A stretch of 64,000 nucleotides of DNA from Symploca sp. SIO1C2. Lineage in GTDB: Bacteria; Cyanobacteriota; Cyanobacteriia; Cyanobacteriales; Coleofasciculaceae. The stretch is from the NCBI GenBank assembly GCA_010672925.1, contig JAAHFP010000011.1:1-64000 (forward strand), given 5' to 3'. Of the stretch, positions 1 to 64,000 are shown in pieces. A program made the translations under genes and the position numbers. The notes beneath the pieces are model-generated. The model was not told where the DNA came from. It saw nothing but the letters and a program-made list of their open reading frames with translations, and made no database searches. How positions within the stretch are numbered: position 1 is the stretch's first letter; each line of letters opens with the position of its first letter.

Positions 1-1266
1 ACCCAGAGCCATCACTGCATTTTGTCCTCCAAACCCAAAACTAAAATTAAGCACCTGCTGCACTTCACATTGACGTGGTGTAAGCACTAAATCCAAATCA
101 AAATCTGATTCCTGCAATCCTACACAGGGAGGCAAAAGTTGATGTTTCAATGCCATCAGGCAGAAAACTGCTCCCAAAGCTCCAGATGTTCCCAAGGTAT
201 GACCCGTAGCTCCTTTAGTAGAACTGATGGGAACACCTTGAGGAAATAACTTTTCTATCAACTCCGCTTCATTTTGGTCATTGAGCTGAGTGCCAGTACC
301 ATGAGCATGGATATAGTCGATGGCAGCAGGAGTTATATGAGAGCGTTCTAAACATTGTTTTACCGCCGCGATCGCACTTTGCCGATCTCTACTCGGCGAT
401 GTCGCATGAGTAGCATCTGAAGTCAAGCCAAAGCCCAATAATTGCCCATAAATGGGAACTTCTCGACTGAGAGCTAAATCAGCTGACTCCAAAATCAAGA
501 CAGCTGCTCCCTCTCCTAAAACTAAGCCTTCCCGATACCGAGCAAAAGGGTAAGCACCAGTTGTTGCCAGAACACCCATCTTGTCAAATCCTGCGATAGT
601 TAGGGGAGTGACAGGTGCTTCCACTGCACCAGCGATTACTCGCTGGCAACAACCAGTTTGGATTAGTTCAAAACCTTGAGCGATTGACCAAATCCCGGTG
701 GCACAAGCCGCCATTGGTGCTAATACTGGACCAAATGTTCCCACCTGACGAGCAGTTGTGATCGCGGCTTGATGGGGTAGTAGTTCTAACCAATGTTCTA
801 GGTTTGTTGTTGGTTGTTTGTTATTTGTTATTTGTTGTTTGGGAATTGGGAATGGATGAGTATCAATATCTCCCTTGTCTCCCCCTTGTCTTCCTTGTCT
901 TCCTTGTCTTCCTTGTCTCCCATCTCCCCATCTCCCCATCTCCTCATCCCCCCTCATCTCCCTTGCCAATTGCTCCCAGGAAGCTTGGCAGCCACGGCTA
1001 GAGCCAATCACTACACCACAATCTGGTAGCGGCATTTCTAAAGCAGCGTCCTGCAGTGCCTCTGCTACCGCTAGTTCGATAAGTTCCTCTAAAGAAGAAG
1101 TTGATGTCTGATTAATTAATGCTAGAGGTCGGGAGGGTAAATCGGGGAAAGGTTGATGTCTTTTGATGCTGGATTCACCTGCAAGCAGACGTTGCCAACT
1201 AGGTTTGAGTCCACCCAAAGCTGAAACCAAACCGATACCAGTAACAACTACTTGGTTTGAGAACAA
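1..1266 (-). CDS. beta-ketoacyl-ACP synthase (KAS II/FabF-like), 3' end outside window
   Basis: Condensing enzyme that extends acyl-ACP with malonyl-ACP in fatty-acid or related lipid synthesis in the cytoplasm. The leftward frame is open from a TTG at 1266 to the window edge. An ATG at 1287 is followed in frame by a stop, so TTG is the best start. It begins with the family's VVVTGIGLVSALG, carries the nucleophile Cys in MAACATGIW (about residue 188), the first catalytic His in HAHGTGTQLND and the second in KGATGHTLGTSG, and ends at GFGGQNAVMALG near the usual KAS C-terminus. Only a few residues should be missing. Between the N-terminal part and LEHWLELL lies an in-frame low-complexity stretch of about 55 residues (see 807-985) that normal KAS proteins lack. 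The catalytic residues are intact, so it is probably functional, but whether it is the main FabF or a paralogue cannot be told. Confidence 0.88.
   Translation of the reverse strand, partial: MFSNQVVVTGIGLVSALGGLKPSWQRLLAGESSIKRHQPFPDLPSRPLALINQTSTSSLEELIELAVAEALQDAALEMPLPDCGVVIGSSRGCQASWEQLAREMRGDEEMGRWGDGRQGRQGRQGRQGGDKGDIDTHPFPIPKQQITNNKQPTTNLEHWLELLPHQAAITTARQVGTFGPVLAPMAACATGIWSIAQGFELIQTGCCQRVIAGAVEAPVTPLTIAGFDKMGVLATTGAYPFARYREGLVLGEGAAVLILESADLALSREVPIYGQLLGFGLTSDATHATSPSRDRQSAIAAVKQCLERSHITPAAIDYIHAHGTGTQLNDQNEAELIEKLFPQGVPISSTKGATGHTLGTSGALGAVFCLMALKHQLLPPCVGLQESDFDLDLVLTPRQCEVQQVLNFSFGFGGQNAVMALG
807..985. repeat. composite low-complexity repeat inside the ketosynthase gene
   Basis: On the plus strand three blocks follow each other: a TTGTTG/TTATT-type block (807-840), a GGGAATTGGGAAT block (841-853), then 9-mers of the TTGTCTTCC type and CATCTCCC units (870-960). 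The same block order recurs in cobN (62578-62780, 63622-64000) and, inverted, in the kinase gene (20025-20152). The KAS frame contains no stop here. On the coding strand it reads as Gly-Arg-Gln and Gly-Asp-Lys repeats, then an Asn/Gln/Thr-rich run. Confidence 0.8.
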
Positions 1267-1309
1267 GGGAGATCAGGAAGATAGCATGTTTGAACTGGGT
1301 AGAAAAAAG

Positions 1310-2050
1310 CTATTTTTTCAGGTTTTCACTACCTTGAGTAACCTTAGCTGACTCAATCTTATCGCCTTGTTGAATTGTATTTACAACCTCCATACCTGCT
1401 TTGACGTAGCCAAAGACGGCATAACTACCATCCAAAGAAGGTAGTTTTGACAGAGCAATGTAAAACTGAGAAGAGGCAGAGTCTGGGGGTTGGGAGCGAG
1501 CCATAGCAACTGCACCGGGAGTATGCTGTAACGCAATAGGAGTAGATACAGTATCCACAAGTTGGCTATAGGTAGGAGTGTCAGCACCTTTGGGTTTTAT
1601 TTCCAGAGGTATGTAACGAACTCGAGAAGTATCTGGATCGACAAAACTGCCTGTTCCCAAACGTTCCACTGGAAAATTGGGGTCTTTTCCTTGAGGGTCA
1701 CCACCCTGAACTACAAAATCTGGCACTACACGATGAAACACTAGTCCGTCGTAGAAACCTCGCTCTACGAGATCAACAAAATTTCCTGCTGTAATGGGAG
1801 CATTGGTTCCATCTACTTCAATGGTGATTTTTGAGTTTTTGACTGTAAGCACCACTGTAGCTTTTCCTTCTAGCCTGGGGAGCTCACTCGTTTGGGAGTT
1901 GGGATTCTGGGCGAGAGTACTAGATGCTGTTTCAGCGCTTGAGGAGTTGGTAGAGTTGAGGTCATCTGACTGTGCTGTACCACATCCCCCCAAAATCAGA
2001 GCAGCAAAAACCAAGATTAAAGATAGCCAGCGCTGGATTTTGATGTGCAT
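1310..2050 (-). CDS. cyclophilin-type peptidyl-prolyl cis-trans isomerase, lipoprotein
   Basis: Proline isomerase of the cyclophilin family, 246 residues. The N-terminus is a lipoprotein signal: basic start, hydrophobic run and lipobox LGGC with Cys23, followed by a Ser/Thr-rich linker of about 45 residues, so the enzyme should sit membrane-anchored in the periplasm or thylakoid lumen. The cyclophilin fold follows: [20 protein letters not shown], then [10 protein letters not shown] and [18 protein letters not shown], the last two matching the active-site FxxQGGD and the M-R/SQF region. It ends at ATG 2050 on the left of a short intergenic region shared with ycf4. Target proteins are unknown. 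Confidence 0.9.
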
Positions 2051-2162
2051 GTTTAATTCACGAAAATGTTTTATACGTTTGGAAGCCCTGTCTATGCAAG
2101 AGCAGGGAAAAAAACGAATGTGCGGCTTTAGCCGTCGTCCTTTTAACTTGTCACCAATGGGA

Positions 2163-2208
2163 AATTCCTATCACCTAAAACCTTACCTACCACCGACTAC
2201 CTATTCAA
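2163..2208. repeat. dispersed ACCTAAAACCTTACCTACC repeat, copy 1
   Basis: A run built on CCTAAAACCTTACCTACCACC lies between two leftward genes. A closely similar run is at about 8578-8632, again between two leftward genes, and a looser one (CTACCTAATACC units) at 57525-57560. It looks like a short dispersed repeat family placed downstream of genes; no function can be read from it. Confidence 0.55.
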
Positions 2209-2244
2209 AGAAAGAAAATTACGACTTATTCTTCCAAGCCCTAA

Positions 2245-2811
2245 TTACAGCCCTTCCAGGGGAACTACCAAGAAACGAGCAAGTTCTGCCCCTTGATTTT
2301 CCAGTTTCGATAGCGATATTGGTTGTCCAACTCTAGTTAAAGGAATTTCCCGGCGGTCTTTAACACGAAGGTAGAGAGCTCTGCGGGGATTGAGACCTTC
2401 TTTAATCTCTACTCTAATCGACTGAACATCTTCTATCGGGCAACTGAATTCTACCTGACGATTCTTTCCAGGAAAACCCCACCGAAAAATTTTTACCATA
2501 CCCAGCTCTTTGTTGAACTCATTGTAACCACCTCCCACATCCCAAAGGAGGAGTAGCCACAAGTAAACCCCCAACAGCAAACCAGCAGTACCGTAGAAAC
2601 CCATGGTTATTCCCTGGGGGATGAACGGTAGTTGTGCTGCGTCTCCCACAGGAAGTAGATTAGCTCTAAAGTAGCTCGATAGCCCTGCTAAAAAAAAGCC
2701 TGTAGCTCCCAAAGAGACAATTGTTGCCCACCAATAGTTACTAAATCGGCGGGAGCCTAAAACTGGTTGAAGAAGTAGGTTGCTCTGTTTTTGGGTTGTT
2801 ACTGCTGTCAT
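2245..2811 (-). CDS. ycf4: photosystem I assembly protein Ycf4
   Basis: Ycf4 is a thylakoid membrane protein that helps assemble photosystem I. The 188-residue product has the expected family length: a short N-terminus, two membrane segments (about residues 25-47 and 65-88), then a soluble domain. Family-typical stretches include [10 protein letters not shown] near the start, [11 protein letters not shown] between the helices, and [20 protein letters not shown] and [17 protein letters not shown] in the C-terminal part. It is transcribed leftward, divergent from psbD, so a photosystem I assembly gene and a photosystem II core operon share the 2812-3255 spacer. Confidence 0.95.
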
Positions 2812-3255
2812 GATTAATGATTCGTGCCCGATACTCTAGTATCGCATCCGGAATGGATAGAAGAAATACTTCTATACTCCTACTCATACCTACTGATTGA
2901 GATGAAGTAGGGCTAAGCTAAAGAAATTATGAAGAATTATGTGTCATTTTGTAAAATTTCTGATATTAATTAATATTAAATATAAGTCCTGTAGTAGCTG
3001 TCTTCCAGAAAGAAGGCTGTGACAACAGTGTAAAAATGTGATAAGTTAAGAAACATTAAGCAACCACTGATTTTAATGACATCTTGTGGTAAGCAAAATG
3101 CTTGACACTTCTTGGGAAGTTTGTGTTAGCCCAACTGACCGACTTTCTAAGATGCTCACAACTAAGGCTGTGAACGTGTCTGCTAAAAGCGCAAAAGCGC
3201 CAATATCGAAATCCTTGCAAATAATTTAGTTAGTAAGGTAAGAGGATTTGAAATT
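2812..3255. promoter_or_regulatory. divergent ycf4 / psbD upstream region
   Basis: The 444-bp spacer holds no convincing gene. A TTGACA hexamer at 3102-3107 could be a -35 element for psbD, but the matching -10 is weak. An AGAGGA stretch at about 3240-3245 lies at Shine-Dalgarno distance from the psbD ATG. The region is A+T-rich near 2930-3000. Promoter assignments here are guesses. Confidence 0.35.
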
Positions 3256-4314
3256 ATGACCATAGCACTAGGAAGAGCACCAAGTCAGAGAGGATGGTTT
3301 GACGTCCTCGACGACTGGCTCAAACGAGACCGCTTCGTATTCGTCGGTTGGTCTGGTGTGCTACTGTTCCCCTGTGCCTTCTTGGCATTGGGTGGCTGGC
3401 TCACCGGTACCACCTTTGTTACCTCTTGGTACACCCACGGTTTGGCTTCTTCCTACCTGGAAGGTTGTAACTTCCTCACCGTGGCTGTCTCTAGTCCTGC
3501 TGACAGTATGGGTCACTCCCTACTGTTCCTCTGGGGTCCTGAGGCTCAAGGGAACTTCACCCGTTGGTGCCAACTCGGTGGTCTGTGGAGCTTCGTCGCT
3601 CTCCACGGGGCCTTTGGCTTAATCGGTTTCATGCTCCGACAGTTTGAAATCGCCCGTTTGATTGGACTACGTCCTTACAATGCCATCGCCTTCTCCGCTC
3701 CCATTGCGGTATTCGTCAGTGTCTTTTTGATGTATCCCTTGGGACAGTCAAGCTGGTTCTTTGCACCCAGCTTTGGGGTAGCGGCGATTTTCCGCTTCCT
3801 GCTGTTCCTGCAAGGATTCCACAACTGGACGCTCAATCCCTTCCACATGATGGGAGTGGCTGGTGTCTTAGGCGGAGCACTGTTGTGTGCCATCCACGGA
3901 GCAACGGTAGAAAATACCTTGTACCAAGATGGAGACAAGTCGAACACCTTTGGTGCGTTTAGCCCAACCCAAGCAGAAGAGACCTACTCGATGGTAACTG
4001 CTAACCGTTTCTGGTCACAGATATTCGGTATTGCTTTTTCCAACAAGCGTTGGCTGCACTTCTTCATGCTGTTTGTGCCAGTAACTGGCTTGTGGATGAG
4101 CGCAGTAGGTATTGTCGGCTTAGCACTGAACCTCAGAGCATATGACTTTGTGTCTCAGGAAATCCGTGCGGCAGAAGACCCAGAGTTTGAGACCTTCTAC
4201 ACCAAAAATATTCTGCTCAATGAGGGTGTGAGGGCATGGATGTCTCCTCAGGATCAACCCCATGAGCACTTCGAGTTCCCTGAAGAAGTTCTTCCTCGCG
4301 GTAACGCTCTGTAA
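3256..4314 (+). CDS. psbD: photosystem II reaction-centre protein D2
   Basis: D2 of the photosystem II core, which with D1 binds the P680 chlorophylls, the QA quinone and the non-haem iron. The 352-residue length is canonical, as is the sequence from MTIALGRAP through [14 protein letters not shown] to the C-terminal [12 protein letters not shown]. Family landmarks include [28 protein letters not shown] with an iron/chlorophyll His, and [15 protein letters not shown] with further ligands. psbC follows in the same direction. In most cyanobacteria psbC starts inside the end of psbD; here it does not (see psbC). No far-red or otherwise divergent features are evident. Confidence 0.98.
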
Positions 4315-4327
4315 AATTTTCTTTTAG

Positions 4328-5779
4328 ATGAGTGCTGAGCTCTTTTCAGCACTTGTCACCCCTTGTTCACCATTGTTGAAGAGGTATTACCAAGTGGTAG
4401 CCATTTCTGGTAGTTCTATGGCCGGGGCAAATCGTGACCAAGAATCATCAGGTTTCGCCTGGTGGTCTGGTAACGCCCGCTTAATCAATCTATCTGGTAA
4501 ATTGCTGGGCGCTCACGTTGCCCACGCCGGACTAATCGTATTCTGGGCTGGAGCTATGACCTTGTTTGAGGTAGCTCACTTTATCCCAGAAAAGCCCATG
4601 TACGAACAGGGCTTAATCCTGATGCCTCACCTGGCTACTTTAGGTTGGGGTGTTGGACCTGGTGGTGAAATTGTCAACACCTTCCCTTACTTTGTGGTTG
4701 GTGTACTGCACTTGATTTCTTCCGCTGTTCTCGGTCTTGGTGGTATTTATCACGCCATTCGTGGTCCTGAAATCTTAGAAGATTACTCTGAGTTCTTTGG
4801 TTACGACTGGAAAGACAAGGACAAGATGACCAGCATCATCGGTTTCCACCTCATCCTGTTGGGCTGTGGTGCCCTATTGCTGGTTCTCAAAGCCATGTTC
4901 TTCGGTGGTGTATATGACACCTGGGCACCAGGCGGTGGTGATGTCCGTGTTATCACCAACCCAACCCTAGACCCTGGAGTTATCTTCGGTTACTTGCTGA
5001 GTGCTCCCTTCGGTGGTGAAGGTTGGATCATTGGTGTCAATAACATGGAAGACATCATTGGTGGTCACATCTGGCTTGGTCTGATTTGCATCTCTGGTGG
5101 TGTTTATCACATTCTCACTAAGCCTTTTGGTTGGGTTCGTCGTGCCTTCGTCTGGTCTGGAGAAGCTTATCTCTCCTACAGCTTGGGTGCTTTGTCCCTC
5201 ATGGGCTTTGTTGCTTCCATGTTTGTTTGGTTCAACAACACTGCTTATCCTAGCGAGTTCTACGGTCCCACCAATGCTGAAGCTTCTCAGGCTCAGTCCT
5301 TTGTCTTCTTGGCTCGTGACCAACGCCTAGGTGCTAATATTGCTTCTGCTCAAGGTCCTACCGGTCTTGGTAAGTACCTGATGCGCTCTCCTACCGGTGA
5401 AATCATCTTCGGTGGTGAGACCATGCGTTTCTGGGATTTCCAAGGTCCTTGGCTAGAGCCTCTACGTGGTCCTAATGGTTTGGATGTAGACAAACTAAGA
5501 AACGACATTCAGCCTTGGCAACTACGTCGTGCAGCTGAGTACATGACTCATGCTCCTAACGGTTCCATCAACTCTGTGGGTGGTATTATTACCGAGATTA
5601 ACGGTTTTAACTATGTTAATCCCCGTGCTTGGTTAGCAGCCTTCCACTTCGTTATGGGCTTCTTCTTCCTCGTTGGTCACCTGTGGCACGCAGGTCGTGC
5701 TCGTGCGGCAGTTGCCGGATTCGAGAAAGGTATCGACCGGGAGTCTGAACCAGCTTTGTCTATGCCAGATATCGACTAG
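4328..5779 (+). CDS. psbC: photosystem II CP43 chlorophyll apoprotein, with altered 5' end
   Basis: Core antenna protein CP43, which binds chlorophyll a and contributes to the Mn cluster site. Homology is full-length from about [20 protein letters not shown] to [20 protein letters not shown], including the [10 protein letters not shown] loop region. The first 22 residues from ATG 4328 do not look like CP43; homology starts near a GTG at 4394 ([11 protein letters not shown]). The usual psbC start region (codons reading V-T-L) is still visible inside the psbD end at 4301, but this frame now hits TAG at 4325, immediately followed by ATG 4328. An insertion of roughly 80-90 bp therefore seems to have removed the classic psbD/psbC overlap. 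Either ATG 4328 (stop-start re-initiation) or GTG 4394 is used; I list the longer form. Confidence 0.93.
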
Positions 5780-5927
5780 TGCCGCTGCGCGGAATTAAGA
5801 ATTCAGAATTAAGAATTCAGAATGCTTATAGAGTAAGGATTCTATTGCTCTTAAACTGATCACTTATTTTCGCCGCCCTGCACTAGGTTTCTGGATTCAG
5901 CAAGCAGCTGTAATTAGTTAAATACTT

Positions 5928-5963
5928 AAAAGGCTCCTGTGGTAAAAGCAGGAGCCTTTTTTT
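5928..5963 (+). terminator. intrinsic terminator after psbC
   Basis: A 12-bp perfect stem (AAAAGGCTCCTG paired with CAGGAGCCTTTT) closes a 9-nt loop and is followed by a run of seven T. It lies about 150 bp after the psbC stop, as expected for the end of the psbDC transcript. Confidence 0.88.
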
Positions 5964-5981
5964 CACTTGTAGCAACTGAAG

Positions 5982-6238
5982 GAGGCAGGAGGCAGAAGGC
6001 AGGAGGCAGGAGGCTCAGAAAGAAGCAGACCAATAATGCTAGGTTAAGCCCCAATTTTGCTCCCCCAGCTCCCTCAGCTCCCTCAGCCCCCCAGCTCCCT
6101 CAGCTCCCTCAGCTCCCTCAGCTCCCAGCCCCCCAGCTCCCTCAGCTCCCCCAGCTCCCTCAGCCCCCCAGCTCCCTCAGCTCCCTCAGCTCCCTCAGCT
6201 CCCTCAGCTCCCCCAGCTCCCTCAGCTCCCTCAGCAAT
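5982..6238. repeat. GGCAGGA and CAGCTCCCT tandem arrays
   Basis: First a GGAGGCAGGAGGCAGAAGGC-type block (5982-6018), the same unit family found inside polA and the kinase gene. Then comes a tandem array of the 9-mer CAGCTCCCT with CAGCCCC variants (about 6058-6236), ending in AATTCTCAATTCCC units. The array fills the gap between the psbC terminator and the trmFO 3' end. Open frames through it are repeat artefacts. Confidence 0.85.
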
Positions 6239-6250
6239 ATTCCCCAATTC

Positions 6251-7594
6251 TCAATTCCCAATGTTCCAACTATCAAGCTCAGTAAGAGAGCGATCGCGGT
6301 ATGCTCCATATCGTTCTCGCTTGTTTTTAATCCGCACTGGTAACTGGGGTAAAATACCAAAATTGGGGGGCATTGGTTGGAAATGCTTGGGTGAGGCAGA
6401 ACTGATAAACTCAAATAGTGACCCCATCATGGTGGTAGGGGGTAGAGTTATTGGTTCTAATCCCAATACTAGCCGCGCTGCATTTGTCCCTGCTAGCCAT
6501 CCTCCCGCTGCTGCTGCGGTATAGCCTTCCGTACCTACCAATTGACCTGCTGCCAACAATGTAGGACGTTGGTTGAATTGCAGGGTTGTCTTGAGTAGCT
6601 GGGGAGCATTGAGGAAAGTATTGCGGTGCATCACTCCCATGCGTACAAATTCCGCTTCCTCCAATCCCGGAATCAGGCGAAATACCCGTTTCTGTTCACC
6701 CCAGCGCAAATTTGTTTGGAATCCTACCATATTCCATAACTGGCCTGCTTTATCTTCCTGCCGCAGTTGCACTACAGCATAGGGTCGTTTGCCTTTATTT
6801 TCTGGAGCACGATAGTCTCCCTGACGAGCATCAAATAATCCTACAGGCTTCAAGGGACCATAACGCATGGTATCTTCCCCTCGCCGCGCCATCTCTTCAA
6901 TCGGTAGACAACCTTCAAAGAATTTGGCAGTTTCTTGCTCAAAGTCCTTCAACTCAGTTTGTTCAGCAGCACAGAGTTCTTGCCAAAAGTGCAGATACTG
7001 CTCCTTATTCATGGGACAGTTGAGATAAGCGGCTTCTCCTTTGTCATAACGGGAAGCCATAAAAGCAATTTCACGATTAATCGATTCCCCTACCACAATC
7101 GGACTAGCAGCATCAAAGAAGCTGAAGTATTCCATACTAGTAAAGCGCTGCAAATCTTCAGCTAAAGCCGGAGTAGTGAGCGGTCCTGTAGTGAGAACCA
7201 CTACACCTTCTGGAGGAATGTGGGTTATTTCCTCTCGGCGCAACTCAATCAGGGGATGACTGGCAAGGGTTTCCGTCAATTCTTGGCTAAATACTGCTCT
7301 ATCTACTGCCAAGGCTCCTCCAGCAGGAACCGCGTGTTCATCCGCTTTACCAATAATTATCGAACCAAGACGACGCAATTCGGCGTGCAACAAACCTGCC
7401 GCGCGATCGCTTGATTGAGCACCAAAAGAGTTACTACACACTAATTCTGCCAATTCTCCAGTGTGATGGGCGGGAGAAAGGCGCATCGGTCGCATCTCGT
7501 ACAGTACCACTGATATCCCGGCCTGGGCAATTTGCCATGCAGCTTCTGTACCAGCAAGTCCACCACCGATTACCTGAATTGTCTGTTGCTCCAT
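6251..7594 (-). CDS. trmFO: TrmFO, folate/FAD-dependent tRNA U54 methyltransferase
   Basis: Flavoprotein that makes 5-methyluridine at position 54 in the tRNA T-loop, using methylenetetrahydrofolate and FADH2. It begins with an FAD dinucleotide-binding signature ([18 protein letters not shown]) followed by the family's [15 protein letters not shown] and [19 protein letters not shown]. Later [20 protein letters not shown] and [16 protein letters not shown] are also typical. I choose ATG 7594 (MEQQTIQV) over an upstream in-frame ATG at 7621, because homology starts there and an AAGGGGGG ribosome site precedes it. The last few residues run into the repeat tract at 6240, so the extreme C-terminus may have been reshaped by it. 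Confidence 0.93.
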
Positions 7595-7622
7595 TATTCT
7601 TTCCCCCCCTTGTATCCTCAAA

Positions 7623-7664
7623 GTAGATTTTAGATTTTAGATTTTAGATTTTAGATTTTAGATT
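7623..7664. repeat. heptanucleotide TAGATTT tandem repeat
   Basis: About six head-to-tail copies of TAGATTT. Related units recur at 7712-7745 and 32050-32080, and a TTCTAAA version at 53690-53725. This matches the short tandemly repeated heptamers known from cyanobacterial intergenic regions. It sits just upstream of trmFO. Confidence 0.85.
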
Positions 7665-7774
7665 ACGGAATTGAATTATTAAAACGGTCACAAGCCCATA
7701 GATAAATTTAGGGGGTAAATCTAAAATCTTAAATCTTCAGTCTTCAATTACTTTACTCGCTCGGAAACGCTATA

Positions 7775-8353
7775 TTAATCTTCTAGATCAATCATGCCAG
7801 GGTCAATTAAGGTAATGTCATCCAATGGATCTAATGACCCACTCTCGCTCTCTGTTCGTCTCTGTTGGCGGTCTAGCCGGTGATAAGTTGCGCTCACCCC
7901 AGTCCCAAAAATGATCAGATCTTGATGTTTGAGATTTTGAGCTGCCAGTTTGTTTTCGATATTCGGAGCTAGAAGTTTACGACCATTAATCATGATACCA
8001 TTGGCACTGAGTTTTCCTTCGAGATCACCATCAACAATCTGGTAATTGTAACTGCCGTCTTTGCGCTTTTGTCGTACTAGAGTTGCATGTCGGCGAGACA
8101 CAAACATGGAATATAGACAGATGTCCGCATTGGCGTCTCTACCAATGGAATAGACTTTTCCTCCTAAAGGATATCTTCTTTCTCCTTTGTCGTCTTCAAC
8201 AATTAACCAATGAACCACGTTGAATTCTGAAGTTTCCCCAGGTTCTTTACTGATACCGATATGGGATAAATTGGGTGGGGGTTGATGAAATTGAGATGTT
8301 TTTGCTTTAGACATATTTAACAATCCTTGGCTCCAGGAGGTTGGGGAGGACAA
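7775..8353 (-). CDS. FHA-domain protein
   Basis: A 192-residue protein with one forkhead-associated domain (about residues 65-155): YSIGRDANADICL, then the SRRHA signature and the N-G-I-M-I-N-G strand that normally closes the phosphothreonine-binding loop. It probably docks onto a Thr-phosphorylated partner. The N-terminal 60 residues are hydrophilic and Pro/Ser-rich, and the tail is acidic. The start may be the internal Met at 8314 (MSKAKTSQFH), since the first 13 residues look unstructured. Its neighbours do not reveal the partner; the Ser/Thr kinase at 16.4 kb is too distant to link. Confidence 0.85.
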   Translation of the reverse strand: MSSPTSWSQGLLNMSKAKTSQFHQPPPNLSHIGISKEPGETSEFNVVHWLIVEDDKGERRYPLGGKVYSIGRDANADICLYSMFVSRRHATLVRQKRKDGSYNYQIVDGDLEGKLSANGIMINGRKLLAPNIENKLAAQNLKHQDLIIFGTGVSATYHRLDRQQRRTESESGSLDPLDDITLIDPGMIDLED

Positions 8354-8638
8354 AGGGTAAATAACCCCAGAGCATGTTGTCTCCAGTCTAACCAGTGTTT
8401 TTTTCTTTGGTAGTAGCTAATTAATAAGTCATAATTCCGGAGTTGCTATAGGTGTTAGATATGAGGTTTTAGGTATGGGTAAAAATATGGCAAATCTTTG
8501 TATGGCAAAGCTTACACATTCCTAAAACAATCCTTAATGCCCGCGAAATTTCCTTGCACCTCCTGAGGAACATTCTCGAAAACCTAAAACCTAAAACCTT
8601 ACCTACCACCTGCCACCTACCACCTATTCTCCCAAACC
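8354..8638. other. intergenic region with ACCTACC repeat copy 2
   Basis: No gene seen. The left-hand gene's upstream part is plain A+T-rich sequence. The stretch 8578-8632 is the second copy of the ACCTAAAACCTTACCTACC repeat also present at 2163-2208. Confidence 0.5.
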
Positions 8639-10135
8639 CTAAATATTTAATAATTGGGTAATAGTACCTGGTGGTGGTAAAACAATACTCACTAAAATCA
8701 CTAGAGCGAGAAATCCCAGGGCATCTCGCCAGTTGTCCAGTTCAGAGACATCGTTTAGGGCAGGTTCGTCTACTACTGGCATAAATAATAAGATAACTGC
8801 CCAAATCAACAAATCTCTCTCTAGCAAGACTAGTAAAAGCATCAAAAATCGAGTGATCTGCCCAATGGCTACAGCAGTTCTTTGTCCGAGCATAGCATGA
8901 ACGATATGGCCACCATCAAGCTGGCCTATAGGCATTAAATTGAAGGCAGTGACAATCAAACCGATGTAAGCAGCTATGGCTACAGGGTGAAGATTAATTG
9001 CCGTATTTAGGGTTAATTGAGAACCTAAAGCCCATTTACTAAGTAAAGTCAGCAAAAAAGAAAATCGTGGATCAAGGGATTCAAACGTCCACAGCCTCGA
9101 TTCTTCACTCAGATCAACCACTTGGGAGTTAGCTAGTCCCCAGAGTAACAGGGGTATAGTTACGATTAAACCTGCTAGAGGACCAGCAATACCGATATCA
9201 AATAGGGCTTTACGGTGAGGTACCGGCGATCGCATCTGAATAAATGCTCCCAATGTACCAGGAGGTATAAAGGGTATAGGAATGCAGTAGGGTAAGGTTG
9301 TGCGTATTTTATAGTACGTCGCTGCTAGATAATGACCCAATTCATGGATACCGAGAATTGCTACTAGGGAAACAGCATAGGGTAGTCCTTGGAGTAATTC
9401 TGTGGGGTCAGATTGGGAATCAGTCCCCCCGGCGAGATTTGCTCCTACCACAGTGGTGGTAAATAGGGTAATCAAGAGCAATCCCAAGGCTAAACCTGGT
9501 TTGGTCACTGATTGAGACTGATACTCTACTTTCGGTTGCGCTTGGGGATTCGGCACTAAGGCAAAGAAAGGTTTACCATTGAGGCTTTCTTGAAAGATTA
9601 AAAAGAAGCGATCGCCAAATTCTGCCTCAATATTTTTCCGCACTGTCTGGTATGCTTTTTCAGGAGTGGTACGTAGCTTACCGCGACAGAGGACTGCTTG
9701 GGGTCTATACTCAACATTCTGGAGGTAATAGACTCCCCAGGGGAAACAATTTCTCAGCTCAGTTTCTTCTTGTTTATTGATGGGACGCAGTTTTGATTCC
9801 TCCACTATGGGTTGCTCCGTTGGTTGAGTATCTGCAATTGAACTGGGAACAGAGTCTTCTTTTGCTCCTACATCTTTAGGATCTCGACGCCCCCACTGGA
9901 GTAGCAACCAGTATAACAATGGACAGACTACAATTGTACCGAGGATCAAGTTTTGCGGCGGTGGCTCCTTGTAGAGCAAAGTCCAACCACTAAAAATCAA
10001 CAATGGTGTCATCATCACCAGCCACAGAAGCCAGACTGGTGTCCGAGTGACCCTAACAAAACTTCTTTGAAGATTGAAGTAAGTGATCAGACCTAGTAGC
10101 AAACCCAGTAAAATTAGGAGCAACGAGAGTTCCAT
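8639..10135 (-). CDS. site-2 protease family membrane metalloprotease (M50, EGY-like)
   Basis: Intramembrane zinc protease of the M50 family; the layout matches the cyanobacterial/plastid EGY-type branch. The 498-residue product starts with two hydrophobic segments, then a soluble domain of about 150 residues with the PEKAYQTVRKNIEAEFGD-type stretch. The membrane protease core follows with HELGH near residue 262 (HExxH zinc ligands and catalytic Glu) and QLDGGH near residue 406 (third ligand), plus several more helices. Substrates are unknown; family members cleave membrane-tethered regulators. It is followed leftward by the FHA gene. Length and motifs look intact. Confidence 0.9.
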   Translation of the reverse strand: MELSLLLILLGLLLGLITYFNLQRSFVRVTRTPVWLLWLVMMTPLLIFSGWTLLYKEPPPQNLILGTIVVCPLLYWLLLQWGRRDPKDVGAKEDSVPSSIADTQPTEQPIVEESKLRPINKQEETELRNCFPWGVYYLQNVEYRPQAVLCRGKLRTTPEKAYQTVRKNIEAEFGDRFFLIFQESLNGKPFFALVPNPQAQPKVEYQSQSVTKPGLALGLLLITLFTTTVVGANLAGGTDSQSDPTELLQGLPYAVSLVAILGIHELGHYLAATYYKIRTTLPYCIPIPFIPPGTLGAFIQMRSPVPHRKALFDIGIAGPLAGLIVTIPLLLWGLANSQVVDLSEESRLWTFESLDPRFSFLLTLLSKWALGSQLTLNTAINLHPVAIAAYIGLIVTAFNLMPIGQLDGGHIVHAMLGQRTAVAIGQITRFLMLLLVLLERDLLIWAVILLFMPVVDEPALNDVSELDNWRDALGFLALVILVSIVLPPPGTITQLLNI

Positions 10136-10222
10136 AACTATAGAGCAACATTAATGTGTGTAAAGGAGTGAACTGGACAAAATTCCGTTTTATCTGCTAT
10201 AAACTATCAACCTACCAGTATT

Positions 10223-10939
10223 GTGCAATTTGATTCCTCAAAAGAAAACAACTTAGTTCCCTCTCAAAGCTCACCTTCAAATCAGCGAACAGCTGCCATT
10301 AAAACACCACAACCTATCCTCAACAATATTTTTGCTTTTCCACCCAATCGCGATACTTTAGGTGGCACAGCTTATTTTATTGTAGAAAATGCACTTAATC
10401 TTCTGATCGATTGTCCAGCCTGGAATCAAACCAATGAACAATTTTTAAGGGAACAAGGTGGGGTATCGTCACTTTTCCTTACCCATAGAGGAGGCATTGG
10501 TAGAGCAAGGGAAATTCAGGATACTTTTGGTTGCCGAATTTTTATTCAAGAGCAAGAAGCCTACCTATTGCCTGGTTTGGAGGTGACACCCTTTCACCAT
10601 GAGTTGATCTTTTCCGATAGTTGTTATGCTATTTGGACTCCCGGTCACTCTCCTGGTTCCTCTTGTCTTTACTACGCTGGTGTCGGGGGTACTCTGTTTT
10701 CTGGACGTCATTTGCTACCAAATCAGCAAGGGGAGCCAATACCCTTAAAAACGTCTAAAACTTTTCACTGGTTGAGGCAGGTTCGGCAGGTTAAGTCTTT
10801 GATAGAGCGCTTCACCCCGGAAAATTTGAATTATATCTGTCCTGGTGCTAATACTGGTTTTCTCAGGGGTAAGGGGGTAATTGATCAAGCCTATCAGAAG
10901 TTATCTCAACTTGACCTTTCAAGTAATCTATATAAATAA
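10223..10939 (+). CDS. MBL-fold metallo-hydrolase-like protein with degenerate metal site
   Basis: A 238-residue protein starting with GTG 10223. The fold is recognisable from NALNLLIDCPAWNQTNEQFL, IWTPGHSPGSSCLYY and GTLFSGRHLLP. However, the first metal motif, normally H-x-H-x-D-H, is replaced by THRGGIGRA, so at least two ligands are missing; the HSPGS His remains. It could be an MBL-fold protein with another chemistry or a binding role. It is divergent from the M50 protease with an 87-bp gap and needs no alternative frame. The family is common in cyanobacteria; no specific substrate can be inferred. Confidence 0.75.
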   Translation: MQFDSSKENNLVPSQSSPSNQRTAAIKTPQPILNNIFAFPPNRDTLGGTAYFIVENALNLLIDCPAWNQTNEQFLREQGGVSSLFLTHRGGIGRAREIQDTFGCRIFIQEQEAYLLPGLEVTPFHHELIFSDSCYAIWTPGHSPGSSCLYYAGVGGTLFSGRHLLPNQQGEPIPLKTSKTFHWLRQVRQVKSLIERFTPENLNYICPGANTGFLRGKGVIDQAYQKLSQLDLSSNLYK

Positions 10940-11337
10940 AAAGACTTGTGGAACAGGCATCCTGCCTGTGATAATTCCCATACAATCAAGTTCCAGGCAA
11001 TAAGGGCGCATGCAATGCGCCCCTACAGTTTCCATATTTAAAAAAACTTGTGGAACAGGCATCTTGCCTGTGATAATTATCCATGTCTTACAGGCGCACA
11101 CTTATCCTATTGTGTAAAATAATACCAACAAATGACACGAAGGTTCAAGGGGTAAATGGGAAAAATCGTAATGGGGGTAAATGCAATCAGGGCGCACGCA
11201 ATCAGGGCGCAGACAATCAGGGCGCATGCAATCATTGATGTCAACTTAAGGTGAAAAGCGCTCGAAGTAGAGGCAATTCATGAATTGCCTCTACATACCT
11301 AACACCTGCGCGAAGCGCTATAAGTTAAAATAAAGCA
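10940..11337. repeat. repeat-filled spacer before polA (two hairpin repeats)
   Basis: Two near-identical 33-bp direct repeats lie at 10943-10976 and 11046-11078. Each contains the palindrome ACAGGCATCCTGCCTGT, so each can fold into a short hairpin. Between and after them are several CAGGGCGCA(C/T)GCAAT units (11010-11240) and a TTCATGAATTGCCTCTAC stretch. No gene seen. The block looks like small dispersed hairpin repeats with no coding role. Confidence 0.65.
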
Positions 11338-14300
11338 ATGCTTCAATCTACCCCTGCTCCCCAATCCCCATCCTCAGCAGTAGCAAAACCTCTACTGATC
11401 CTTGTTGACGGTCATTCCTTAGCGTTTCGCTCTTACTTTGCCTTTGCGAAAGGAAGAGATGGGGGACTGCGCACCACTACAGGGATTCCTACTAATGTGT
11501 GTTTCGGCTTTCTTAAATCTCTGGTAGAAGTGATGAGTGCTGAACAACCCCAATCGATGGCGGTGGCTTTTGATACCAAAGAGCCTACATTTCGCCATGA
11601 AGCGGACAAAACTTATAAGGCGGGGAGAGAAGAAACTCCGGAAGAGTTTATCCCCGACTTAAAAAATCTCCAGGAATTGCTGGTAGGCTTAAGAGTACCT
11701 GTATTAAGGGCTCCTGGCTTTGAGGCGGATGATGTCTTAGCAACCTTGGCTCATCGTGCTAGTGATACAGGTTATCAGGTCAAAATTTTAACAGGCGATC
11801 GCGATCTATTTCAGCTGGTTGACCCCAACAAAGGGATTACAGTTTTGTATCTGAGTAGTTCCTTTTGGCGGCGCAGTAGTGATACGGGACCGGTGGAATT
11901 TAACACGGAAGATGTTGTTGCCAAGTTAGGTATTACCCCAGCCCAGGTGGTAGATTACAAAGCACTTTGTGGAGATAAATCAGATAATATTCCTGGAGTT
12001 AAAGGTATTGGGGATAAGACGGCAGTTAAATTGCTCAAGGAGTATGGCACTCTTGAGGAAATTTATGCTTCCTTGGATAAGATGAAGGGTTCTGTGAAGC
12101 AGAAGCTAGAAACAGGTGAAGCAGAGGCAAAACATTCCCAGTACCTTGCTCAACTGAGATTTGATGCTCCTGCTGAGATTGAGTTAGAAGATACCAAATT
12201 ACAGGGGTTTGATCTTGGGGTAATTAAACCTCTGTTAGCCAAGTTAGAGCTAAAGTTATTTTTAGACAAAATTGACCAACTCCAGGAGCAGTTTGGTGGT
12301 GTAGTTGTTGAGGAAGTTGCCCCAGAATCAGTAGAAGTAGTTGTACCAGATAGGGAAGATGAAGATTTATGGTTCTTTAGTGCCGAGGATACGGAAGCTT
12401 ATCAGCAGGAGCAGTTAGCTAATATACCGTTTCAAGCGAGGATTATTAATACAGAGGCTAAGTTAACTGAGTTGGTGCAGCAGTTGCAAAACTGTACTAA
12501 CCCAAATTTTCCCGTTGCCTGGGATACGGAAACTAGTGCTTTAGAACCCAGGGATGCTCAGTTGGTGGGGATTGGCTGTTGTTTTTTTAAGCAGAAGGCA
12601 GAAGAGAAGGCAGAAGGCAGGAGGCAGAAGGCAGAAGAGAAGGCAGGAGGCAGGAGGCAGGAGGCAGGAGGGAAGAAAGAAGAGAAGGCAGAAGGCAGAG
12701 GGCAGAGGGCAGAAGAGAAGGCAGGAGGCAGGAGGCAGGAGGCAGGAGGGAAGAAAGAAGAGAAGGCAGAAGGCAGAGGGCAGAGGGCAGAAGGGAAAGA
12801 AGGAGGTAAGGAAGAAGGGGAGGATAACTGTTTATCGGAAATTGAGATAACAGGTGGAGAAGAAATTCAGTCTTCCGATGTGGAAGTTGCTTATATTCCC
12901 ATCGCTCATCAACGGGGTGTTAATTTAGATCGAGATCTAGTACTCGAAGCCTTACGTCCTATCTTAGAGAGTAGTAATTATCCCAAAGCTCTACAAAATA
13001 GCAAGTTTGACCGATTAGTACTACGCTCTCAGGGAATTCAGCTAGCTGGAGTAGTATTTGATACTATGCTGGCAAGTTATGTGCTTAATCCTGATAATAG
13101 CCATAACCTCGGTGAATTAGCTCTGAAATATTTGGGACTGACGGCGAAAAGTTACACTGAGTTGGTGCCGAAGGGTAAAACTATTGGTGAGGTAGATATC
13201 CCAGCAGTAGCGGATTATTGCGGCATGGATGTTTATACAACATTTATGATCGTAGTTAAATTGCGAGAAGAATTTCGTAATGTTCCTCAATTGCAGCAAC
13301 TGTTACTAGAGGTGGAATTACCCCTAGAACCCGTCTTAGCAGAGATGGAATACCAAGGTATCTGTATTGACCAAGCATACCTCAAAAACTTTTCCCAACA
13401 ACTAGAAAAAGATTTACTTGAACTTGAGGAACAAGCTTACCAAGATGCAGGAGAAAAGTTTAACCTAGGGTCTCCTAAGCAGCTCAGTGAATTACTTTTT
13501 GTTAAATTGGAGTTAGACCGCAAGAAATCCCGCAAAATTAAAACAGGTTATTCTACGGATGCTGCAACCTTGGAAAAGTTGCGAGGAGATCATCCGGTGG
13601 TGGATGGGATTCTGGAATATCGCTCCCTTGCTAAATTAAAGTCTACCTATGTAGATGCATTACCAGCATTAGTACGTTCCGATAGCCAGCGGGTACATAC
13701 AGATTTTAACCAAGCAGTTACCACTACAGGGCGTCTCTCTTCTTCCAATCCCAACTTACAGAATATTCCCATCCGTACTGCCTTTTCTCGCCAAATTCGC
13801 AAGGCATTTATCCCAGAATCTGGTTGGTTATTAGTAGCAGCAGACTATTCCCAAATTGAACTACGTATCCTAGCCCATTTGAGCAAAGAACCAGTGCTGG
13901 TAAAAGCATATCAGACTAAGGGAGATGTTCATACTCTCACCGCTCAAATGTTATTTGACAAGGAGGAAGTAACTACCGAAGAGCGACGTTTGGGTAAGGT
14001 GATTAACTTTGGTGTCATTTACGGTATGGGAGCACAAAGGTTTGCCAGGGAAGCGAAGATGCCAGCGGCTCAAGGTAAGATCTTTATTGACCGGTTTAAT
14101 CAGCGCTATCCCCAGATCTTTGCCTATTTAGAGCAGATGAAACAAGAAGCGATCGCGCAGGGTTATGTGGAAACTATTTTAGGACGCCGCCGCTACTTTA
14201 ACTTCACCAGTGAGAAACTACGACGCCTGCAAGGGAAAGATTTAGCAGAGATTAATCTAGAGCAATTGAAAGGATTAGGTGCCTACGATGCGGGTTTACT

Positions 14301-14562
14301 AAGGGCCGCAGCCAATTCTCCAATTCAAGGTTCTAGTGCGGATATTATCAAAGTGGCGATGGTGAAACTGCATGAAATATTGCAGAATTATCAAGCGCGG
14401 TTGTTATTGCAAGTACATGATGAATTAGTCTTTGAAGTTCCTCCAGAGGAGTGGGAGGAATTGCAGCCGAAAATTCGGGAGGCAATGGAATCAGCAGTGG
14501 AGTTGACTGTACCACTGATGGTTGATGTTCATGCGGGGTGTAATTGGATGGAGGCGAAGTGA
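11338..14562 (+). CDS. polA: DNA polymerase I with repeat-encoded insertion
   Basis: Replication/repair polymerase that processes Okazaki fragments and fills gaps. The order is a 5' nuclease domain (residues 1-290, with LVDGHSLAFRSYFAF and TGDRDLFQLV), a 3'-5' exonuclease domain and the polymerase domain. Exo motifs are intact: WDTETS near 396, LQNSKFDRLVL and YCGMDVYTT. Polymerase motif A is DYSQIELRILAH near 835, motif B RRLGKVINFGVIYGMG near 884, motif C VHDELVFEV near 1026. At 1074 residues it exceeds the usual 930-990 because residues 417-503 are a Lys/Glu/Gly/Arg-rich insertion between Exo I and Exo II, encoded by repeats at 12589-12848. The frame is unbroken, so the enzyme is probably made with this extra loop. 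Confidence 0.97.
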   Translation: MLQSTPAPQSPSSAVAKPLLILVDGHSLAFRSYFAFAKGRDGGLRTTTGIPTNVCFGFLKSLVEVMSAEQPQSMAVAFDTKEPTFRHEADKTYKAGREETPEEFIPDLKNLQELLVGLRVPVLRAPGFEADDVLATLAHRASDTGYQVKILTGDRDLFQLVDPNKGITVLYLSSSFWRRSSDTGPVEFNTEDVVAKLGITPAQVVDYKALCGDKSDNIPGVKGIGDKTAVKLLKEYGTLEEIYASLDKMKGSVKQKLETGEAEAKHSQYLAQLRFDAPAEIELEDTKLQGFDLGVIKPLLAKLELKLFLDKIDQLQEQFGGVVVEEVAPESVEVVVPDREDEDLWFFSAEDTEAYQQEQLANIPFQARIINTEAKLTELVQQLQNCTNPNFPVAWDTETSALEPRDAQLVGIGCCFFKQKAEEKAEGRRQKAEEKAGGRRQEAGGKKEEKAEGRGQRAEEKAGGRRQEAGGKKEEKAEGRGQRAEGKEGGKEEGEDNCLSEIEITGGEEIQSSDVEVAYIPIAHQRGVNLDRDLVLEALRPILESSNYPKALQNSKFDRLVLRSQGIQLAGVVFDTMLASYVLNPDNSHNLGELALKYLGLTAKSYTELVPKGKTIGEVDIPAVADYCGMDVYTTFMIVVKLREEFRNVPQLQQLLLEVELPLEPVLAEMEYQGICIDQAYLKNFSQQLEKDLLELEEQAYQDAGEKFNLGSPKQLSELLFVKLELDRKKSRKIKTGYSTDAATLEKLRGDHPVVDGILEYRSLAKLKSTYVDALPALVRSDSQRVHTDFNQAVTTTGRLSSSNPNLQNIPIRTAFSRQIRKAFIPESGWLLVAADYSQIELRILAHLSKEPVLVKAYQTKGDVHTLTAQMLFDKEEVTTEERRLGKVINFGVIYGMGAQRFAREAKMPAAQGKIFIDRFNQRYPQIFAYLEQMKQEAIAQGYVETILGRRRYFNFTSEKLRRLQGKDLAEINLEQLKGLGAYDAGLLRAAANSPIQGSSADIIKVAMVKLHEILQNYQARLLLQVHDELVFEVPPEEWEELQPKIREAMESAVELTVPLMVDVHAGCNWMEAK
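12589..12848 (+). repeat. in-frame GGCAGAAGGC-type repeat insertion in polA
   Basis: A purine-rich tract of GGCAGAAG/GGCAGGAG units contains a 78-bp (26-codon) tandem duplication, copies starting near 12637 and 12715. Its right end (AGGATAACTGTTTATCGGAA, then ATTGAGAT) is clearly related to the right end of the 128-bp element at 17415-17542, so the insert appears derived from that family. The left terminal repeat is not recognisable. Confidence 0.82.
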
Positions 14563-14581
14563 TAAGGTTTCGCACACTCAA

Positions 14582-14660
14582 CTACTCGTAATGAGTCCAC
14601 ATCCGCATAATCTTCACCGTATTTTCTGACTCAATCACTTCATATACTAGACGATGAATT
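14582..14660 (-). pseudogene. 3' remnant of a RelE/YoeB-like toxin gene
   Basis: Just left of the IS605-type end, the leftward strand encodes 25 residues starting IHRLVYEVIE and ending in MRMWTHYE before a stop. HRLVYEV followed by a C-terminal H-Y-E is characteristic of RelE/ParE/YoeB-type ribosome-dependent mRNA interferases. The upstream half of the gene is missing: the tnpB element begins at the break and I find no matching 5' part on its far side. The fragment should be inactive. Confidence 0.65.
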
Positions 14661-16020
14661 TGACATCCTCCCACCACTAATTCGGAGTACCGAATATAGT
14701 GGGGGATTCCAAAGATCGCTCTTTGGGTTTTCTCTTTCCACGACTCGGCTTACATTGAGGGGTTTCCCCACCAATGCAGAGGTCGATGTCTTCAGAGACG
14801 TTTAACGTTCCCGTGTGCCCCACGGTACGGAGTCCTAATTCAAGTATGTTGATTGCTGCATTCGAGTCTCGGTCTAAAACAAATCCGCAATGATGACAGC
14901 GATGTGTTCTTTGACTCAACGATTTTTTGATAACTTTCCCGCAGTTAGAACAACTTTGACTGGTGTAGTGAGGTGGGACGGCTACTGTCACCACTCCAAA
15001 CACTTTACCGAAGTATTCCAACCAATCACGAAAAGCCGACCATGCAGCATCAGAAATCGACTTAGACAGCTTTCTATTTCTGACCATATTGCGCACCTGC
15101 AAGTCCTCATAGGCAACCAAGTCGTTAGACTCGACTACGCATCTTGCCAACTTCACAGCAAAATCTTTACGCTGCCTACTTACTTTGAGGTGCTTTCTAC
15201 TCAAGCGATTTCTTGCCTTGGCTCTGTTCTTAGAGTCTTTTTGGGTACGAGAAAATCTCTTGCTCAATCGCTTGAGTGCTTTCTCGGACTTCCGCAGATG
15301 CCTAGGGTTCTCAATCGTTTGTCCATCCGAGTTGGTGTAGAAGTGGTTCAAACCAACATCCAATCCAATGGTTTTCCCTGTTGGCTCTCGCTTGGATACT
15401 CGCTCGACATTAAGACAGAACTGAACGTAGTACCCATCGGCGCGATGCACAACACGAACTCGCTTAATCTGGCTCAACTGATAGAAGTGAAGGTCACGGG
15501 TTCCCCACAACTTGAAGCTTCCGGCTTTAAACCCATCGGTGAACGTGATAGTTCTTCTATCTTCCGACAGCTTCCATCCACAAGTTTTGTACTCAACAGA
15601 ACCATGCGTTCGATGTTTCTTGAAGCGTGGGAAACCCTTGTTTTTTACCTTCTTCTTACAGTTGTCGTAGAACCGAGCGATAGAACTCCAAGCTCGCTCA
15701 GCAGAAGCTTGACGAGCCATAGAGTTGAGCTTATTTGCCCAAGGGAATTCCTGGGCAAGAACTTTGCAATAGGCACTCAGGTCGTACCGACCAACGCCTT
15801 TGTTGTCCATCCAATATCTGAGGCAAGAATTGCGGACAAAACGAGCAGTGCGAATGGCTTCATTAAGCCGCTCATACTGCTCATTTTCTCCCTCAAGTTT
15901 TGCCTCAAATACCAGCATTTTACGTTGCTATACCTGACATAAATAACTCTAGCATACATCCTGTCCGCAATTCATCTCACCGCCAAATCGGAGATTATGG
16001 CGGGAGCCTTCTTGCGGTTG
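14660..16020 (-). mobile_element. IS200/IS605-type element carrying tnpB only
   Basis: The right end, at the left side here, is TTGACATCCTCCCACC, the usual cyanobacterial IS605 right-end style, with a hairpin-forming ATTCGGAGTACCGAATAT just inside (about 14681-14698). The opposite end is less certain; candidate end sequence with a CGCCAAATCGGAGATTATGG hairpin lies near 15990-16020. No tnpA is present, so it would need one supplied elsewhere. The right-end border falls in a toxin gene remnant. Confidence 0.7.
14677..15918 (-). CDS. tnpB: TnpB RNA-guided endonuclease (IS200/IS605 family)
   Basis: Transposon-encoded RuvC nuclease guided by a right-end-derived omega RNA, ancestral to Cas12. All three RuvC acidic residues are visible in GLDVGL, AYEDLQ and DRDSNAA, with a CxxC...CxxC zinc finger (CSNCGKV and CHHCGFVL). 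The length of 413 residues is normal. The C-terminal 45 residues after the third RuvC motif are Lys/Arg/Ser-rich, and the 3' end overlaps the element's right end, where the omega RNA scaffold would be encoded. With intact motifs it is probably active or only recently silent. By family logic the guide would match the flanking sequence at 14640-14660, inside the toxin remnant. Confidence 0.9.
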   Translation of the reverse strand: MLVFEAKLEGENEQYERLNEAIRTARFVRNSCLRYWMDNKGVGRYDLSAYCKVLAQEFPWANKLNSMARQASAERAWSSIARFYDNCKKKVKNKGFPRFKKHRTHGSVEYKTCGWKLSEDRRTITFTDGFKAGSFKLWGTRDLHFYQLSQIKRVRVVHRADGYYVQFCLNVERVSKREPTGKTIGLDVGLNHFYTNSDGQTIENPRHLRKSEKALKRLSKRFSRTQKDSKNRAKARNRLSRKHLKVSRQRKDFAVKLARCVVESNDLVAYEDLQVRNMVRNRKLSKSISDAAWSAFRDWLEYFGKVFGVVTVAVPPHYTSQSCSNCGKVIKKSLSQRTHRCHHCGFVLDRDSNAAINILELGLRTVGHTGTLNVSEDIDLCIGGETPQCKPSRGKRKPKERSLESPTIFGTPN

Positions 16021-16403
16021 AAGGTAAAAAACCTACCCTTGTCAGGGGATTAGGAGTGGTTTAGTCAGCTGGGGGATTAGGTTAAAAATTGATGAGAAAA
16101 TAGCACAATTTAAATGAGTTTTTGCCGATTTTGCATAAAAGCTTAAAAAATAGAGGATAAATAAGATAGCAGAACTAGAAACTGACTTTGGCTCAAGTTC
16201 TAGTAATCCCCAGCCTATTCACCAAAACAATCGCATCTATAGCAATTTTAGATTACTCCATTACTTCTCCAATTCTACATACACTGAAAGTAACGGGTAT
16301 TCTATCTCACTACATACCATCCTCTTTGGAGAAGAGGGAAGACTTCGACCCGTATTTCTTCAGTGCACTGCTTCTAAACTCCTTACTGCCTCTTCCTTAA
16401 ACA
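15960..16403. other. spacer between tnpB element and kinase gene
   Basis: Contains the presumed IS left end (to about 16020). It also holds a copy of the repeat AAAAACCTACCCTTGTCAGG at about 16026-16045, seen again, in inverted pair form, near 40366 and 40562. The rest is A+T-rich; an open frame at 16188-16400 has no recognisable features and is not called. Confidence 0.5.
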
Positions 16404-19400
16404 ATGATTACCCTTTCTGGCTATCAAATTCTCAGCACGGTTTCTGAAAATGACCATACCTTAGTTTACCGGGGTATGAGAGAGCAAGATCAGCAACCGG
16501 TTATCCTAAAACTTCTCAAGCAAGATTATCCCACACCATCACAGCTGAGCCAATATCAACAAGAGTATGAGATTACTCACAGCCTCAATCTGGATGGAGT
16601 TATCAAGGCTTATAGCTTAGAGAAATATCAGCAGACTTTGGTCATCGTTTTTGAGGATTTCGGGGGAGAATCCTTGAGAGTATTGCTCAATCAGCGGATT
16701 AAAGCAGGCAAAGGGGTACTATCTTTAAAGAAATTTCTCAATATGGCGATACAGATTGCCGATAGCTTGGGCAGTATTCACGCTGCCAATATTATTCACA
16801 AAGACCTTAATCCAGCCAATATTCTTGTTAATTCAGCAACTGAGCAGCTGAAAATTATTGACTTTGGTATGGCTACAATATTGAGCCAAGAACATACTTC
16901 TGTCAACAATCCCCATATCTTAGAAGGTACTCTTGCTTATATATCGCCAGAGCAAACTGGTAGAATGAACCGTTCCCTGGATTACCGCAGCGATTTTTAC
17001 TCTTTGGGTGTCACTCTCTATGAACTACTTACTCATCAATTACCTTGTGAAGCAACAGATGCACTAGAGTTAGTTCACTATCATATTGCCAAACAGCCAG
17101 TACCACCAATTGAAGGCAGAAGGCAGGAGGCAGAAGGCAGAAGGGAAGAAATTCCTGGGGTTGTATCGGATATTGTAATGAAGTTGTTGGCCAAAAATGC
17201 TGAGGAGCGATATCAAAGTGCTTGGGGACTAAAGGCTGATTTAAAAGAATGTTTCCGGCAGTTAGCAACTACTGGCAAAATTGAACCCTTCCCTCTCGGT
17301 GCTCAAGATATTTCAGACAAATTTCAAATTCCTCAAAAATTATACGGCAGAGAGCAGGAAATTACCGCCCTACTAGCAGCTTTTGAAAGAGTCAGTGGTT
17401 CTTCCTCATCTGTCATATCAAGTCAGGTTGAATACTTACACTTTGGTGAGAATAAGGCAGAAAGCAGAGGGCAGAGGGCAGAAGGAAAGGAAAAAGGTTG
17501 CAAGCTAAAAGGGAATGATAACTGTTTATCCGAACTTGATATTAGCCCTTCATCCGAAGAACAAAATCAACAACCAACAACCAACAACCAAAAACCAACA
17601 ACAAATAACAAAGGACAAAGCGAACTAATGCTAGTGGCCGGTTATGCTGGTATCGGCAAGTCAGCGCTTGTGCGGGAGATTTACAAACCCATTACCCAAA
17701 AGCGGGGTTATTTTATTTCCGGTAAATTTGAGCAGTTTCAGCGCAACCTTCCCTATTTAGGGATGATTAAGGCTTTCCAAGAGTTAGTCGAACAACTATT
17801 AACCGAACCTGAAGCAGAGTTAGGATTATGGCGAGAGAAAATTTTGGCTGCTCTCGGTAGCAATGCTCAGGTAATTATTGAGGTCATTCCAGAAGTAGAA
17901 CTAATTGTTGGGAAGCAGCCTCAAGTTCCAGACCTGTCAGACACTGAATCCCAAAATCGCTTTAACTTAGTATTTCAAAACTTTATCGAAGTCTTTACTA
18001 ATTCAAAATACCCTTTAGTAATCTTTCTTGACGATTTACAGTGGGCAGATGGTGCTTCTTGGAAACTGATGCAACTGCTGATGAGTAGTTCGGTAACGGG
18101 ACTGTTTGTTATTGGAGCTTATCGAGATAATGAAGTAGGTAAAGCTCATCCGTTGAAGCTGATGCTCGAAGAGCTACGGACAATTGGAGTAACGGTTAAT
18201 CATATTTGGCTCTCTCCTTTAAATTTTACTGCTGTTAACCAATTAATTACCGACACCCTCAAGGGCAATCTCGAACAAACTAAAGAATTGGCAGCATTAG
18301 TTCTACGCAAAACCCAAGGTAATCCCTTTTTTGTGAAAGAATTTTTAAAGTCACTTCAGGAAACAGGTTTATTGTACTTCGATAGACATCAAATTACTTG
18401 GAATTGGAATTTCGAGCAAATCCAGGCACAGGGATTTACTGATAATGTGGTAGAACTGATGACTAGCAAAATTCAAAAGTTGCCTGCTCCTACACAAAAA
18501 GTATTGCAGTTAGCAGCTTGTATTGGTAATCAGTTTGAGCTAGAGATGTTAGCCATGGTTAATACAACTTCTCTAGAGGAAACCGCAGCTTGTCTATGGG
18601 AAACGGTAGAAGAAGGTTTGGTTGTACCCCTAGGTGATGCTTATAAGTTAATTGAGCTTAAACGAAAACAGAATAATGAAAAACTCTTTCCTCCTGCCTC
18701 CTGCCTCCTGCCTCCGGTTCCCCTCCTTGGAGGGGTTAGGGGTGGGTTTCTGCCTAGCCTGCGGCAACGGCTTGGCCAAACTGCCTTACAAAGCGAAAAC
18801 CTCGTGGAATACCAATTTGCCCATGACAGGATTCAACAAGCAGCATATTCTTTAATTCCGAAACAGCAAAAGCAAACTATCCATTGGCAAATAGGACAAA
18901 TATTGTGGCAGAATACTCCTACTCAGCAGCAACAAGCAAAAATTTTTGATATCGTCAATCAACTAAATTTGGGTAGTGAACTGATCCCTAGCCAATTAGA
19001 GCAAGATCAGTTAGCGGAGTTGAACCTCCAGGCGGGAAAAAAAGCCAAAGCATCCGCAGCTTACGAGCCAGCCTTGAATTACTTAGAGATTGCCTCAGGA
19101 CTGTTGAGGCAAGATAGATGGAAAACTCAGTATCAATTAACCCTAGAAATATATGTCAACCTCGCCAGTACTGCCTACCTCTGTGGTAATTTTCAGCAGA
19201 TGGAGAAATTGGTACATATTGTGCTTCATCAAGGGAAAACTCTACTAGACAAAGTGCAAGTTTACGAAATCCAGATTGAAGCTTATATCGCACAAAATCA
19301 ACTGCTAGAAGCAGCAAAAACCGCGCTATCAGTGCTAAAGCTGTTAGGGATAAATCTTCCTGAAAAGCCCAACAAATTGCAAGTTTTACTGGGTTTTCTA

Positions 19401-22400
19401 CGGACAAAATGGACTTTGAGAGGCAAACGAGTTGAGGATTTAATCAATTTGCCCCCAATGACCGAGCCCTACAAGTTAGCCGCAATGCGTATCATCTTTA
19501 TTGTGGGCTCAGCTATCTATGTAGCAGTACCGGAACTAGTGCCATTGATTGTGTTTAAACAAGTCAATTTATCGGTTAACTATGGAAATACTTCTAAATC
19601 TATCTATGCCTATACGGGTTACGGCATAATTTTGGGCTCTTTTATGGGTGATATTGAGACAGGGTATCAATTTGGTCAACTGGCTCTTAGTCTGTTCAAT
19701 AAGTTTAATGCTCAAGAACTAAAAGCGAGAATCTATTTGATAGTTAATGACCTAATCAAACATTCTCAGGAACATCTCACAGAGACTTTACAGCCTTTAA
19801 AATTAGCCTATGCTAGTGGACTAGAAACGGGAGATTTAGAATTTGCTGCCCTTTCTGCCAATGCTTACTGCTACCATGCCTATTTAGTCGGTAAGGAACT
19901 GGGTAAATTGGAACAAGAGATGGCAAGTTACAGTGATGTTATCAGTCAACTCAAGCAAGAAACCGCTCTTCATTTTCTACAAATCTGGCAACAGGTAGTT
20001 CTGAATTTGTTGAGAGACTATGGGGGAGCTGAGGAAGCTGAGGAGGCTGAGGGAGATAAGAGAGATAAGGGAGACAAGGAAGATATATATAATTACCAAT
20101 TCCCAAACAATAAACAACAAACAACAAATAACAAACAACAAATAACAAATTTAATTGGTAAAGCCTACAACGAACAGAAAATGTTACCCCTGCATCAGCA
20201 GGTTAATGACCAGACAGCAATATTTCTTGTCTATTTCAATAAACTTTTCCTCTGTTACCTCTTTGGGGAGTACGAACAAGCAGTAAAAAATGCAACGATA
20301 ACCGAAAAATATTTAGATGGGGGATTGGGAGCGATAACGATTGCTGTCTTCTATTGTTACTACTCCCTTGCTCTACTCGCAGTATGTGACACAACTACAA
20401 CAAACAAGCAAAAACGCCCACTTCAACAAGTAGTTGCCAACCAGAAAAAACTGCGAAAATTGGCACAAGCTGCGCCGATGAATCATGGGCACAAATTTTA
20501 TCTAGTGGAGGCAGAGCGCTATCGCATTCTCAGACAAGAAGCCAAGGCTATAGACTATTATGATCGTGCCATTGCCCTAGCACAAGAAAATGGATATATC
20601 AATGAAGAAGCACTAGCACAAGAGTTAGCTGCTAAGTCTTATTTAGCTCAAGGGAAGACAACTATTGCCTCTGCCTACATGCTCAAAGCCCGTTATGCTT
20701 ACCTCCTCTGGGGAGCTACAGCTAAAGTCAAAGATTTGGAGACCAACTATCCCCAGTTGCTAGCTACAACATCAGCGCCAGCAAGCATCGGAATTCAAGA
20801 TACTAAAGTTACTCGTTTAACATCCGATGGTAGTTCAGGAGAAGCCTTAGATTTAGCTACAGTTATGAAGGCTAGTCAAGCGATTTCTGGTGAAATTGTG
20901 CTAGATAAGCTACTAGCTAAGTTAATGGAACTGGTGATGGAGAATGCGGGAGCACAAAAAGGAGTTCTCATCTTAGCACAGCAAGGTAAGTTGATGATTG
21001 AGGCTACGGGGGAAGTTCAGACAAAGGAAGTTAAGGTGCTACAATCGCTTCCCCTGGAAAAGAGTGAAGATCTACCTAAAGCAATTGTCAATTATGTAGC
21101 TAGAACCCAGTCAGATGTAGTCTTAAGCGATGCTTATCATGAAGGTATCTTTACTACCGAACCCTATATCAAAAAAAATCACTCGAAGTCGATTTTATGT
21201 GTGCCAATTATCAATCAAGGCAAGCTGATTGGTATCCTGTATCTAGAGAATAATCTCACCACCGCTGCTTTTACTCCCCAGAGAATAGCAGTACTGCAAG
21301 TTCTCTCCTCCCAAGCAGCAATTTCCCTAGAAAATGCCCTCTTGTATCGAACCCTCGAACAAAAAGTTCAGGAGCGCACAGCTCAGTTAAAGCAAAAAAA
21401 TGAACTAATTCGCCAGGTATTTGGACGCTACCTCACCGATGAAGTGGTCTCCAATTTACTCGAAACTCCTGAAGGATTAAAACTTGGTGGCGAAAGAAGG
21501 GAAATTACCATCCTTACCTCAGATTTAAGAGGATTTACCGCTACCTCTGAGCGATTATCCCCGGAAGAAGTGGTGACCATCCTCAATATTTATCTGGAAT
21601 CAATGGCGGAGATTATTACTCAGTATCAGGGAACGATTGATGAATTTATGGGGGATGGAATTTTAGTCCTCTTTGGTGCTCCTAATGCCAGAGAAGATGA
21701 TGCAGTCAGAGCTGTCGCTTGTGCTGTTGCCATGCAGTTAGCCATGAAGTCAGTCAATGAAAAAATGCAGGAGCAGGGTTTACCAACCCTAGAAATGGGT
21801 ATTGGTATTAATACAGGAGAAGTAGTAGTAGGAAATATCGGTTCAGAAAAACGGACTAAATACGGTGTAGTTGGCAGCCAGGTGAACCTAACTTTCCGCA
21901 TCGAATCCTATACAACTGGTGGTCAAATTTTGATTGCAGAGCAAACTTTTAAAGAGGCTCAACCACTGCTGCAAATCAATCAACAAAAGCAGGTACAACC
22001 AAAAGGAATTGATCACCCAATCACCATTTATGATGTCGGAGGTATTGGTGGGGAATATAACCTCTTTCTCTCTCCAGAAGAAGAGATACTCAAACCCCTA
22101 CCTCAAAAAATTCCTTTGCAATACACGATTGTGGAAAATAAGCAGGTTGGCAATATCAGTTTCCTGGGAAATTTAGTCCAACTATCAGCCAAGGTAGCTT
22201 TAGTTAGCTGTGAACCAATAGATGGAAACCCACCACTAAAGTCTTTGAGTAATATCAAGCTTAATTTATTAACCCAAAACTCCCAAGGGGAAGTCAGTGA
22301 AGATATTTATGCCAAGGTTTTGGAAAGGCCAGCACAACCGGGGAGTTTTTATATCTCTTTTACTGCTCAACCTCCAGCTGTTAAAGCCAAGCTTGAAGAA

Positions 22401-22430
22401 CTCTACCGTTCCCTTGACAGTGTTCGTTAG
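16404..22430 (+). CDS. giant Ser/Thr kinase - AAA ATPase - GAF - class III cyclase regulator
   Basis: A 2008-residue multidomain sensor. Residues 1-290 form a Hanks-type kinase (catalytic loop HKDLNPAN near 131, then DFGMA). An AAA-type ATPase follows with Walker A GYAGIGKSA near 412 and Walker B VIFLDDLQWAD near 540. Then come a long helical/TPR-like stretch (to about 1450), a GAF domain (about 1485-1640), a short coiled linker and a class III nucleotide cyclase domain (about 1700-1860, metal Asp in TSDLRGF and FMGDGILVLFG). The last 130 residues look PilZ-like. It likely turns an unknown signal into phosphorylation and cAMP output. Four low-complexity insertions sit in frame (residues about 237-249, 338-404, 752-793, 1208-1250), one of them within the kinase C-lobe. 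Activity of the kinase part is therefore uncertain. Confidence 0.92.
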   Translation: MITLSGYQILSTVSENDHTLVYRGMREQDQQPVILKLLKQDYPTPSQLSQYQQEYEITHSLNLDGVIKAYSLEKYQQTLVIVFEDFGGESLRVLLNQRIKAGKGVLSLKKFLNMAIQIADSLGSIHAANIIHKDLNPANILVNSATEQLKIIDFGMATILSQEHTSVNNPHILEGTLAYISPEQTGRMNRSLDYRSDFYSLGVTLYELLTHQLPCEATDALELVHYHIAKQPVPPIEGRRQEAEGRREEIPGVVSDIVMKLLAKNAEERYQSAWGLKADLKECFRQLATTGKIEPFPLGAQDISDKFQIPQKLYGREQEITALLAAFERVSGSSSSVISSQVEYLHFGENKAESRGQRAEGKEKGCKLKGNDNCLSELDISPSSEEQNQQPTTNNQKPTTNNKGQSELMLVAGYAGIGKSALVREIYKPITQKRGYFISGKFEQFQRNLPYLGMIKAFQELVEQLLTEPEAELGLWREKILAALGSNAQVIIEVIPEVELIVGKQPQVPDLSDTESQNRFNLVFQNFIEVFTNSKYPLVIFLDDLQWADGASWKLMQLLMSSSVTGLFVIGAYRDNEVGKAHPLKLMLEELRTIGVTVNHIWLSPLNFTAVNQLITDTLKGNLEQTKELAALVLRKTQGNPFFVKEFLKSLQETGLLYFDRHQITWNWNFEQIQAQGFTDNVVELMTSKIQKLPAPTQKVLQLAACIGNQFELEMLAMVNTTSLEETAACLWETVEEGLVVPLGDAYKLIELKRKQNNEKLFPPASCLLPPVPLLGGVRGGFLPSLRQRLGQTALQSENLVEYQFAHDRIQQAAYSLIPKQQKQTIHWQIGQILWQNTPTQQQQAKIFDIVNQLNLGSELIPSQLEQDQLAELNLQAGKKAKASAAYEPALNYLEIASGLLRQDRWKTQYQLTLEIYVNLASTAYLCGNFQQMEKLVHIVLHQGKTLLDKVQVYEIQIEAYIAQNQLLEAAKTALSVLKLLGINLPEKPNKLQVLLGFLRTKWTLRGKRVEDLINLPPMTEPYKLAAMRIIFIVGSAIYVAVPELVPLIVFKQVNLSVNYGNTSKSIYAYTGYGIILGSFMGDIETGYQFGQLALSLFNKFNAQELKARIYLIVNDLIKHSQEHLTETLQPLKLAYASGLETGDLEFAALSANAYCYHAYLVGKELGKLEQEMASYSDVISQLKQETALHFLQIWQQVVLNLLRDYGGAEEAEEAEGDKRDKGDKEDIYNYQFPNNKQQTTNNKQQITNLIGKAYNEQKMLPLHQQVNDQTAIFLVYFNKLFLCYLFGEYEQAVKNATITEKYLDGGLGAITIAVFYCYYSLALLAVCDTTTTNKQKRPLQQVVANQKKLRKLAQAAPMNHGHKFYLVEAERYRILRQEAKAIDYYDRAIALAQENGYINEEALAQELAAKSYLAQGKTTIASAYMLKARYAYLLWGATAKVKDLETNYPQLLATTSAPASIGIQDTKVTRLTSDGSSGEALDLATVMKASQAISGEIVLDKLLAKLMELVMENAGAQKGVLILAQQGKLMIEATGEVQTKEVKVLQSLPLEKSEDLPKAIVNYVARTQSDVVLSDAYHEGIFTTEPYIKKNHSKSILCVPIINQGKLIGILYLENNLTTAAFTPQRIAVLQVLSSQAAISLENALLYRTLEQKVQERTAQLKQKNELIRQVFGRYLTDEVVSNLLETPEGLKLGGERREITILTSDLRGFTATSERLSPEEVVTILNIYLESMAEIITQYQGTIDEFMGDGILVLFGAPNAREDDAVRAVACAVAMQLAMKSVNEKMQEQGLPTLEMGIGINTGEVVVGNIGSEKRTKYGVVGSQVNLTFRIESYTTGGQILIAEQTFKEAQPLLQINQQKQVQPKGIDHPITIYDVGGIGGEYNLFLSPEEEILKPLPQKIPLQYTIVENKQVGNISFLGNLVQLSAKVALVSCEPIDGNPPLKSLSNIKLNLLTQNSQGEVSEDIYAKVLERPAQPGSFYISFTAQPPAVKAKLEELYRSLDSVR
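17415..17542 (+). repeat. 128-bp MITE-like element, copy A (in frame inside kinase gene)
   Basis: Begins ATATCAAGTCAGG and ends CCGAACTTGATAT, i.e. imperfect terminal inverted repeats. The inside holds GGTTGAATACTTACACTTTGG, then GGCAGAGGGCAGAGGGCAG units. An equally long copy lies at 59932-60059, and a left-end fragment at 28026-28078. The core without the outermost A and T is 126 bp, a multiple of three. The kinase frame passes through and reads V-E-Y-L-H-F ... C-L-S-E-L-D-I. Confidence 0.85.
17560..17622 (+). repeat. CAACAACCAA-type low-complexity tract in kinase gene
   Basis: Directly after copy A comes a run of CAACAACC/AACAAATAAC units translated as Gln/Pro/Thr/Asn. The same sequence type occurs in the ketosynthase gene and three times in cobN. 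It is in frame. Confidence 0.75.
18670..18775 (+). repeat. CCTGCCTCCTGCCTCC and CCCTCCTTGGAGGGG repeats in kinase gene
   Basis: A CCTCCTGCCT run (the complement of the GGCAGGAGG family) is followed by the hairpin-forming CCCCTCCTTGGAGGGG and GTTAGGGGTGGG. It is in frame with the kinase gene and translates to a Pro/Leu then Gly/Val-rich stretch. It interrupts the ATPase-associated helical region. Confidence 0.7.
20025..20152 (+). repeat. inverted copy of the composite repeat in kinase gene
   Basis: Blocks in order: GAGGAAGCTGAGGAGGCTGA, then GGGAGATAAGAGAGATAAGG with GGAGACAAGG, then CCAATTCCC, then AAACAACAAACAACAAATAAC. This is the reverse complement order of the composite at 807-985 and in cobN. 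It is in frame, encoding Glu/Ala, Gly-Asp-Lys and Asn/Gln/Thr-rich segments. Confidence 0.8.
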
Positions 22431-22543
22431 GGTTGGCTGAAAAAGCACCGGGGAAGCTAGGGGAGAAGCAGGACAGTTAAGATTGTTGCAGTGGGCTATA
22501 AAGAGCACAACGATCTGTTCATCCGAGGCGAGAGAGTGGAGCT

Positions 22544-22795
22544 ATGAGAACCCTTGATTTACGTCAAAATCCAATGAGTTTAGAAGAGTTATTGCAGGTT
22601 GCAAGCAATGAAACTGTTCTCATCCTCAGTGACGATGGGAACGAATACATTTTGGAAGCAGCCGATGCGTTTGAACAAGAGGTGGCTGAATTAGCGAAAA
22701 GTCAGAGATTTATGGCTTTCCTTGCTGAACGTTCAAAGGAAGCAGGCAAAACATCTTTGGATGAGATAGAACGTCGTTTGGCACAAGCCGAGTGA
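22544..22795 (+). CDS. orphan type II antitoxin-like protein
   Basis: An 83-residue acidic protein with the pattern of small cyanobacterial antitoxins: MRTLDLRQNPMSLEELLQVA, then a beta-rich LILSDDGNEYILE and a helical C-terminus SQRFMAFLAERS ... IERRLAQAE that would bind a toxin. No toxin gene follows; the next 200 bp have no credible open frame. It may be an orphan, or its toxin may be elsewhere. It follows the kinase gene by 113 bp on the same strand. Confidence 0.7.
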   Translation: MRTLDLRQNPMSLEELLQVASNETVLILSDDGNEYILEAADAFEQEVAELAKSQRFMAFLAERSKEAGKTSLDEIERRLAQAE

Positions 22796-23005
22796 TATTC
22801 CTCATAAAAACGTGCCATAAACAGCTCTCCCGTACTTGTGGTGGAAACTCCGGTATTTGTGATAGCTTCCTCGAAAATATATTCCTGTCATCCTTGCTGT
22901 GTAAGGAATATAGAAATGATAACATCAGCTTATCACCCTATGTACTAGAGAGCCATATCTACTACTAATCAATTGTAACTCTAGTGGTAATGTAATCAAC
23001 GCGGC

Positions 23006-24232
23006 CTAAACAAGTGCTAGGCTGGGTTTAGTCAGGGCAGGTACGATGCGATCGCTAGCCATTCTTGCACCAGAAAGATTGCGGGCGACGGGTCCAACCT
23101 GTAAAGCTGCTAACCCTCCCATAACGAATAATTCACAACGAGGCCAACGAAGATAAGCATCAAGAACCGGCAAACCATTAACAATTGCAGTGGGAAAACT
23201 ATCCAAAACTTCTCTTAGCATCGGATTTGCCCTCACCTCTAACTTCGTTCCCGTTCCCAGCCAGATGCGAGTGCACTGATACTCTGCACCATCATGGCAG
23301 CGAACCTGCCAATAGTCATCCTGCCATATCGCTTCAACAATTTGGCACTGCTCATGGAGCGAAATTTTTCCCTTGCGGCAGGCACGCCTTAGCTGCATCA
23401 TTATTGCTGGAGTGAGAGAACCCCCATTTCGAGCCTGTTGAATCATCTGCCAACGTTTTTGCCAATCTGTTTCCGCCGAAAATTTCTTCAAATATTTAGG
23501 TCCTAGCCAGCCTGGATCAGCATCAAATAACTTTTCTTGAAAATCCCTTCGTGCCATTAGTCTGACCTGGGCACCACGAGCCACTGCTCCCACTGCCAAG
23601 TGACCGGACGTTAATCCACCTCCCACAATCAGAACTCGTTCTCCCGCCAGTGAGCAGGAACGCAAATCAACATCATGAGAATGACTCAGCCGGTCTTGAG
23701 GATAGGGTGTACTGATCTGACTCACCCAATCCGGCAAGTGGGGAGTGCCGCCTCCTGTGGCCATAACCACACGTCTAGCAATGACGGAATCCCCATTGTC
23801 TAGCCAGAGGCGAAAGTAAATCTTCCTCATTTGGGTTATGGGTTCAAGGCGAGTAACTCGGGTTGGAACGATACATTTATCCAATTGCTGCTTGTTGATG
23901 AGGTGCAAGCAAAAATCCTGAAAAAGCTGAGTACCAGGTAAGTCGTAAGGGGGATGAAGTTCTGTAGGGCGAGATTCGGCAAAACTCCGCAGTGCAAAGG
24001 GATTGGGGTCGGGATGGTGAACAGCAGGAGACCTGAGATGAGGAATTTCTAAAGCGGCAAAAGCGTGAAACCACTGGCTCATCCATTGACCACTCTGATC
24101 AAAAACTAAAAACTTACCCTGCATCTTCTGAGATTTTTGCAGGAGATGAGAGACTAAGGTTAGGGCATGGGGACCAGCACCAATGATGGCAATGTTAATC
24201 TTTTTAGGTAGAGGTGCCGAAGTATATACCAT
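23006..24232 (-). CDS. FAD/NAD(P)-binding oxidoreductase (lysine/ornithine N-hydroxylase-like)
   Basis: A 408-residue two-dinucleotide flavoprotein. The FAD site is IAIIGAGPHALTLVSHLL near the start; the NADPH site is RVLIVGGGLTSGHLAVGAVA near residue 200; an ATGGGTPHLPDW motif separates them. Layout and the WFHAFAALEIPHLRSP stretch recall the SidA/IucD-like N-hydroxylating monooxygenases and relatives, some of which serve metallophore synthesis. The substrate cannot be named. It is divergent from the CobW-like gene, and the 79-bp gap holds a Fur/Zur-type operator (24251-24265), so both are probably induced together by metal shortage. Confidence 0.8.
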   Translation of the reverse strand: MVYTSAPLPKKINIAIIGAGPHALTLVSHLLQKSQKMQGKFLVFDQSGQWMSQWFHAFAALEIPHLRSPAVHHPDPNPFALRSFAESRPTELHPPYDLPGTQLFQDFCLHLINKQQLDKCIVPTRVTRLEPITQMRKIYFRLWLDNGDSVIARRVVMATGGGTPHLPDWVSQISTPYPQDRLSHSHDVDLRSCSLAGERVLIVGGGLTSGHLAVGAVARGAQVRLMARRDFQEKLFDADPGWLGPKYLKKFSAETDWQKRWQMIQQARNGGSLTPAIMMQLRRACRKGKISLHEQCQIVEAIWQDDYWQVRCHDGAEYQCTRIWLGTGTKLEVRANPMLREVLDSFPTAIVNGLPVLDAYLRWPRCELFVMGGLAALQVGPVARNLSGARMASDRIVPALTKPSLALV

Positions 24233-24250
24233 GCAAAATTAAACTTTTTA

Positions 24251-24265
24251 AAATAATGATTATCA
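24251..24265. promoter_or_regulatory. Fur/Zur-type operator between flavoprotein and CobW-like genes
   Basis: AAATAATGATTATCA, whose complement TGATAATCATTATTT fits the cyanobacterial 7-1-7 pattern TGATAATNATTATCA with two end mismatches. Its position in a 79-bp divergent spacer, next to a COG0523 gene, makes Zur the more likely regulator, but Fur cannot be excluded. Confidence 0.7.
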
Positions 24266-24311
24266 TTTGAATTCTATTCTAGAATAACAGTCATTACCCA
24301 AAATATTATCC

Positions 24312-25067
24312 ATGATTATTGCTGTCGCTGGTTTACCGGGAACAGGGAAAACCACTTGGATTAGACAACAGCTAGCTATTGCCAACCAACCAGTACAGTA
24401 TTTCAGTCCTGGTTCTGATCCAGTTCCCATTGACATGACCTGTATTGCTGCTGAGTTTCCCAATATCAAAATTCTGACAGAAGCTGAGGGAGACCAATTG
24501 CTCAAATTGGCTAGCCTTGAGTCGATTACTTATATAGAACTAGGTTTTCATGTGGATTTAGCGTCAATCGAGCCAGTATTATCTGCGTTAGATGGCTTCT
24601 CAGTTCATCGCGTTGCCTTGATGCCACCAAATACACAAGATACAGGATGGCACAGTTGGGCTTCAGAGGTTGTGCCAGGAGTTCCAGTGGAACCAACAGG
24701 AGAAAAAACTGAGCTTTGGCGAGCGCCAATCAGTGGTCAAATTTTAGACCCCGCAAGCCTGGATATTTTTTGGTACGAGTTAACTCAAGGAGCCTATGGC
24801 AAGATTAACCGAACCAAGGGTATTTTTGAGCTAGCTGATGGACGAGCATTTTACTTTGATTTTGTGGCAGGAATTCCTGATAGTAGCTACACCGAGTTAA
24901 CTGTTCCCCGTTGGTTAGAAGGACGTCCTGAGCGCTTTAGTGGGATTGAAGTTTTAGGTGTTGAGTTAGACCGGGAAGCGATTGCCCAAACCCTCAAAGA
25001 TTGTTGTTTATCCGATGCTACAATTCAGTACTATCAACAACAAATTAAAGAATCATTAGCCATTTAA
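24312..25067 (+). CDS. CobW/COG0523-like P-loop protein, short form
   Basis: A 251-residue protein with a Walker A at the very N-terminus (AVAGLPGTGKTTWI) and a C-terminal half resembling the CobW C domain (YGKINRTKGIFELADGRAFY ... WLEGRPERFSGIEVLGVELD). COG0523 proteins act as GTP-dependent metallochaperones, often for zinc. This one is shorter than the usual 320-400 residues. It also lacks an evident CxCC metal motif and an NKxD guanine motif, so its GTPase mechanism is uncertain. It is followed 20 bp later by a metallophosphoesterase, probably in one operon, behind a Zur-type box. Confidence 0.8.
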   Translation: MIIAVAGLPGTGKTTWIRQQLAIANQPVQYFSPGSDPVPIDMTCIAAEFPNIKILTEAEGDQLLKLASLESITYIELGFHVDLASIEPVLSALDGFSVHRVALMPPNTQDTGWHSWASEVVPGVPVEPTGEKTELWRAPISGQILDPASLDIFWYELTQGAYGKINRTKGIFELADGRAFYFDFVAGIPDSSYTELTVPRWLEGRPERFSGIEVLGVELDREAIAQTLKDCCLSDATIQYYQQQIKESLAI

Positions 25068-25087
25068 GATAAAGATCTAGAGGAAGT

Positions 25088-25897
25088 ATGAAAGTCGCTG
25101 TTATCTCCTGCATTCACGGTAATTATGAAGCATTAGATGCTGTTTTGTTGGATATCGATCACCAAAAAGCTGACAAAATTTTTTGTGTGGGGGACTTAGT
25201 AGGTTATGGACCTTATCCCAATGCTGTAGTCGAACAAATTCGCTCTTTGGATATTCCCACTTGCCAGGGATGTTGGGATGAGGATGTCGTAGAAGGACTA
25301 AATGCTTGCGAATGTTCCTATCCTTCACTCTTAGCAGAAAAACGCGGACGCCTTGCTCATGAATGGACTAATGAGCAAATTTACCCCGAAACACGAGAAT
25401 TTTTGGCTCAACTGCCCCATACCCTAAAAGAGGGCAACATGTGTTTTGTTCATGGTAGCCCTCACAGCAACCACGAGTATTTGTTACCGGAATTAGACGC
25501 TTTCTTAGCTGCTGAAAGAGTCATTGCCACAGGTGCTGACGTACTTTTCTGCGGTCATACCCATGTTCCTTATGTCCGCAACTTAGATTCTAGTCAACTG
25601 CAAGTCAGAGTGAATGCCGCAGGCAAGCAACAGGAACAAACCTTTAGTAATTCTCTCAAACGCATTGTCAATGTGGGTTCAGTCGGGGAACCACGTCACG
25701 GGCGTCCGAATGCCACTTATGTGATCTACGATACCGATACTGAACAGGTAACTCTGCGAGAAGTTGAGTACGACTATCAAAAAACCTGTACCGCGATCAT
25801 TAATAAAGGCTTACCTGCGATTTTTGCTTGGCGTCTAGCACGAGGGTTAGAGTTTGCCGAAAAAGCAGATGATCCAACTCATGTATGTGCAAGATAA
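25088..25897 (+). CDS. metallophosphoesterase (calcineurin-like), altered metal ligands
   Basis: A 269-residue calcineurin-like phosphoesterase. Motifs in order: SCIHGN (usual D-x-H with Asp replaced by Cys), VGDLVGYGPYP (GD), GCWDED (usual GNHD/E altered), FVHGSPHS and GHTHVP (GHxH intact). It is probably a phosphatase or phosphodiesterase with a modified two-metal centre; the Cys could suit a zinc ligand, but that is speculation. It lies 20 bp after the CobW-like gene, with an AGAGGAAGT ribosome site, so co-transcription is likely. A second, more degenerate paralogue follows at 26089. Confidence 0.82.
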   Translation: MKVAVISCIHGNYEALDAVLLDIDHQKADKIFCVGDLVGYGPYPNAVVEQIRSLDIPTCQGCWDEDVVEGLNACECSYPSLLAEKRGRLAHEWTNEQIYPETREFLAQLPHTLKEGNMCFVHGSPHSNHEYLLPELDAFLAAERVIATGADVLFCGHTHVPYVRNLDSSQLQVRVNAAGKQQEQTFSNSLKRIVNVGSVGEPRHGRPNATYVIYDTDTEQVTLREVEYDYQKTCTAIINKGLPAIFAWRLARGLEFAEKADDPTHVCAR

Positions 25898-26088
25898 ATG
25901 GCTAATAGCTAATTGATAATGGCTAATGGCTAATTGATACAGCGCTTCGCGCTGTTACGAGGTACAGTAAAATCGACGATGAAAAAATCTATCAAATCTT
26001 GATAACTTATTCAGGTGTACCTGATTGCAGCGGTAAGCGCTGTAATGAATCCTAGCCACTTTTGAATTACAAAAAATTTCGTGTAATA
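25898..26088. repeat. GGCTAATGGCTAATTGATA short repeats
   Basis: Between the two phosphoesterase genes there are four or so GCTAAT(A/G)GCTAATTGATA units (25900-25940), an AGCGCTTCGCGCT hairpin near 25942, and an AGCGGTAAGCGCT element near 26030. No gene. Confidence 0.55.
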
Positions 26089-26823
26089 ATGATTAGTAAC
26101 TGGGTAATTTTAAGTGGCATCGAAGGCAACTTGGCTGCCTATGAAGCTGTTCAAGCTGATATCAAACATCGGCAAAAATGGGTAGAAAATATCTATATTT
26201 TGGGAGACTTTATTGGACTCACGCCTGAAAGTGAGTCGGTGGTGCAGCGGATTAGGAACCCAAAACCTGGTGAACTTCCTCCCCAAGTTTGTACGGGTTG
26301 GTGGGAAGAGCAATGCCTGATTCTTTATGGGTTGGGCACTACCGGTGAACCGAATCAACTGATCAAAGAATATGGTGCTGATGCAGTCCAATCCCTGTGG
26401 AATAGTGTTTCTCGAAAAAGTATTGAATGGATTCGTACTCTAGATTTCGGCTTTTTTGAACTCGATTGCTTGCTGATTCATGGCAGTAGCTTGAGCGTAG
26501 ATGATAAGCTGACTCCTCAAACCCCTCCTTGGCAGATGTGCGATCGCTTGATGCGTATAGGGGCAAATAACTTGTTTTGTGGGCGGGCTGGTTTAGCCTT
26601 TGAATACGAACTGCAAGGGGGTTCCGTATCCTCAACGGTAACAACTCTTGAGGGTGAACAGCAGGCTCAGACAGCGACAGCATCTCCCCGTCGAGTCATT
26701 GGCGTGGGTAATGTGGGAAGAGAACCCGGTAAAGCTACTTATACTCTTTATTCCCCAGATACAAACCGCGTAGAATTTCGGACAGTGCGTTATGGGGTTG
26801 GAAAGGGATTTCAAGCTTATTAA
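26089..26823 (+). CDS. degenerate metallophosphoesterase paralogue (likely pseudoenzyme)
   Basis: A 244-residue relative of the upstream phosphoesterase, starting at ATG 26089 (MISNWVILSGIEGN); an upstream TTG at 26062 is in frame but adds only nine poorly fitting residues. Comparing motifs: D-x-H is now G-I-E, GD is kept (LGDFIG), GNHD is GWWEE, HG is kept (IHGSS), and GHTH is CGRAG. Most metal ligands are therefore lost while the fold and gene order are kept. It may be a regulatory or scaffold partner of the intact paralogue. The frame is clean, so it is not simply decaying. Confidence 0.75.
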   Translation: MISNWVILSGIEGNLAAYEAVQADIKHRQKWVENIYILGDFIGLTPESESVVQRIRNPKPGELPPQVCTGWWEEQCLILYGLGTTGEPNQLIKEYGADAVQSLWNSVSRKSIEWIRTLDFGFFELDCLLIHGSSLSVDDKLTPQTPPWQMCDRLMRIGANNLFCGRAGLAFEYELQGGSVSSTVTTLEGEQQAQTATASPRRVIGVGNVGREPGKATYTLYSPDTNRVEFRTVRYGVGKGFQAY

Positions 26824-27029
26824 GGAAGCGCCAAAACTATTTCACCCTCACGGCACTGCAGCGGAAGGATAGGCGATCGCTTGTTTCTTAGTCAAATTTC
26901 TCTTCCGCTACTGAGCTAAACCGTTAGGATCAGGTATATCCGAAACAGTTATGAGTTTCAACGTTTGCCCGGTTAAAATGAAAAAATGATAACTTCGTTT
27001 CACCAAGCCTCAGACAAGGAGATTCTCAA

Positions 27030-27248
27030 ATGCCATTAGTTGAGCTCATGTCACAAATCCAGGTACTTCCAAAAATTGACAAACTTCGGCTTATGCAGTT
27101 CCTTGCTACAGAGCTAGTTAAGGAAGAAAATGCAAATTTCTTTGTTGCGAACCAAGAGTATCCGGTCTGGTCACCGCACAATTGTTCTGAGGCTGCTAAT
27201 GTCTTGATGAATCTTCTGGCAACGAAGCAGCAAGAGAAGAATGGTTGA
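27030..27248 (+). CDS. small partner protein of retropepsin-like gene
   Basis: A 72-residue protein: helical N-terminal half (VELMSQIQVLPKIDKLRLMQ) and a middle with EYPVWSPHNCSEAANVL. It has a good AAGGAG ribosome site 10 bp upstream and overlaps the next gene by 8 bp, so the two are translated as a unit. Such small proteins frequently precede aspartic-protease-like genes in cyanobacteria. Function unknown. Confidence 0.65.
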   Translation: MPLVELMSQIQVLPKIDKLRLMQFLATELVKEENANFFVANQEYPVWSPHNCSEAANVLMNLLATKQQEKNG

Positions 27249-27663
27249 CGCTCAAAGATTTCCTTACAAGATCATCGACAGCAACCTTGGTATGGTTGAT
27301 CGAATGCCATACCTGCCTTTGACTCTTAGCTTTCATGGTCAATCCTCGAACGTCGAGGGATTATTAGATACAGGCGCTAGCGTAAATGTTCTACCATACG
27401 AGTTGGGAACGCAACTGGGTTTAATCTGGGAAAATGAAACACTCTCAGTTCTATTAGCAGGAAATCTGGCTCGATTTGAAGCTCGTGCGGTGGTTGTTGC
27501 CGCACAAATCAGTTCTTTTCCCACTGTTGATCTCGCATTTGCTTGGACACAAGCACCAAATGTGCCTTTAATTTTGGGACAAGCTAATTTCTTCTGTGAG
27601 TTTGATGTTTGCTTTTTCCGTGCGCGTTCTGAATTTGAAATCCGTCCCAAGCAGATTGATTAG
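27241..27663 (+). CDS. retropepsin-like (clan AA) aspartic protease
   Basis: A 140-residue protein with the aspartic protease active-site motif LLDTGASVNVLPYELG near residue 41 and a second-half PLILGQANFFCEFDV that matches the hydrophobic-hydrophobic-Gly segment of retropepsins. One active-site motif means it would act as a homodimer, as retroviral proteases do. It overlaps its small partner by 8 bp. Native substrates are unknown; the partner might be the target or a regulator. Confidence 0.75.
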   Translation: MVDAQRFPYKIIDSNLGMVDRMPYLPLTLSFHGQSSNVEGLLDTGASVNVLPYELGTQLGLIWENETLSVLLAGNLARFEARAVVVAAQISSFPTVDLAFAWTQAPNVPLILGQANFFCEFDVCFFRARSEFEIRPKQID

Positions 27664-28025
27664 GCATCAAGACAGAATTGCTAGTTGGAAGAGATCGACT
27701 TGATATAACTTCCCATCAAACGCTAGTCTAGTTAACTTAGAAATTATAGTAAATTTCTTGATTGGTGTTGTGCTCGACTAGTACTTGGCAGAATTAATGG
27801 AGCATACTTGGGGGTACTCTACATGTGCGCACATTTTCCGATTATAAAATAATACCTTAAAATTAGCCATCTCCACGACAAGCACTAACCTAATGCAGTA
27901 AACTCAGTGTTGGGTTTCGCTTTTGGTTTCTCCCGAAGATTATCGGTTCAATCATTAAAACGCGACCCCCAACCTACATCACTGCTAGAAATTGCTAAAA
28001 CAATAGTAGAACGAGGGATGCTCTT

Positions 28026-28078
28026 ATATCAAGTTCAGTTGAATACTTACACTTCGTTTGCAACAAGACGACCGGGCA
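28026..28078 (+). repeat. 128-bp element, copy C (left-end fragment)
   Basis: Matches the first ~35-50 bp of copies A and B, including the terminal ATATCAAGTTC and GGGCAG at its edge. The right half with CCGAACTTGATAT is absent. Confidence 0.7.
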
Positions 28079-28137
28079 GTTGAGATGAAGATTGCTGATT
28101 GCGAGTCAGACGTTGTGAATGGGTTGCACTTTCTTAA

Positions 28138-29268
<1,131 letters not shown>

Positions 29269-29417
29269 TAAGGAAGTGGGGAGTAGCCCCTTTATCGACT
29301 AACCATACCGGATTTGGTATCAGTATTTGCGGTGCGTTAGCTAGTAACGCACCTTACTGAGGGACTAGGTTTAAGCCATATGTCGTTCTCAGATTTTCAA
29401 TTACAATTCAGCTCCTT

Positions 29418-30215
29418 CTAACTCTTTAGGGAGCTTTTAGCTTGTTCAAATCGCTTATTGACTTCTTCCCAATTAACCACACTCCACCAAGCATCAAGGT
29501 AGGCTCCTCGACGGTTTTGATAGTTTAAGTAGTATGCATGCTCCCAAACATCGTTACCCATGATCGGATAGTTGCCATCAAGAAAAGGACTATCTTGGTT
29601 AGCTGTACTCGTAACTTCTAACGTTCCATCCTTGGTCAAAACTAGCCAAGCCCAGCCACTACCAAAACGTTTTTTTCCAGCAGTATTGAATTCCTGCTTG
29701 AAGGTTTCAAAGTCCCCAAAAGTATCATTAATTGCTGAGGCAATCGGACCAGTGGGTTGACCTTGACTATCGGGAGTCATAATTTCCCAGAACATTGTGT
29801 GGTTGGCATGGCCTCCACCATTATTGCGCACGGTAGAGCGTATATCTTCTGGAAGGTTACTGAGATCACGCAATAACGCCTCCACCGATTGACCTTGCAA
29901 TTCTGGGTGTTTTGAGACCGCACCATTTAAGTTTTTGACATAGCCAGCATGGTGCTTATCATGGTGAAAAGTCATCGTCTCGCTATCAATGTAGGGAGCA
30001 AGAGCATCGTAGGCATAGGGCAAAGGGGGTAACACAAACTCTCCAGCCTTGGCCTGGGCAACAAAGTTAGTCTCGGAAAATGAGAATTTAGTATTCTGTA
30101 CTCCTTGACTGGTGGCGGCGGTGGCAAGGCTGTTAACGGTCTGAAGGCTTACCCATGCTAAAGAAATAACCAGCACAAGTGAGAAAAGGAACCAAAATGA
30201 ACGTTTAATCTGCAT
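29418..30215 (-). CDS. sodA: membrane-anchored Mn superoxide dismutase
   Basis: Dismutates superoxide. Residues 1-33 form a hydrophobic membrane anchor/signal ([16 protein letters not shown]), followed by a linker and the SOD domain from [17 protein letters not shown]. Metal ligands are visible in [25 protein letters not shown] and [15 protein letters not shown]. The [15 protein letters not shown] segment and GGHANH are typical of the Mn type. Anchored MnSODs of this form are known in cyanobacterial thylakoid/periplasmic membranes. It is transcribed away from the znu operon. A metalloenzyme using Mn rather than Zn fits the island. Confidence 0.93.
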
Positions 30216-30526
30216 AAGTTTAACCGATTTAGAGTCGTCGCTTTGTTAGCTGAGTTAAGGTACGAAAACCCAGAAATTGCAAGTCTTTGTAAACTTAACT
30301 TAACGTTGGAGCGGATTTGAAGGCAAAAGCGCTGGGCTTTATTTTAAGATGTGTTCCAAGGTTGATTTGCCCATCTCTTTTGTAATCCATGTTGAGTGAC
30401 GTACACTCCTACAGTGCCTATCGGCTAAGTGTAGGCTTCTCCTCCGAGATTTCCCGGATTCGCGTTTTATAGTGAGGCAAACGCCCAACCCCACTTTGCG
30501 TTAACTGAAGTCGTCAGGGGATACAA

Positions 30527-30541
30527 TAATAATAATTATCA
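30527..30541. promoter_or_regulatory. Zur-type operator 1 upstream of znuA
   Basis: TAATAATAATTATCA; the complement TGATAATTATTATTA differs from TGATAATNATTATCA at one position. It is placed about 310 bp from the sodA start and 335 bp before znuA. Confidence 0.72.
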
Positions 30542-30634
30542 TTCTCAGCTAATATCCGAAAAGATCTCGTCTGTCAAGTAGAGGAATTGGTATAAAGAGT
30601 CACTTTTCACGGCGGATGCTGTAGATTAGGCTAA

Positions 30635-30649
30635 TGATAACCATTCTCA
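30635..30649. promoter_or_regulatory. Zur-type operator 2, on the hemB remnant
   Basis: TGATAACCATTCTCA matches the 7-1-7 pattern with three mismatches and sits 8 bp before the ATG of the hemB remnant, as at the intact hemB. Since the remnant codes for nothing useful, the box would now serve znuA 227 bp downstream. Confidence 0.65.
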
Positions 30650-30657
30650 TAGTACTA

Positions 30658-30863
30658 TGAGCCTGACCGAAACCTCAATGCAGGGACTGAAAGCTATAAC
30701 GCGGATTTCGTTGCACCTTCGGACATGATGAATGATCGAGGGGGGGAATTCGTTGGATTGATGAGAAAAAAGTGATTTTAGAGACGCTGACGGGCATGAA
30801 CCGAAACGGTGCAAACTTGATTCTGACTTATTTTGCTAGAGATGTGGCGTTGATGTTGCAGTG
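30658..30863 (+). pseudogene. hemB remnant with three internal deletions
   Basis: Starts ATGAGCCTGACCGAAACC, parallel to the true hemB start. It then jumps to a piece matching GGACTGAGAGCTATAA, then to the VAPSDMM region, then to the last ~35 codons (WIDEKKVI ... DVALMLQ). Roughly 850 bp of the gene is missing and the frame is broken. It ends 13 bp before the znuA start. The upstream 60 bp are also shared with hemB, so this was a full duplication that later decayed while its promoter/operator stayed. Confidence 0.88.
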
Positions 30864-30875
30864 AGGATACTTTAG

Positions 30876-31943
30876 ATGATTCATTCAAAAACAAGATTAA
30901 AACTATCCAGCAATCTCGTTCGTCGGTTGTCTGTCATGGTAGTTTCTGCGATCGCTGTTAGTTTAGGCAGTTGCCAAACTAATGCACCTATAACAGACTC
31001 AGATTCACAAGCACAATCGACGACTGCTGCAGCAACGGGTGAGTTACAAGTGGTGACAACATTTTTGCCCATCACTCAGTTTACCAAGGCCGTGGCGGGC
31101 GATCGCGCAGAAGTAAACCAGTTGTTGCCAGCCAATGTGGGTCCGCACGATTATCAGGCGAAACCAGAAGATGCCCAACGACTTGCTGAGGCGGATGTAC
31201 TGGTACAAAACGGATTAGAAATGGAGGAATTTTTAGAAGATTTAGTCGAAAATGCCAATAATCCAGATTTGCAAATCATTGACTCGAGTGAGGAAATTAC
31301 CACGATTGCCAATGAAGAGGTAGAAGGGGATAGTCATAAGGAAGAAGAAGATCATGCTCATGACCACGATCACGATCATGAGGAAGGGGAAGACAAGGCT
31401 GAGGAAGGACATCACCATCATGGTGAATACAATCCACATGTCTGGCTCGATCCCAAACGTGCCATTGAACAAGTTGAAAATATTAGAGACGGACTAATTG
31501 CGGCGGATCCAGAAGGTGAGGCTGAGTACACCACCAATGCAGCAGCTTATATCGAAGAATTGCAAGAACTGGATGCAGAAATTACCTCAACTCTTCAACC
31601 TTATGCAGGAAAAACTTTTGTCGCTTTCCATGACTTTGCCCCCTACTTTGCTCAAAGCTATGACTTAGAAGCAGAGTTTTTGGTAGACATTCCTGAAGAA
31701 AACCCTGCACCAGGAGATGTCAAGCGAGTGGCAGATGCCGTAGAGGAAGCGAATCTCAAAGCTCTCCTTACCGAACCCCAAGCCGGAGAAAATACTTTAG
31801 CGGCGCTAGCAGAGGATTTAAACGTCAAGATCAGTACCTTTGATCCCCTCGAAACCGGTAGTCCCGAAGCCCTGGAACCGAACTATTACATCACAACCAT
31901 GCGTCAAAATGTGCAGAGTTTAGTCACCGCTTTTGGTGGTTAA
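30876..31943 (+). CDS. znuA: zinc ABC transporter substrate-binding lipoprotein
   Basis: High-affinity zinc-binding protein of the ZnuABC importer, periplasmic and lipid-anchored: the signal ends in a lipobox-like SLGSC. The binding domain begins LQVVTTFLPITQFTKAVAGD, with first ligand region VGPHDYQAKPEDAQ. A charged His-rich loop of about 50 residues (residues 145-190; HAHDHDHDHEE and GHHHHGE) is typical of zinc-specific members. NPHVWLDPKRA, FVAFHDFAPYF and a C-terminal EPQAG segment complete the site. The length of 355 residues is normal. znuC follows after 164 bp; znuB is separated by insertion-sequence debris. Confidence 0.95.
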   Translation: MIHSKTRLKLSSNLVRRLSVMVVSAIAVSLGSCQTNAPITDSDSQAQSTTAAATGELQVVTTFLPITQFTKAVAGDRAEVNQLLPANVGPHDYQAKPEDAQRLAEADVLVQNGLEMEEFLEDLVENANNPDLQIIDSSEEITTIANEEVEGDSHKEEEDHAHDHDHDHEEGEDKAEEGHHHHGEYNPHVWLDPKRAIEQVENIRDGLIAADPEGEAEYTTNAAAYIEELQELDAEITSTLQPYAGKTFVAFHDFAPYFAQSYDLEAEFLVDIPEENPAPGDVKRVADAVEEANLKALLTEPQAGENTLAALAEDLNVKISTFDPLETGSPEALEPNYYITTMRQNVQSLVTAFGG

Positions 31944-32044
31944 ACTCAGTTCGTGTTACTGTTGCGGATGCCTCAAACTGTTGCAGTAGTGCCACAGCGA
32001 TTTGGTATCAAGCAATTGAAGATTCAAAGATTTACCATTTTGAT

Positions 32045-32083
32045 TTTTCAAATCTAAAATCTAAAATCTAAAATCTCCCTGGT
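32045..32083. repeat. AAATCTA heptamer repeat
   Basis: Three to four tandem AAATCTA units between znuA and znuC, the complement of the TAGATTT repeat at 7623. Confidence 0.75.
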
Positions 32084-32107
32084 CAGTTTGTAGGAGGACT
32101 TTTCGAC

Positions 32108-32872
32108 TTGAAAGAAGTTGTACTCGCAGTTGAGCAACTCACAGTTTATCGAGAAACTTACGCGGCAGTGCAGGAGGTTTCATTTTGCCTGGAGGCAGGT
32201 ACTGATACGGCAATCATTGGTCCGAATGGAGCGGGTAAAAGTACTCTGGTGCAAGCTATTCTGGGCATTCTGCCTCGGCAAGCAGGGAACATTTTTATTC
32301 TAGGTCAACCGTTGAACCGCAAAGGTTCCCTCGCGCCACAGATCCGTCAACAGATTGCCTACGTGCCGCAAAACTTCCTATTTGATCGCCGCATTCCTAT
32401 AACGGTTGAGGAACTCGTAGGTTTGGGCTGGGACAAGCTAGGATTTCAATTGCCCTGGGCAAATTATCAAAAACGTCGTCATGCTATCCGAAATGCTTTA
32501 GCAAAGGTAGATGCACTCAATCTTAGACATCAACTAATCAGTGGGCTTTCTGGGGGTGAAACAAAGCGAGTGTTGCTGGCATATTGCCTGGTTTACCCCC
32601 GTCGATTGTTAATCCTGGATGAAGCCCCGGCAGGATTGGATATGCGTGGCGAAACTGAATTTTATCAATTGCTCTATCAACTCAAGCAAGAGGAAGGCTG
32701 GACAATTTTGCAAATCTCCCATGATTTAAATATGGTGCGGCGACATTGCGATCGTGTTCTGTGCCTCAATCGCACTATACTTTGTCAGGGAACGCCAGAA
32801 GTTGCCCTTTCTCCGGACAATCTATCGGCAGCCTATGGCTCTGAATTCGTTCGCTATCACCATCACTGTTAG
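32108..32872 (+). CDS. znuC: zinc ABC transporter ATPase
   Basis: Energises ZnuABC. The start is TTG 32108, chosen because of a strong TAGGAGGAC ribosome site 9 bp upstream; there is no fitting ATG. Walker A is IIGPNGAGKSTLV, the Q-loop YVPQNF, the signature LSGGETKRVLLA, Walker B LLILDEAPAG, and the H-loop ISHDLNMV. The length of 254 residues is normal. It ends 31 bp before an ISL3-family element that separates it from znuB, so coupling of znuB expression to this operon is doubtful unless transcription reads through. Confidence 0.95.
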   Translation: MKEVVLAVEQLTVYRETYAAVQEVSFCLEAGTDTAIIGPNGAGKSTLVQAILGILPRQAGNIFILGQPLNRKGSLAPQIRQQIAYVPQNFLFDRRIPITVEELVGLGWDKLGFQLPWANYQKRRHAIRNALAKVDALNLRHQLISGLSGGETKRVLLAYCLVYPRRLLILDEAPAGLDMRGETEFYQLLYQLKQEEGWTILQISHDLNMVRRHCDRVLCLNRTILCQGTPEVALSPDNLSAAYGSEFVRYHHHC

Positions 32873-32903
32873 CCCTTACCCGAATGGTACGCTTGTTAAG
32901 CTT

Positions 32904-33817
32904 GGGTCTTCCGTACTTAGTGTGCTAAACTATTAATTTGATTCTGAAACATCAAGAATAATAATGGGTGTAAAAAGAGAAGTAACAAAACTTCTAAACT
33001 TGCCGGGAGTCATAGTTGAAAAAATTCAAGATACAGAAGGAGCATTAATTTTATCTGTCAGGGTAGAAAACCAAACAGCTAGATGCCCCCGTTGTGGTCA
33101 GATTAGCCATCGTCTTCATCAAAATAAAAGATATTTAGTTAAAGATTTACCCATAGGTAACCGAGAAGTAATACTTTACGTAAATCGTCGAAGATTTAAG
33201 TGTAATAATTGTCAAAAACCTTTTAGTGAAAGCTTGGATTTTGTCGGTAACAGAAAAAAATTCACTCATAGATATGCTGAGGCTATCACCCAACAAGTTA
33301 TTCATAGTGATATTCTAAATGTAGCCAAAAATAATAAATTAACAGCAGAAGCCTTGAAAGCTAAAGAAAGAGCTAAATTATTTGGCAGTTTAAAGGGAAG
33401 TAAATATACATTACTAAAATCTGAAAGTAAATTATCAAAAAAGCAAAGGAAAAAATTAAAGCAAGTCAAAGAAGCTTCACCTTTAATCGGAATAATGCAT
33501 TCTTTAAAGGAAGAGTTACATCAAATATTTGAAGAAAGTAAGAATTTGGGTGAAGGAACTTTCAAAATAATTGATTGGCTTGTCAAAGCTAAAACTTACT
33601 ATCAAAAAAGTGTTTCATCAATAAAACGGTGGTTTTCCGAAGTGGTGGGGTATGGGTGAAAGGAGGACGACAAACGGTATAGTAGAAGGAGTTAACAATA
33701 AATTGAAACTATTGAAACGAAGTGGTTTTGGCTTCAGTAATTTTAATAATTTCACTATACGTGCTTTATTATTATGGCACTTTCCTGATAATTTAGCACA
33801 CTAAGTACGGAAGACCC
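32904..33817 (+). mobile_element. ISL3-family element with 26-bp perfect terminal repeats
   Basis: GGGTCTTCCGTACTTAGTGT at the left end (26 bp in all, to 32929) is exactly inverted at 33792-33817. The 914-bp element holds a broken ISL3 transposase. No convincing 8-bp target duplication is visible at the borders. The right border falls inside a tnpB remnant; the left border lies 31 bp after znuC. Confidence 0.88.
32964..33804 (+). pseudogene. ISL3-family transposase, internally deleted and frameshifted
   Basis: The N-terminal zinc-binding region CPRCGQISHRLHQ ... CNNCQKPFSE and a Lys-rich central region are open from 32964 to 33659. The typical C-terminus (RRTTNGIVEGVNNKLKLLKR ... ALLLWHF) continues in another frame to 33804. 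Total coding length is well short of the ~400 residues expected, and the DDE core region is mostly absent. It is not functional; the element would need a helper. Confidence 0.85.
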
Positions 33818-33962
33818 TTTAAGTCGTGCAACTACCGGGGGTCACCTGGAAAGTAACGCTAGTGGAGATGTATCCTCTACTTCGGTTGGTCGCAAGACCT
33901 GTCGAGGCAAGAAACGTCGCTGAAACTAGAATCCCACGGCTTCTAGCCGGGGGGAGCGTCAA
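33818..33962 (+). mobile_element. tnpB 3' remnant and IS605-type right end
   Basis: From 33818 a frame reads GGHLESNASGDVSSTS ... GKKRR and stops at 33923, resembling the TnpB C-terminal tail (compare GHTGTLNVS in the intact copy). It is followed by GAATCCCACGGCTTCTAGCC and GGGGGGAGCGTCAA, a typical right-end hairpin and terminus. The ISL3 element has inserted into or next to this older element, so znuC and znuB are split by two nested insertions. Confidence 0.75.
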
Positions 33963-33992
33963 ACCAATGCTTCTGCTATACTCCCTACTCCC

Positions 33993-34829
33993 ATGCCCAC
34001 TGAACTCACCCGCATCCTCGAACTACTCCAGTTTCCCTTTATGCAACGCGCTATGCTTGGCGGTATTCTCACCGGATTGATGGGGGGAATGCTGGGTAGT
34101 TTTACAATCTTGCGCCAGTTGTCTTTCTTCAGCGATGCATTGGGACACTCAGCGTTGTTAGGCATTAGCATCGGCTTGCTCCTGGGGTTAAATCCCTCGG
34201 TAGTATTGCTACCTTTTGCAGTTATATTTGCTTTGATTGTGAATTACCTGCTGGAACGGACTCGCTTATGGACTGATGCTTTACTCAACATCATTTATTC
34301 TTCGTCATTGGCGCTCGCTATCATTCTGCTCAGCTTTGCGGAACAGTACAAAGGGGGATTGAAAAATCTTTTGTTTGGCGATATTTTGGCAGTGCAAGAA
34401 GCGGATCTAATCTTTAGTACGGGGTTATTGCTGGTTTGTACCGTCTTTATAGGGCTAACCTTGCGAACGCAAATGTTGTTGACCCTGCATGAACCCTTGG
34501 CGATCGCTCGTGGCGTTTCGGTTTCTGCCCATCGTACAGCGTTTATTGTGTTGCTGTCGTTGGTGGTAGGAATTTCTATCAAAGCGATTGGGGTATTATT
34601 GGTGAGTGCGTTTGTGGTGATTCCGGCTTGTGCTGCCCGGTTCCTAAGTCGTACATTTACCAACTACGTGCTGCTATCGGCGAGCCTAGGGGCATTGAGT
34701 GCGGTGATGGGAATACTCGTTTCTGCGGGGTTCAATTTGCCATCAGGTCCTAGTATTGTGGCAACCCAGTTGGCGATTTTTCTAACAGCAATGGCATTAC
34801 CTCAGTTAGGTGTTTTAGGAAAGGGGTAA
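33993..34829 (+). CDS. znuB: zinc ABC transporter permease
   Basis: Membrane channel of ZnuABC, 278 residues, with about eight to nine helices starting MQRAMLGGILTGLMGGMLGSF. Other family landmarks include RQLSFFSDALGHSALLGI, LLVSAFVVIPACAARFLS and a C-terminal SAGFNLPSGPSIV. The start is ATG 33993, only 30 bp after the IS605-type right end, so its original promoter or operon linkage may have been lost. thrS follows at 50 bp, probably co-transcribed. Confidence 0.94.
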   Translation: MPTELTRILELLQFPFMQRAMLGGILTGLMGGMLGSFTILRQLSFFSDALGHSALLGISIGLLLGLNPSVVLLPFAVIFALIVNYLLERTRLWTDALLNIIYSSSLALAIILLSFAEQYKGGLKNLLFGDILAVQEADLIFSTGLLLVCTVFIGLTLRTQMLLTLHEPLAIARGVSVSAHRTAFIVLLSLVVGISIKAIGVLLVSAFVVIPACAARFLSRTFTNYVLLSASLGALSAVMGILVSAGFNLPSGPSIVATQLAIFLTAMALPQLGVLGKG

Positions 34830-34878
34830 CAACACGACATGACTATAATATAAGGATGATTATTGTTTTTACTTGATT

Positions 34879-36741
34879 ATGGTCAGTTCAGTTCTTTTGT
34901 CTCATTCCGCCTCCACCAGCGCTGAAACGCTGCTGCGGATTCGCCATACTTGTGCTCATGTGCTGGCAATGGCAGTGCAAACGCTGTTCCCAGAGACAAA
35001 AGTGACCATCGGACCCTGGACAGATACTGGCTTCTACTACGACTTTGACCGTCAAACCCCCTTCACCCCTGACGATCTCACCCAGATTACAACCGAGATG
35101 CGGCGCATCATCGACGCCAATCTGCCCATCATTCGAGAAGTGGTTAATCGGGAGCAAATTCAGGCAGAAATTGAGCAACTCAATGAACCTTACAAACTAG
35201 AAATCCTCGATAGTATTCCCGCTGAGGAACCCATCACGCGCTACTTCATTGGCTTTGTAGATACCCTACAAGATGCGGCAGAAGCTTCCTTGTTTAACAT
35301 CGCGGCTGACACTCTGAGACAGAAACAGATGGGCAAGGATTGCTGGTGGGATTTGTGTGCAGGTCCTCACCTCAACTCCACGGGGGAAATTAACCCCGAT
35401 GCTTTTGCTCTCGAAAGTGTGGCTGGAGCCTACTGGCGAGGAGATGAAACTAAACAGCAGTTGCAGCGGATCTACGGCACCGCCTGGGAAAACCCAGAAC
35501 AACTTCAGGCATATCTCACTCAAAAAGAAGAAGCAAAACGCCGTGACCATCGTAAATTGGGACAAGATCTGGATCTGTTTAGCATCCAGGAGGATGCAGG
35601 TGGGGGACTCGTTTTCTGGCATCCGAAAGGGGCACGGATGCGGCTATTAATTGAAGACTACTGGCGTAAAGCGCATTTAGATGCTGGATATGAACTACTC
35701 TACACGCCGCATATTGCCAATCTGGATCTCTGGAAAACATCTGGGCACTTCGATTTTTACCGCGAGAATATGTTCGACCAGATGGAGATTGAGGCGCAGC
35801 AGTATCAACTCAAACCGATGAACTGCCCTTTCCATGTGTTGACGTATCAAAGTCGTTTGCATTCTTATCGAGAGTTGCCGATTCGTTGGGCAGAATTAGG
35901 CACTGTCTATCGTTATGAGCGATCAGGTGCGCTGCACGGCTTAATGCGAGTGCGTGGCTTTACTCAGGATGATGGTCATGTTTTTTGCCTGCCCGAACAG
36001 GTAGCAGATGAAATTCTGGGGGTGTTGAATTTGACCGAGCAAATTCTCTCAGATTTTGGCTTCACTGAGTATGAGGTCTATCTTTCTACCAGACCTAGCA
36101 AGTCTGTGGGTACAGATGCTATTTGGAATTTAGCGACGGATGCGCTGGTTCAAGCATTAAATACCAAGGATTGGGACTATGTGACAGACGAAGGTGGTGG
36201 TGCATTTTATGGTCCTAAAATTGACATCAAGATCAAAGATGCGATCGGGCGTTTGTGGCAGTGTTCCACGATTCAAGTCGATTTTAACTTGCCGGAACGC
36301 TTTGATATGGAATACGTCGCAGCGGATGGTTCGCGACAGCGTCCGATTATGATTCATCGCGCTATCTTCGGCTCACTAGAACGCTTCTTTGGCATCTTAA
36401 TTGAGAATTATGCGGGGGATTTTCCGCTGTGGTTTGCTCCGGTGCAGGTGAGGTTGTTGCCAGTGGGTGATGATCAACGAGAGTATGTGAATGCGATCGC
36501 TCTGCAATTAAGACAACTGGGATACCGAGTTGATATAGATTTCAGTGGAGAACGTTTGGGCAAAAAAATTCGCACTGCAGAACTAGAAAAAATTCCCGTT
36601 GTTGCGGTTGTTGGTAAGCGGGAAGTGGCAAGCCAAACCTTGAATATACGAACTCGTCAATCAGGAGAACTCGGAGCTTTAACTATATCGGAACTTCAGG
36701 AAAGAATGCAGCAAGTAATTAGCAACAAACAACAAACTTAG
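34879..36741 (+). CDS. thrS: threonyl-tRNA synthetase without TGS domain
   Basis: Charges tRNA-Thr. It starts at ATG 34879 (a TTG at 34873 is also possible). It opens directly with the N2 editing domain (HTCAHVLAMAVQTLFP ... CWWDLCAGPHL), then the class II catalytic core with NCPFHVLTYQ, RYERSGALHGLMRVRGF and HRAIFGSLERF, whose Cys and two His are the zinc ligands. A C-terminal anticodon-binding domain follows. The N-terminal TGS domain of the E. coli enzyme is absent. Duplicated, Zur-controlled thrS genes have been described in cyanobacteria (from memory, Anabaena). Its place after znuB suggests this is such a stress copy, though zinc ligands are kept. Whether another thrS exists cannot be seen. 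Confidence 0.93.
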   Translation: MVSSVLLSHSASTSAETLLRIRHTCAHVLAMAVQTLFPETKVTIGPWTDTGFYYDFDRQTPFTPDDLTQITTEMRRIIDANLPIIREVVNREQIQAEIEQLNEPYKLEILDSIPAEEPITRYFIGFVDTLQDAAEASLFNIAADTLRQKQMGKDCWWDLCAGPHLNSTGEINPDAFALESVAGAYWRGDETKQQLQRIYGTAWENPEQLQAYLTQKEEAKRRDHRKLGQDLDLFSIQEDAGGGLVFWHPKGARMRLLIEDYWRKAHLDAGYELLYTPHIANLDLWKTSGHFDFYRENMFDQMEIEAQQYQLKPMNCPFHVLTYQSRLHSYRELPIRWAELGTVYRYERSGALHGLMRVRGFTQDDGHVFCLPEQVADEILGVLNLTEQILSDFGFTEYEVYLSTRPSKSVGTDAIWNLATDALVQALNTKDWDYVTDEGGGAFYGPKIDIKIKDAIGRLWQCSTIQVDFNLPERFDMEYVAADGSRQRPIMIHRAIFGSLERFFGILIENYAGDFPLWFAPVQVRLLPVGDDQREYVNAIALQLRQLGYRVDIDFSGERLGKKIRTAELEKIPVVAVVGKREVASQTLNIRTRQSGELGALTISELQERMQQVISNKQQT

Positions 36742-36983
36742 ATTAGGAGGCACTTGATATCTTCCCGTGCCTCTAGGCACGGGGATTCCCAAACTTCACA
36801 ATTTAGGTTTCTGTTTCAATAAACAGGTGGATATGTTCAGGTTCTATGACCAGACTGAGAACTTCGCAATTTAGTTCTCGTGCTACGTCATGAATCAATA
36901 GATCTAATCGCTGTTTATCGATTAGGCACTGGCGTTGTCCGTCTTGCAATTCGCTAAACGACCGAGATGAAAACGCAGCAATA
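36742..36983. mobile_element. IS200/IS605 debris (right end and tnpA fragment)
   Basis: CCCGTGCCTCTAGGCACGGG (about 36763-36782) plus GATTCCC is an IS605-type right-end hairpin. Leftward, 36803-36950 encodes a Y1-transposase fragment with the HUH motif in EPEHIHLFIE before a stop; the catalytic Tyr region is missing. Rightward, 36957-37025 encodes the last ~22 residues of a TnpB (NDRDENAAIKCDSFSRNRE). These are remains of at least two elements. Confidence 0.7.
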
Positions 36984-37347
36984 AAGTGCGATTCGTTCAG
37001 TCGAAACCGGGAAATCGGGGGATGACTGGCTTTTACAAGGTAATCCTATTGAGGATGGAGTAAGCACTTAAATCCCTTGTAGATGACAACTTCATAACCT
37101 TGCAGGTGAGCGTAAGTATATAAGACTACGACAAGTCCTGCCCCTCAGACGCAGAGGTGAAAGCATGCTTTCACCTCTGCGTCTGAGGGGCAGGACTTGT
37201 CGTAGTCTTATATACTTACGCTCACCTGCAAGGTTATGAAGTTGTCATCTACAAGGGATTTAAGTGCTTACTCCATCCTCAATAGGATTACCCTGTAGAA
37301 GCCAGTCATCCTCCGATTTCCCGGTTTCGACTGAACGAATCGCACTT
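36984..37347. repeat. 364-bp near-perfect palindrome
   Basis: Symmetric about 37165.5 (centre AAGCATGCTT) with no loop. The inner 125-nt arms (37041-37165 and 37166-37290) are identical. Outer parts match to 36984/37347 with mismatches only at 37038/37293, 37033/37298 and 37019/37312, so 179 of 182 positions pair. Both outer ends carry the 3' end of a tnpB gene facing inward, the right one intact. The inner part is the element's right-end region in two tail-to-tail copies. Confidence 0.95.
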
Positions 37348-38445
37348 CCTTGCCGCATTGATATCGCGGTCGTGTGTTGTGCCACAGTTTAGGCAAGTCC
37401 ACTCTCTAACAGAAAGGTCTAGTTTGCCGCCACGAAAACCACAGCAAGAGCAAGTCTGACTTGTTGGTTCCCAACGGCTAATTACTCGAAACTCACGACC
37501 ATACTTTTCGGCTTTACCTTCTAAATATGTCCGGAATTGCCGCCAACCCAAATCACTGATAGCTCTAGACAGTTTCCGGTTTTTGAGCATTCCTGCAACA
37601 TTCAAATCTTCCAAAACAATCGTTTGGTTTTCACGGATTATCCGGGTTGAAAGTTTGTGCAGAAAATCAGTCCGGGTATCTTTCAATTTCGCTTGCAGTT
37701 TGGCTTGGCGCTTTCTGACACGTTCATAGCGTTTACTTCCTCTCGTCTTCCTAGATAAATTCTTACTCAACCTGCGAAGTCGATTAATTCGCTTATAAAG
37801 TGGTTTTGGGGCATCTATCTTTTGCCCATCATCTAGGGTTGCAAAGGTAGCGATACCCAAATCAATGCCAACACTGTTTTCAGTCTTGGGCAAGACAGAG
37901 GAGGCTATCTCAACAACAAAGCTGACAAAGTATCTACCAGCAGCATCCTTGATAACAGTGACCGACGATGGTTCAAATGGAAGTGGTCTAGACCAGGCAA
38001 TTTTGAGCTTTCCAATCTTGGCTACTTTGAGGCAATCACCCCGTAGAGTAAATCCCCTTTGAGTAAACCTAGCTGACTGTTTGGCGTGACGTTTCTTGAA
38101 CTTTGGGGGTAAAACTTGCTTACCTTTTCGTTGTCCTTTACAGGACTTAAAAAAGTTCTGATAAGCTTGCTCTAAATCATTGAGAGATTGCTGCAAGGGG
38201 ACACAAGAAACCTGAGACAACCACTCGCGCTCTCTAGTTTTCTTGGCTTGAGTAATGAATTGTTTCTGAAGTTCTGAGTTTTGAGGCTTTTTCCCTCCAG
38301 CTTTGTACTGAGTAATACAGAAAGCTAAAGCATCATTCCAGACAACGCGGACACATCCAAACAACTTAGCTAGTGCCATCTGTTGCCCAGGTGTCGGATA
38401 AATTCGATATCGATATCTTGCCTTCATGTTGTTATAATAGCACAA
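37306..38445 (-). CDS. tnpB: TnpB RNA-guided endonuclease, second copy
   Basis: A 379-residue TnpB unlike the copy at 14677. RuvC residues are in GIDLGIATFATL, VLEDLNVAGM and DRDINAARK; the zinc finger is CSCCGFRGG ... CLNCGTTHD. The N-terminus MKARYRYRIYPTPGQQ is the standard TnpB start; five residues before it are optional. It looks complete. Its last 14 codons lie in the right arm of the 364-bp palindrome, and a second copy of the same 3' end faces it. The promoter region is shared with a divergent small ORF at 38373-38603. Confidence 0.9.
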   Translation of the reverse strand: MCYYNNMKARYRYRIYPTPGQQMALAKLFGCVRVVWNDALAFCITQYKAGGKKPQNSELQKQFITQAKKTREREWLSQVSCVPLQQSLNDLEQAYQNFFKSCKGQRKGKQVLPPKFKKRHAKQSARFTQRGFTLRGDCLKVAKIGKLKIAWSRPLPFEPSSVTVIKDAAGRYFVSFVVEIASSVLPKTENSVGIDLGIATFATLDDGQKIDAPKPLYKRINRLRRLSKNLSRKTRGSKRYERVRKRQAKLQAKLKDTRTDFLHKLSTRIIRENQTIVLEDLNVAGMLKNRKLSRAISDLGWRQFRTYLEGKAEKYGREFRVISRWEPTSQTCSCCGFRGGKLDLSVREWTCLNCGTTHDRDINAARKCDSFSRNREIGG

Positions 38446-38603
38446 AGCGACGGCAAAATGGCGGCATAAAAAAATTAACGATTCGATGCTCTGAAAAGGA
38501 AGATGAAAGACTTTTGGTTTATTGCTCCCAAGAAAGCAGAAGCCAAAATGATGTATTAAGGGAGCTAATCAGAAAGCTGAAGATACAGAAAAAGCCGTCC
38601 TAG
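38373..38603 (+). CDS. small RHH-like protein divergent from tnpB
   Basis: The believable part starts near 38465: I-K-K-L-T-I-R-C-S-E-K-E-D, then SQESRSQNDVLRELIRKLK, with the strand-helix-helix pattern of ribbon-helix-helix DNA-binding proteins. Similar small genes accompany tnpB in other cyanobacterial elements. The first ~30 codons overlap tnpB antisense and are probably not translated; no clear ATG exists at the true start, so the start is uncertain. It may regulate the element or be a passenger. The presumed element end lies at about 38605-38650 (AGTTCGCGCAGCG and following). Confidence 0.55.
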   Translation: MPSVAQVSDKFDIDILPSCCYNSTKRRQNGGIKKLTIRCSEKEDERLLVYCSQESRSQNDVLRELIRKLKIQKKPS

Positions 38604-38870
38604 TTCGCGCAGCGTTGCCGAAGGCTAGGACGGGGCTTCAAACCCATTATTTTGTGAAGCATCTTAGCCGCCTGGGAGATCCTTCGCTATTGCTCATGAT
38701 GACTTAATTCCGTTAAGGTGCGTAAGTCCTACAAAATTCAAAACCTCGCTCATTTAACTAGGGCAAAAGTAACTCTAATTAACCCAACTTGTTAGTTACT
38801 GGAGTTTGCGATCACAGTCTTGAGTTTACCAAGGGACTGCCTCTTCGTCTACACCTGTTACCCTGTGTTT
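38604..38870. other. spacer with presumed IS left end
   Basis: The first ~45 bp (TAGTTCGCGCAGCGTTGCCG and GGCTAGGACGGGGCTTCAAA) look like an IS605-type left end. The rest shows no gene. Confidence 0.45.
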
Positions 38871-39923
38871 TTAGGCTGTTTTAATAGTTATACTTTCTAT
38901 TATCACACCATTACCTCCTCCTGAATGATGCAAGGAAAAGCTATTAAATCTTGATCCTGAATACTTGATAATACCTTCTCCATATCCTGTTGTACAGGAT
39001 ATGGTAGTTCCGTTAAAGTCAGTGTTACTTTGATTGGTATATTGAATACTTACAACCCCATTATTTGTAGCGAAATTAGTTAGTGTCTCACTTATATCTA
39101 GCGCACTGAACTGAATTTCAATTGAATCAATCGTTTGTGAGAATTCAAGTGTATAATTACTTGCTTGTGTTGAGCCCGCTCCTAACCAAAGTCCTTTGTA
39201 TTGTGTATAAGGAGAGAACTTAATTGCATCTCCTAAAGTTGAAGTGGTAAGAGTTGTTCCATCAACTGTAACTTGTTCTGGGTTGGCAGAGAAGTTATCT
39301 CCAGCAAAAGTGACAGTTTTTTCTTCATGTCTTTGTAAGAGCTGTATTTCACTAAAGAACACTTCTTGTTCAGAGCAATCAAAAAAGGCAAAATGCCCGT
39401 CAGAAAACTTATTGTTAATCTCAAATTCTAATTGGTCATCAACCCAGACTTCTACCTTGTCGTTGTTAAACGCAAACTTAAACTGATAAGGTTTATGGTG
39501 TTGCCAGGCTGTTGTTCCTAAGGTATTAGCTGTAGCGACTACTGGTAATTTTAGAAAATCAAGGAAGTGAGGAATTCCCTTGACGCAGCATAATTTAAGT
39601 CCAGGTCTTTTTAATTGAGCAGACCAAGTAAGCAGCAAAAACTCAGCATTTGTGTTGTTCGTATCTCCTGGCTGAAAATTCAAAGCGAAGCCAATGAAAT
39701 CATTATCATAATTTGTCTCTACTTCTACCTTAACTGAAATGCTCTTCTCTAAACTATTAAAATCACTGTAGAAGAAAGAGGGACTAGCATTTTTAGTTTG
39801 AGATACTGATAGCCCATCACTAGCGATTTCCCACTCAGCTACCTCTTGTTTATATTTATCCGCTCCAATTTGAGCTGGGTCATACCCTTCTATTGTCCAT
39901 TTCGCTAAATCAATTGTATTCAT
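38871..39923 (-). CDS. lectin/LamG-like protein, uncharacterised
   Basis: A 350-residue acidic, beta-rich protein without a signal peptide. Residues about 40-200 resemble the thrombospondin-C/concanavalin-like jelly roll: DFIGFALNFQPGDTNNTNAE then FLLLTWSAQLKRPGLKL, and a closing strand HFAFFDCSEQEVFFSEI. The C-terminal half (about 215-350) is a second beta-sandwich with WLGAGSTQASNYTLEFSQ and SFSLHHSGGGNG. It could bind carbohydrate or proteins at the surface, but how it would be exported is not visible. It stands alone between IS elements and repeat-rich DNA. Confidence 0.6.
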   Translation of the reverse strand: MNTIDLAKWTIEGYDPAQIGADKYKQEVAEWEIASDGLSVSQTKNASPSFFYSDFNSLEKSISVKVEVETNYDNDFIGFALNFQPGDTNNTNAEFLLLTWSAQLKRPGLKLCCVKGIPHFLDFLKLPVVATANTLGTTAWQHHKPYQFKFAFNNDKVEVWVDDQLEFEINNKFSDGHFAFFDCSEQEVFFSEIQLLQRHEEKTVTFAGDNFSANPEQVTVDGTTLTTSTLGDAIKFSPYTQYKGLWLGAGSTQASNYTLEFSQTIDSIEIQFSALDISETLTNFATNNGVVSIQYTNQSNTDFNGTTISCTTGYGEGIIKYSGSRFNSFSLHHSGGGNGVIIESITIKTA

Positions 39924-40659
39924 AGCTTAAAATTACATTCTTATCTTAAATAAACATTGGTGCAAGATTTCAGTAATACTAACAATCTCAAGTCCTGACG
40001 GATATCCCTCAATAGGAGGAAAGGAAAAAAGCTTGACTATAGATTCTTTAGACCCAACCTACAGTTTTAAAGGAAATTCATGGATATCCTAATCTTTGGT
40101 TCAACTAGTTGTGCGTTCAAACAAGACAATCAGGGTTACAAGATTATCCTTTTATAAAATAATAAATCCTACCAATCTTGGGGGAATTTGAATTATTTTT
40201 TACGTTCTCTGAGAACCGGATTTGGTATCACTGGGTAGGGTGAACGAAATTTTGGGTGGGATTTCTTGAGCTTTGTCTCCAAAAATTATCAGTTCTCCCT
40301 TCTTCCTCCGCTCCTCCGCCCCTCTGCTCCTCCGCCCCTCCGCTCCTCCGCCCCTCTGCCCCCTGACAAGGGTAGGTTTTTTACTTTCGGGTTGGGACAA
40401 GACAAGGGGGACAAGGAAGACAAGGTGACAAGGGAGTAAAACCGTACAAAATCCTGTTCGGTTCGCCAAAATTGTTGATGTTAAAAAGCCCAGTTTTTCG
40501 TACAAAATCCTCCTTGTCTACTTTCCTTCTTTCCTTCCTTGTCTCATTTTCACCTAAATATTAAAAACCTACCCTTGTGAGCCCTCCGCCCCTCCGCCCC
40601 TCTGCTCCTCCGCTCCCCACCCTTTTTTTCGCTCACCCCACTGGGTATTTCCTAAGAGC
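39924..40659. repeat. repeat-rich spacer with inverted AAAACCTACCCTTGTC pair
   Basis: No gene. At 40366-40385 GACAAGGGTAGGTTTTTTAC and at 40561-40580 its inverted form TAAAAACCTACCCTTGTGAG flank 175 bp. Outside each arm lies a CTCCGCCCCT-type tandem run (40310-40362 and 40581-40615). The inner part has GGACAAGGAAGACAAGG units and two GTACAAAATCCT copies (40442 and 40500). A third copy of the arm sequence is at 16026-16045. Open frames here are repeat artefacts. Confidence 0.7.
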
Positions 40660-41187
40660 CTAGGACTCAAATTCGGCTGCCATCGTTTGCCAAAACTGCT
40701 TGATATCTTGGCGCGATCGCAAATGGAAAACTCGTTTTGTGGCTTTAGCCTTTTCCACATAAGTCCGGTACCTGGGTGTCAACTTTGTATGACATAGCCA
40801 GACGGTGTAGTAGCTGTTCAGCGTGCTTCGCAAAAGTGGGCTGTGCTCCGGCCAACCGGCGGGGGGCACCCAAGCAGCTTTAAGAAATCGTTTTGTTACC
40901 CACCAATAATGCCGCAGCACGGGCATATCAAGATATACCAAGGTGTCAGCCACTGCCAAACGGTTCCACACTGTATCCAGGGAAACAAACCCATCGATGA
41001 TCCAGCTGTCTTGTTGCAGAAGGTTATTATGGGCGGCTTTGAACTCAGTGTGGGGGACTTCGCCGCCACCGGGCTGGTACTTCAGCAAATCAAGCGGTAT
41101 CCAGGGTAATCCGGTCATTTCAGCAAGCCGCTGGCTAAGGGTGGACTTTCCTCCGCCCGCATTACCAAATACAGCAACTTTTTTCAT
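40660..41187 (-). CDS. P-loop NTPase, adenylate-kinase-like (FlaR/topology-modulation type)
   Basis: A 175-residue small kinase-like ATPase: Walker A GNAGGGKSTLSQRLA at the N-terminus, then the substrate-side LPWIPLDLLKYQPGG and WIIDGFVSLDTVWNRLAVAD with LVYLDMPVLRHYW, followed by an arginine-rich C-terminal half. The pattern matches proteins annotated as adenylate kinases or topology-modulation FlaR-like proteins. The real substrate is unknown. It lies 19 bp after a methyltransferase on the same strand, probably in one transcript. Confidence 0.78.
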   Translation of the reverse strand: MKKVAVFGNAGGGKSTLSQRLAEMTGLPWIPLDLLKYQPGGGEVPHTEFKAAHNNLLQQDSWIIDGFVSLDTVWNRLAVADTLVYLDMPVLRHYWWVTKRFLKAAWVPPAGWPEHSPLLRSTLNSYYTVWLCHTKLTPRYRTYVEKAKATKRVFHLRSRQDIKQFWQTMAAEFES

Positions 41188-41206
41188 AGGTATTCAACAT
41201 TCAACT

Positions 41207-41854
41207 CTACTCAGCCTTCTTCGCCACGATGAACACGATTTTCGCTTTACCTATTGGCGAATTGTAATCACCCGCTTGCCATTGGCAATTAAGCGCAAAC
41301 CCCGCATCAGTCAAACTTTTCTCTAAGTCTTTTATCGTAAAGACTTTTACTAACGGAAAAAGCCCCAAGAACTTACCAATGGGTGCAATCAGCTTGAACC
41401 AAGCTATCGTATCCCCCAGGCATACTGTACTGGTGATGAAAAGTCCGCCAGGTTGGAGCATATTATAGACCTTGGCGATTACCTCTTCCTTATTGTCTAG
41501 TAGATGTAAAACATTCAGTCCCAACACAGCATCGTAAGTTCTATCGGGGACCCTCAGCTCATCAATGCTGGCTTGCTCAAAAGTGATGTTTTGGATGTTC
41601 TGGGTATCGGCTTTCCCTTGGGCAATCTCAATCATGTTTGATGAGAAATCAATGGCTTGGATATGTTGCACATAAGGGGCATGAGCAATGGCTGTCGATC
41701 CGGTTCCGCAACCAAACTCCAGGACTTCCATACTGGGTTGAAAATACTCTCGCGTAATCTGTAGTTTCTTCTGGTAGGCTGCTTCATCCGCGATAGGTTG
41801 TCTTGAATAACCTTCGGCGATTTTGTTCCAAAATTTAGCTGAAGAGTTCATCAT
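41207..41854 (-). CDS. class I SAM-dependent methyltransferase
   Basis: A 215-residue methyltransferase of the UbiE/type-11 style. Motif I is VLEFGCGTGS, followed by the acidic loop IQAIDFSSNMIEIAQ and motif post-II YDAVLGLNVLHLL, then LQPGGLFITSTVCLGD. The N-terminus FWNKIAEGYSRQP is typical of this group. The substrate is not deducible. Transcribed leftward with the P-loop gene downstream; not obviously part of the cluster that begins at 42379 on the other strand. Confidence 0.88.
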   Translation of the reverse strand: MMNSSAKFWNKIAEGYSRQPIADEAAYQKKLQITREYFQPSMEVLEFGCGTGSTAIAHAPYVQHIQAIDFSSNMIEIAQGKADTQNIQNITFEQASIDELRVPDRTYDAVLGLNVLHLLDNKEEVIAKVYNMLQPGGLFITSTVCLGDTIAWFKLIAPIGKFLGLFPLVKVFTIKDLEKSLTDAGFALNCQWQAGDYNSPIGKAKIVFIVAKKAE

Positions 41855-42378
41855 ATCCTCTTTGATTTAATTAAACGGTTTCTTCAATTTCTCGCATCTG
41901 AGGCACGTCCATAAAAATTATGCTTCCTGATTGCTTGAGTAGCTCTTGGGAGCTGGGTTACGCCACCGCAAGGCCGACCAAATGATGAATGATAAAGCTG
42001 CGATTTCTATGAACATGTGAAAGGTATCGTCAAACACTTAACCTGTAGACCTTAGAGGTGACCGATATCGGTTTTTTAAACACCACTAGTTTCAAGCATA
42101 CTACAAAAGCCACAGAGTAGTACAAAAAAACTAAAATAATTCCACCCTCGAACATTCTAAAGTCGTACAGTTCACTTTCTGTATGGATGACTGGCATACT
42201 AATAAAGAGGTAGATATTTTTCTCAATAATCCCCCTTTCTTCGCCATAATGCATCACTTGGGCATCACCATTTTGTCCAAAGTTCAATCAAAGCAGAAAT
42301 GGCTCAGATCACCCGGCGATCGCAGATCTAAATGATTTGCTGCCGGGACCCAAACCGAACACGACAGGATATAATTCA
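41855..42378. other. spacer with fragmentary small membrane ORFs
   Basis: On the leftward strand, 42030-42287 could encode an 85-residue protein with one strong hydrophobic segment (GIILVFLYYSVAFVVCLKLV). Overlapping its end, a GTG-started 38-codon frame (about 41924-42042) has a second segment (IEIAALSFIIWSALRWR). They may be one small membrane protein broken by a frameshift, or noise. Nothing else is seen. Confidence 0.35.
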
Positions 42379-42795
42379 ATGCTACTTGGCAAGTGCCTAC
42401 AGCCGCAGATCCTCGCATCCGTCTACAAGATGGGACATGGGTCGAGGATTCTTATTGCTGATGCTGGCTATCCGTGCATCACGGGTGTTCCTCCCTCAGC
42501 GGACAAGGTCTGGCTCAATCTAGCGCCTGGAAAGGTGCTCGTGACGGACGTTCTGGAAGCTCTCACGTCTGTCATACCTATTGAGAAGGCGGAGGTGATG
42601 CACCCAACTAAAGGCTTCGATCCTGAGCAAGAAGTCTTCCCCGAAATCCGAAAGCTCCTGCCCAAAGACCTGGAATTGACTAAGACCGAGAATTTCGAAT
42701 TCTATGATCGTGCACGACACAAGTATACGGCGCTCTTGATCGCCACTGGCGAGCCACGCAACTGGGCCAATCTGCTGCTCACGGTCGGGGTGTAG
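42379..42795 (+). CDS. RbsD/FucU-family mutarotase-like protein
   Basis: A 138-residue protein that aligns from MLLGKCLQPQILASVYKMGH with the RbsD/FucU family, which interconverts pyranose/furanose or anomers of ribose or fucose. The family's catalytic-type His in K-M-G-H-G, the following LIADAGYP and a conserved C-terminal region with YTALLIATGEPRNW are present. I start at ATG 42379; an upstream TTG (42337) adds 14 residues without family match. It is the first rightward gene before the NRPS (212 bp gap), suggesting that a free or phospho-sugar may belong to the pathway, but it could be unrelated. Confidence 0.8.
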   Translation: MLLGKCLQPQILASVYKMGHGSRILIADAGYPCITGVPPSADKVWLNLAPGKVLVTDVLEALTSVIPIEKAEVMHPTKGFDPEQEVFPEIRKLLPKDLELTKTENFEFYDRARHKYTALLIATGEPRNWANLLLTVGV

Positions 42796-42867
42796 CAAGG
42801 TGTTTGGGCATGGTGCACAAGTATCGTAAAAAAATGGCTTTTGATAAGTCTTTTTTTGTCTGATTTT

Positions 42868-43011
42868 ATGCAGGAGGAAGGAAGACTATTTCTGTTCCGT
42901 CTGTTCCTGATCTTAAGGGGCCACATCTTGTACTTTGTGGTCCATTTAGGTATTACAAGCATAAACTTCTTTATTTTAGGGAATGCCGCACTAATCCAGG
43001 GATTTGTATGA
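42868..43011 (+). CDS. possible 47-residue hydrophobic leader ORF coupled to NRPS
   Basis: ATG 42868 opens a 47-codon frame whose stop overlaps the NRPS start as ATGA (43008-43011). The peptide is hydrophobic (LFRLFLILRGHILYFVVHLG). Coupled overlap suggests it might be translated, but there is no homology and no strong ribosome site. It could also be chance. Confidence 0.3.
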   Translation: MQEEGRLFLFRLFLILRGHILYFVVHLGITSINFFILGNAALIQGFV

Positions 43012-46000
43012 ACGACACGAGTTTTGATTATTGGAAGCTGCAACTTGGTGATGTAGTGTTTGTACTCAACCTGCCAAGCGACAGTTCAACCTCACGCCAA
43101 CAGATCCATAAGCAACTGTCAGAAACTGAAATACTTTTTTCTGAGTCTCTTAGCCAATCACTCCAATCACTTGATGGGCTTCTAAAACCGTTTGGTCAGA
43201 GTGATAAATCGTTATTAACCATATTTTTATCTATATACAGTATTGTTTTAAATCGCTATACGAGTCAGGCAGACATTGTCATTGGGACATTGCCAATATA
43301 CGATTGTTCAACATTAGAAGATGCGGAGAGTTCTTCATCAAACAGTGTGGGTATCCGAGTTGTTCTAGATACATCAATGACGTTTCGTGAACTTCTCAAA
43401 CAGGTGCACACAACCCTTAGGCGAGCCCATGCTCACCAAGACCTCTCTTTTGATGCGTTTGCGGAAATCATATCGAGTGAACAAGGTTATCCTCCATCCA
43501 AACTTCAGGTCTTTCTGGGATTAGCAGGTTTACAGCAACAGGGTGGTTCTGATACCATAAATTCGTCTCAGTATTTGTGGAATTCTGGTGAAAAATATGA
43601 CATGGCACTATGGATTTCAGGCCATCAAACCAGACTATGTCTCCGAGCCGTTTATAACAATGCACTTTTTTCAAATGTACGAATAAAGTGCATGCTAGAT
43701 CAATTTTATAAGCTATTAGAACAAGCGATTCGTCAACCTGATGCAAGTATCGCATCCTATTCATTAATTACCCCTGAATCTAAAACACATCTGCCTGACC
43801 CTAGTCTTCCGATTTCTCCGCCTGTATATAACCTCGTCGGGCAACAGTTTCTCAAGCACGCATCTGTCCATCCAAACAACCCAGCCGTTCGGCAGTATGG
43901 CAGAAGTTGTACCTATGGTGAGCTGCGTCAGCGTGCAGAAACCGTAGCCCATCGTCTTCTGCTTGAAGGCCTTGAACGGGGTGAAGTTGTAGCGATTTAT
44001 GGGTCCCGTAGCCTTGGTCTGATTACCGGAATACTGGGGGTCATGTTAGGCGGTGGCGCGTTTCTACTGATCGATCCTAACTTTCCCTTAAAGCGCATAA
44101 AGGTCATGCTGCAACAGGCGGCTGTCAACTATGGGATTTCAATCTCCGGTTCCCCGGTTCCCGATCTGCCTGAATTCACCACGTCTCCGCTAAGCATAAA
44201 TGCCGAAAGTGGCGAAATAGAACCTTCCCACCAAACAGCAAAAGCCCACGGTCAGGTGCTTCCAGACGTGCAAGCCGACGATCCCGCCTGCGTCTTTTTT
44301 ACATCGGGAACCACAGGAACGCCAAAGGGTATTCTTAGCGATCAAAAATCTTTGGCTCACTTTCTGAGCTGGCAACGGGAGACATTTGCGATTGACTCAG
44401 CCGACCGCTGTGCCCACTTAACAGCCGTTTCCTTTGATGTCGTGCTGCGCGACATTTTTCTTCCGCTTACCAGCGGAGCGGTTTTATGCATCCCTGATGC
44501 ATTAACCATGCCTCCTGAAAAAATCCTGAATTGGCTTCAAGAGGAACAGATTACATCATTCAATATCGTACCGACACTGGCGCAATTCTGGCTCGACTAT
44601 GCTCCAGTGGGGTTTTCACTGGAGTCACTGCGATGGGTTTTCTTTGCCGGTGAGCCGCTGACTGATCGGCTCATAAATCAATGGCAGAAAACCTTTGTTG
44701 GTGGGGGACGCATTGTCAACTTTTACGGTCAAACGGAAACAGGTTTGGCGAAATGCTGCTACCAGACCTCCGAAGGCATTTACGCTGGCGTTCAACCTGT
44801 GGGGCGAGCATTGCCCTACGCGCAAGCCTTGGTTCTCTCCCCAAACGACCATCTATGTGGCGTAGGAGAGGTCGGGGAAATTGTCTTCCGTACTCCATTT
44901 ATGACGTCTGGCTACCTGAGCCAAGCTGCGGAGCGAAATAGTTTTCGTCCCAACCCGTTCACCAGCGATCCGACTGACCTGCTTTACTATACCGGCGATA
45001 TCGGACGATATCACCCCCTTGGAATTCTTGAGATTTTAGGACGGTCTGACGATCAGGTGAAAATCAGCGGTGTCCGGATCGAACCAGCGGAGACAACTGT
45101 AGTCCTGTCCAGCCATCCAGCCGTGCGAAGTTGTGTTGTTATTCCTCTTCGTTCCAAGGACCGTTTGCCTTATCTGGTGGCCTACGTCGTTCCTTCAACG
45201 TCTAAGCCTGAAAATGAATGCCGCAATGAATTGAAGGCATTTTTAACCGAACGGCTTCCTACAGCCTTTGTGCCCTCAACGTTTGTTTTTCTAACGGAAT
45301 TACCGAGGAAAGTTAATGGCAAGATTGATCGACAGGCCCTGCCGATTCCCGAGCATCAATCTGAAGTCATCGCAGATGAAGCACTTCCCCCCCGAAACCT
45401 GGCCGAGCGCCGTCTGGCTTCGATTTGGGAACGCATCCTCAACAGAAGCCCCATCAACCTTCACGATAACTTTTTCGATCTAGGTGGAACGTCTATGCAA
45501 GCGTTGTATCTAGTTGCAGAAATCGAGCGACAGTTTGGGTTAACGTTTTCCCTAGACGTTTTGATTGAATCTCCTGTGTTGGAGCAGTTAGCTGCACAAG
45601 TCGCAACTGGAGGCGTTTCCACTGGTGCCTATGTCACCTTAGTAAAAGAAGGGAAAAATCCCCCATTATTTTGTGTGTCTGGAACGGGGGGGCATGTTTT
45701 TCGACTGCGTCCCTTTGCAGTTCATCTACAAACCGATCAACCGGTTTATGGCTTACATTTTCCCGGCATTGATGGTCACGAAGAACCATGCGAGACCGTT
45801 GAAGATGTGGCGATCGCCATGCTCGAAAAGATTCGGGCAAAGCAGCCGCAAGGCCCCTATTATTTAGCTGGCTACTCCTATGGTGGGCAAATTTGTTACG
45901 AGATGGCCCAGCGGTTGACTGCGGCTGGAGAACACGTTGGCCTCCTTATCCTTCTAGATACATTTGCTCATCCTCCAATTACTGCGGATTACAATGAAAA

Positions 46001-46328
46001 ACTTTTAGCCATGATTAAAGCTGAAGAGGAAGAAGAAGTCTTTGTATTTGACCATCTCAGAAAGATTCTCGAAGCCAACCAACATGCTGAAAAAATATAT
46101 TCTCCGCCCGTGGATATTTGTGGAAAAGTAGCCTTGTTTAGAACCGATCAATCTCACGCCGTTCAAAACTCTCCGACGCTAGATTGGGCGCCTTTAGTGC
46201 CATCAGGTGTAACCATTTATCCAGTACAGGGGACCCATGACACGATGGTTGAAGACCCCTATGCCAAAGGGCTAGCGGAGAAAGTTCGCATGGCACTTTT
46301 GAAAGAGCTGAAAGGTGTAAGCGGTTAG
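43008..46328 (+). CDS. NRPS module: truncated C - A - PCP - TE
   Basis: A 1106-residue nonribosomal peptide synthetase. Residues 1-260 correspond only to the C-terminal half of a condensation domain (LLTIFLSIYSIVLNRYTSQAD, FRELLKQV); the N-terminal half with the catalytic HHxxxDG is absent, so it cannot form peptide bonds in the usual way. The adenylation domain (about 275-775) has FFTSGTTGTPKG, YGQTETG, YYTGDIGRYH and K in KVNGKID. A carrier domain follows (FFDLGGTSMQ, phosphopantetheine Ser near 820), then a type I thioesterase with GYSYGG and a C-terminal GTHDTMV. The A-domain core reads SFDVVLRDIF, placing Arg where phenylalanine-type codes have Trp239, so the substrate is unusual or unpredictable. 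One amino acid would be loaded and released by TE. Confidence 0.9.
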   Translation: MNDTSFDYWKLQLGDVVFVLNLPSDSSTSRQQIHKQLSETEILFSESLSQSLQSLDGLLKPFGQSDKSLLTIFLSIYSIVLNRYTSQADIVIGTLPIYDCSTLEDAESSSSNSVGIRVVLDTSMTFRELLKQVHTTLRRAHAHQDLSFDAFAEIISSEQGYPPSKLQVFLGLAGLQQQGGSDTINSSQYLWNSGEKYDMALWISGHQTRLCLRAVYNNALFSNVRIKCMLDQFYKLLEQAIRQPDASIASYSLITPESKTHLPDPSLPISPPVYNLVGQQFLKHASVHPNNPAVRQYGRSCTYGELRQRAETVAHRLLLEGLERGEVVAIYGSRSLGLITGILGVMLGGGAFLLIDPNFPLKRIKVMLQQAAVNYGISISGSPVPDLPEFTTSPLSINAESGEIEPSHQTAKAHGQVLPDVQADDPACVFFTSGTTGTPKGILSDQKSLAHFLSWQRETFAIDSADRCAHLTAVSFDVVLRDIFLPLTSGAVLCIPDALTMPPEKILNWLQEEQITSFNIVPTLAQFWLDYAPVGFSLESLRWVFFAGEPLTDRLINQWQKTFVGGGRIVNFYGQTETGLAKCCYQTSEGIYAGVQPVGRALPYAQALVLSPNDHLCGVGEVGEIVFRTPFMTSGYLSQAAERNSFRPNPFTSDPTDLLYYTGDIGRYHPLGILEILGRSDDQVKISGVRIEPAETTVVLSSHPAVRSCVVIPLRSKDRLPYLVAYVVPSTSKPENECRNELKAFLTERLPTAFVPSTFVFLTELPRKVNGKIDRQALPIPEHQSEVIADEALPPRNLAERRLASIWERILNRSPINLHDNFFDLGGTSMQALYLVAEIERQFGLTFSLDVLIESPVLEQLAAQVATGGVSTGAYVTLVKEGKNPPLFCVSGTGGHVFRLRPFAVHLQTDQPVYGLHFPGIDGHEEPCETVEDVAIAMLEKIRAKQPQGPYYLAGYSYGGQICYEMAQRLTAAGEHVGLLILLDTFAHPPITADYNEKLLAMIKAEEEEEVFVFDHLRKILEANQHAEKIYSPPVDICGKVALFRTDQSHAVQNSPTLDWAPLVPSGVTIYPVQGTHDTMVEDPYAKGLAEKVRMALLKELKGVSG

Positions 46329-46433
46329 ACCTTTCAATGGCTTAGCTGTACCTTGCCGCAGATGAGGTACAGCCACCAAAGTACGCCAAAAAAGTGAATT
46401 TTAGTTTAGTAGAACGTTTACGGGAGCTGATAC

Positions 46434-47147
46434 ATGCTGAAAGGCTTTGTAGATTACAATGTAGATGCAACAGTCAAATTTGGAGGAAGTTTACTAGCCG
46501 ACGAGCAAGCCTGTCGGAATACGGTTCGTGCCCTTCAATCTGCGGCGCAACAAGGAAAACGGCTCTTAGTGATACCGGGCGGTGGGCCAACCGATAATAC
46601 GATTGAAGAACTTGATGCCCGGACGCCCTTTGTTCCAGATACCCACCATCGAGCGTGCGCCCGAGCCCAAGATCAAACCGGACTGATGATTTCTGATCCG
46701 TGTTTTTCTAACAGCCTCCGAGCCATTGAAACCCTCGAGGAGATGAGACACACCTTAGATGAAGGACTCGTTCCAGTCCTCTTACCATCCCGTCTGATCT
46801 TTGATATCGATCCATTTGAGCGGACATGGGAAATCACATCTGATGCCATGGCTGTTTGGTTTGCTTGGTTGGTCCGCTGCAACTTAACGCTGATTTTGAC
46901 CAATGTTGATGGCGTTTATCGAGACGGCAAGGTTGACTCGGAAGCCCATTTTCTGCCCGAAGTCACTGCTTCTGAGTTGGCACAAATGGGCCATACCGCC
47001 GTAGATGCATGTACGCCAGCGTTCTTAGTTGAGCATGGGCTCAATTGCTGGATTCTCAATGGCAAATATCCAGACCGTATTACTCAACTTCTAGTGGATG
47101 GAATTAAGCCCGTGGGCACTTTCGTCAAAGGGGGGCAGGATGGTTAA
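46434..47147 (+). CDS. amino-acid-kinase-fold small-molecule kinase
   Basis: A 237-residue AAK-fold kinase. The nucleotide/phosphate signatures are VKFGGSLL, IPGGGPTDN, ITSDAMAVWFAW and LILTNVDGVY. The short length and the SDAMA motif resemble the UMP-kinase/MfnE/isopentenyl-phosphate-kinase side of the family, which phosphorylate phosphates, rather than aspartokinase or glutamate kinase, but this is judgement by eye. It overlaps the next gene by 8 bp (47140-47147), so the two products are translated together. Substrate unknown; presumably an intermediate of the cluster. Confidence 0.82.
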   Translation: MLKGFVDYNVDATVKFGGSLLADEQACRNTVRALQSAAQQGKRLLVIPGGGPTDNTIEELDARTPFVPDTHHRACARAQDQTGLMISDPCFSNSLRAIETLEEMRHTLDEGLVPVLLPSRLIFDIDPFERTWEITSDAMAVWFAWLVRCNLTLILTNVDGVYRDGKVDSEAHFLPEVTASELAQMGHTAVDACTPAFLVEHGLNCWILNGKYPDRITQLLVDGIKPVGTFVKGGQDG

Positions 47148-48471
47148 ACTTCTTTTCGACTCCGATGATTTGGGGCTAGTGGTATTTTCCCCAGACGCGG
47201 TCAGGAGCCAGTTGATTGGCTCGCTAGAAAGGGAAGTCGCGTCCCTAACGGGATGTGTACCGGTCTTCCGTCGGTGGTTTTGTCATACCCCTGCCAGTAT
47301 TGAAGCCTTTTACAGAGCCAGCATTCCAAACAATACTCCCCACTGGCATCTTGTTTCAGCCTTGTTTAACTCAGGTCCCTCTCTAGCCGTAATATGGCGA
47401 GGAGAAGATGCCATAGCCAAGCTAGATGCCGTAAAGGGCAGTAGCCACCCTGCCGAGGCAACGTTGCCGTCTATTCGCAGTCGGTACTGGTGCGACAATC
47501 CAGTGATGAATTTAATTCATGTCAGCGATGATCGAGAAACTGCCATCAATGAGATTGAGATTATTCAGACCTGTGCAGGAGAATTGAACCTCAATAATCA
47601 GGTGCTTGAATGTCTTCCGGACGATAACACTACAACAATGCCCCATATCGAACATTCTGGGGTTCTAGTATTTCTTCGTGTAGTGCGCTCCTTGGTTGAA
47701 TCCTATACCAATATAAGGTTAGGAACAATTGAGCTTCCTAAGGATGGTTCAGCAAAGCTGTCCCAATCTATTGCGCGAACTAAGCTGGAAAAATATGCAG
47801 ACGTCTATCCAGCTATCTCTAAATGTATTCAGCTTTTTCTAGAGGGATCATCTGATACCATTCATCACCTAGAATTCTTAGTTCCCTTAACGCCATGGGA
47901 TAAATTAGCGATTTCTTGCGGTGTTGTTGCCCGTAAAAGATGGAATCGTTCTCCGCTTTGGGAAACAATTGAAAGCATCCGTTCAATATTACCCGCAGAC
48001 CTTCAATGGATATTTAGTGGCAGTGCTGCACTGACAATGCACGGCTTTAAATGCAAGCCAAATGATATAGATATCTGGTGTTCCAAAGACGCATTTCAGG
48101 CGATCGGTAACGTACTAGGTATCGAGAAAACGCCCTATTCTGTTGCGAACTTACAGGGTGAAGTGATTAAGTGGTGGCATTGTGGGTGGGAGGTTGAGAT
48201 AGTAAGCCCTCTTATCAATGCTGAAGGAACTGTAATAGGTGTCGATGCTCAAATGCTAGCCCAGACAAATCCCAATCGACAGACTGAATCGATTGAAGAC
48301 CTAGTAGCAGAGTTATTGTTACTACGACGACCGGAACCAAAGACCGACTTAAAAAGAGCATTAAGTATACTAACAACCTTTTGGGAAAAAATTGACCATG
48401 ATTACCTGTCTTGGCGCTTAAGCGAGTGGAATGTTCCAGAAAGCTTAATAAAGCTAACTGACTCAAGGTAG
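47140..48471 (+). CDS. NDK-like domain fused to nucleotidyltransferase
   Basis: A 443-residue protein starting at ATG 47140 (GGGGGGCAGG just before it), overlapping the kinase gene. Residues 1-150 match nucleoside diphosphate kinase: FSPDAV, then FNSGPSLAVIWRGEDAI, SSHPAEATLPSIRSRY and NLIHVSDDRETA with the phospho-accepting His retained (usual NIIHGSD). Residues 300-400 are a minimal nucleotidyltransferase: IFSGSAALTMHGFKCKPN then DIDIW, i.e. the GS...DxD signature. The linker is helical. I know of no characterised protein with this order. It could make an activated triphosphate and then nucleotidylate a substrate, or act in self-protection. Confidence 0.82.
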   Translation: MVKLLFDSDDLGLVVFSPDAVRSQLIGSLEREVASLTGCVPVFRRWFCHTPASIEAFYRASIPNNTPHWHLVSALFNSGPSLAVIWRGEDAIAKLDAVKGSSHPAEATLPSIRSRYWCDNPVMNLIHVSDDRETAINEIEIIQTCAGELNLNNQVLECLPDDNTTTMPHIEHSGVLVFLRVVRSLVESYTNIRLGTIELPKDGSAKLSQSIARTKLEKYADVYPAISKCIQLFLEGSSDTIHHLEFLVPLTPWDKLAISCGVVARKRWNRSPLWETIESIRSILPADLQWIFSGSAALTMHGFKCKPNDIDIWCSKDAFQAIGNVLGIEKTPYSVANLQGEVIKWWHCGWEVEIVSPLINAEGTVIGVDAQMLAQTNPNRQTESIEDLVAELLLLRRPEPKTDLKRALSILTTFWEKIDHDYLSWRLSEWNVPESLIKLTDSR

Positions 48472-48549
48472 GATAATAAATCAGCGAGAATTTTTTCCCG
48501 TTTGCTGCCCACAAAACCTATATAAAATAGATAGTAGGAGAACCATTAA

Positions 48550-49872
48550 ATGGTTAATCAATCTTTGTTCAGAAGTGATGAAGTATCAGATATCAAGATG
48601 GTAAGGGGTGAAGGAGTATATCTTTTTGACGAGACTGGTAAAAGGTATATAGATTCAGCTGCAGGAACGTTTAATTTGTCGTTAGGATACAGTAATCAAG
48701 AAGTTATTCAAGCCGCGTTTTCCCAGGCTAATCATTTATTACATTGCACCTCTTCTTTTACGACGGATCCCATTGACAACCTGGCAGCTAAGCTTGTTGA
48801 AACAAGCCCTAGCAACTTGAAAATTGCTCATACAAAAGTGTCAAGTGGTTCTGTTGCCATTGAAGGGGCAATAAAATTAGCGCAGTATTACACGGGAAAA
48901 AAAGAGGTCATCTGCTTTCACCGATCGCATCATGGTCAAACGATTCACACGATGGCCATGTCAGGATTTAGCTTTAGAAATCAGCCCTTTCAGTTTTCTA
49001 AAGATGCAATCTATCACGTCCCATACCCCTATTACTATCAAGCCCCCAATAAAACACCAGAAGAAGTCAATAATGAGGTCCTGACCTATATTGAAGACAC
49101 GGTTAAATACTCCTCTTGTGATCAAGTGTCTGCAATTGTCATGGAGCCCATATTGGGTCTTGGCGGTAATGTAGTCCCAACCCAACAATTTTTTGTCGAT
49201 CTTAGGGAGTACTGCAACCAAAAGGGTATTGTTCTGATATTTGACGAAATTCAAACCGGTGTTGGTCGCACAGGCTGCATGTATGCGAGCGACTATTTTG
49301 GTGTACAGCCAGATATTATGGCGGTTTCTAAAGGGCTTGGCGGTACAGGCTTTCAAGTTGCGTCTATTCTCATGGAAGAGAAGTTTAATCATATGCCAGC
49401 GTACTACCACTCGTTCACGTATGGCTCAAATTTGATGAGCTGTGCTGCTGGAGTAAAAACGCTTGAGATTATTAGCCAGCCAGCATTTTTGGATAATGTT
49501 AAAGTTCAAGGGGCTTATATCCAACAAAGACTACATAGCATGAAGGATAAATATGATTTTATCGGTGATGCTAGAGGCGTTGGGCTAATGACAGGCATTG
49601 AGGTTGTGAAAGACAAGTTAAGCAGAGAGCCAGATGTCGATTTAACCAATAGGATAAAGAAAGCCGCTTTTGCCAATGGTTTGATTGTAAGAACTTCTGG
49701 CTATGGAAAAGGTAATGTTGTGAAAGTCAGACCTTCACTCAATATCACCGGTTCTAAATCAAAAGAACTCTGTGATATTTTAGACGCTACCTTAGCTGAT
49801 ATAGATTCAGGGTTGAGAGCAAAATCACCAAAACCGCAGAAGACTTTAAGTTGCTCTCAGCCATTAGTATAG
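48550..49872 (+). CDS. class III aminotransferase (PLP, acetylornithine/GABA type)
   Basis: A 440-residue PLP enzyme of the omega-aminotransferase group. Present are GVYLFDETGKRYIDSAAG at the start, the cofactor segment FHRSHHGQTIHTMAMSG, the ring-binding Asp in VLIFDEIQTGVGRTG, and the Schiff-base Lys in SKGLGG near residue 260. It ends with MTGIEVVKDK and RTSGYGKGNVVKVRPSL. Such enzymes move amino groups to or from omega positions (for example GABA, diaminobutyrate, ornithine) or sugars. It lies 78 bp after the NDK-NTase gene in the same direction. It could supply the NRPS substrate or aminate a sugar. Confidence 0.9.
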   Translation: MVNQSLFRSDEVSDIKMVRGEGVYLFDETGKRYIDSAAGTFNLSLGYSNQEVIQAAFSQANHLLHCTSSFTTDPIDNLAAKLVETSPSNLKIAHTKVSSGSVAIEGAIKLAQYYTGKKEVICFHRSHHGQTIHTMAMSGFSFRNQPFQFSKDAIYHVPYPYYYQAPNKTPEEVNNEVLTYIEDTVKYSSCDQVSAIVMEPILGLGGNVVPTQQFFVDLREYCNQKGIVLIFDEIQTGVGRTGCMYASDYFGVQPDIMAVSKGLGGTGFQVASILMEEKFNHMPAYYHSFTYGSNLMSCAAGVKTLEIISQPAFLDNVKVQGAYIQQRLHSMKDKYDFIGDARGVGLMTGIEVVKDKLSREPDVDLTNRIKKAAFANGLIVRTSGYGKGNVVKVRPSLNITGSKSKELCDILDATLADIDSGLRAKSPKPQKTLSCSQPLV

Positions 49873-50109
49873 AATGCGTAGGATGGAATGGCACTGAAAT
49901 AAGGTCGGTGGGCAATGCCCACCCTACGAAATATCCAGAGTTCTGGCAATTCAAAAATGCTTATTTCAGTGCCATTTCACCTTGCCTGTAGGGATTTGTG
50001 AAATCTTGAGCTGAGCTGAGAGTAACGGGTTCCTGGGGCGGCTTGTCGCCCCCCCAGAGAAATTCTAAAAATATTGATCTACGCTAGATAAAATTGGGGT
50101 TTGACAACA
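49873..50109. repeat. nested inverted repeat between aminotransferase and HAD genes
   Basis: GAATGGCACTGAAATAAG (about 49884-49901) is inverted at 49960-49977 (CTTATTTCAGTGCCATTTC). The 57 bp between contain a second hairpin, GTGGGCAATGCCCAC. A further hairpin GGGGCGGCTTGTCGCCCC is at about 50037. These could be a small mobile hairpin element or act as transcription attenuators in the cluster. Confidence 0.7.
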
Positions 50110-50772
50110 ATGGGGTTAGTTATTTTTGACTTAGATGAAACAATAGTCAGTCTTGATACAGATGTGGCTTGGAGTAACTATCTCCTAAAACATAAATTGG
50201 TCAAGGATATAGACTCATTTAAGCAAGAAAAAGAAGCCTACTATCGAGATTACTTGAGCGGGAGATTAGACATTCATCGATATCTTCGCGAATTTGTTTT
50301 AAAGAATCTCAAACAGCATCCTCTTGATACACTCTTTGAGTGGCGGGAACAGTATATTAAGGAGATGATTCAACCGTTTGTACTCCATAAAGCGATTGAT
50401 TGTATGCAGAAACATCGTGCGAAAGAGGACTACACGATGATCCTATCAGGAACTAACGAGTTTCTCGTGGCAGCTACAAGTGAGCTATTTCCTGTAAATT
50501 TTTGGGTGGCCACACGGTTAGAGAAAGCAGAGAATTACTTTACTGGAAATGTAGTTGGTGAGCCATTGTCTGGAATCGTTAAGTTACACTGGCTGCAAGA
50601 TTGGTTGTCAAAACATTCCGAGTTTTGCATGGAAGAAACGACCTATTACAATAACTCACATAACGATTTAACGTTTATGAGTACAGTGGGACATCCAGTG
50701 GCTGTTGACCCGGACAATAAGCTTCGAGACCATGCCGAGGCACACAAGTGGCCCATAGTCACTTTTCGGTGA
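50110..50772 (+). CDS. HAD-IB family phosphatase
   Basis: A 220-residue haloacid-dehalogenase subfamily IB protein. Motif I is VIFDLDETIV, motif II ILSGTNEF, a Lys follows, and the motif IV region is NNSHNDLTFM. The usual first Asp of that last motif (DSxND) is Asn, so one metal ligand may be missing. It ends with the group's typical GHPVAVDPDNKLRDHA and WPIVTF. HAD-IB members dephosphorylate small molecules such as phosphoserine. The start may be TTG 50101 or ATG 50110; ATG is listed. It follows the aminotransferase on the same strand and likely removes a phosphate added earlier in the pathway. Confidence 0.85.
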   Translation: MGLVIFDLDETIVSLDTDVAWSNYLLKHKLVKDIDSFKQEKEAYYRDYLSGRLDIHRYLREFVLKNLKQHPLDTLFEWREQYIKEMIQPFVLHKAIDCMQKHRAKEDYTMILSGTNEFLVAATSELFPVNFWVATRLEKAENYFTGNVVGEPLSGIVKLHWLQDWLSKHSEFCMEETTYYNNSHNDLTFMSTVGHPVAVDPDNKLRDHAEAHKWPIVTFR

Positions 50773-50778
50773 GTTGTG

Positions 50779-50919
50779 ATGCCTCTCATGGAACACATTG
50801 GTCGAAATGCAACGTATACGAAGCTGATAAATAGGCAAATTGACCAGCAGATTAAGTTATCTTGGGACGTTCTCCAAAAATCATCCATAGACAGATTACA
50901 CGATAGGAAAATTAGGTAG
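50779..50919 (+). CDS. small ORF, 46 residues
   Basis: Starts 7 bp after the HAD stop and is basic (RQIDQQIKLSWDVLQKSS). It overlaps the next small frame as TAGTG. No homology known to me. It could be a short translated linker gene or a fragment. Confidence 0.3.
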   Translation: MPLMEHIGRNATYTKLINRQIDQQIKLSWDVLQKSSIDRLHDRKIR

Positions 50920-51086
50920 TGAATAAGGTAGTAAAGAAGCTAGGTTGGTCTCTGTTTCCTCATCATTTTTTTAGAGTACATTTCCGCAATTATAAGTGGG
51001 CTAAGTGGACAGAGCGCGAGCAGGCCATTATTCCTCTTTTTCTTAGTAAGAAAACAGAATGTATTGACAAAAGTATTGTCAGTTGA
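50919..51086 (+). CDS. small ORF or truncated methyltransferase-like fragment, 55 residues
   Basis: GTG start overlapping the previous stop. The peptide (WSLFPHHFFRVHFRNYKW ... REQAIIPLFLSKKTECID) resembles the approach to the SAM site of FkbM-type methyltransferases, where a GANxG loop would follow, but it stops instead. I therefore suspect a decayed gene; the similarity is weak. Confidence 0.3.
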   Translation: MNKVVKKLGWSLFPHHFFRVHFRNYKWAKWTEREQAIIPLFLSKKTECIDKSIVS

Positions 51087-51211
51087 ACCATCAAAGGAAT
51101 TAGCCTACTCGACTGATTCGATAGGCTACTTGCTACCCGTTTGCTGAGGCTTGCTTTACTAACAAGAGTACGCTGCTGAGAACACCAATCCTAACGCTGT
51201 TACATTCCCTC

Positions 51212-52006
51212 ATGAAACCCATAGATTATCAGAGCTTTCTTTTATTTGGTGACGAACTTATTTCTCAAGCCCGTAAGCTGGTTCTATCCTTATGGGAGGA
51301 AGATAGGATTCAGGCAGATTTAAAGGTAGATACTACACCTGTTAGTGAAGTTGACCTTAGATGTGAAAAGTTCATTCGTAGCCGCATTCTAGAGCGTTTT
51401 CCAGATCATGGTGTCATCGGTGAAGAATTTGGTATCACCAACCAAGATGCAGAGTTTGTCTGGACAATTGATCCCATTGATGGAACGCAAAACTTGATCA
51501 ATCGCATTCCTACGTTTGCAACAATCTTAGGGCTTATGCATCGTCAACGTCCAGTTTTGGGTTGGATAGACCATCCAGTTTTAGGGGAGTCTCTAAAGGG
51601 CGGGATTGGTGTCGGTACGTTTCACAATGGCAAGAGGGTCTTCCTCAATGACAATCTGGAAGGGCTGACGTCAACGGATATCATCGGCACTAATTGCCCT
51701 GCGACCTTCGAGCAAGGTGATCATCTAGATGTTCTTTGGAAAATTCTAAAGTTTCATCCACAGGTCCGAATGTATTACGATGCTTATGCCCATAGCCTTG
51801 CAGTATCAGGCTCTCTTGCCGTTATGGTGGAATACAACGCCAAGATTTGGGACGTCTCAGCTACACAGGCGCTAATTGAGGGGGCTGGTGGATTTTACCG
51901 TGAGCTTGGACGAGGCTTGGATACCGGATCTAACACTTTGTTTCATGTAGCGTTTGGAAAAAAAACTATCGTCGAGCTGATGTCAAAAATGATTCTGGAG
52001 GATTGA
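51212..52006 (+). CDS. inositol-monophosphatase-family phosphatase
   Basis: A 264-residue IMPase-family enzyme of the HisN/CysQ/SuhB type. All metal motifs are intact: VSEVDLRCEKFIR, GEEFG, the signature WTIDPIDGTQNLI, and the C-terminal WDVSATQALIEGAGG. It is a Mg-dependent phosphatase for sugar-, polyol- or amino-alcohol phosphates. The cluster therefore holds two unrelated phosphatases. It could catalyse the last dephosphorylation before export by the EamA transporter, whose gene converges from the right (48-bp gap). Confidence 0.9.
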   Translation: MKPIDYQSFLLFGDELISQARKLVLSLWEEDRIQADLKVDTTPVSEVDLRCEKFIRSRILERFPDHGVIGEEFGITNQDAEFVWTIDPIDGTQNLINRIPTFATILGLMHRQRPVLGWIDHPVLGESLKGGIGVGTFHNGKRVFLNDNLEGLTSTDIIGTNCPATFEQGDHLDVLWKILKFHPQVRMYYDAYAHSLAVSGSLAVMVEYNAKIWDVSATQALIEGAGGFYRELGRGLDTGSNTLFHVAFGKKTIVELMSKMILED

Positions 52007-52053
52007 TAGATCTGTACGTGATTGCTCGTTTATCCAGCGTTTCATCAGCAGCT

Positions 52054-53052
52054 TTATCTCTCTAATTTAAGTCCAGCGTCTGCTTCAACCTGCTTTGTAG
52101 TACCTACACTAATAGCTAGACAAGTGCCAAGTAAGATGATTACAAATGCCAGGACATTAGCCAAACTCAGGGTTTCCCCAAATGCAAACCAAGCGGCGAT
52201 CCCCGTTAACATAGGATCTAATAGGCACATCAACGCTACAAACCCTGCGGATAGGTAACTAAGTGCATAGGTCTGTAAACCTCCCCCCATTAGATGACCA
52301 AGGATCGCTAGTCCTATCACAGAAAGCCATCCCTGCACAGTAGCAGGAAATAAAGGTTCATGCCACATCAGAGTTAGTAAACCTGATAAAAACAGACCTA
52401 TAGCACACTCCAAAAGGAGAATAAAGCTAGTGCTAAATTGACCACGTAGACACTCAATCGATAATAAATTAATCGTTAGAAATAAAGCAGAGCAGAGTGC
52501 CACGGCATCTCCCTGAATTTTTGTCGAGTCAAACTGAAAATCATTGAAACCCAAAACAATAGCTCCTATTGTTGCAATAGCTGTACCAAGAATGAATCGA
52601 TGGCTGAATTGAGTCTTGAACAAAAGCCATCCGCCAAATGTGGCGAATAGGGGCGTGAGGTTATGGATGAGGGAAGAATTGACAATACTCGTTTTCCTCA
52701 TTCCCCAGTAAAGTGCCCAAACATTAGCCACAAAACTTGTCGCAACAATCATCAGTAAGAAAAAAGATTTTCGATCAATATTGAACGAGGGAAGTAATCC
52801 TTTAGCTTGCTGAGTCACAGGAAGGTCAGAGTTTACCGAAAAACGGATTACTCGGACTCGGTTGATATTTTGTCCAATTTTCCAGCAGAGTAGAACAAAC
52901 GCTGCAATCCACAAGCGGTTAAACAAGGCTGCTTCTGGACTGACATCGGTTTCACACCACCTAACTAGCAGTGGTACGCCTGCATAAGCTAGAATACTCA
53001 AGGTTAGGGCAACTAGTGCCAACCGATACTTATGTGCATCATTCTGGTTCAT
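52054..53052 (-). CDS. EamA/DMT-family transporter (probable product exporter)
   Basis: A 332-residue membrane protein with about ten helices in two EamA repeats of the drug/metabolite transporter superfamily: LALVALTLSILAYAGVPLLV at the start, LVRWCETDVSPEAALFNRLW after it, and in the second repeat LALCSALFLTINLLSIE-like and LPMLTGIAAWFAFGETLSL-like segments (LLDPMLTGIAAWFAFGE seen). Family members export amino acids and small metabolites. It converges with the IMPase gene. Its place at the cluster's edge makes it the likely exporter. Confidence 0.88.
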   Translation of the reverse strand: MNQNDAHKYRLALVALTLSILAYAGVPLLVRWCETDVSPEAALFNRLWIAAFVLLCWKIGQNINRVRVIRFSVNSDLPVTQQAKGLLPSFNIDRKSFFLLMIVATSFVANVWALYWGMRKTSIVNSSLIHNLTPLFATFGGWLLFKTQFSHRFILGTAIATIGAIVLGFNDFQFDSTKIQGDAVALCSALFLTINLLSIECLRGQFSTSFILLLECAIGLFLSGLLTLMWHEPLFPATVQGWLSVIGLAILGHLMGGGLQTYALSYLSAGFVALMCLLDPMLTGIAAWFAFGETLSLANVLAFVIILLGTCLAISVGTTKQVEADAGLKLER

Positions 53053-53731
53053 AGCAAAGGCTTCTTCCGAAAAAGGGGTCTGGCAACGAAAACAACATTT
53101 GCCCTATTTTTCATCATCACGTATGAGTATTTGGATGATTATTTTAAGTTAAGTGGATAACGGAAAGGATTGTTTGGCATCACCCAACGACCATCTGACT
53201 GAACAGAGGTATTTTATAACGCCAGTATTCAATCTACCATTCCGCACCCAAAACTGTCACATAGGGGTGGAGAACAGATAAACCAAGTATTAATACTCAA
53301 TACCTCAGGGGGTGACAAGCAGGCTGAAGCCTTCAGGCAGTTAGCTTTTCATCCCCCGTTTGAAGTAGGGTAATTTCTAGGGACTAAGACTCGTTAACTT
53401 GTTGACTATATCTCGACAATAATCGATGCTTATAGTCCAATTCAGTCCATCTCTTTATAGCTAAATACCTTAAAGACACTAATTTTTATAGCTAAATACG
53501 TTAGGGAGACTAATTGAGACTATGAGGAAGAGCATTATGCCATCGCTCTAAAGTATTTCTAGATTAGAGTGTTTCACATTTTTGTTACAAAGGAAGGAGA
53601 AGAATGGCATGGAGCAGGTTTTGATAGGAATATTCAGGTCAATGGCCTGGATGATCGCTAAACCCGCCCCTACAATAGGGGTAATTCCCATTCTAAATTC
53701 TAAATTCTAAATTCTAAATTCTAAATTCCCC
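53053..53731. other. 679-bp spacer with 31-bp tandem repeat
   Basis: No gene. Two 31-bp tandem units (53454-53484 and 53485-53515) each start TTTATAGCTAAATAC and end GA(C/G)ACTAATT; they could be operator sites for the gene at 53732. A CAGGCTGAAGCCTTCAGG hairpin lies near 53318. Five TTCTAAA heptamers (53690-53725) precede the start codon. Confidence 0.6.
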
Positions 53732-56700
53732 ATGACCAATCCGGCAATCTACATCTCCCGTCAATCAGCAGAAAACTTCCTCGCCGAATTTGGCAGAACT
53801 TTCCACCAAAGCGAGGCTCAACCACTGTTGTTTCAGGTGTGGGGTATGGGAGGAGTGGGGAAATCGACATTATTGAATAAGTTGCAGGATGTTCATCAGC
53901 AGCAAGCAGATTTTGCTAAAGTTTACTTTGGCTTGACGATGGATATCGAGACGCCGATTGAGTTGATGGCAACTCTGTATCAGCAGTTCCCTCAACCTGA
54001 TATTCCTCCTTTGTTGAAACAAGATATCAGAGATTTGACGCCACCAGCAGATCCTTTTATCTCTATATACGAACAATATCAACAAACTATAGTAGCGCTA
54101 CAGACTCAACCAGTAGCAGGAAAATCGGTACAGCCGGAGCAACAAAGTGCCCTCAAAGATTTATTGGAATTGGGAACAATCACCGCTTTGTCTACTGTTG
54201 GTTCTCCGGATATGGCAGTGGGAATGTTGAGGAATGCCCCCCAAGCGATCGCTTCTGGTAAGGAAAGGGTAGAATCTCTATTACAACAGCATCCGGCTAC
54301 TAAAGGTAAACAAGATATTCAGTCATTGGTGCGGGAACCGTTACTGAGGTTAACTGAGGCATTTGTTCAAGGGTTAATTCAGAAAGCGAACCAGCGTCCG
54401 GTGGTACTATTGTTGGATACTTATGAAAAAGCCCCATCCCAGCTGGATCTGTGGTTGTGTAACTATCTACTGGGGAATAGCCAGTTACAATCTTACCCAA
54501 TTCGTCTAGTTGTAGCAGGACGACAGTCTTTGCTCAAAACTCAATATTGGCGGAAATTGCAACAAGACCGGAATTTAGTTTACCAGCAACCCTTGGAAAG
54601 ATTCGACCAACCGCAGACGAGGGAATATCTCCAGCAAATCGGTATAACTGAATCGGAGCAGGTGGAGGATATCTATCAAGTCACCAGAGGCTTACCCTAT
54701 TATCTTGATTGGATACGAAAGGAAACAGCAACGGGGCGAGAGCTAAATTTTTCCCAAGGTAACCAAGAGATTGTAGAACTGTTGCTGCAAGGACTCAATT
54801 CTACCCAAAAACAACTGTTACAGTTAGCTGCTTGTTGCCGGTGGTTTGATAAAGCTTTGATACAGCAGTTACTCAATGCCCAAAATTTAGACTTTGACTC
54901 TACTGCTGATGACACAGACAACGGCTTCGACTGGTTAACTAAGCAAGATTTTGTGGAATTGGTACAACACTGCTATCGCCTAGATGATGTAGCACGGGAT
55001 GTGTTTCGGCTATCTTTGTGGCAAGAAGATAGGGAACGGTTTTATCAAATTCATGGATTACTAGCGGACTATTTTGAAGAGTTAGCTCATCGAGAAGTTC
55101 CTCCCGATTTAGATGTAGGGGCATTTGCGCAGCATGGTGCTTTAGCAGTACAGCATTTGGGCGATAATTTATCGGAGAAACCCAAGGTATACACTCCAAA
55201 TGCTTTGCCCTCCCAGGGTTTCAACACACACCCTAGTCCCCCTATAGAACCATACAACCATCCCGACTGGTGTAGTAACACGGCAGAATACCTTTATCAT
55301 GCACTGTTTACTCACCGCCGCAATATTCAACTTACTTTTATCTCCCATCTGTTTGCTTCTCGTTATTTGGGGAAGTATGAGGTAGTAAAAATTCCCTTCC
55401 AAGCAATTAGCGCTGAAGCAGAGTTAAAAGATTACCAGCTGTTGAACTTTACCAATAGGCAGTTTCTCACCACCATTCAACCAGCTGTTGAATCTAGTTG
55501 GGAAGTATTAGTACAAGAACCAATTAATTGGGAGTCCCTGGCAAACTCTGGTTTCTCTGAGTCTCAGGTTAAGGCAGCGTTAAACAAGTGTTTTAGTTAT
55601 ACTGCTTCCTTGGATGGACTAGCAAAATTTGCCGCACTTTCATATCAATTAAGGCGTTGCCTTGAACCTCAGTGTCTAGATTGGTTACAACAAGCCAAAC
55701 TACGAGGCGAACCAATTACCACTCCTGCTGAACCAGAATTTAGCAGTAAGCTGTTTTTGTTCACTGTAGGTAATGAGTTTTATGAGCTAGGAAAAATAGA
55801 AGACGCGATCGCTCGTTATAATCAGGCTATTGAATTTAATCCTGATTATGATGCTGCCTGGTACAACCGGGGTGTTGCCCTGTATGATTTGGGAAAAATA
55901 GAAGAAGCGCTTGCTAGTTATGATCAAGCTATAGAATTTAATCCTGATTATGAACAAGCCTGGAACAACCGGGGCATTGTTCTGTATAGTTTAGGAAAAA
56001 TAGAAGAAGCGCTTGCTAGTTATGATCAAGCTATAGAATTTAATCCTACTAACGATGCCGCTTGGAACAACCGGGGTGTTGCTCTGCAAAATTTGGGAAA
56101 AATAGAAGAAGCGCTTGCTAGTTACGATCAAGCTATTGAATTTAATCCTGATTATGAGCAAGCCTGGAATAATCGGGGCAATGCTCTGTATAATTTGGGA
56201 AAAATAGAAGAAGCGATTGCTAGTTACAATCAGGCAATAGAATTCAATCCTAATAATGATGCCGCCTGGTACAACCGGGTTGTTGCCCTGCAAAATTTGG
56301 GAAAAATAGAAGAAGCAAGTGCTAGTTATGATCAGGCTATAGAATTGAAACCTAATGATGAACAAGCCTGGAACAACCAGGGGCTTGCTCTATATAATTT
56401 GGGAAAAATAGAAGAAGCGGTTGCTAGTTACGATAAAGCGATAGAACTTAAACCTGATGATGAGCAAGCCTGGTACAATCGGGGTGTTGCTCTGAAGAAT
56501 TTTGGAAGAGTAGAAGAAGCGATCGCTAGTTACAATCAGGCTATAGAACTTAAACCTAATTATGAACAAGCCTGGTACAATCGAGGTGTTGCTCTGAAGA
56601 ATTTTGGAAGAGTAGAAGAAGCGATCGCTAGTTACGATCAGGCTATAGAACTTAAACCTGACTATGATGCCGCTTGGAACAACCGGGGGCTTGCTCTGGT

Positions 56701-57256
56701 TGAGTTGGGAAAAATGGAAGAAGCGGTTGCTAGTTACAATAAGGCTACAGAATTTAAACCTGACTTACATCAAGCCTGGTACAATCGGGGCAATGCTCTG
56801 TATAACTTGGGCAAAGTGGAAGAAGCGATCGCTAGCTATACTCAAGCTATAGAATTGAAACCTGACTATGATGCCGCCTGGAACAACCTGGGCATTACTC
56901 TGTATAATTTGGGAAAAATAGAAGAAGCGATCACTAGTTACGATCAGGCTATAAAATTGAAACCTGACTATGATGCCGCCTGGAACAACCGGGGTGCTGC
57001 TTTGTACAAGTTGGGAAAAATAGAAGAAGCGATCGCTAGCTACGATAAAGCTATAGAATTGAAACCTGACTTACATCAAGCCTGGTATCTTAAAGCTTGC
57101 TGCTATGGATTGCAAAACAATATTGACCTAGCAATAGAAAACCTGCAACAAGCCATCAAAATCAATCCTGACAAATACCGAGAAATGGCAAAAACAGACT
57201 CGGATTTTGCCAATATTCGCTCAGAGTCTCGGTTTCAGGCAATGTTTTTTAAGTAA
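53732..57256 (+). CDS. STAND-like NTPase with 14 C-terminal TPRs
   Basis: A 1174-residue signal-transduction-type ATPase. Walker A is GMGGVGKSTLLNKL near residue 45; VVLLLDTYEKAP near 230 is the Walker B region. A winged-helix/helical middle part runs to about 650. From residue about 680 there are 14 consecutive 34-residue TPRs of the consensus A-W-N-N-R-G-x-A-L-x-x-L-G-K-I-E-E-A. Adjacent repeats are nearly identical in DNA (102-bp period), showing recent expansion. STAND proteins with TPRs act as regulators or in antiviral defence by ligand-triggered assembly. No effector domain is recognisable at the N-terminus. Confidence 0.88.
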   Translation: MTNPAIYISRQSAENFLAEFGRTFHQSEAQPLLFQVWGMGGVGKSTLLNKLQDVHQQQADFAKVYFGLTMDIETPIELMATLYQQFPQPDIPPLLKQDIRDLTPPADPFISIYEQYQQTIVALQTQPVAGKSVQPEQQSALKDLLELGTITALSTVGSPDMAVGMLRNAPQAIASGKERVESLLQQHPATKGKQDIQSLVREPLLRLTEAFVQGLIQKANQRPVVLLLDTYEKAPSQLDLWLCNYLLGNSQLQSYPIRLVVAGRQSLLKTQYWRKLQQDRNLVYQQPLERFDQPQTREYLQQIGITESEQVEDIYQVTRGLPYYLDWIRKETATGRELNFSQGNQEIVELLLQGLNSTQKQLLQLAACCRWFDKALIQQLLNAQNLDFDSTADDTDNGFDWLTKQDFVELVQHCYRLDDVARDVFRLSLWQEDRERFYQIHGLLADYFEELAHREVPPDLDVGAFAQHGALAVQHLGDNLSEKPKVYTPNALPSQGFNTHPSPPIEPYNHPDWCSNTAEYLYHALFTHRRNIQLTFISHLFASRYLGKYEVVKIPFQAISAEAELKDYQLLNFTNRQFLTTIQPAVESSWEVLVQEPINWESLANSGFSESQVKAALNKCFSYTASLDGLAKFAALSYQLRRCLEPQCLDWLQQAKLRGEPITTPAEPEFSSKLFLFTVGNEFYELGKIEDAIARYNQAIEFNPDYDAAWYNRGVALYDLGKIEEALASYDQAIEFNPDYEQAWNNRGIVLYSLGKIEEALASYDQAIEFNPTNDAAWNNRGVALQNLGKIEEALASYDQAIEFNPDYEQAWNNRGNALYNLGKIEEAIASYNQAIEFNPNNDAAWYNRVVALQNLGKIEEASASYDQAIELKPNDEQAWNNQGLALYNLGKIEEAVASYDKAIELKPDDEQAWYNRGVALKNFGRVEEAIASYNQAIELKPNYEQAWYNRGVALKNFGRVEEAIASYDQAIELKPDYDAAWNNRGLALVELGKMEEAVASYNKATEFKPDLHQAWYNRGNALYNLGKVEEAIASYTQAIELKPDYDAAWNNLGITLYNLGKIEEAITSYDQAIKLKPDYDAAWNNRGAALYKLGKIEEAIASYDKAIELKPDLHQAWYLKACCYGLQNNIDLAIENLQQAIKINPDKYREMAKTDSDFANIRSESRFQAMFFK

Positions 57257-57559
57257 TAAGCGCCTAACGGCGAATTCAAAATTCAAAATTCAAAATTCAT
57301 GAATCTCCGAAAAAGAAGTCAGAAACTAGTCATATCAAGGGATTTAGTCCCAAATTTATGATTTTTAGTTTCTGAAGAGCCCTGAGGAGTGCCTTGCCCC
57401 CCAATTGAATAGCGAGAAACTAGTCATATCAAGGGATTAAGGCCAACTGTAGTTATTTTGATTTTCTCGAGAGTAATAAGTAATAAGTAAAGAGTTTATT
57501 GTTACTTTCTTTTTCGTTAATACTTACTACCTACTACCTAATACCTAATACCTAACCTA
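57257..57559. repeat. spacer with two 24-bp direct repeats
   Basis: AGAAACTAGTCATATCAAGG plus GATT occurs at 57321-57344 and 57415-57438 (94-bp period). The rest holds short ATTCAAAATTCAAAATTC units near 57275 and CTACCTAATACC units near 57530. No gene. Confidence 0.65.
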
Positions 57560-58543
57560 CTAAGCCATACTTCTGACAACAGATTCAAACTCCCCTAAGG
57601 ACGGAGTTGTAGCTGCCTGAACAAGTAGATTACCCAACGTCTCAAGATCATTTATCTTCTCAATCAGCTCCTTTAATGTCAGCGGAGTATCTTGAAATCG
57701 AGCTTTAAGGACACGAAAAATATCTTCTTTGCGTCCTTCCCGACGCACTTCAGGAAGTAGTTCCTGAAGTACTTCCTGTCTGCCTTTTTCCCGTCCTTTT
57801 TCTTCCCAATCAGTATAAAATAACATCACACGCTCCTTAGTTTTTAGTTCCATACTATCTAGTATTTGCTCAAACACCTCTTCCTCCTGCTCATTCAGGC
57901 GTAAATAAGTGCCGATAAACCCAGAGATCAACTCCATTTTCTTTTGATTCAACTCCAGGGTAGCAAGTAAACGCAAACATTCCGCCTTAACCTGGGCACG
58001 CTCCTCCGGTGCAATCTTCATCTTTGCCATCAGTGCCGAGGCAACCGGGTTTTCTCGCTTGAGGAAGTCTCGCCAGTTGAGGCGATTGAGCTGAATACTC
58101 ACAAAATTAAATTCTAATACCTTGCAGTCGGGAAAAGTCACAAGACAACGACTGTTTCGTTCCTTTTCTGGCTTGTCAAAAGTCAACAGAGCAATTGGAT
58201 AAACCGGTAGCTGAAATTTCTCATGTAAGCGAGAAAAGTAATAAAACATCCGCCAACGAAGATCTTCTTCGCTATAAGCACTCGACTGAGATTCGATATG
58301 GATTAAGAAGCAAGCCTCGCTATCTCGAAAGGATACACGAGCAACTAAATCAACGGTTTTCTTTTTGCCTTTTTCGACAGGAGCAAATACCTCTCGAACC
58401 GTTTCGGTAGGTTCCAAGCTAAACCCCTGTATCTCAGCATAGTCCAGAACTCGAGGGGCAAAGAGCTCAATAAAGTCTACAAAAAAGGTAGAAAGTAGCT
58501 CTTTAAAGATAGCGTCATGGTCAATAGATGGTGTCACTCCCAA
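57560..58543 (-). CDS. Rpn-family PD-(D/E)XK nuclease / putative transposase
   Basis: A 327-residue protein starting TTG 58543. DHDAIFKELLSTFFVDFIELF at the N-terminus, the core KTVDLVARVSF and CFLIHIESQSS are the typical D...E-x-(Q/K) nuclease residues of the Rpn (recombination-promoting nuclease) group. The charged C-terminus EEKGREKGRQEVLQELLPEV is also common there. These genes are abundant in cyanobacteria, often many copies; they may promote RecA-independent recombination. No inverted ends are seen around it. Confidence 0.82.
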   Translation of the reverse strand: MGVTPSIDHDAIFKELLSTFFVDFIELFAPRVLDYAEIQGFSLEPTETVREVFAPVEKGKKKTVDLVARVSFRDSEACFLIHIESQSSAYSEEDLRWRMFYYFSRLHEKFQLPVYPIALLTFDKPEKERNSRCLVTFPDCKVLEFNFVSIQLNRLNWRDFLKRENPVASALMAKMKIAPEERAQVKAECLRLLATLELNQKKMELISGFIGTYLRLNEQEEEVFEQILDSMELKTKERVMLFYTDWEEKGREKGRQEVLQELLPEVRREGRKEDIFRVLKARFQDTPLTLKELIEKINDLETLGNLLVQAATTPSLGEFESVVRSMA

Positions 58544-58792
58544 TAATTCCTGTAATTGGCTAACTATTGATTAAGGTTTTTAGCACAGTCAGCAACATTT
58601 ATCTCCAAGTACTTAAACTAACTCAAACTTTGGAGATAATTACCTGAATAAAGAGTGATGGCGATCACATTGTTATGAGATATTTAAACAAAATGCTATA
58701 CTGCTAGATTAACATCGCACTAATCCTATAAACTAGATTTAGCGTTAGTTTTTAGCAAACGAATCGCACTATTCCTAATTGATGATGAATTA

Positions 58793-59932
58793 ATGATTCC
58801 CAAAATTCAGACTATACCAATTCAACATCTAGCTTCAGGCGATCGCTTGGCAATCCAAGTCTATCAATTCAGTGGTAGTAAACCAGGAAAAAAGGCATAT
58901 CTACAGGCGAACCTCCACGGTGCAGAAATTGTTGGTAATGCGGTTATTCATCAGTTGATTGAATTTCTCCTCACTCTTGATGATAGCCAGCTGGTTGGGG
59001 AAATTTGGTTAGTACCTGTGTGCAATCCTCTCAGCACTAATCAACGCCATCACAATTTTTCTACAGGAAGATTTAACCCTTATGATGGCAAAGATTGGAA
59101 TCGTATTTTCTGGGACTATGAGAAACAAGGTGATGATTTAGCTGCCTTTGCCCAATCTCAGATTAATCTTGAGATGACTGAGATTTACCACAACTACCTC
59201 AAACGCATTCAGGCAAGTTTTGCTCAAGAATTAGCTAAAATACAATCTCCGAGTGGAGTGCCCTTGCGTCAGCGTTACCGCTATCAGCTACAATCTCTAT
59301 GTCTTGATGCCAACTATGTGATTGATATTCATAGCTCCACCAATCAAGCCATTGATTATCTGTATTGCTTTCACAACGCACAAGAAAGCGCTAAGGCTTT
59401 TCTCTTGGACTATAGTATTTTGATGAGTGAGTACGATGGAGATGCCTTTGATGAAGCTTTTCTGAAACCCTGGCTAGCACTGGAAAAACAATTAGCAGCA
59501 TTGGGTAAAATAATTAAGTTTGATGTGGAATCTTGGACATTGGAATTAGGTTCTGGCATGACGATGAATCCAGAATCAGTGGCAAAAGGAATTAAGGGTA
59601 TCAAAAATTACTTGGCAGAAAAGGGAATATTAAAGATTGTTGGTTTCCCTGTAGCAGAAACTGCATCTCACCAAATCAATTTTGCTAACAAAAGTCAGCT
59701 CAAAAGCTATTATGCTCCTGTAGGTGGGATGATTCAATCAAAAGTTGAACTAGGTAGCCTGGTTAAAGAAGGAGAACTAATGTATCAGCTACTGAGTTTC
59801 AATAAGAATCAAGAGTTACCAACATTAATAGATATCTATGCTGAAACTACGGGGGTAGTGTTTACTGTATCCACTAATCAGGCGGTTAATGAAGGGGAGT
59901 ATGTACTGAGTGTGATGCATTTGGATAAGTAA
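58793..59932 (+). CDS. succinylglutamate desuccinylase/aspartoacylase-family protein
   Basis: A 379-residue M14-like zinc amidohydrolase. The ligands are in LQANLHGAEIVGN (H-x-x-E) and VIDIHSST (His), with the substrate Arg/Asn region CNPLSTNQRHHNFSTGRFNP between. A C-terminal beta-barrel (GGMIQSKVELGSLVKEGELM) is typical of the family. It removes an acyl group from an N-acyl amino acid or related amide; the substrate is unknown. It stands alone between the Rpn gene and a 128-bp repeat copy. Confidence 0.85.
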   Translation: MIPKIQTIPIQHLASGDRLAIQVYQFSGSKPGKKAYLQANLHGAEIVGNAVIHQLIEFLLTLDDSQLVGEIWLVPVCNPLSTNQRHHNFSTGRFNPYDGKDWNRIFWDYEKQGDDLAAFAQSQINLEMTEIYHNYLKRIQASFAQELAKIQSPSGVPLRQRYRYQLQSLCLDANYVIDIHSSTNQAIDYLYCFHNAQESAKAFLLDYSILMSEYDGDAFDEAFLKPWLALEKQLAALGKIIKFDVESWTLELGSGMTMNPESVAKGIKGIKNYLAEKGILKIVGFPVAETASHQINFANKSQLKSYYAPVGGMIQSKVELGSLVKEGELMYQLLSFNKNQELPTLIDIYAETTGVVFTVSTNQAVNEGEYVLSVMHLDK

Positions 59933-60059
59933 TATCAAGTTCGGTTGAATACTTACACTTTGGCTGCGACAAGGCAGAGGGCAGAGGGCAGAGGGCAGAA
60001 GGGAAGAAAGAAGTTTGCAAGGGAGAAGGGAATTATAAGTGATTATCCGAACTTGATAT
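59932..60059 (+). repeat. 128-bp MITE-like element, copy B (intergenic)
   Basis: Begins ATATCAAGTTCGG and ends CCGAACTTGATAT, a perfect 13-bp terminal inverted repeat, identical in length to copy A at 17415-17542 and similar throughout. It starts on the last base of the aspartoacylase stop codon (TAATATCAAG). The reading frame used in copy A is interrupted by one TGA here. Confidence 0.88.
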
Positions 60060-60169
60060 AATAAGTAATAAGCAGTAGTAGGACTTCAGTCCAAAAAGAA
60101 GCCAAAAACAATGTGGGCATAACGGGTTTGGTAATTTATTGAAAAATGATTGAAGCCACGGTCCAATGG

Positions 60170-63100
60170 TTAACAATTCTTTCCTTCAATGACTGCTTCG
60201 GCTTGCAACGCGATCGCTCTCAACTCATCTAAGGTATCCTGTTCAACAGACTGCCACAAAGACCGCTGATGAGCTTCTAGTAACCTTTCTGCCATATCTC
60301 GCAATGCCCAAGGATTCTTTTGTTGGATAAATTCCTGTACTTTAGGTTCAAAAATATAGGCTTCTGCTACCCCTCGATACATATGGTCTTCGACACAATT
60401 AGCTGTAGCATCATAGGCAAATAAATAGTCCACTGTTGCCGCCATTTCAAAAGCTCCTTTGTAGCCGTGACGCATTACCCCTTCTATCCATTTGGGATTA
60501 ACTACACGGGAACGATAAACCCGGGCAATTTCCTCCCGCAACTGTCTTACTTTCGGATTTTGAGGGATAGAGTTGTCGCCAAAGTAGGTTTGGGGATTTT
60601 TACCAGTCAAGGATCTAATAGCAACAGTTAGACCCCCTTGGAACTGATAATAGTCATCAGAATCGAGTAAATCATGTTCTCGATTATCCTGGTTGTGCAG
60701 CACTATTTGCATTTGTTGTAAGCGCTGCTCAAAAGCTTCTGCTGCGGGAATTCCTTGTAATCCGGTTTTAGTTGGTGCAGCAATTGGTTCTGGTTTATCT
60801 GTGTAGGCAAAACTACTCCAGTTAATATAAGCACGAGCTAAATCTTGCTCATCCTGCCAGTTTTGTGCTTCAATTAAACCTTGTAACCCTGCACCATAAG
60901 CACCAGGTTTAGAACCAAAAATACGATAACCCGATCGCTGTTGAGCTTCTTCAAGACTTAAGCCAGCTGCTTCCCACCTGACTTGCTCTTGTTGAACTTG
61001 GGCTGCTAGGGGATTCTCCGCCACAGGTTCATCCAAAGCCGCAACTGCTCTTACCGCTTGATCAAATAAGCTAATTAAGTTGGGAAAAGCATCCCGGAAA
61101 AAGCCAGAAATCCGCAAAGTTACATCAACCCGGGGACGCCCTAACACTGATACTGGTAGAATTTCAAAATCCACTACCCGACGAGATACCCCATCCCACA
61201 CTGGCTGTACTCCCAACAAGGCTAAGGCTTCGGCTAAGTCATCGCCTCCGGTACGCATAGTGGAAGTTCCCCAAACGGACAATCCTAAGGTTTTAGGGTA
61301 TTCACCATTTTCCTGAGTATAGCGTTCAATAAGAACTTCTGCTGCCTTACGACCCACATCCCAAGCAGTTTCTGTCGGGATAGCGCGGATATCCACAGAG
61401 TAGAAATTTCGTCCTGTCGGCAACACTTCCGGACGTCCTCTGGTTGGCGCACCCGCAGGACCGCTGGCTACATAGCGCCCATCAAGTCCTCTTAATAACT
61501 GGGTTAGTTCCTGGTCAGTTTGCTGGAGTGCTGGTAAAAGGCGATCGCGTATCCATTGTAATTCGTTGTTGGTTTTTTGTTGTTGGTTGTTTGTTGTTGG
61601 TTGTTTGTTGTTGGTTGTTTGGGAATTGGGGATGAGTTGTTCTACTAAGGTAGCCGCTTGTTCTTCTAATGCTTCAATTAGATCACCAGTGGTGCGACAA
61701 TTAAAAGGTGTATCCCCAGCAACACCATGTATCTCCTGTTCGACCTTCTCAATTCTCAATTCTCCATTCTCAATTCTCCATTCTTCATTCCCCACTCCCC
61801 AATCCTCTGCTATAGCGCGAGTTAAACCAATACGGCCATTACCGGGACTACGAGCGATCGCAACGATTAAATCCCGTAACTGACGCCCTTGAGGACATTG
61901 GCCTAAAATATGTAACCCGTCTCGAATTTGGGCTTCTTTCAATTCACACAAGTAGCCATCAATGGAATTCAAGATCAAAGATTCAAACTTAACCAGGCTT
62001 TCAGCCCCAATCAAGCTTAATTTCTCCCCGTCCCCGCGTCCCCGCGTCCCCGCGTCTATGTCCTGATTTATGCCCAAATCCTGATGCAAATTTTCCTCAA
62101 AGATTAGTTGGACAATGCGATCGCGAATTATTGGTAACCTGGAAGGGTCTAAACTCTGAGCTTCGTAATACTCATCAATCAAACCTTCGAGTTTGTGCAA
62201 GGAACCATAGAGTTCAGCACGAGTCATCGGTGGAGTAAGATGATCAATGATTACCCCTTGAGCACGACGCTTGGCTTGGGAACCTTCACCAGGGTCATTG
62301 ACAATAAAAGGATACAGATGAGGCATTGCTCCCAGGGCTACTTCTGGATAACAATTACCTGACAACGCCACACTCTTACCCGGTAACCACTCCAAATTAC
62401 CATGCTTACCCACATGCACCATTGCCTGCGCTCCAAACTTAACCCGCAACCAATAGTAAAAAGCTAAATAGGCAGGAGTTGGCTCTAAATCAGGAGCATG
62501 ATAATTCAAACTTGGGTCTAGATCATAACCCCGTGATGGTTGAATACCGATAAAGATATTGCCTAGTTGAATGCCGGAAATTGTTATTTGTTGTTGGTTG
62601 TTTGGGAATTGGGAATTTGCCTCGCTTCGCTCACCATGCTGCGCAAAGGGAATTGGGAATTGGGAATTGGGAATTGAGAATTGAGAGTTAGAAATTCCTA
62701 CCTTGTCTCCCTTGTCCCCCTTGTCTACCTTGTCTCCCCACACTCCCCCCATCTCCCCATCTCCCCATCTCTCCATCCAGCGATCGCAAATTCCCTGTTG
62801 CACCTCCGGGGGTAAGGTGGCAAAATACTGTTGGTACTCAGCTACAGATAGCTGCTGGTTTATTTGGCGTAATTCTCTTCCTTCAGGATCATTGGTTACT
62901 CCGGCAGTAAGAAGAGCGATTAATTCATCCCCAGTTGCTGGAATATCTTCAACTTGATAACCCGCTTGTTGCAGTGCCTTGAGAATTTCGACACAACTGG
63001 CAGGGGTATCTAAGCCTACTCCATTAGCTAAACGTCCATCTCGATTGGGGTAGTTGGCTAGAATTAGGGCAATTTTTCGTTCGGCTGGGGGTGTTTGTTG

Positions 63101-64000
63101 TAAACTGAGCCAATTAGCAGCTAAATCTGCCACAAATTCGATGCGATCGCGCACTGGTTCATATACTACTACATCTGTCTCCAATACAGGATTCCAGGTT
63201 TGCACTGATTTAAAAGAAACCGCACGAGTGATAATCCGTCCATCCACTTCTGGCAATGCTACGTTCATTGCCGTATCTCTAGGGGTTAATCCCTGAAACT
63301 GCTCACTCCACTGTGACTTTGTGCCGCCACTAAAGATTACTTGCAACACTGGCACATCTAAACCCTGCCAAAAATCAAGTTGGGGTGTCTCAGTTTCTAA
63401 CTTAGCGAGGGAGAAACTGGTGGTATTGAGCAACAGTCTAATCCCTGCACCTTCTTGCGGCTGGAAATAGTTGAGCAACTCGGCTTGTACATCCGGTTCC
63501 CGCACAGAAGAGACAAACACTGGTACTGGTGCTAACTGCCGTTGTACTAAGGCTTGGCAAAGCGCATCAATCGGTGCAGTATTTCCCGCTAGATAATGAG
63601 CGCGGTAGAAGAGGATGGCGATTTTGTTATTTGTTGTTTGTTGTTGGTTGTTTGGGAATTGGGAATTGGGAATTTGCCTCGCTTCGCTCACCATGCTGCG
63701 CAAAGGGAATTGGGAATTGGGAATTGGTGAGTGAAAATCTTCCTTGTCTCCCTTGTCTCCCTTGTCTCCCTTGTCTCCCTTGTCTCCCTTGTCTCCCTTG
63801 TCTTCCTTGTCTCCCTTGTCTCCCTTGTCTCCCTTGTCTCCCTTGTCTTCCTTGTCTCCCTTGTCTCCCTTGTCTCCCTTGTCTCCCTTGTCTCCCTTGT
63901 CTTCCTTGTCTCCCTTGTCTCCCTTGTCTCCCTTGTCTCCCTTGTCTTCCTTGTCTCCCTTGTCTCCCTTGTCTCCCTTGTCTCCCTTGTCTCCCTTGTC
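60170..64000 (-). CDS. cobN: cobaltochelatase subunit CobN, 5' part outside window, with repeat insertions
   Basis: Large subunit of the ATP-dependent chelatase that inserts cobalt during adenosylcobalamin synthesis (related to the Mg-chelatase H subunit). Family landmarks: IFIGIQPSRGYDLDPSLNYH, VHVGKHGNLEWLPGKSVALS, NDPGEGSQAKRRAQGVIIDH, and the C-terminal MRHGYKGAFEMAATVDYLFA. The frame stays open from the stop at 60170 to the window edge; a TTG at 63703 could be mistaken for a start, but homology requires more N-terminus. In-frame low-complexity insertions occur at about 61563-61640, 61745-61805, 62040-62065, 62578-62780 and 63620-64000. Whether the real start lies beyond the window, across the last array, is inferred. 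Confidence 0.9.
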   Translation of the reverse strand, partial: DKGDKGDKGDKGDKGDKEDKGDKGDKGDKGDKEDKGDKGDKGDKGDKGDKEDKGDKGDKGDKGDKEDKGDKGDKGDKGDKGDKGDKEDFHSPIPNSQFPLRSMVSEARQIPNSQFPNNQQQTTNNKIAILFYRAHYLAGNTAPIDALCQALVQRQLAPVPVFVSSVREPDVQAELLNYFQPQEGAGIRLLLNTTSFSLAKLETETPQLDFWQGLDVPVLQVIFSGGTKSQWSEQFQGLTPRDTAMNVALPEVDGRIITRAVSFKSVQTWNPVLETDVVVYEPVRDRIEFVADLAANWLSLQQTPPAERKIALILANYPNRDGRLANGVGLDTPASCVEILKALQQAGYQVEDIPATGDELIALLTAGVTNDPEGRELRQINQQLSVAEYQQYFATLPPEVQQGICDRWMERWGDGEMGGVWGDKVDKGDKGDKVGISNSQFSIPNSQFPIPFAQHGERSEANSQFPNNQQQITISGIQLGNIFIGIQPSRGYDLDPSLNYHAPDLEPTPAYLAFYYWLRVKFGAQAMVHVGKHGNLEWLPGKSVALSGNCYPEVALGAMPHLYPFIVNDPGEGSQAKRRAQGVIIDHLTPPMTRAELYGSLHKLEGLIDEYYEAQSLDPSRLPIIRDRIVQLIFEENLHQDLGINQDIDAGTRGRGDGEKLSLIGAESLVKFESLILNSIDGYLCELKEAQIRDGLHILGQCPQGRQLRDLIVAIARSPGNGRIGLTRAIAEDWGVGNEEWRIENGELRIEKVEQEIHGVAGDTPFNCRTTGDLIEALEEQAATLVEQLIPNSQTTNNKQPTTNNQQQKTNNELQWIRDRLLPALQQTDQELTQLLRGLDGRYVASGPAGAPTRGRPEVLPTGRNFYSVDIRAIPTETAWDVGRKAAEVLIERYTQENGEYPKTLGLSVWGTSTMRTGGDDLAEALALLGVQPVWDGVSRRVVDFEILPVSVLGRPRVDVTLRISGFFRDAFPNLISLFDQAVRAVAALDEPVAENPLAAQVQQEQVRWEAAGLSLEEAQQRSGYRIFGSKPGAYGAGLQGLIEAQNWQDEQDLARAYINWSSFAYTDKPEPIAAPTKTGLQGIPAAEAFEQRLQQMQIVLHNQDNREHDLLDSDDYYQFQGGLTVAIRSLTGKNPQTYFGDNSIPQNPKVRQLREEIARVYRSRVVNPKWIEGVMRHGYKGAFEMAATVDYLFAYDATANCVEDHMYRGVAEAYIFEPKVQEFIQQKNPWALRDMAERLLEAHQRSLWQSVEQDTLDELRAIALQAEAVIEGKNC
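61563..61640. repeat. TTGTTGGTTGTTTG repeat in cobN
   Basis: Tandem TTGTTGGTTGTTTG units ending in GGGAATTGGGG. On the coding strand it is Asn/Gln/Thr/Pro-rich (N-S-Q-T-T-N-N-K-Q-P-T-T-N-N). In frame. Confidence 0.8.
62578..62780. repeat. composite repeat in cobN, copy with CGCTTCGCTCACCATGCTGC core
   Basis: Block order TTGTTATTTG / GGGAATTGGGAATT / CGCTTCGCTCACCATGCTGC / GGGAATTGGG / TTGTCTCCC / CATCTCCC. The stretch 62581-62670 recurs almost exactly at 63629-63727. It is in frame and encodes an Asn/Gln/Phe/Pro and Gly-Asp-Lys rich segment. Confidence 0.82.
63620..64000. repeat. composite repeat and TTGTCTCCC tandem array at window edge
   Basis: Same composite as 62578-62780, then from about 63741 to the end about 29 tandem copies of a 9-mer (TTGTCTCCC, every fifth or so TTGTCTTCC). 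The leftward cobN frame reads these as Gly-Asp-Lys repeats with occasional Glu, without a stop. The array continues beyond the window. Confidence 0.88.

Follow-up and report, generated by a model that had tools for sequence, protein, structure and literature searches.

A cyanobacterial MITE family that duplicates a TNA target and has copies inserted in frame in genes

The 64-kb stretch of DNA from Symploca sp. SIO1C2 analysed here (hereafter, the window) carries two copies of one inverted-repeat element, copy A in a kinase/ATPase gene and copy B between genes, together with a truncated end and a relic (Table 1). A previous description made from the letters alone (the sequence-only reading) had delimited both copies as 128-bp units with matching ends, at 17415-17542 and 59932-60059, and both are indeed present there; the outermost base on each side, however, belongs to the target, and the core is therefore 126 bp long. 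All 126 positions of each copy can be aligned with the family consensus, with a match of 89.7% for copy A and 92.9% for copy B. Copy A sits in the linker between the kinase and ATPase domains of its host, has no stop in the host frame and would give SGSSSSVISSQVEYLHFGENK across its junctions. As its two flanking triplets differ, its target duplication is imperfect. Copy B is closed in the frame used by copy A (AAG TGA). The earlier proposal of a core nearly stop-free in one frame is thereby corrected for copy B. The GGCAG-type units described in the interior are present, and the left fragment that had been placed at 28026 is real.

Table 1. Features of the element family; positions refer to the window unless a locus handle (L) is given
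Feature	Position	Strand	Description
Expanded GGCAG-type repeat units in polA	12591-12762	+	Upstream of the relic
Element relic in polA	12763-12845	+	Consensus positions 39-124, 85%, E 2e-22; frame as in copy A (...DNCLSEIEI)
Host gene of copy A	16404-22430	+	2008 aa: protein kinase, AAA_16 ATPase, GAF and guanylate cyclase domains
Left target triplet of copy A	17413-17415		TCA
Copy A, MITE core	17416-17541	+	Within the host gene, in frame; encodes ISSQVEYLHFGENKAESRGQRAEGKEKGCKLKGNDNCLSELDI
Right target triplet of copy A	17542-17544		TTA; differs from the left one
Left-end fragment of the element	28027-28067	+	41 bp; 90% against consensus, E 4e-11
Single end of the TACCAAATCCGG kind	29308-29320		
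Single end of the TACCAAATCCGG kind	40216-40228		
Left target duplication of copy B	59930-59932		TAA; doubles as stop codon of the 379-aa ORF 58793-59932
Copy B, MITE core	59933-60058	+	Intergenic
Right target duplication of copy B	60059-60061		TAA, equal to the left one
Sister MITE copy	L192:1131-1248		
Sister MITE copy	L321:2375-2500		
Sister MITE copy	L189:3139-3265		

The window also contains GGCAG heptamer arrays that are not bounded by inverted ends, at 17113-17151 and 5983-6025; the kinase-gene array is also found in a congener (G001) and is, therefore, older than copy A. On the minus strand, an ORF at 14677-15918 resembles, by eye, a TnpB protein of the IS200/IS605 type, and a long ORF at 60170-63703 carries low-complexity inserts (NSQFPIPNSQF-like, TTNNKQPTTNNQQQ). 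Simple repeats within coding genes seem to be common in the SIO1C2 genome.

A diverged right end had been noticed in polA at 12836-12848, and it turns out to belong to a longer relic. This element copy is old and its repeats have expanded; the polA of G001 lacks the insert. The AlphaFold model of polA has a mean pLDDT of 35 and was set aside. In three genomes, the loop of the PolA 3'-5' exonuclease (after GIGCCF) holds differing repeat-derived inserts: the MITE relic in the window (12591-12850), a GGGGAATG repeat in G002 (L290) and, in G007 (L288), other palindromic repeats amounting to about 70 residues. This loop looks like a tolerant hotspot for inserts.

When the flanks of 30 copies are compared, the ends of the 126-bp core fall at TATCAAGTTCGG...CCGAACTTGATA. 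The terminal inverted repeats are perfect over 12 bp and imperfect over about 24 bp, and a TNA triplet flanks the core on both sides as a target duplication of fixed length (3 bp). The copies surveyed were fetched from the best-scoring matches; the flanking triplets are identical in 79 of the 109 copies having both ends, and they are TTA in 41, TAA in 35, TCA in two and TGA in one, so that 76 of the 79 fit TWA. Exactly 126 bp were found in 35 of the 109, most of the others measuring 100-200 bp, and the interior is an array of GGCAGA(A/G) heptamers of variable length. No transposase ORF was found between paired ends. With its terminal inverted repeats, its duplicated target and a short body (within about 70-300 bp) devoid of an internal transposase gene, the element is a MITE, that is, a family of non-autonomous DNA transposons, of one cyanobacterial genus. 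One 354-bp copy (L101, in the C1:148024 region) contains an extra repeat cassette and is read within a long ORF. Other repeats are nested inside L101, L125 (G001:C74), L157 and L223, and in several genic copies the nested segment reads PTPNPSKEGN or PTPNPSQEGN, in frame.

The family is abundant. Exact 13-bp ends occur 151 times (75 + 76) in the 8.67-Mb genome, far beyond chance, as the reversed pattern used as a control gives no match, and BLAST gave 41 matches. With a covariance model based on 27 copies, the SIO1C2 genome and two congeners each give at least 58 copies, 58 being the most that were scored; several other genera of the same family have 1-22, and the rest of the order has little. 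The further copies that the sequence-only reading called for are thus there. Identity among copies averages 83%, and some pairs reach 98-100%, which indicates activity in both old and recent times. Some contigs start inside the element (G001:C113 and C208; G002:C701 and C1213); it therefore breaks assemblies, and the true copy number is probably higher. Neither Rfam nor a plasmid search gave a match to copy B. When two sister families (see below) were used in the plasmid search, weak matches to Oscillatoria nigro-viridis plasmids were obtained, where no annotated transposase adjoins the match.

Transposition can be read directly from the congeners. Three genic copies correspond to base-exact empty sites, in which a single TTA stands in place of the element: the CHAT-domain gene of L206 (caatTTA[138 bp]TTAgcctc against caatTTAgcctc in two congeners), the oxidoreductase-AIRS fusion of L013 (gatTTA[126]TTAccc against gatTTAcc in two congeners) and the PMT_2 glycosyltransferase of L029 (gaaaTTA[126]TTAcc against gaaaTTAct in G001). 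The congener proteins read SYLPSAQF|SLKP and (E/D)DL|P at such sites. The kinase orthologue of G001 lacks copy A as well and reads FERVSGNFSHSSDTHNKQQTTNNKGQSE; the linker itself is variable there. The left flank of copy A cannot be aligned with G001 for about 14 bp, so that the empty site of copy A is not base-exact. The intergenic stretch that holds copy B is not conserved in G001 and G002. The base-exact empty sites, each with one copy of the target triplet, contradict the opposite view, namely that the insert is an ancient, immobile segment or domain conserved in these proteins. Such a view might draw on the recurrence of the peptide NKAEGRGQRAEGKKEGCKVEGNYNCLSELDI, in one frame, in unrelated genes; it is, however, hard to reconcile with congener orthologues that lack the insert, with the fact that most copies are intergenic, and with the use of two different reading frames, and we consider it extremely improbable.

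Regarding the copies within genes, we counted as genic those whose surrounding ORF, after removal of the element and one triplet, spans 120 codons or more, with 40 codons on each side. These ORFs run from stop to stop and are not gene calls, and the fractions given below are therefore estimates. Among 108 scored placements (the second left end of L157 was not counted), 13 lie in such ORFs and 12 of these are read through, the exception being L177, a 127-bp copy in a short putative ORF. The hosts are unrelated and include NRPS, PKS, CHAT-TPR, WD40 and kinase proteins, an oxidoreductase-AIRS fusion and a glycosyltransferase; recognisable domains are present in most of the host ORFs, and that of L193 has no Pfam match. 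All 12 read-through copies are in sense orientation, ten in the frame ISSSVEYLHFG..NYNCLSELDI and two in the frame YQVRLNTYTLV..SDYPNLI. In a six-frame translation of the consensus, the third sense frame and most of the antisense frames are closed, which explains why only two frames are observed, and only in sense. Length is constrained too: all 12 copies are multiples of three. This holds for each of the five that depart from 126 bp (111, 138, 153, 153 and 168 bp), but for 12 of 51 non-genic copies of other lengths (P = 0.0016). Genic copies make up about 12% of the total, while 63% of the TWA sites in the window would qualify under the same ORF criterion. Disruptive insertions thus look purged and frame-neutral ones kept, and purging looks like the simplest reading of the bias. 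The proposal that a non-autonomous element can add a protein segment largely holds.

A different kind of bias is seen outside genes. In nine of 79 non-genic rows, which correspond to eight sites (L003 is listed twice) and include copy B, an ORF of 100 codons or more ends at the duplicated TAA, which serves as its stop codon. This placement (8/78) is around four times as frequent as in the background of non-genic TWA sites in the window (2.3%, P = 0.0004), and an insertion at such a TAA leaves the gene intact. The excess could be taken to favour a REP/ERIC-like palindrome with a regulatory or terminator role between genes, whose genic copies would be accidental, and the intergenic majority, as well as the stem formed by the ends (z -4.6 on the plus strand and -4.8 on the minus strand for copy B), would agree with it. 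Nevertheless, the preference for stop codons follows from TAA being a target whose use spares the gene, the folding of copy A barely beats that of shuffled sequences (z -1.5), nothing in Rfam matches, and the target duplications and empty sites show transposition; such a role is, thus, unlikely.

It might also be argued that the genic copies form a specialised subfamily, a mobile linker cassette selected for translation and not simply what purging left behind. Most of the genic copies carry ACTGTTTATCC, and many intergenic ones carry AGTGATTATCC, which puts a TGA in the main frame. However, the open variant is frequent between genes too and is, therefore, not gene-specific, and survivorship accounts for the excess, so we find this subfamily rather improbable. 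Unlikely as well is the idea that the whole family has evolved towards coding compatibility, with its 43-codon gain, its stop-free and charged sense strand and its TGA-removing variant as parts of a mobile linker cassette. If that were true, a coding-compatible cassette would seed new interdomain linkers and loops throughout the proteome.

The explanation that we prefer, with a probability of about 0.92 for the whole, is a genus-level MITE that targets and duplicates TNA, whose copies survive in genes according to phase, orientation and length, and which would supply linkers to some proteins. The element inserts at TNA triplets, which are nearly always TAA or TTA, and duplicates them. The net gain is 126 + 3 = 129 bp, or 43 codons, so a 126-bp copy never shifts the frame of its host. 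In sense, two of the three phases are open: insertion in the phase xTN|A would be read as ISSSVEYLHFG-NKAEGR-QRAEGKKEGCKVEG-NYNCLSELDI and insertion in the phase TTA as YQVRLNTYTLV-RQKAEGRGQKGRKKVAREKGIISDYPNLI; given the stops in the third phase and in most antisense phases, most genic insertions would be lost by selection. The surviving genic copies would lengthen their proteins by about 43 residues in the form of a charged and probably disordered linker. The internal heptamers later expand or contract, and the changes seen in genes are confined to multiples of three.

Mobilisation would take place in trans, with a DDE transposase of IS5/PIF-Harbinger type as the probable agent. The 3-bp TWA target duplication is a signature of PIF/Harbinger elements, which are relatives of bacterial IS5 (PMC4482050), and the 76 TWA triplets among the 79 identical duplications point to a transposase of that group. 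The sequence-only reading had suggested searching for a transposase with the same ends, and none was found among the PF01609, PF13340, PF13586 and PF13359 loci searched, nor adjoining the single ends examined in the SIO1C2 genome. Pairs of ends separated by 0.5-3 kb in that genome, considered as a possible autonomous partner, enclose host genes and not transposases, and in G007 a short repeated ORF accounts for ten identical TATCAAGTTCGGCAAAATAATAAG sites, which look unrelated. In relatives, most PF13359 elements have the ends TAGACATCTCC. As the ends of the family were found at none of the PF13359 or PF01609/PF13340 loci searched, we do not file it under IS5/PIF-Harbinger, with which only the preference for a 3-bp AT-rich target was compared; the autonomous copy may have been lost or may belong to another family. 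The same genomes harbour sister MITE families with the same TNA duplication, one of about 117 bp that is bounded by TACCAAATCCGG, one of about 125 bp bounded by TATCAATTCCGG and a third bounded by TATCAAATCCGG, so one transposase family may serve several MITE families.

ORF-bearing MITEs that form in-frame fusions have been described before, above all the Rickettsia palindromic elements (PMC10969869; PMC3733652), for which a 2024 review (PMC10969869) cites Ogata et al. 2000. Growth of proteins by mobile elements in frame is best known in Rickettsia, and the review considers it "conceivable" in other organisms. By description, the present family works like them: in both, a palindrome (about 150 bp in Rickettsia) occurs in many copies, several of which lie in frame in unrelated genes and add a similar peptide. 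We do not claim it as one of them. The present family has clear ends, a clear TNA duplication and clear exact empty sites, its interior is an array of heptamers, and it lives in a cyanobacterium whose genome measures 8.7 Mb. It also resembles Nezha and other cyanobacterial MITEs (Zhou et al. 2008 and Wolk et al. 2010, as cited in the same review), compared by description only, in being small, non-autonomous and bounded by inverted repeats; MITEb and MITEe of Anabaena reportedly carry ORFs (PMC10969869). In Porphyromonas gingivalis, BrickBuilt is a MITE with a minisatellite interior (PMC4596501), but its repeat has 23 nt and its copies are always intergenic, whereas the repeat described here has 7 nt and some copies are genic. 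With empty sites available for CHAT, oxidoreductase-AIRS and glycosyltransferase genes, the process becomes directly testable in a cyanobacterium, and the rule for survival (phase, orientation and length modulo three) is simple and predictive. This is probably a new MITE family with a good comparative record, and not a new kind of system.

Follow-up and report, generated by a model that had tools for sequence, protein, structure and literature searches.

A recurring kinase/NDK-like/nucleotidyltransferase/transaminase cassette within a strain-specific NRPS island of Symploca sp. SIO1C2

What might an NRPS and a set of phosphate-handling enzymes make together, and do their genes form one unit at all? 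The question arises from eight genes of Symploca sp. SIO1C2 at positions 42379-53052 of the window, the 64,000-nucleotide stretch of DNA analysed here. Seven of them run rightward and encode, in order, an RbsD/FucU-like mutarotase, an NRPS, an amino-acid-kinase-fold (AAK) kinase, a fusion of an NDK-like domain with a nucleotidyltransferase (NTase), a class III PLP aminotransferase, a HAD-IB phosphatase and an IMPase-family phosphatase. The eighth, for an EamA/DMT exporter (52054-53052, minus strand; PF00892), converges on them. A preliminary description had given the coordinates, order, strands and families in this form, and our open reading frames and Pfam and NCBIfam matches agree with it, the NTase half being recognised by its predicted structure. 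It had also taken several of the genes to be translationally coupled. The AAK stop and the fusion start do overlap by 8 bp (47140-47147), and an in-frame ATG lies upstream of that start at 47098. This is the sole overlap in the cluster, and "several" was an overstatement because the other same-strand gaps measure 78-439 bp (RbsD-NRPS, 212 bp; NRPS-AAK, 105 bp; fusion-transaminase, 78 bp; transaminase-HAD, 237 bp; HAD-IMPase, 439 bp).

We compared the DNA of window positions 38800-58600 with seven genomes from the same family, two of which are from the same genus. Both flanks match, and among the matches listed for these genomes none covers the stretch from about 41859 to 53614. Since the flanks match the congeners and this stretch does not, the whole cluster is strain-specific; the island (41859-53614) has edges that fit the cluster coordinates given above, and the pieces that flank it lie on separate contigs in the congeners. 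Samples of 386, 391 and 390 cyanobacterial genomes, which may overlap, hold no other cyanobacterial copy of the AAK or of the full-length fusion, and the many matches in one of these samples are house-keeping NDKs. Viral contigs gave no match, and neither did a genome scan with the fusion as query; that scan requires near-exact peptides, and alignment of the AAK did find relatives. Outside the island, an IS200/IS605-type TnpB-like gene, recognised by eye, lies upstream at 37306-38445, and a short repeat upstream of a TPR gene (53684-53733) recurs dozens of times in genomes from this family.

The AAK kinase (46434-47147, plus strand; PF00696) has as its best NCBIfam match MfnE, the [5-(aminomethyl)furan-3-yl]methyl phosphate kinase of the methanofuran pathway. 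It scores 118.8 bits against this model (equivalog cut-off 300, not reached) and 32.5 bits against that of archaeal UMP kinase, and it shares the ITSD, DVDG.Y and NG stretches with MfnE. AAK-family members like UMP kinase and MfnE transfer a phosphate onto an existing phosphate group, and the substrate of MfnE is an amine-bearing phosphate ester produced by a transaminase. The best match among solved structures is 7qrh, annotated merely as an aspartate/glutamate/uridylate kinase. AAKs of homologous cassettes are 37-57% identical to the window enzyme and come from Ruminococcus, Bacillaceae, Inquilinus, many rhizobia and MAGs of a small phylum; those on rhizobial and Acinetobacter plasmids are 38-48% identical. 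A tree places the nearest kin of the window AAK without strong support, and by identity the closest is that of MAG YF1.bin133.

Directly overlapping the kinase gene, the fusion gene (47140-48471, plus strand; PF00334) encodes a protein whose AlphaFold model has a pLDDT of 84 and matches NDK structures in Foldseek with a TM score of about 0.8 by target. The NDK-like domain, delimited by alignments and Foldseek, spans fusion residues 13-141 (47176-47562, plus strand). It keeps the catalytic residues His127 and Asn124, within an N-L-I-H motif, and Arg113, the TIR arginine, and all three are invariant in alignments of 12-13 relatives. The lysine of the KPDG motif is lost (SPDA in the window, [SG]P[DE]x in the relatives), and so is the nucleotide-contact stretch RPFF, which reads PHWHL in the window and is gone in all aligned relatives; cyanobacterial house-keeping NDKs have both. 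The domain scores under every NCBIfam NDK cut-off. Loss of the lysine and of RPFF in a family that keeps the histidine, asparagine and arginine fits an altered substrate, and the loss of the lysine could also mean weak or different chemistry.

The NTase half (47959-48468, plus strand) carries the motif GS...NDIDI...GWEVEIV and gives a weak Pfam match to DUF7277, below the cut-off. Modelled alone, the C-terminal 170 residues reach a pLDDT of 89.5, and Foldseek matches the model to the TM1012 NTase, to MenT1 and to the lincosamide adenylyltransferase LnuA. The glycine, serine, two aspartates and glutamate of the signature (GS, DxD and a third acidic residue) are invariant in five relatives. Together with the Pol-beta-like fold of the model, they assign this half to the NTase superfamily as a predicted member. 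A protein search of plasmids with the NTase half gave no match, and profile comparison of the cyanobacterial-type with the rhizobial NTases gave no significant one; the rhizobial NTase referred to below is identified by motif and position only. NDKs act on diphosphates, which they phosphorylate; the substrate of nucleotidyltransferases is a triphosphate.

The fourth member of what we call the core cassette (46434-49872) is the class III aminotransferase (48550-49872, plus strand; PF00202, 303.9 bits). It is 50-52% identical to the transaminases of the Ruminococcus (52%), Lysinibacillus and Virgibacillus cassettes. A palindromic 17-bp sequence, GGTGGGCAATGCCCACC (49907-49923), occurs between the transaminase and HAD genes as a single site in the window.

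The remaining genes are members of the set by virtue of their position in the island, from which we also infer their putative roles. The NRPS (43008-46328, plus strand; 1106 aa) opens with the C-terminal portion of a condensation domain (profile positions 196-455 of 456); the N-terminal half is missing, and no HHxxxD motif occurs anywhere in the protein. The A, PCP and TE domains have a complete set of motifs: SGTTG, YGQTE, NGKID, GGTS, GYSYG and GTH. Motif reading and alignment to LgrA give DVRNFAFLAK as the pocket letters of the A domain. Arg239 and Asn278 in this pocket resemble the aminoadipate code, and an anionic side chain on the substrate would be our guess for that reason. The histidinol-phosphatase-like HAD enzyme (50110-50772, plus strand) scores above the cut-off of TIGR01490 and below that of NF052360 (200.7 bits; cut-off 280), and the HisN-like IMPase-family enzyme (51212-52006, plus strand; PF00459) stays below that of TIGR02067 (168.8 bits; cut-off 275.15). 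The RbsD/FucU-like gene (42379-42795, plus strand; 138 aa; PF05025, 97.6 bits) falls short of both NCBIfam equivalog cut-offs. Its GC content is 0.54 and its GC3 0.63, against a GC3 of 0.37-0.45 in the other seven genes, and its membership in the pathway is doubtful.

To see which of these genes travel together, we examined the neighbourhoods of the AAK in 46 relative loci, many of which are near-identical Mesorhizobium loci. In 38 of the 46, the AAK has an NDK-like gene no more than 6 kb away; most have a class III or DegT transaminase next to the AAK, and most, like the window, combine the AAK with an adjacent NDK-like gene, NTase and transaminase. The four occur together in rhizobia, Inquilinus, an Acinetobacter plasmid, Bacillaceae, Ruminococcus and the small MAG phylum. 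This makes at least six lineages, some loci having separate genes and others the same NDK-NTase fusion. Recurrence across phyla argues for more than chance. The preliminary description had suggested a gene-neighbourhood search for homologues occurring together; such loci exist, and its claim of novelty survives this check. Its phosphate-kinase/NDK/nucleotidyltransferase logic corresponds to a true recurring cassette in which the NDK-like and NTase parts keep their catalytic residues.

The arrangement varies between lineages. MAG YF1.bin133 has the AAK, fusion and class III transaminase in the order of the window, without an NRPS or phosphatase and without biosynthetic neighbours, between pilus and glycine-cleavage genes (neighbours judged by eye). 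Ruminococcus has the AAK, the fusion, a glycosyltransferase, the transaminase and a MATE-like transporter, the last recognised by eye, and Virgibacillus and a relative have an NTase (NTP_transf_5), NDK, AAK and transaminase. Rhizobia have a DegT transaminase, AAK and NDK together with either an NTase, a methyltransferase/class III transaminase fusion and a GMC oxidoreductase, or a methyltransferase and NTase. Occurrence is sporadic, at 3 of 200 genomes of the Lysinibacillus order, 1 of 245 of the Ruminococcus order and 3 of 30 of the MAG phylum. In Acinetobacter apis and A. boissieri (L047, L049) an AAK of the same family has no NDK, NTase or transaminase nearby, and some rhizobia also carry a lone AAK.

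Homologues of the window RbsD, NRPS, HAD, IMPase and EamA genes were considered as cassette members elsewhere and rejected, none lying within 6 kb of the AAK in any of the 46 relative loci. As no relative has these outer genes nearby, the whole cluster is unique among the genomes searched. The sugar- or nucleoside-linked product envisaged in the preliminary description, unlike the core logic, stays hypothetical: RbsD deviates in GC3 and is absent near the cassette in relatives. The self-protected intermediates that it also envisaged are a possibility.

Several relative loci have further neighbours. In rhizobia the AAK loci are carried by symbiotic plasmids, and several are near nif genes; L033, L038 and L040 are on Sinorhizobium and Roseibium plasmids, and L034, L036 and L041 are on rhizobial plasmids with nif genes. 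Some adjoin genes for a Ugp-like ABC importer, a phosphodiesterase and an RpiR regulator, much as in opine-type loci whose product is made and reimported. A PEP-mutase-family gene lies near the AAK in some Rhizobium loci: R. mayense has the full EDK.....NS signature, and the three such genes located here are at L073 12300-13211 (full, EDKLFPKRNS), L041 12955-13818 (DDK) and L037 10890-11747 (a degenerate EGN form). On plasmid p12SAAs474 of Acinetobacter sp. SAAs474 (L035), the NDK-NTase fusion, AAK and DegT transaminase share a mixed cluster with a split transketolase, two D-Ala-D-Ala-ligase-like genes, AMP-binding and carrier proteins and a thymidylate-kinase-like gene, which looks like an unstudied biosynthetic cluster. 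In the Bacillaceae locus L087, a 769-aa protein with no Pfam match (4971-7280) is encoded directly 3' of the cassette transaminase. In Symploca itself the PEP-mutase signature EDKxxxxxNS is absent from the cluster and from the genome (assembly about 98% complete), and on this ground we ruled out a phosphonate cluster for the window; the single PEP-mutase-family member of the genome is of the isocitrate-lyase type (EDQ..KRCGH) and lies on another contig.

As to step order, substrate, product and the roles of all genes outside the core, we infer the following. We lean, tentatively and at rather less than even confidence, towards a dedicated activate-and-transfer cassette that takes an aminated phosphate ester to a triphosphate and then transfers it. 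The class III transaminase would aminate a small phosphate ester (X-P), the MfnE-like AAK would convert X-P to X-PP, and the NDK-like domain, via its histidine, would convert X-PP to X-PPP. With X-PPP as donor, the fused NTase would release PPi and join X-phosphate to an acceptor through a phosphodiester or similar link. In Symploca the A-PCP-TE NRPS may activate an amino acid that serves as acceptor or partner; phosphates would be trimmed by the HAD and IMPase enzymes, and the EamA protein would export the product.

Among the readings considered, this relay is the simplest one that uses all four constant members. It is supported by the AAK, whose bit score for MfnE far exceeds that for UMP kinase, by the transaminase adjoining it, by the joint occurrence of the core in at least six lineages, by the intact NTase motifs and fold and, as a hint, by Arg239 and Asn278 in the A-domain pocket. 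An MfnE score well below the curated cut-off, the genomes with an AAK alone and the lack of a significant profile match between the window and rhizobial NTases count against it. A small molecule rather than a nucleotide is favoured as the triphosphate because the nucleotide contacts of the NDK-like domain are changed and the AAK is MfnE-like. We know of no citable precedent for a non-nucleoside triphosphate as the donor of an NTase. The wider proposal, possible but doubtful, is that of a widespread, undescribed cassette in which an aminated phosphate ester becomes a non-nucleoside organic triphosphate for an NTase-fold enzyme to consume, a cassette that Symploca has joined to an NRPS and that rhizobia carry on symbiotic plasmids.

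The same enzymes could instead serve a nucleotide, the AAK (NMP to NDP) and the NDK-like domain (NDP to NTP) renewing one that the NTase attaches to an intermediate as a handle; we consider this the main rival, possible, if questionable. Tethering of this kind is known for FR-900098 and phosphinothricin. It has been proposed for AlpM in argolaphos, whose cluster (alp) in Streptomyces monomycini combines the NDK-like AlpE (291 aa), the NTase AlpM and a transaminase, with a proposed cytidylyl activation of aminomethylphosphonate (PMC8976061). The AAK fold is common to UMP kinase, and the three activities are encoded together in the window, overlapping or fused. However, no AAK is listed for argolaphos, the window AAK scores far better with MfnE than with archaeal UMP kinase, and the NDK-like family has lost the nucleotide-contact motifs. 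House-keeping kinases already renew nucleotides, and the Pfam matches of the window cluster include no releasing enzyme of the NUDIX type.

That the island contains two unrelated adjoining units, an ancient, mobile cassette of AAK, NDK, NTase and transaminase genes next to a separate small NRPS that has scavenged accessory genes, with no single product between them, is unlikely in our view. The outer genes are in no relative, the composition of RbsD differs and the HAD gene is flanked by the two widest gaps (237 and 439 bp), all as expected of two units; yet a single island that the congeners lack contains all eight genes, seven in the same direction, and NRPS-type genes also occur near the Acinetobacter SAAs474 cassette. 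Self-protection appears distinctly improbable. Here the AAK and NDK-like domain would phosphorylate, and the NTase nucleotidylate, a finished toxic product (compare FomA/FomB and LnuA), to be freed by the HAD and IMPase enzymes near export. LnuA is indeed among the NTase fold matches, and the island has two phosphatases and an exporter, but the cassettes of relatives are without homologues of the window phosphatases, exporter and NRPS, that of MAG YF1.bin133 has no biosynthetic neighbours, and the transaminase, which is the constant partner, belongs to biosynthesis. We regard the recurring cassette inside a unique island as genuine and the activate-and-transfer mechanism as plausible.

Conservation of a phosphate kinase/NDK-like/nucleotidyltransferase relay with a transaminase in several phyla suggests that small-molecule biosynthesis uses an activation strategy not recognised so far. 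Judged by the open-access literature, in which we found no description of the AAK/NDK/NTase set, and by general knowledge, the four-enzyme cassette appears to be undescribed. If the proposal holds, an AAK with ACARAQDQ or ACALAQDQ beside an NDK-like gene would be a genome-mining handle for a family of phosphorus-containing metabolites, and the product of the symbiotic-plasmid copies in rhizobia becomes a testable question.

Known systems share single elements with the cassette. The methanofuran pathway has the AAK-fold kinase MfnE and is not known to include an NDK or NTase partner; Pfam finds no MfnB- or MfnF-like genes in the window cluster. The fosfomycin kinases FomA and FomB pair an AAK-type kinase with a second step that phosphorylates a phosphorus acid again, whereas the Symploca cluster has no phosphonate genes and its second kinase is NDK-like, not FomB. 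Canonical NDKs (PF00334) share the fold and the catalytic histidine, asparagine and arginine with the window domain, which differs in its C-terminal extension and in the lost KPDG lysine and RPFF. TM1012, MenT1 and LnuA share the fold and GS...DxD...E with the window NTase at 11-19% identity in structural alignment, but only the window NTase is fused to an NDK-like domain. Argolaphos, the sole partial parallel and the closest described set found, has an NTase and an NDK-like protein in one cluster as the window does, a likeness drawn from gene descriptions only; it is a phosphonate pathway with a PEP mutase and no listed AAK or NRPS, and it seems a partial precedent only, sharing part of the logic. 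If the preferred reading is correct, the cassette would run parallel to NTP-based activation, with a small molecule in the nucleotide's part.
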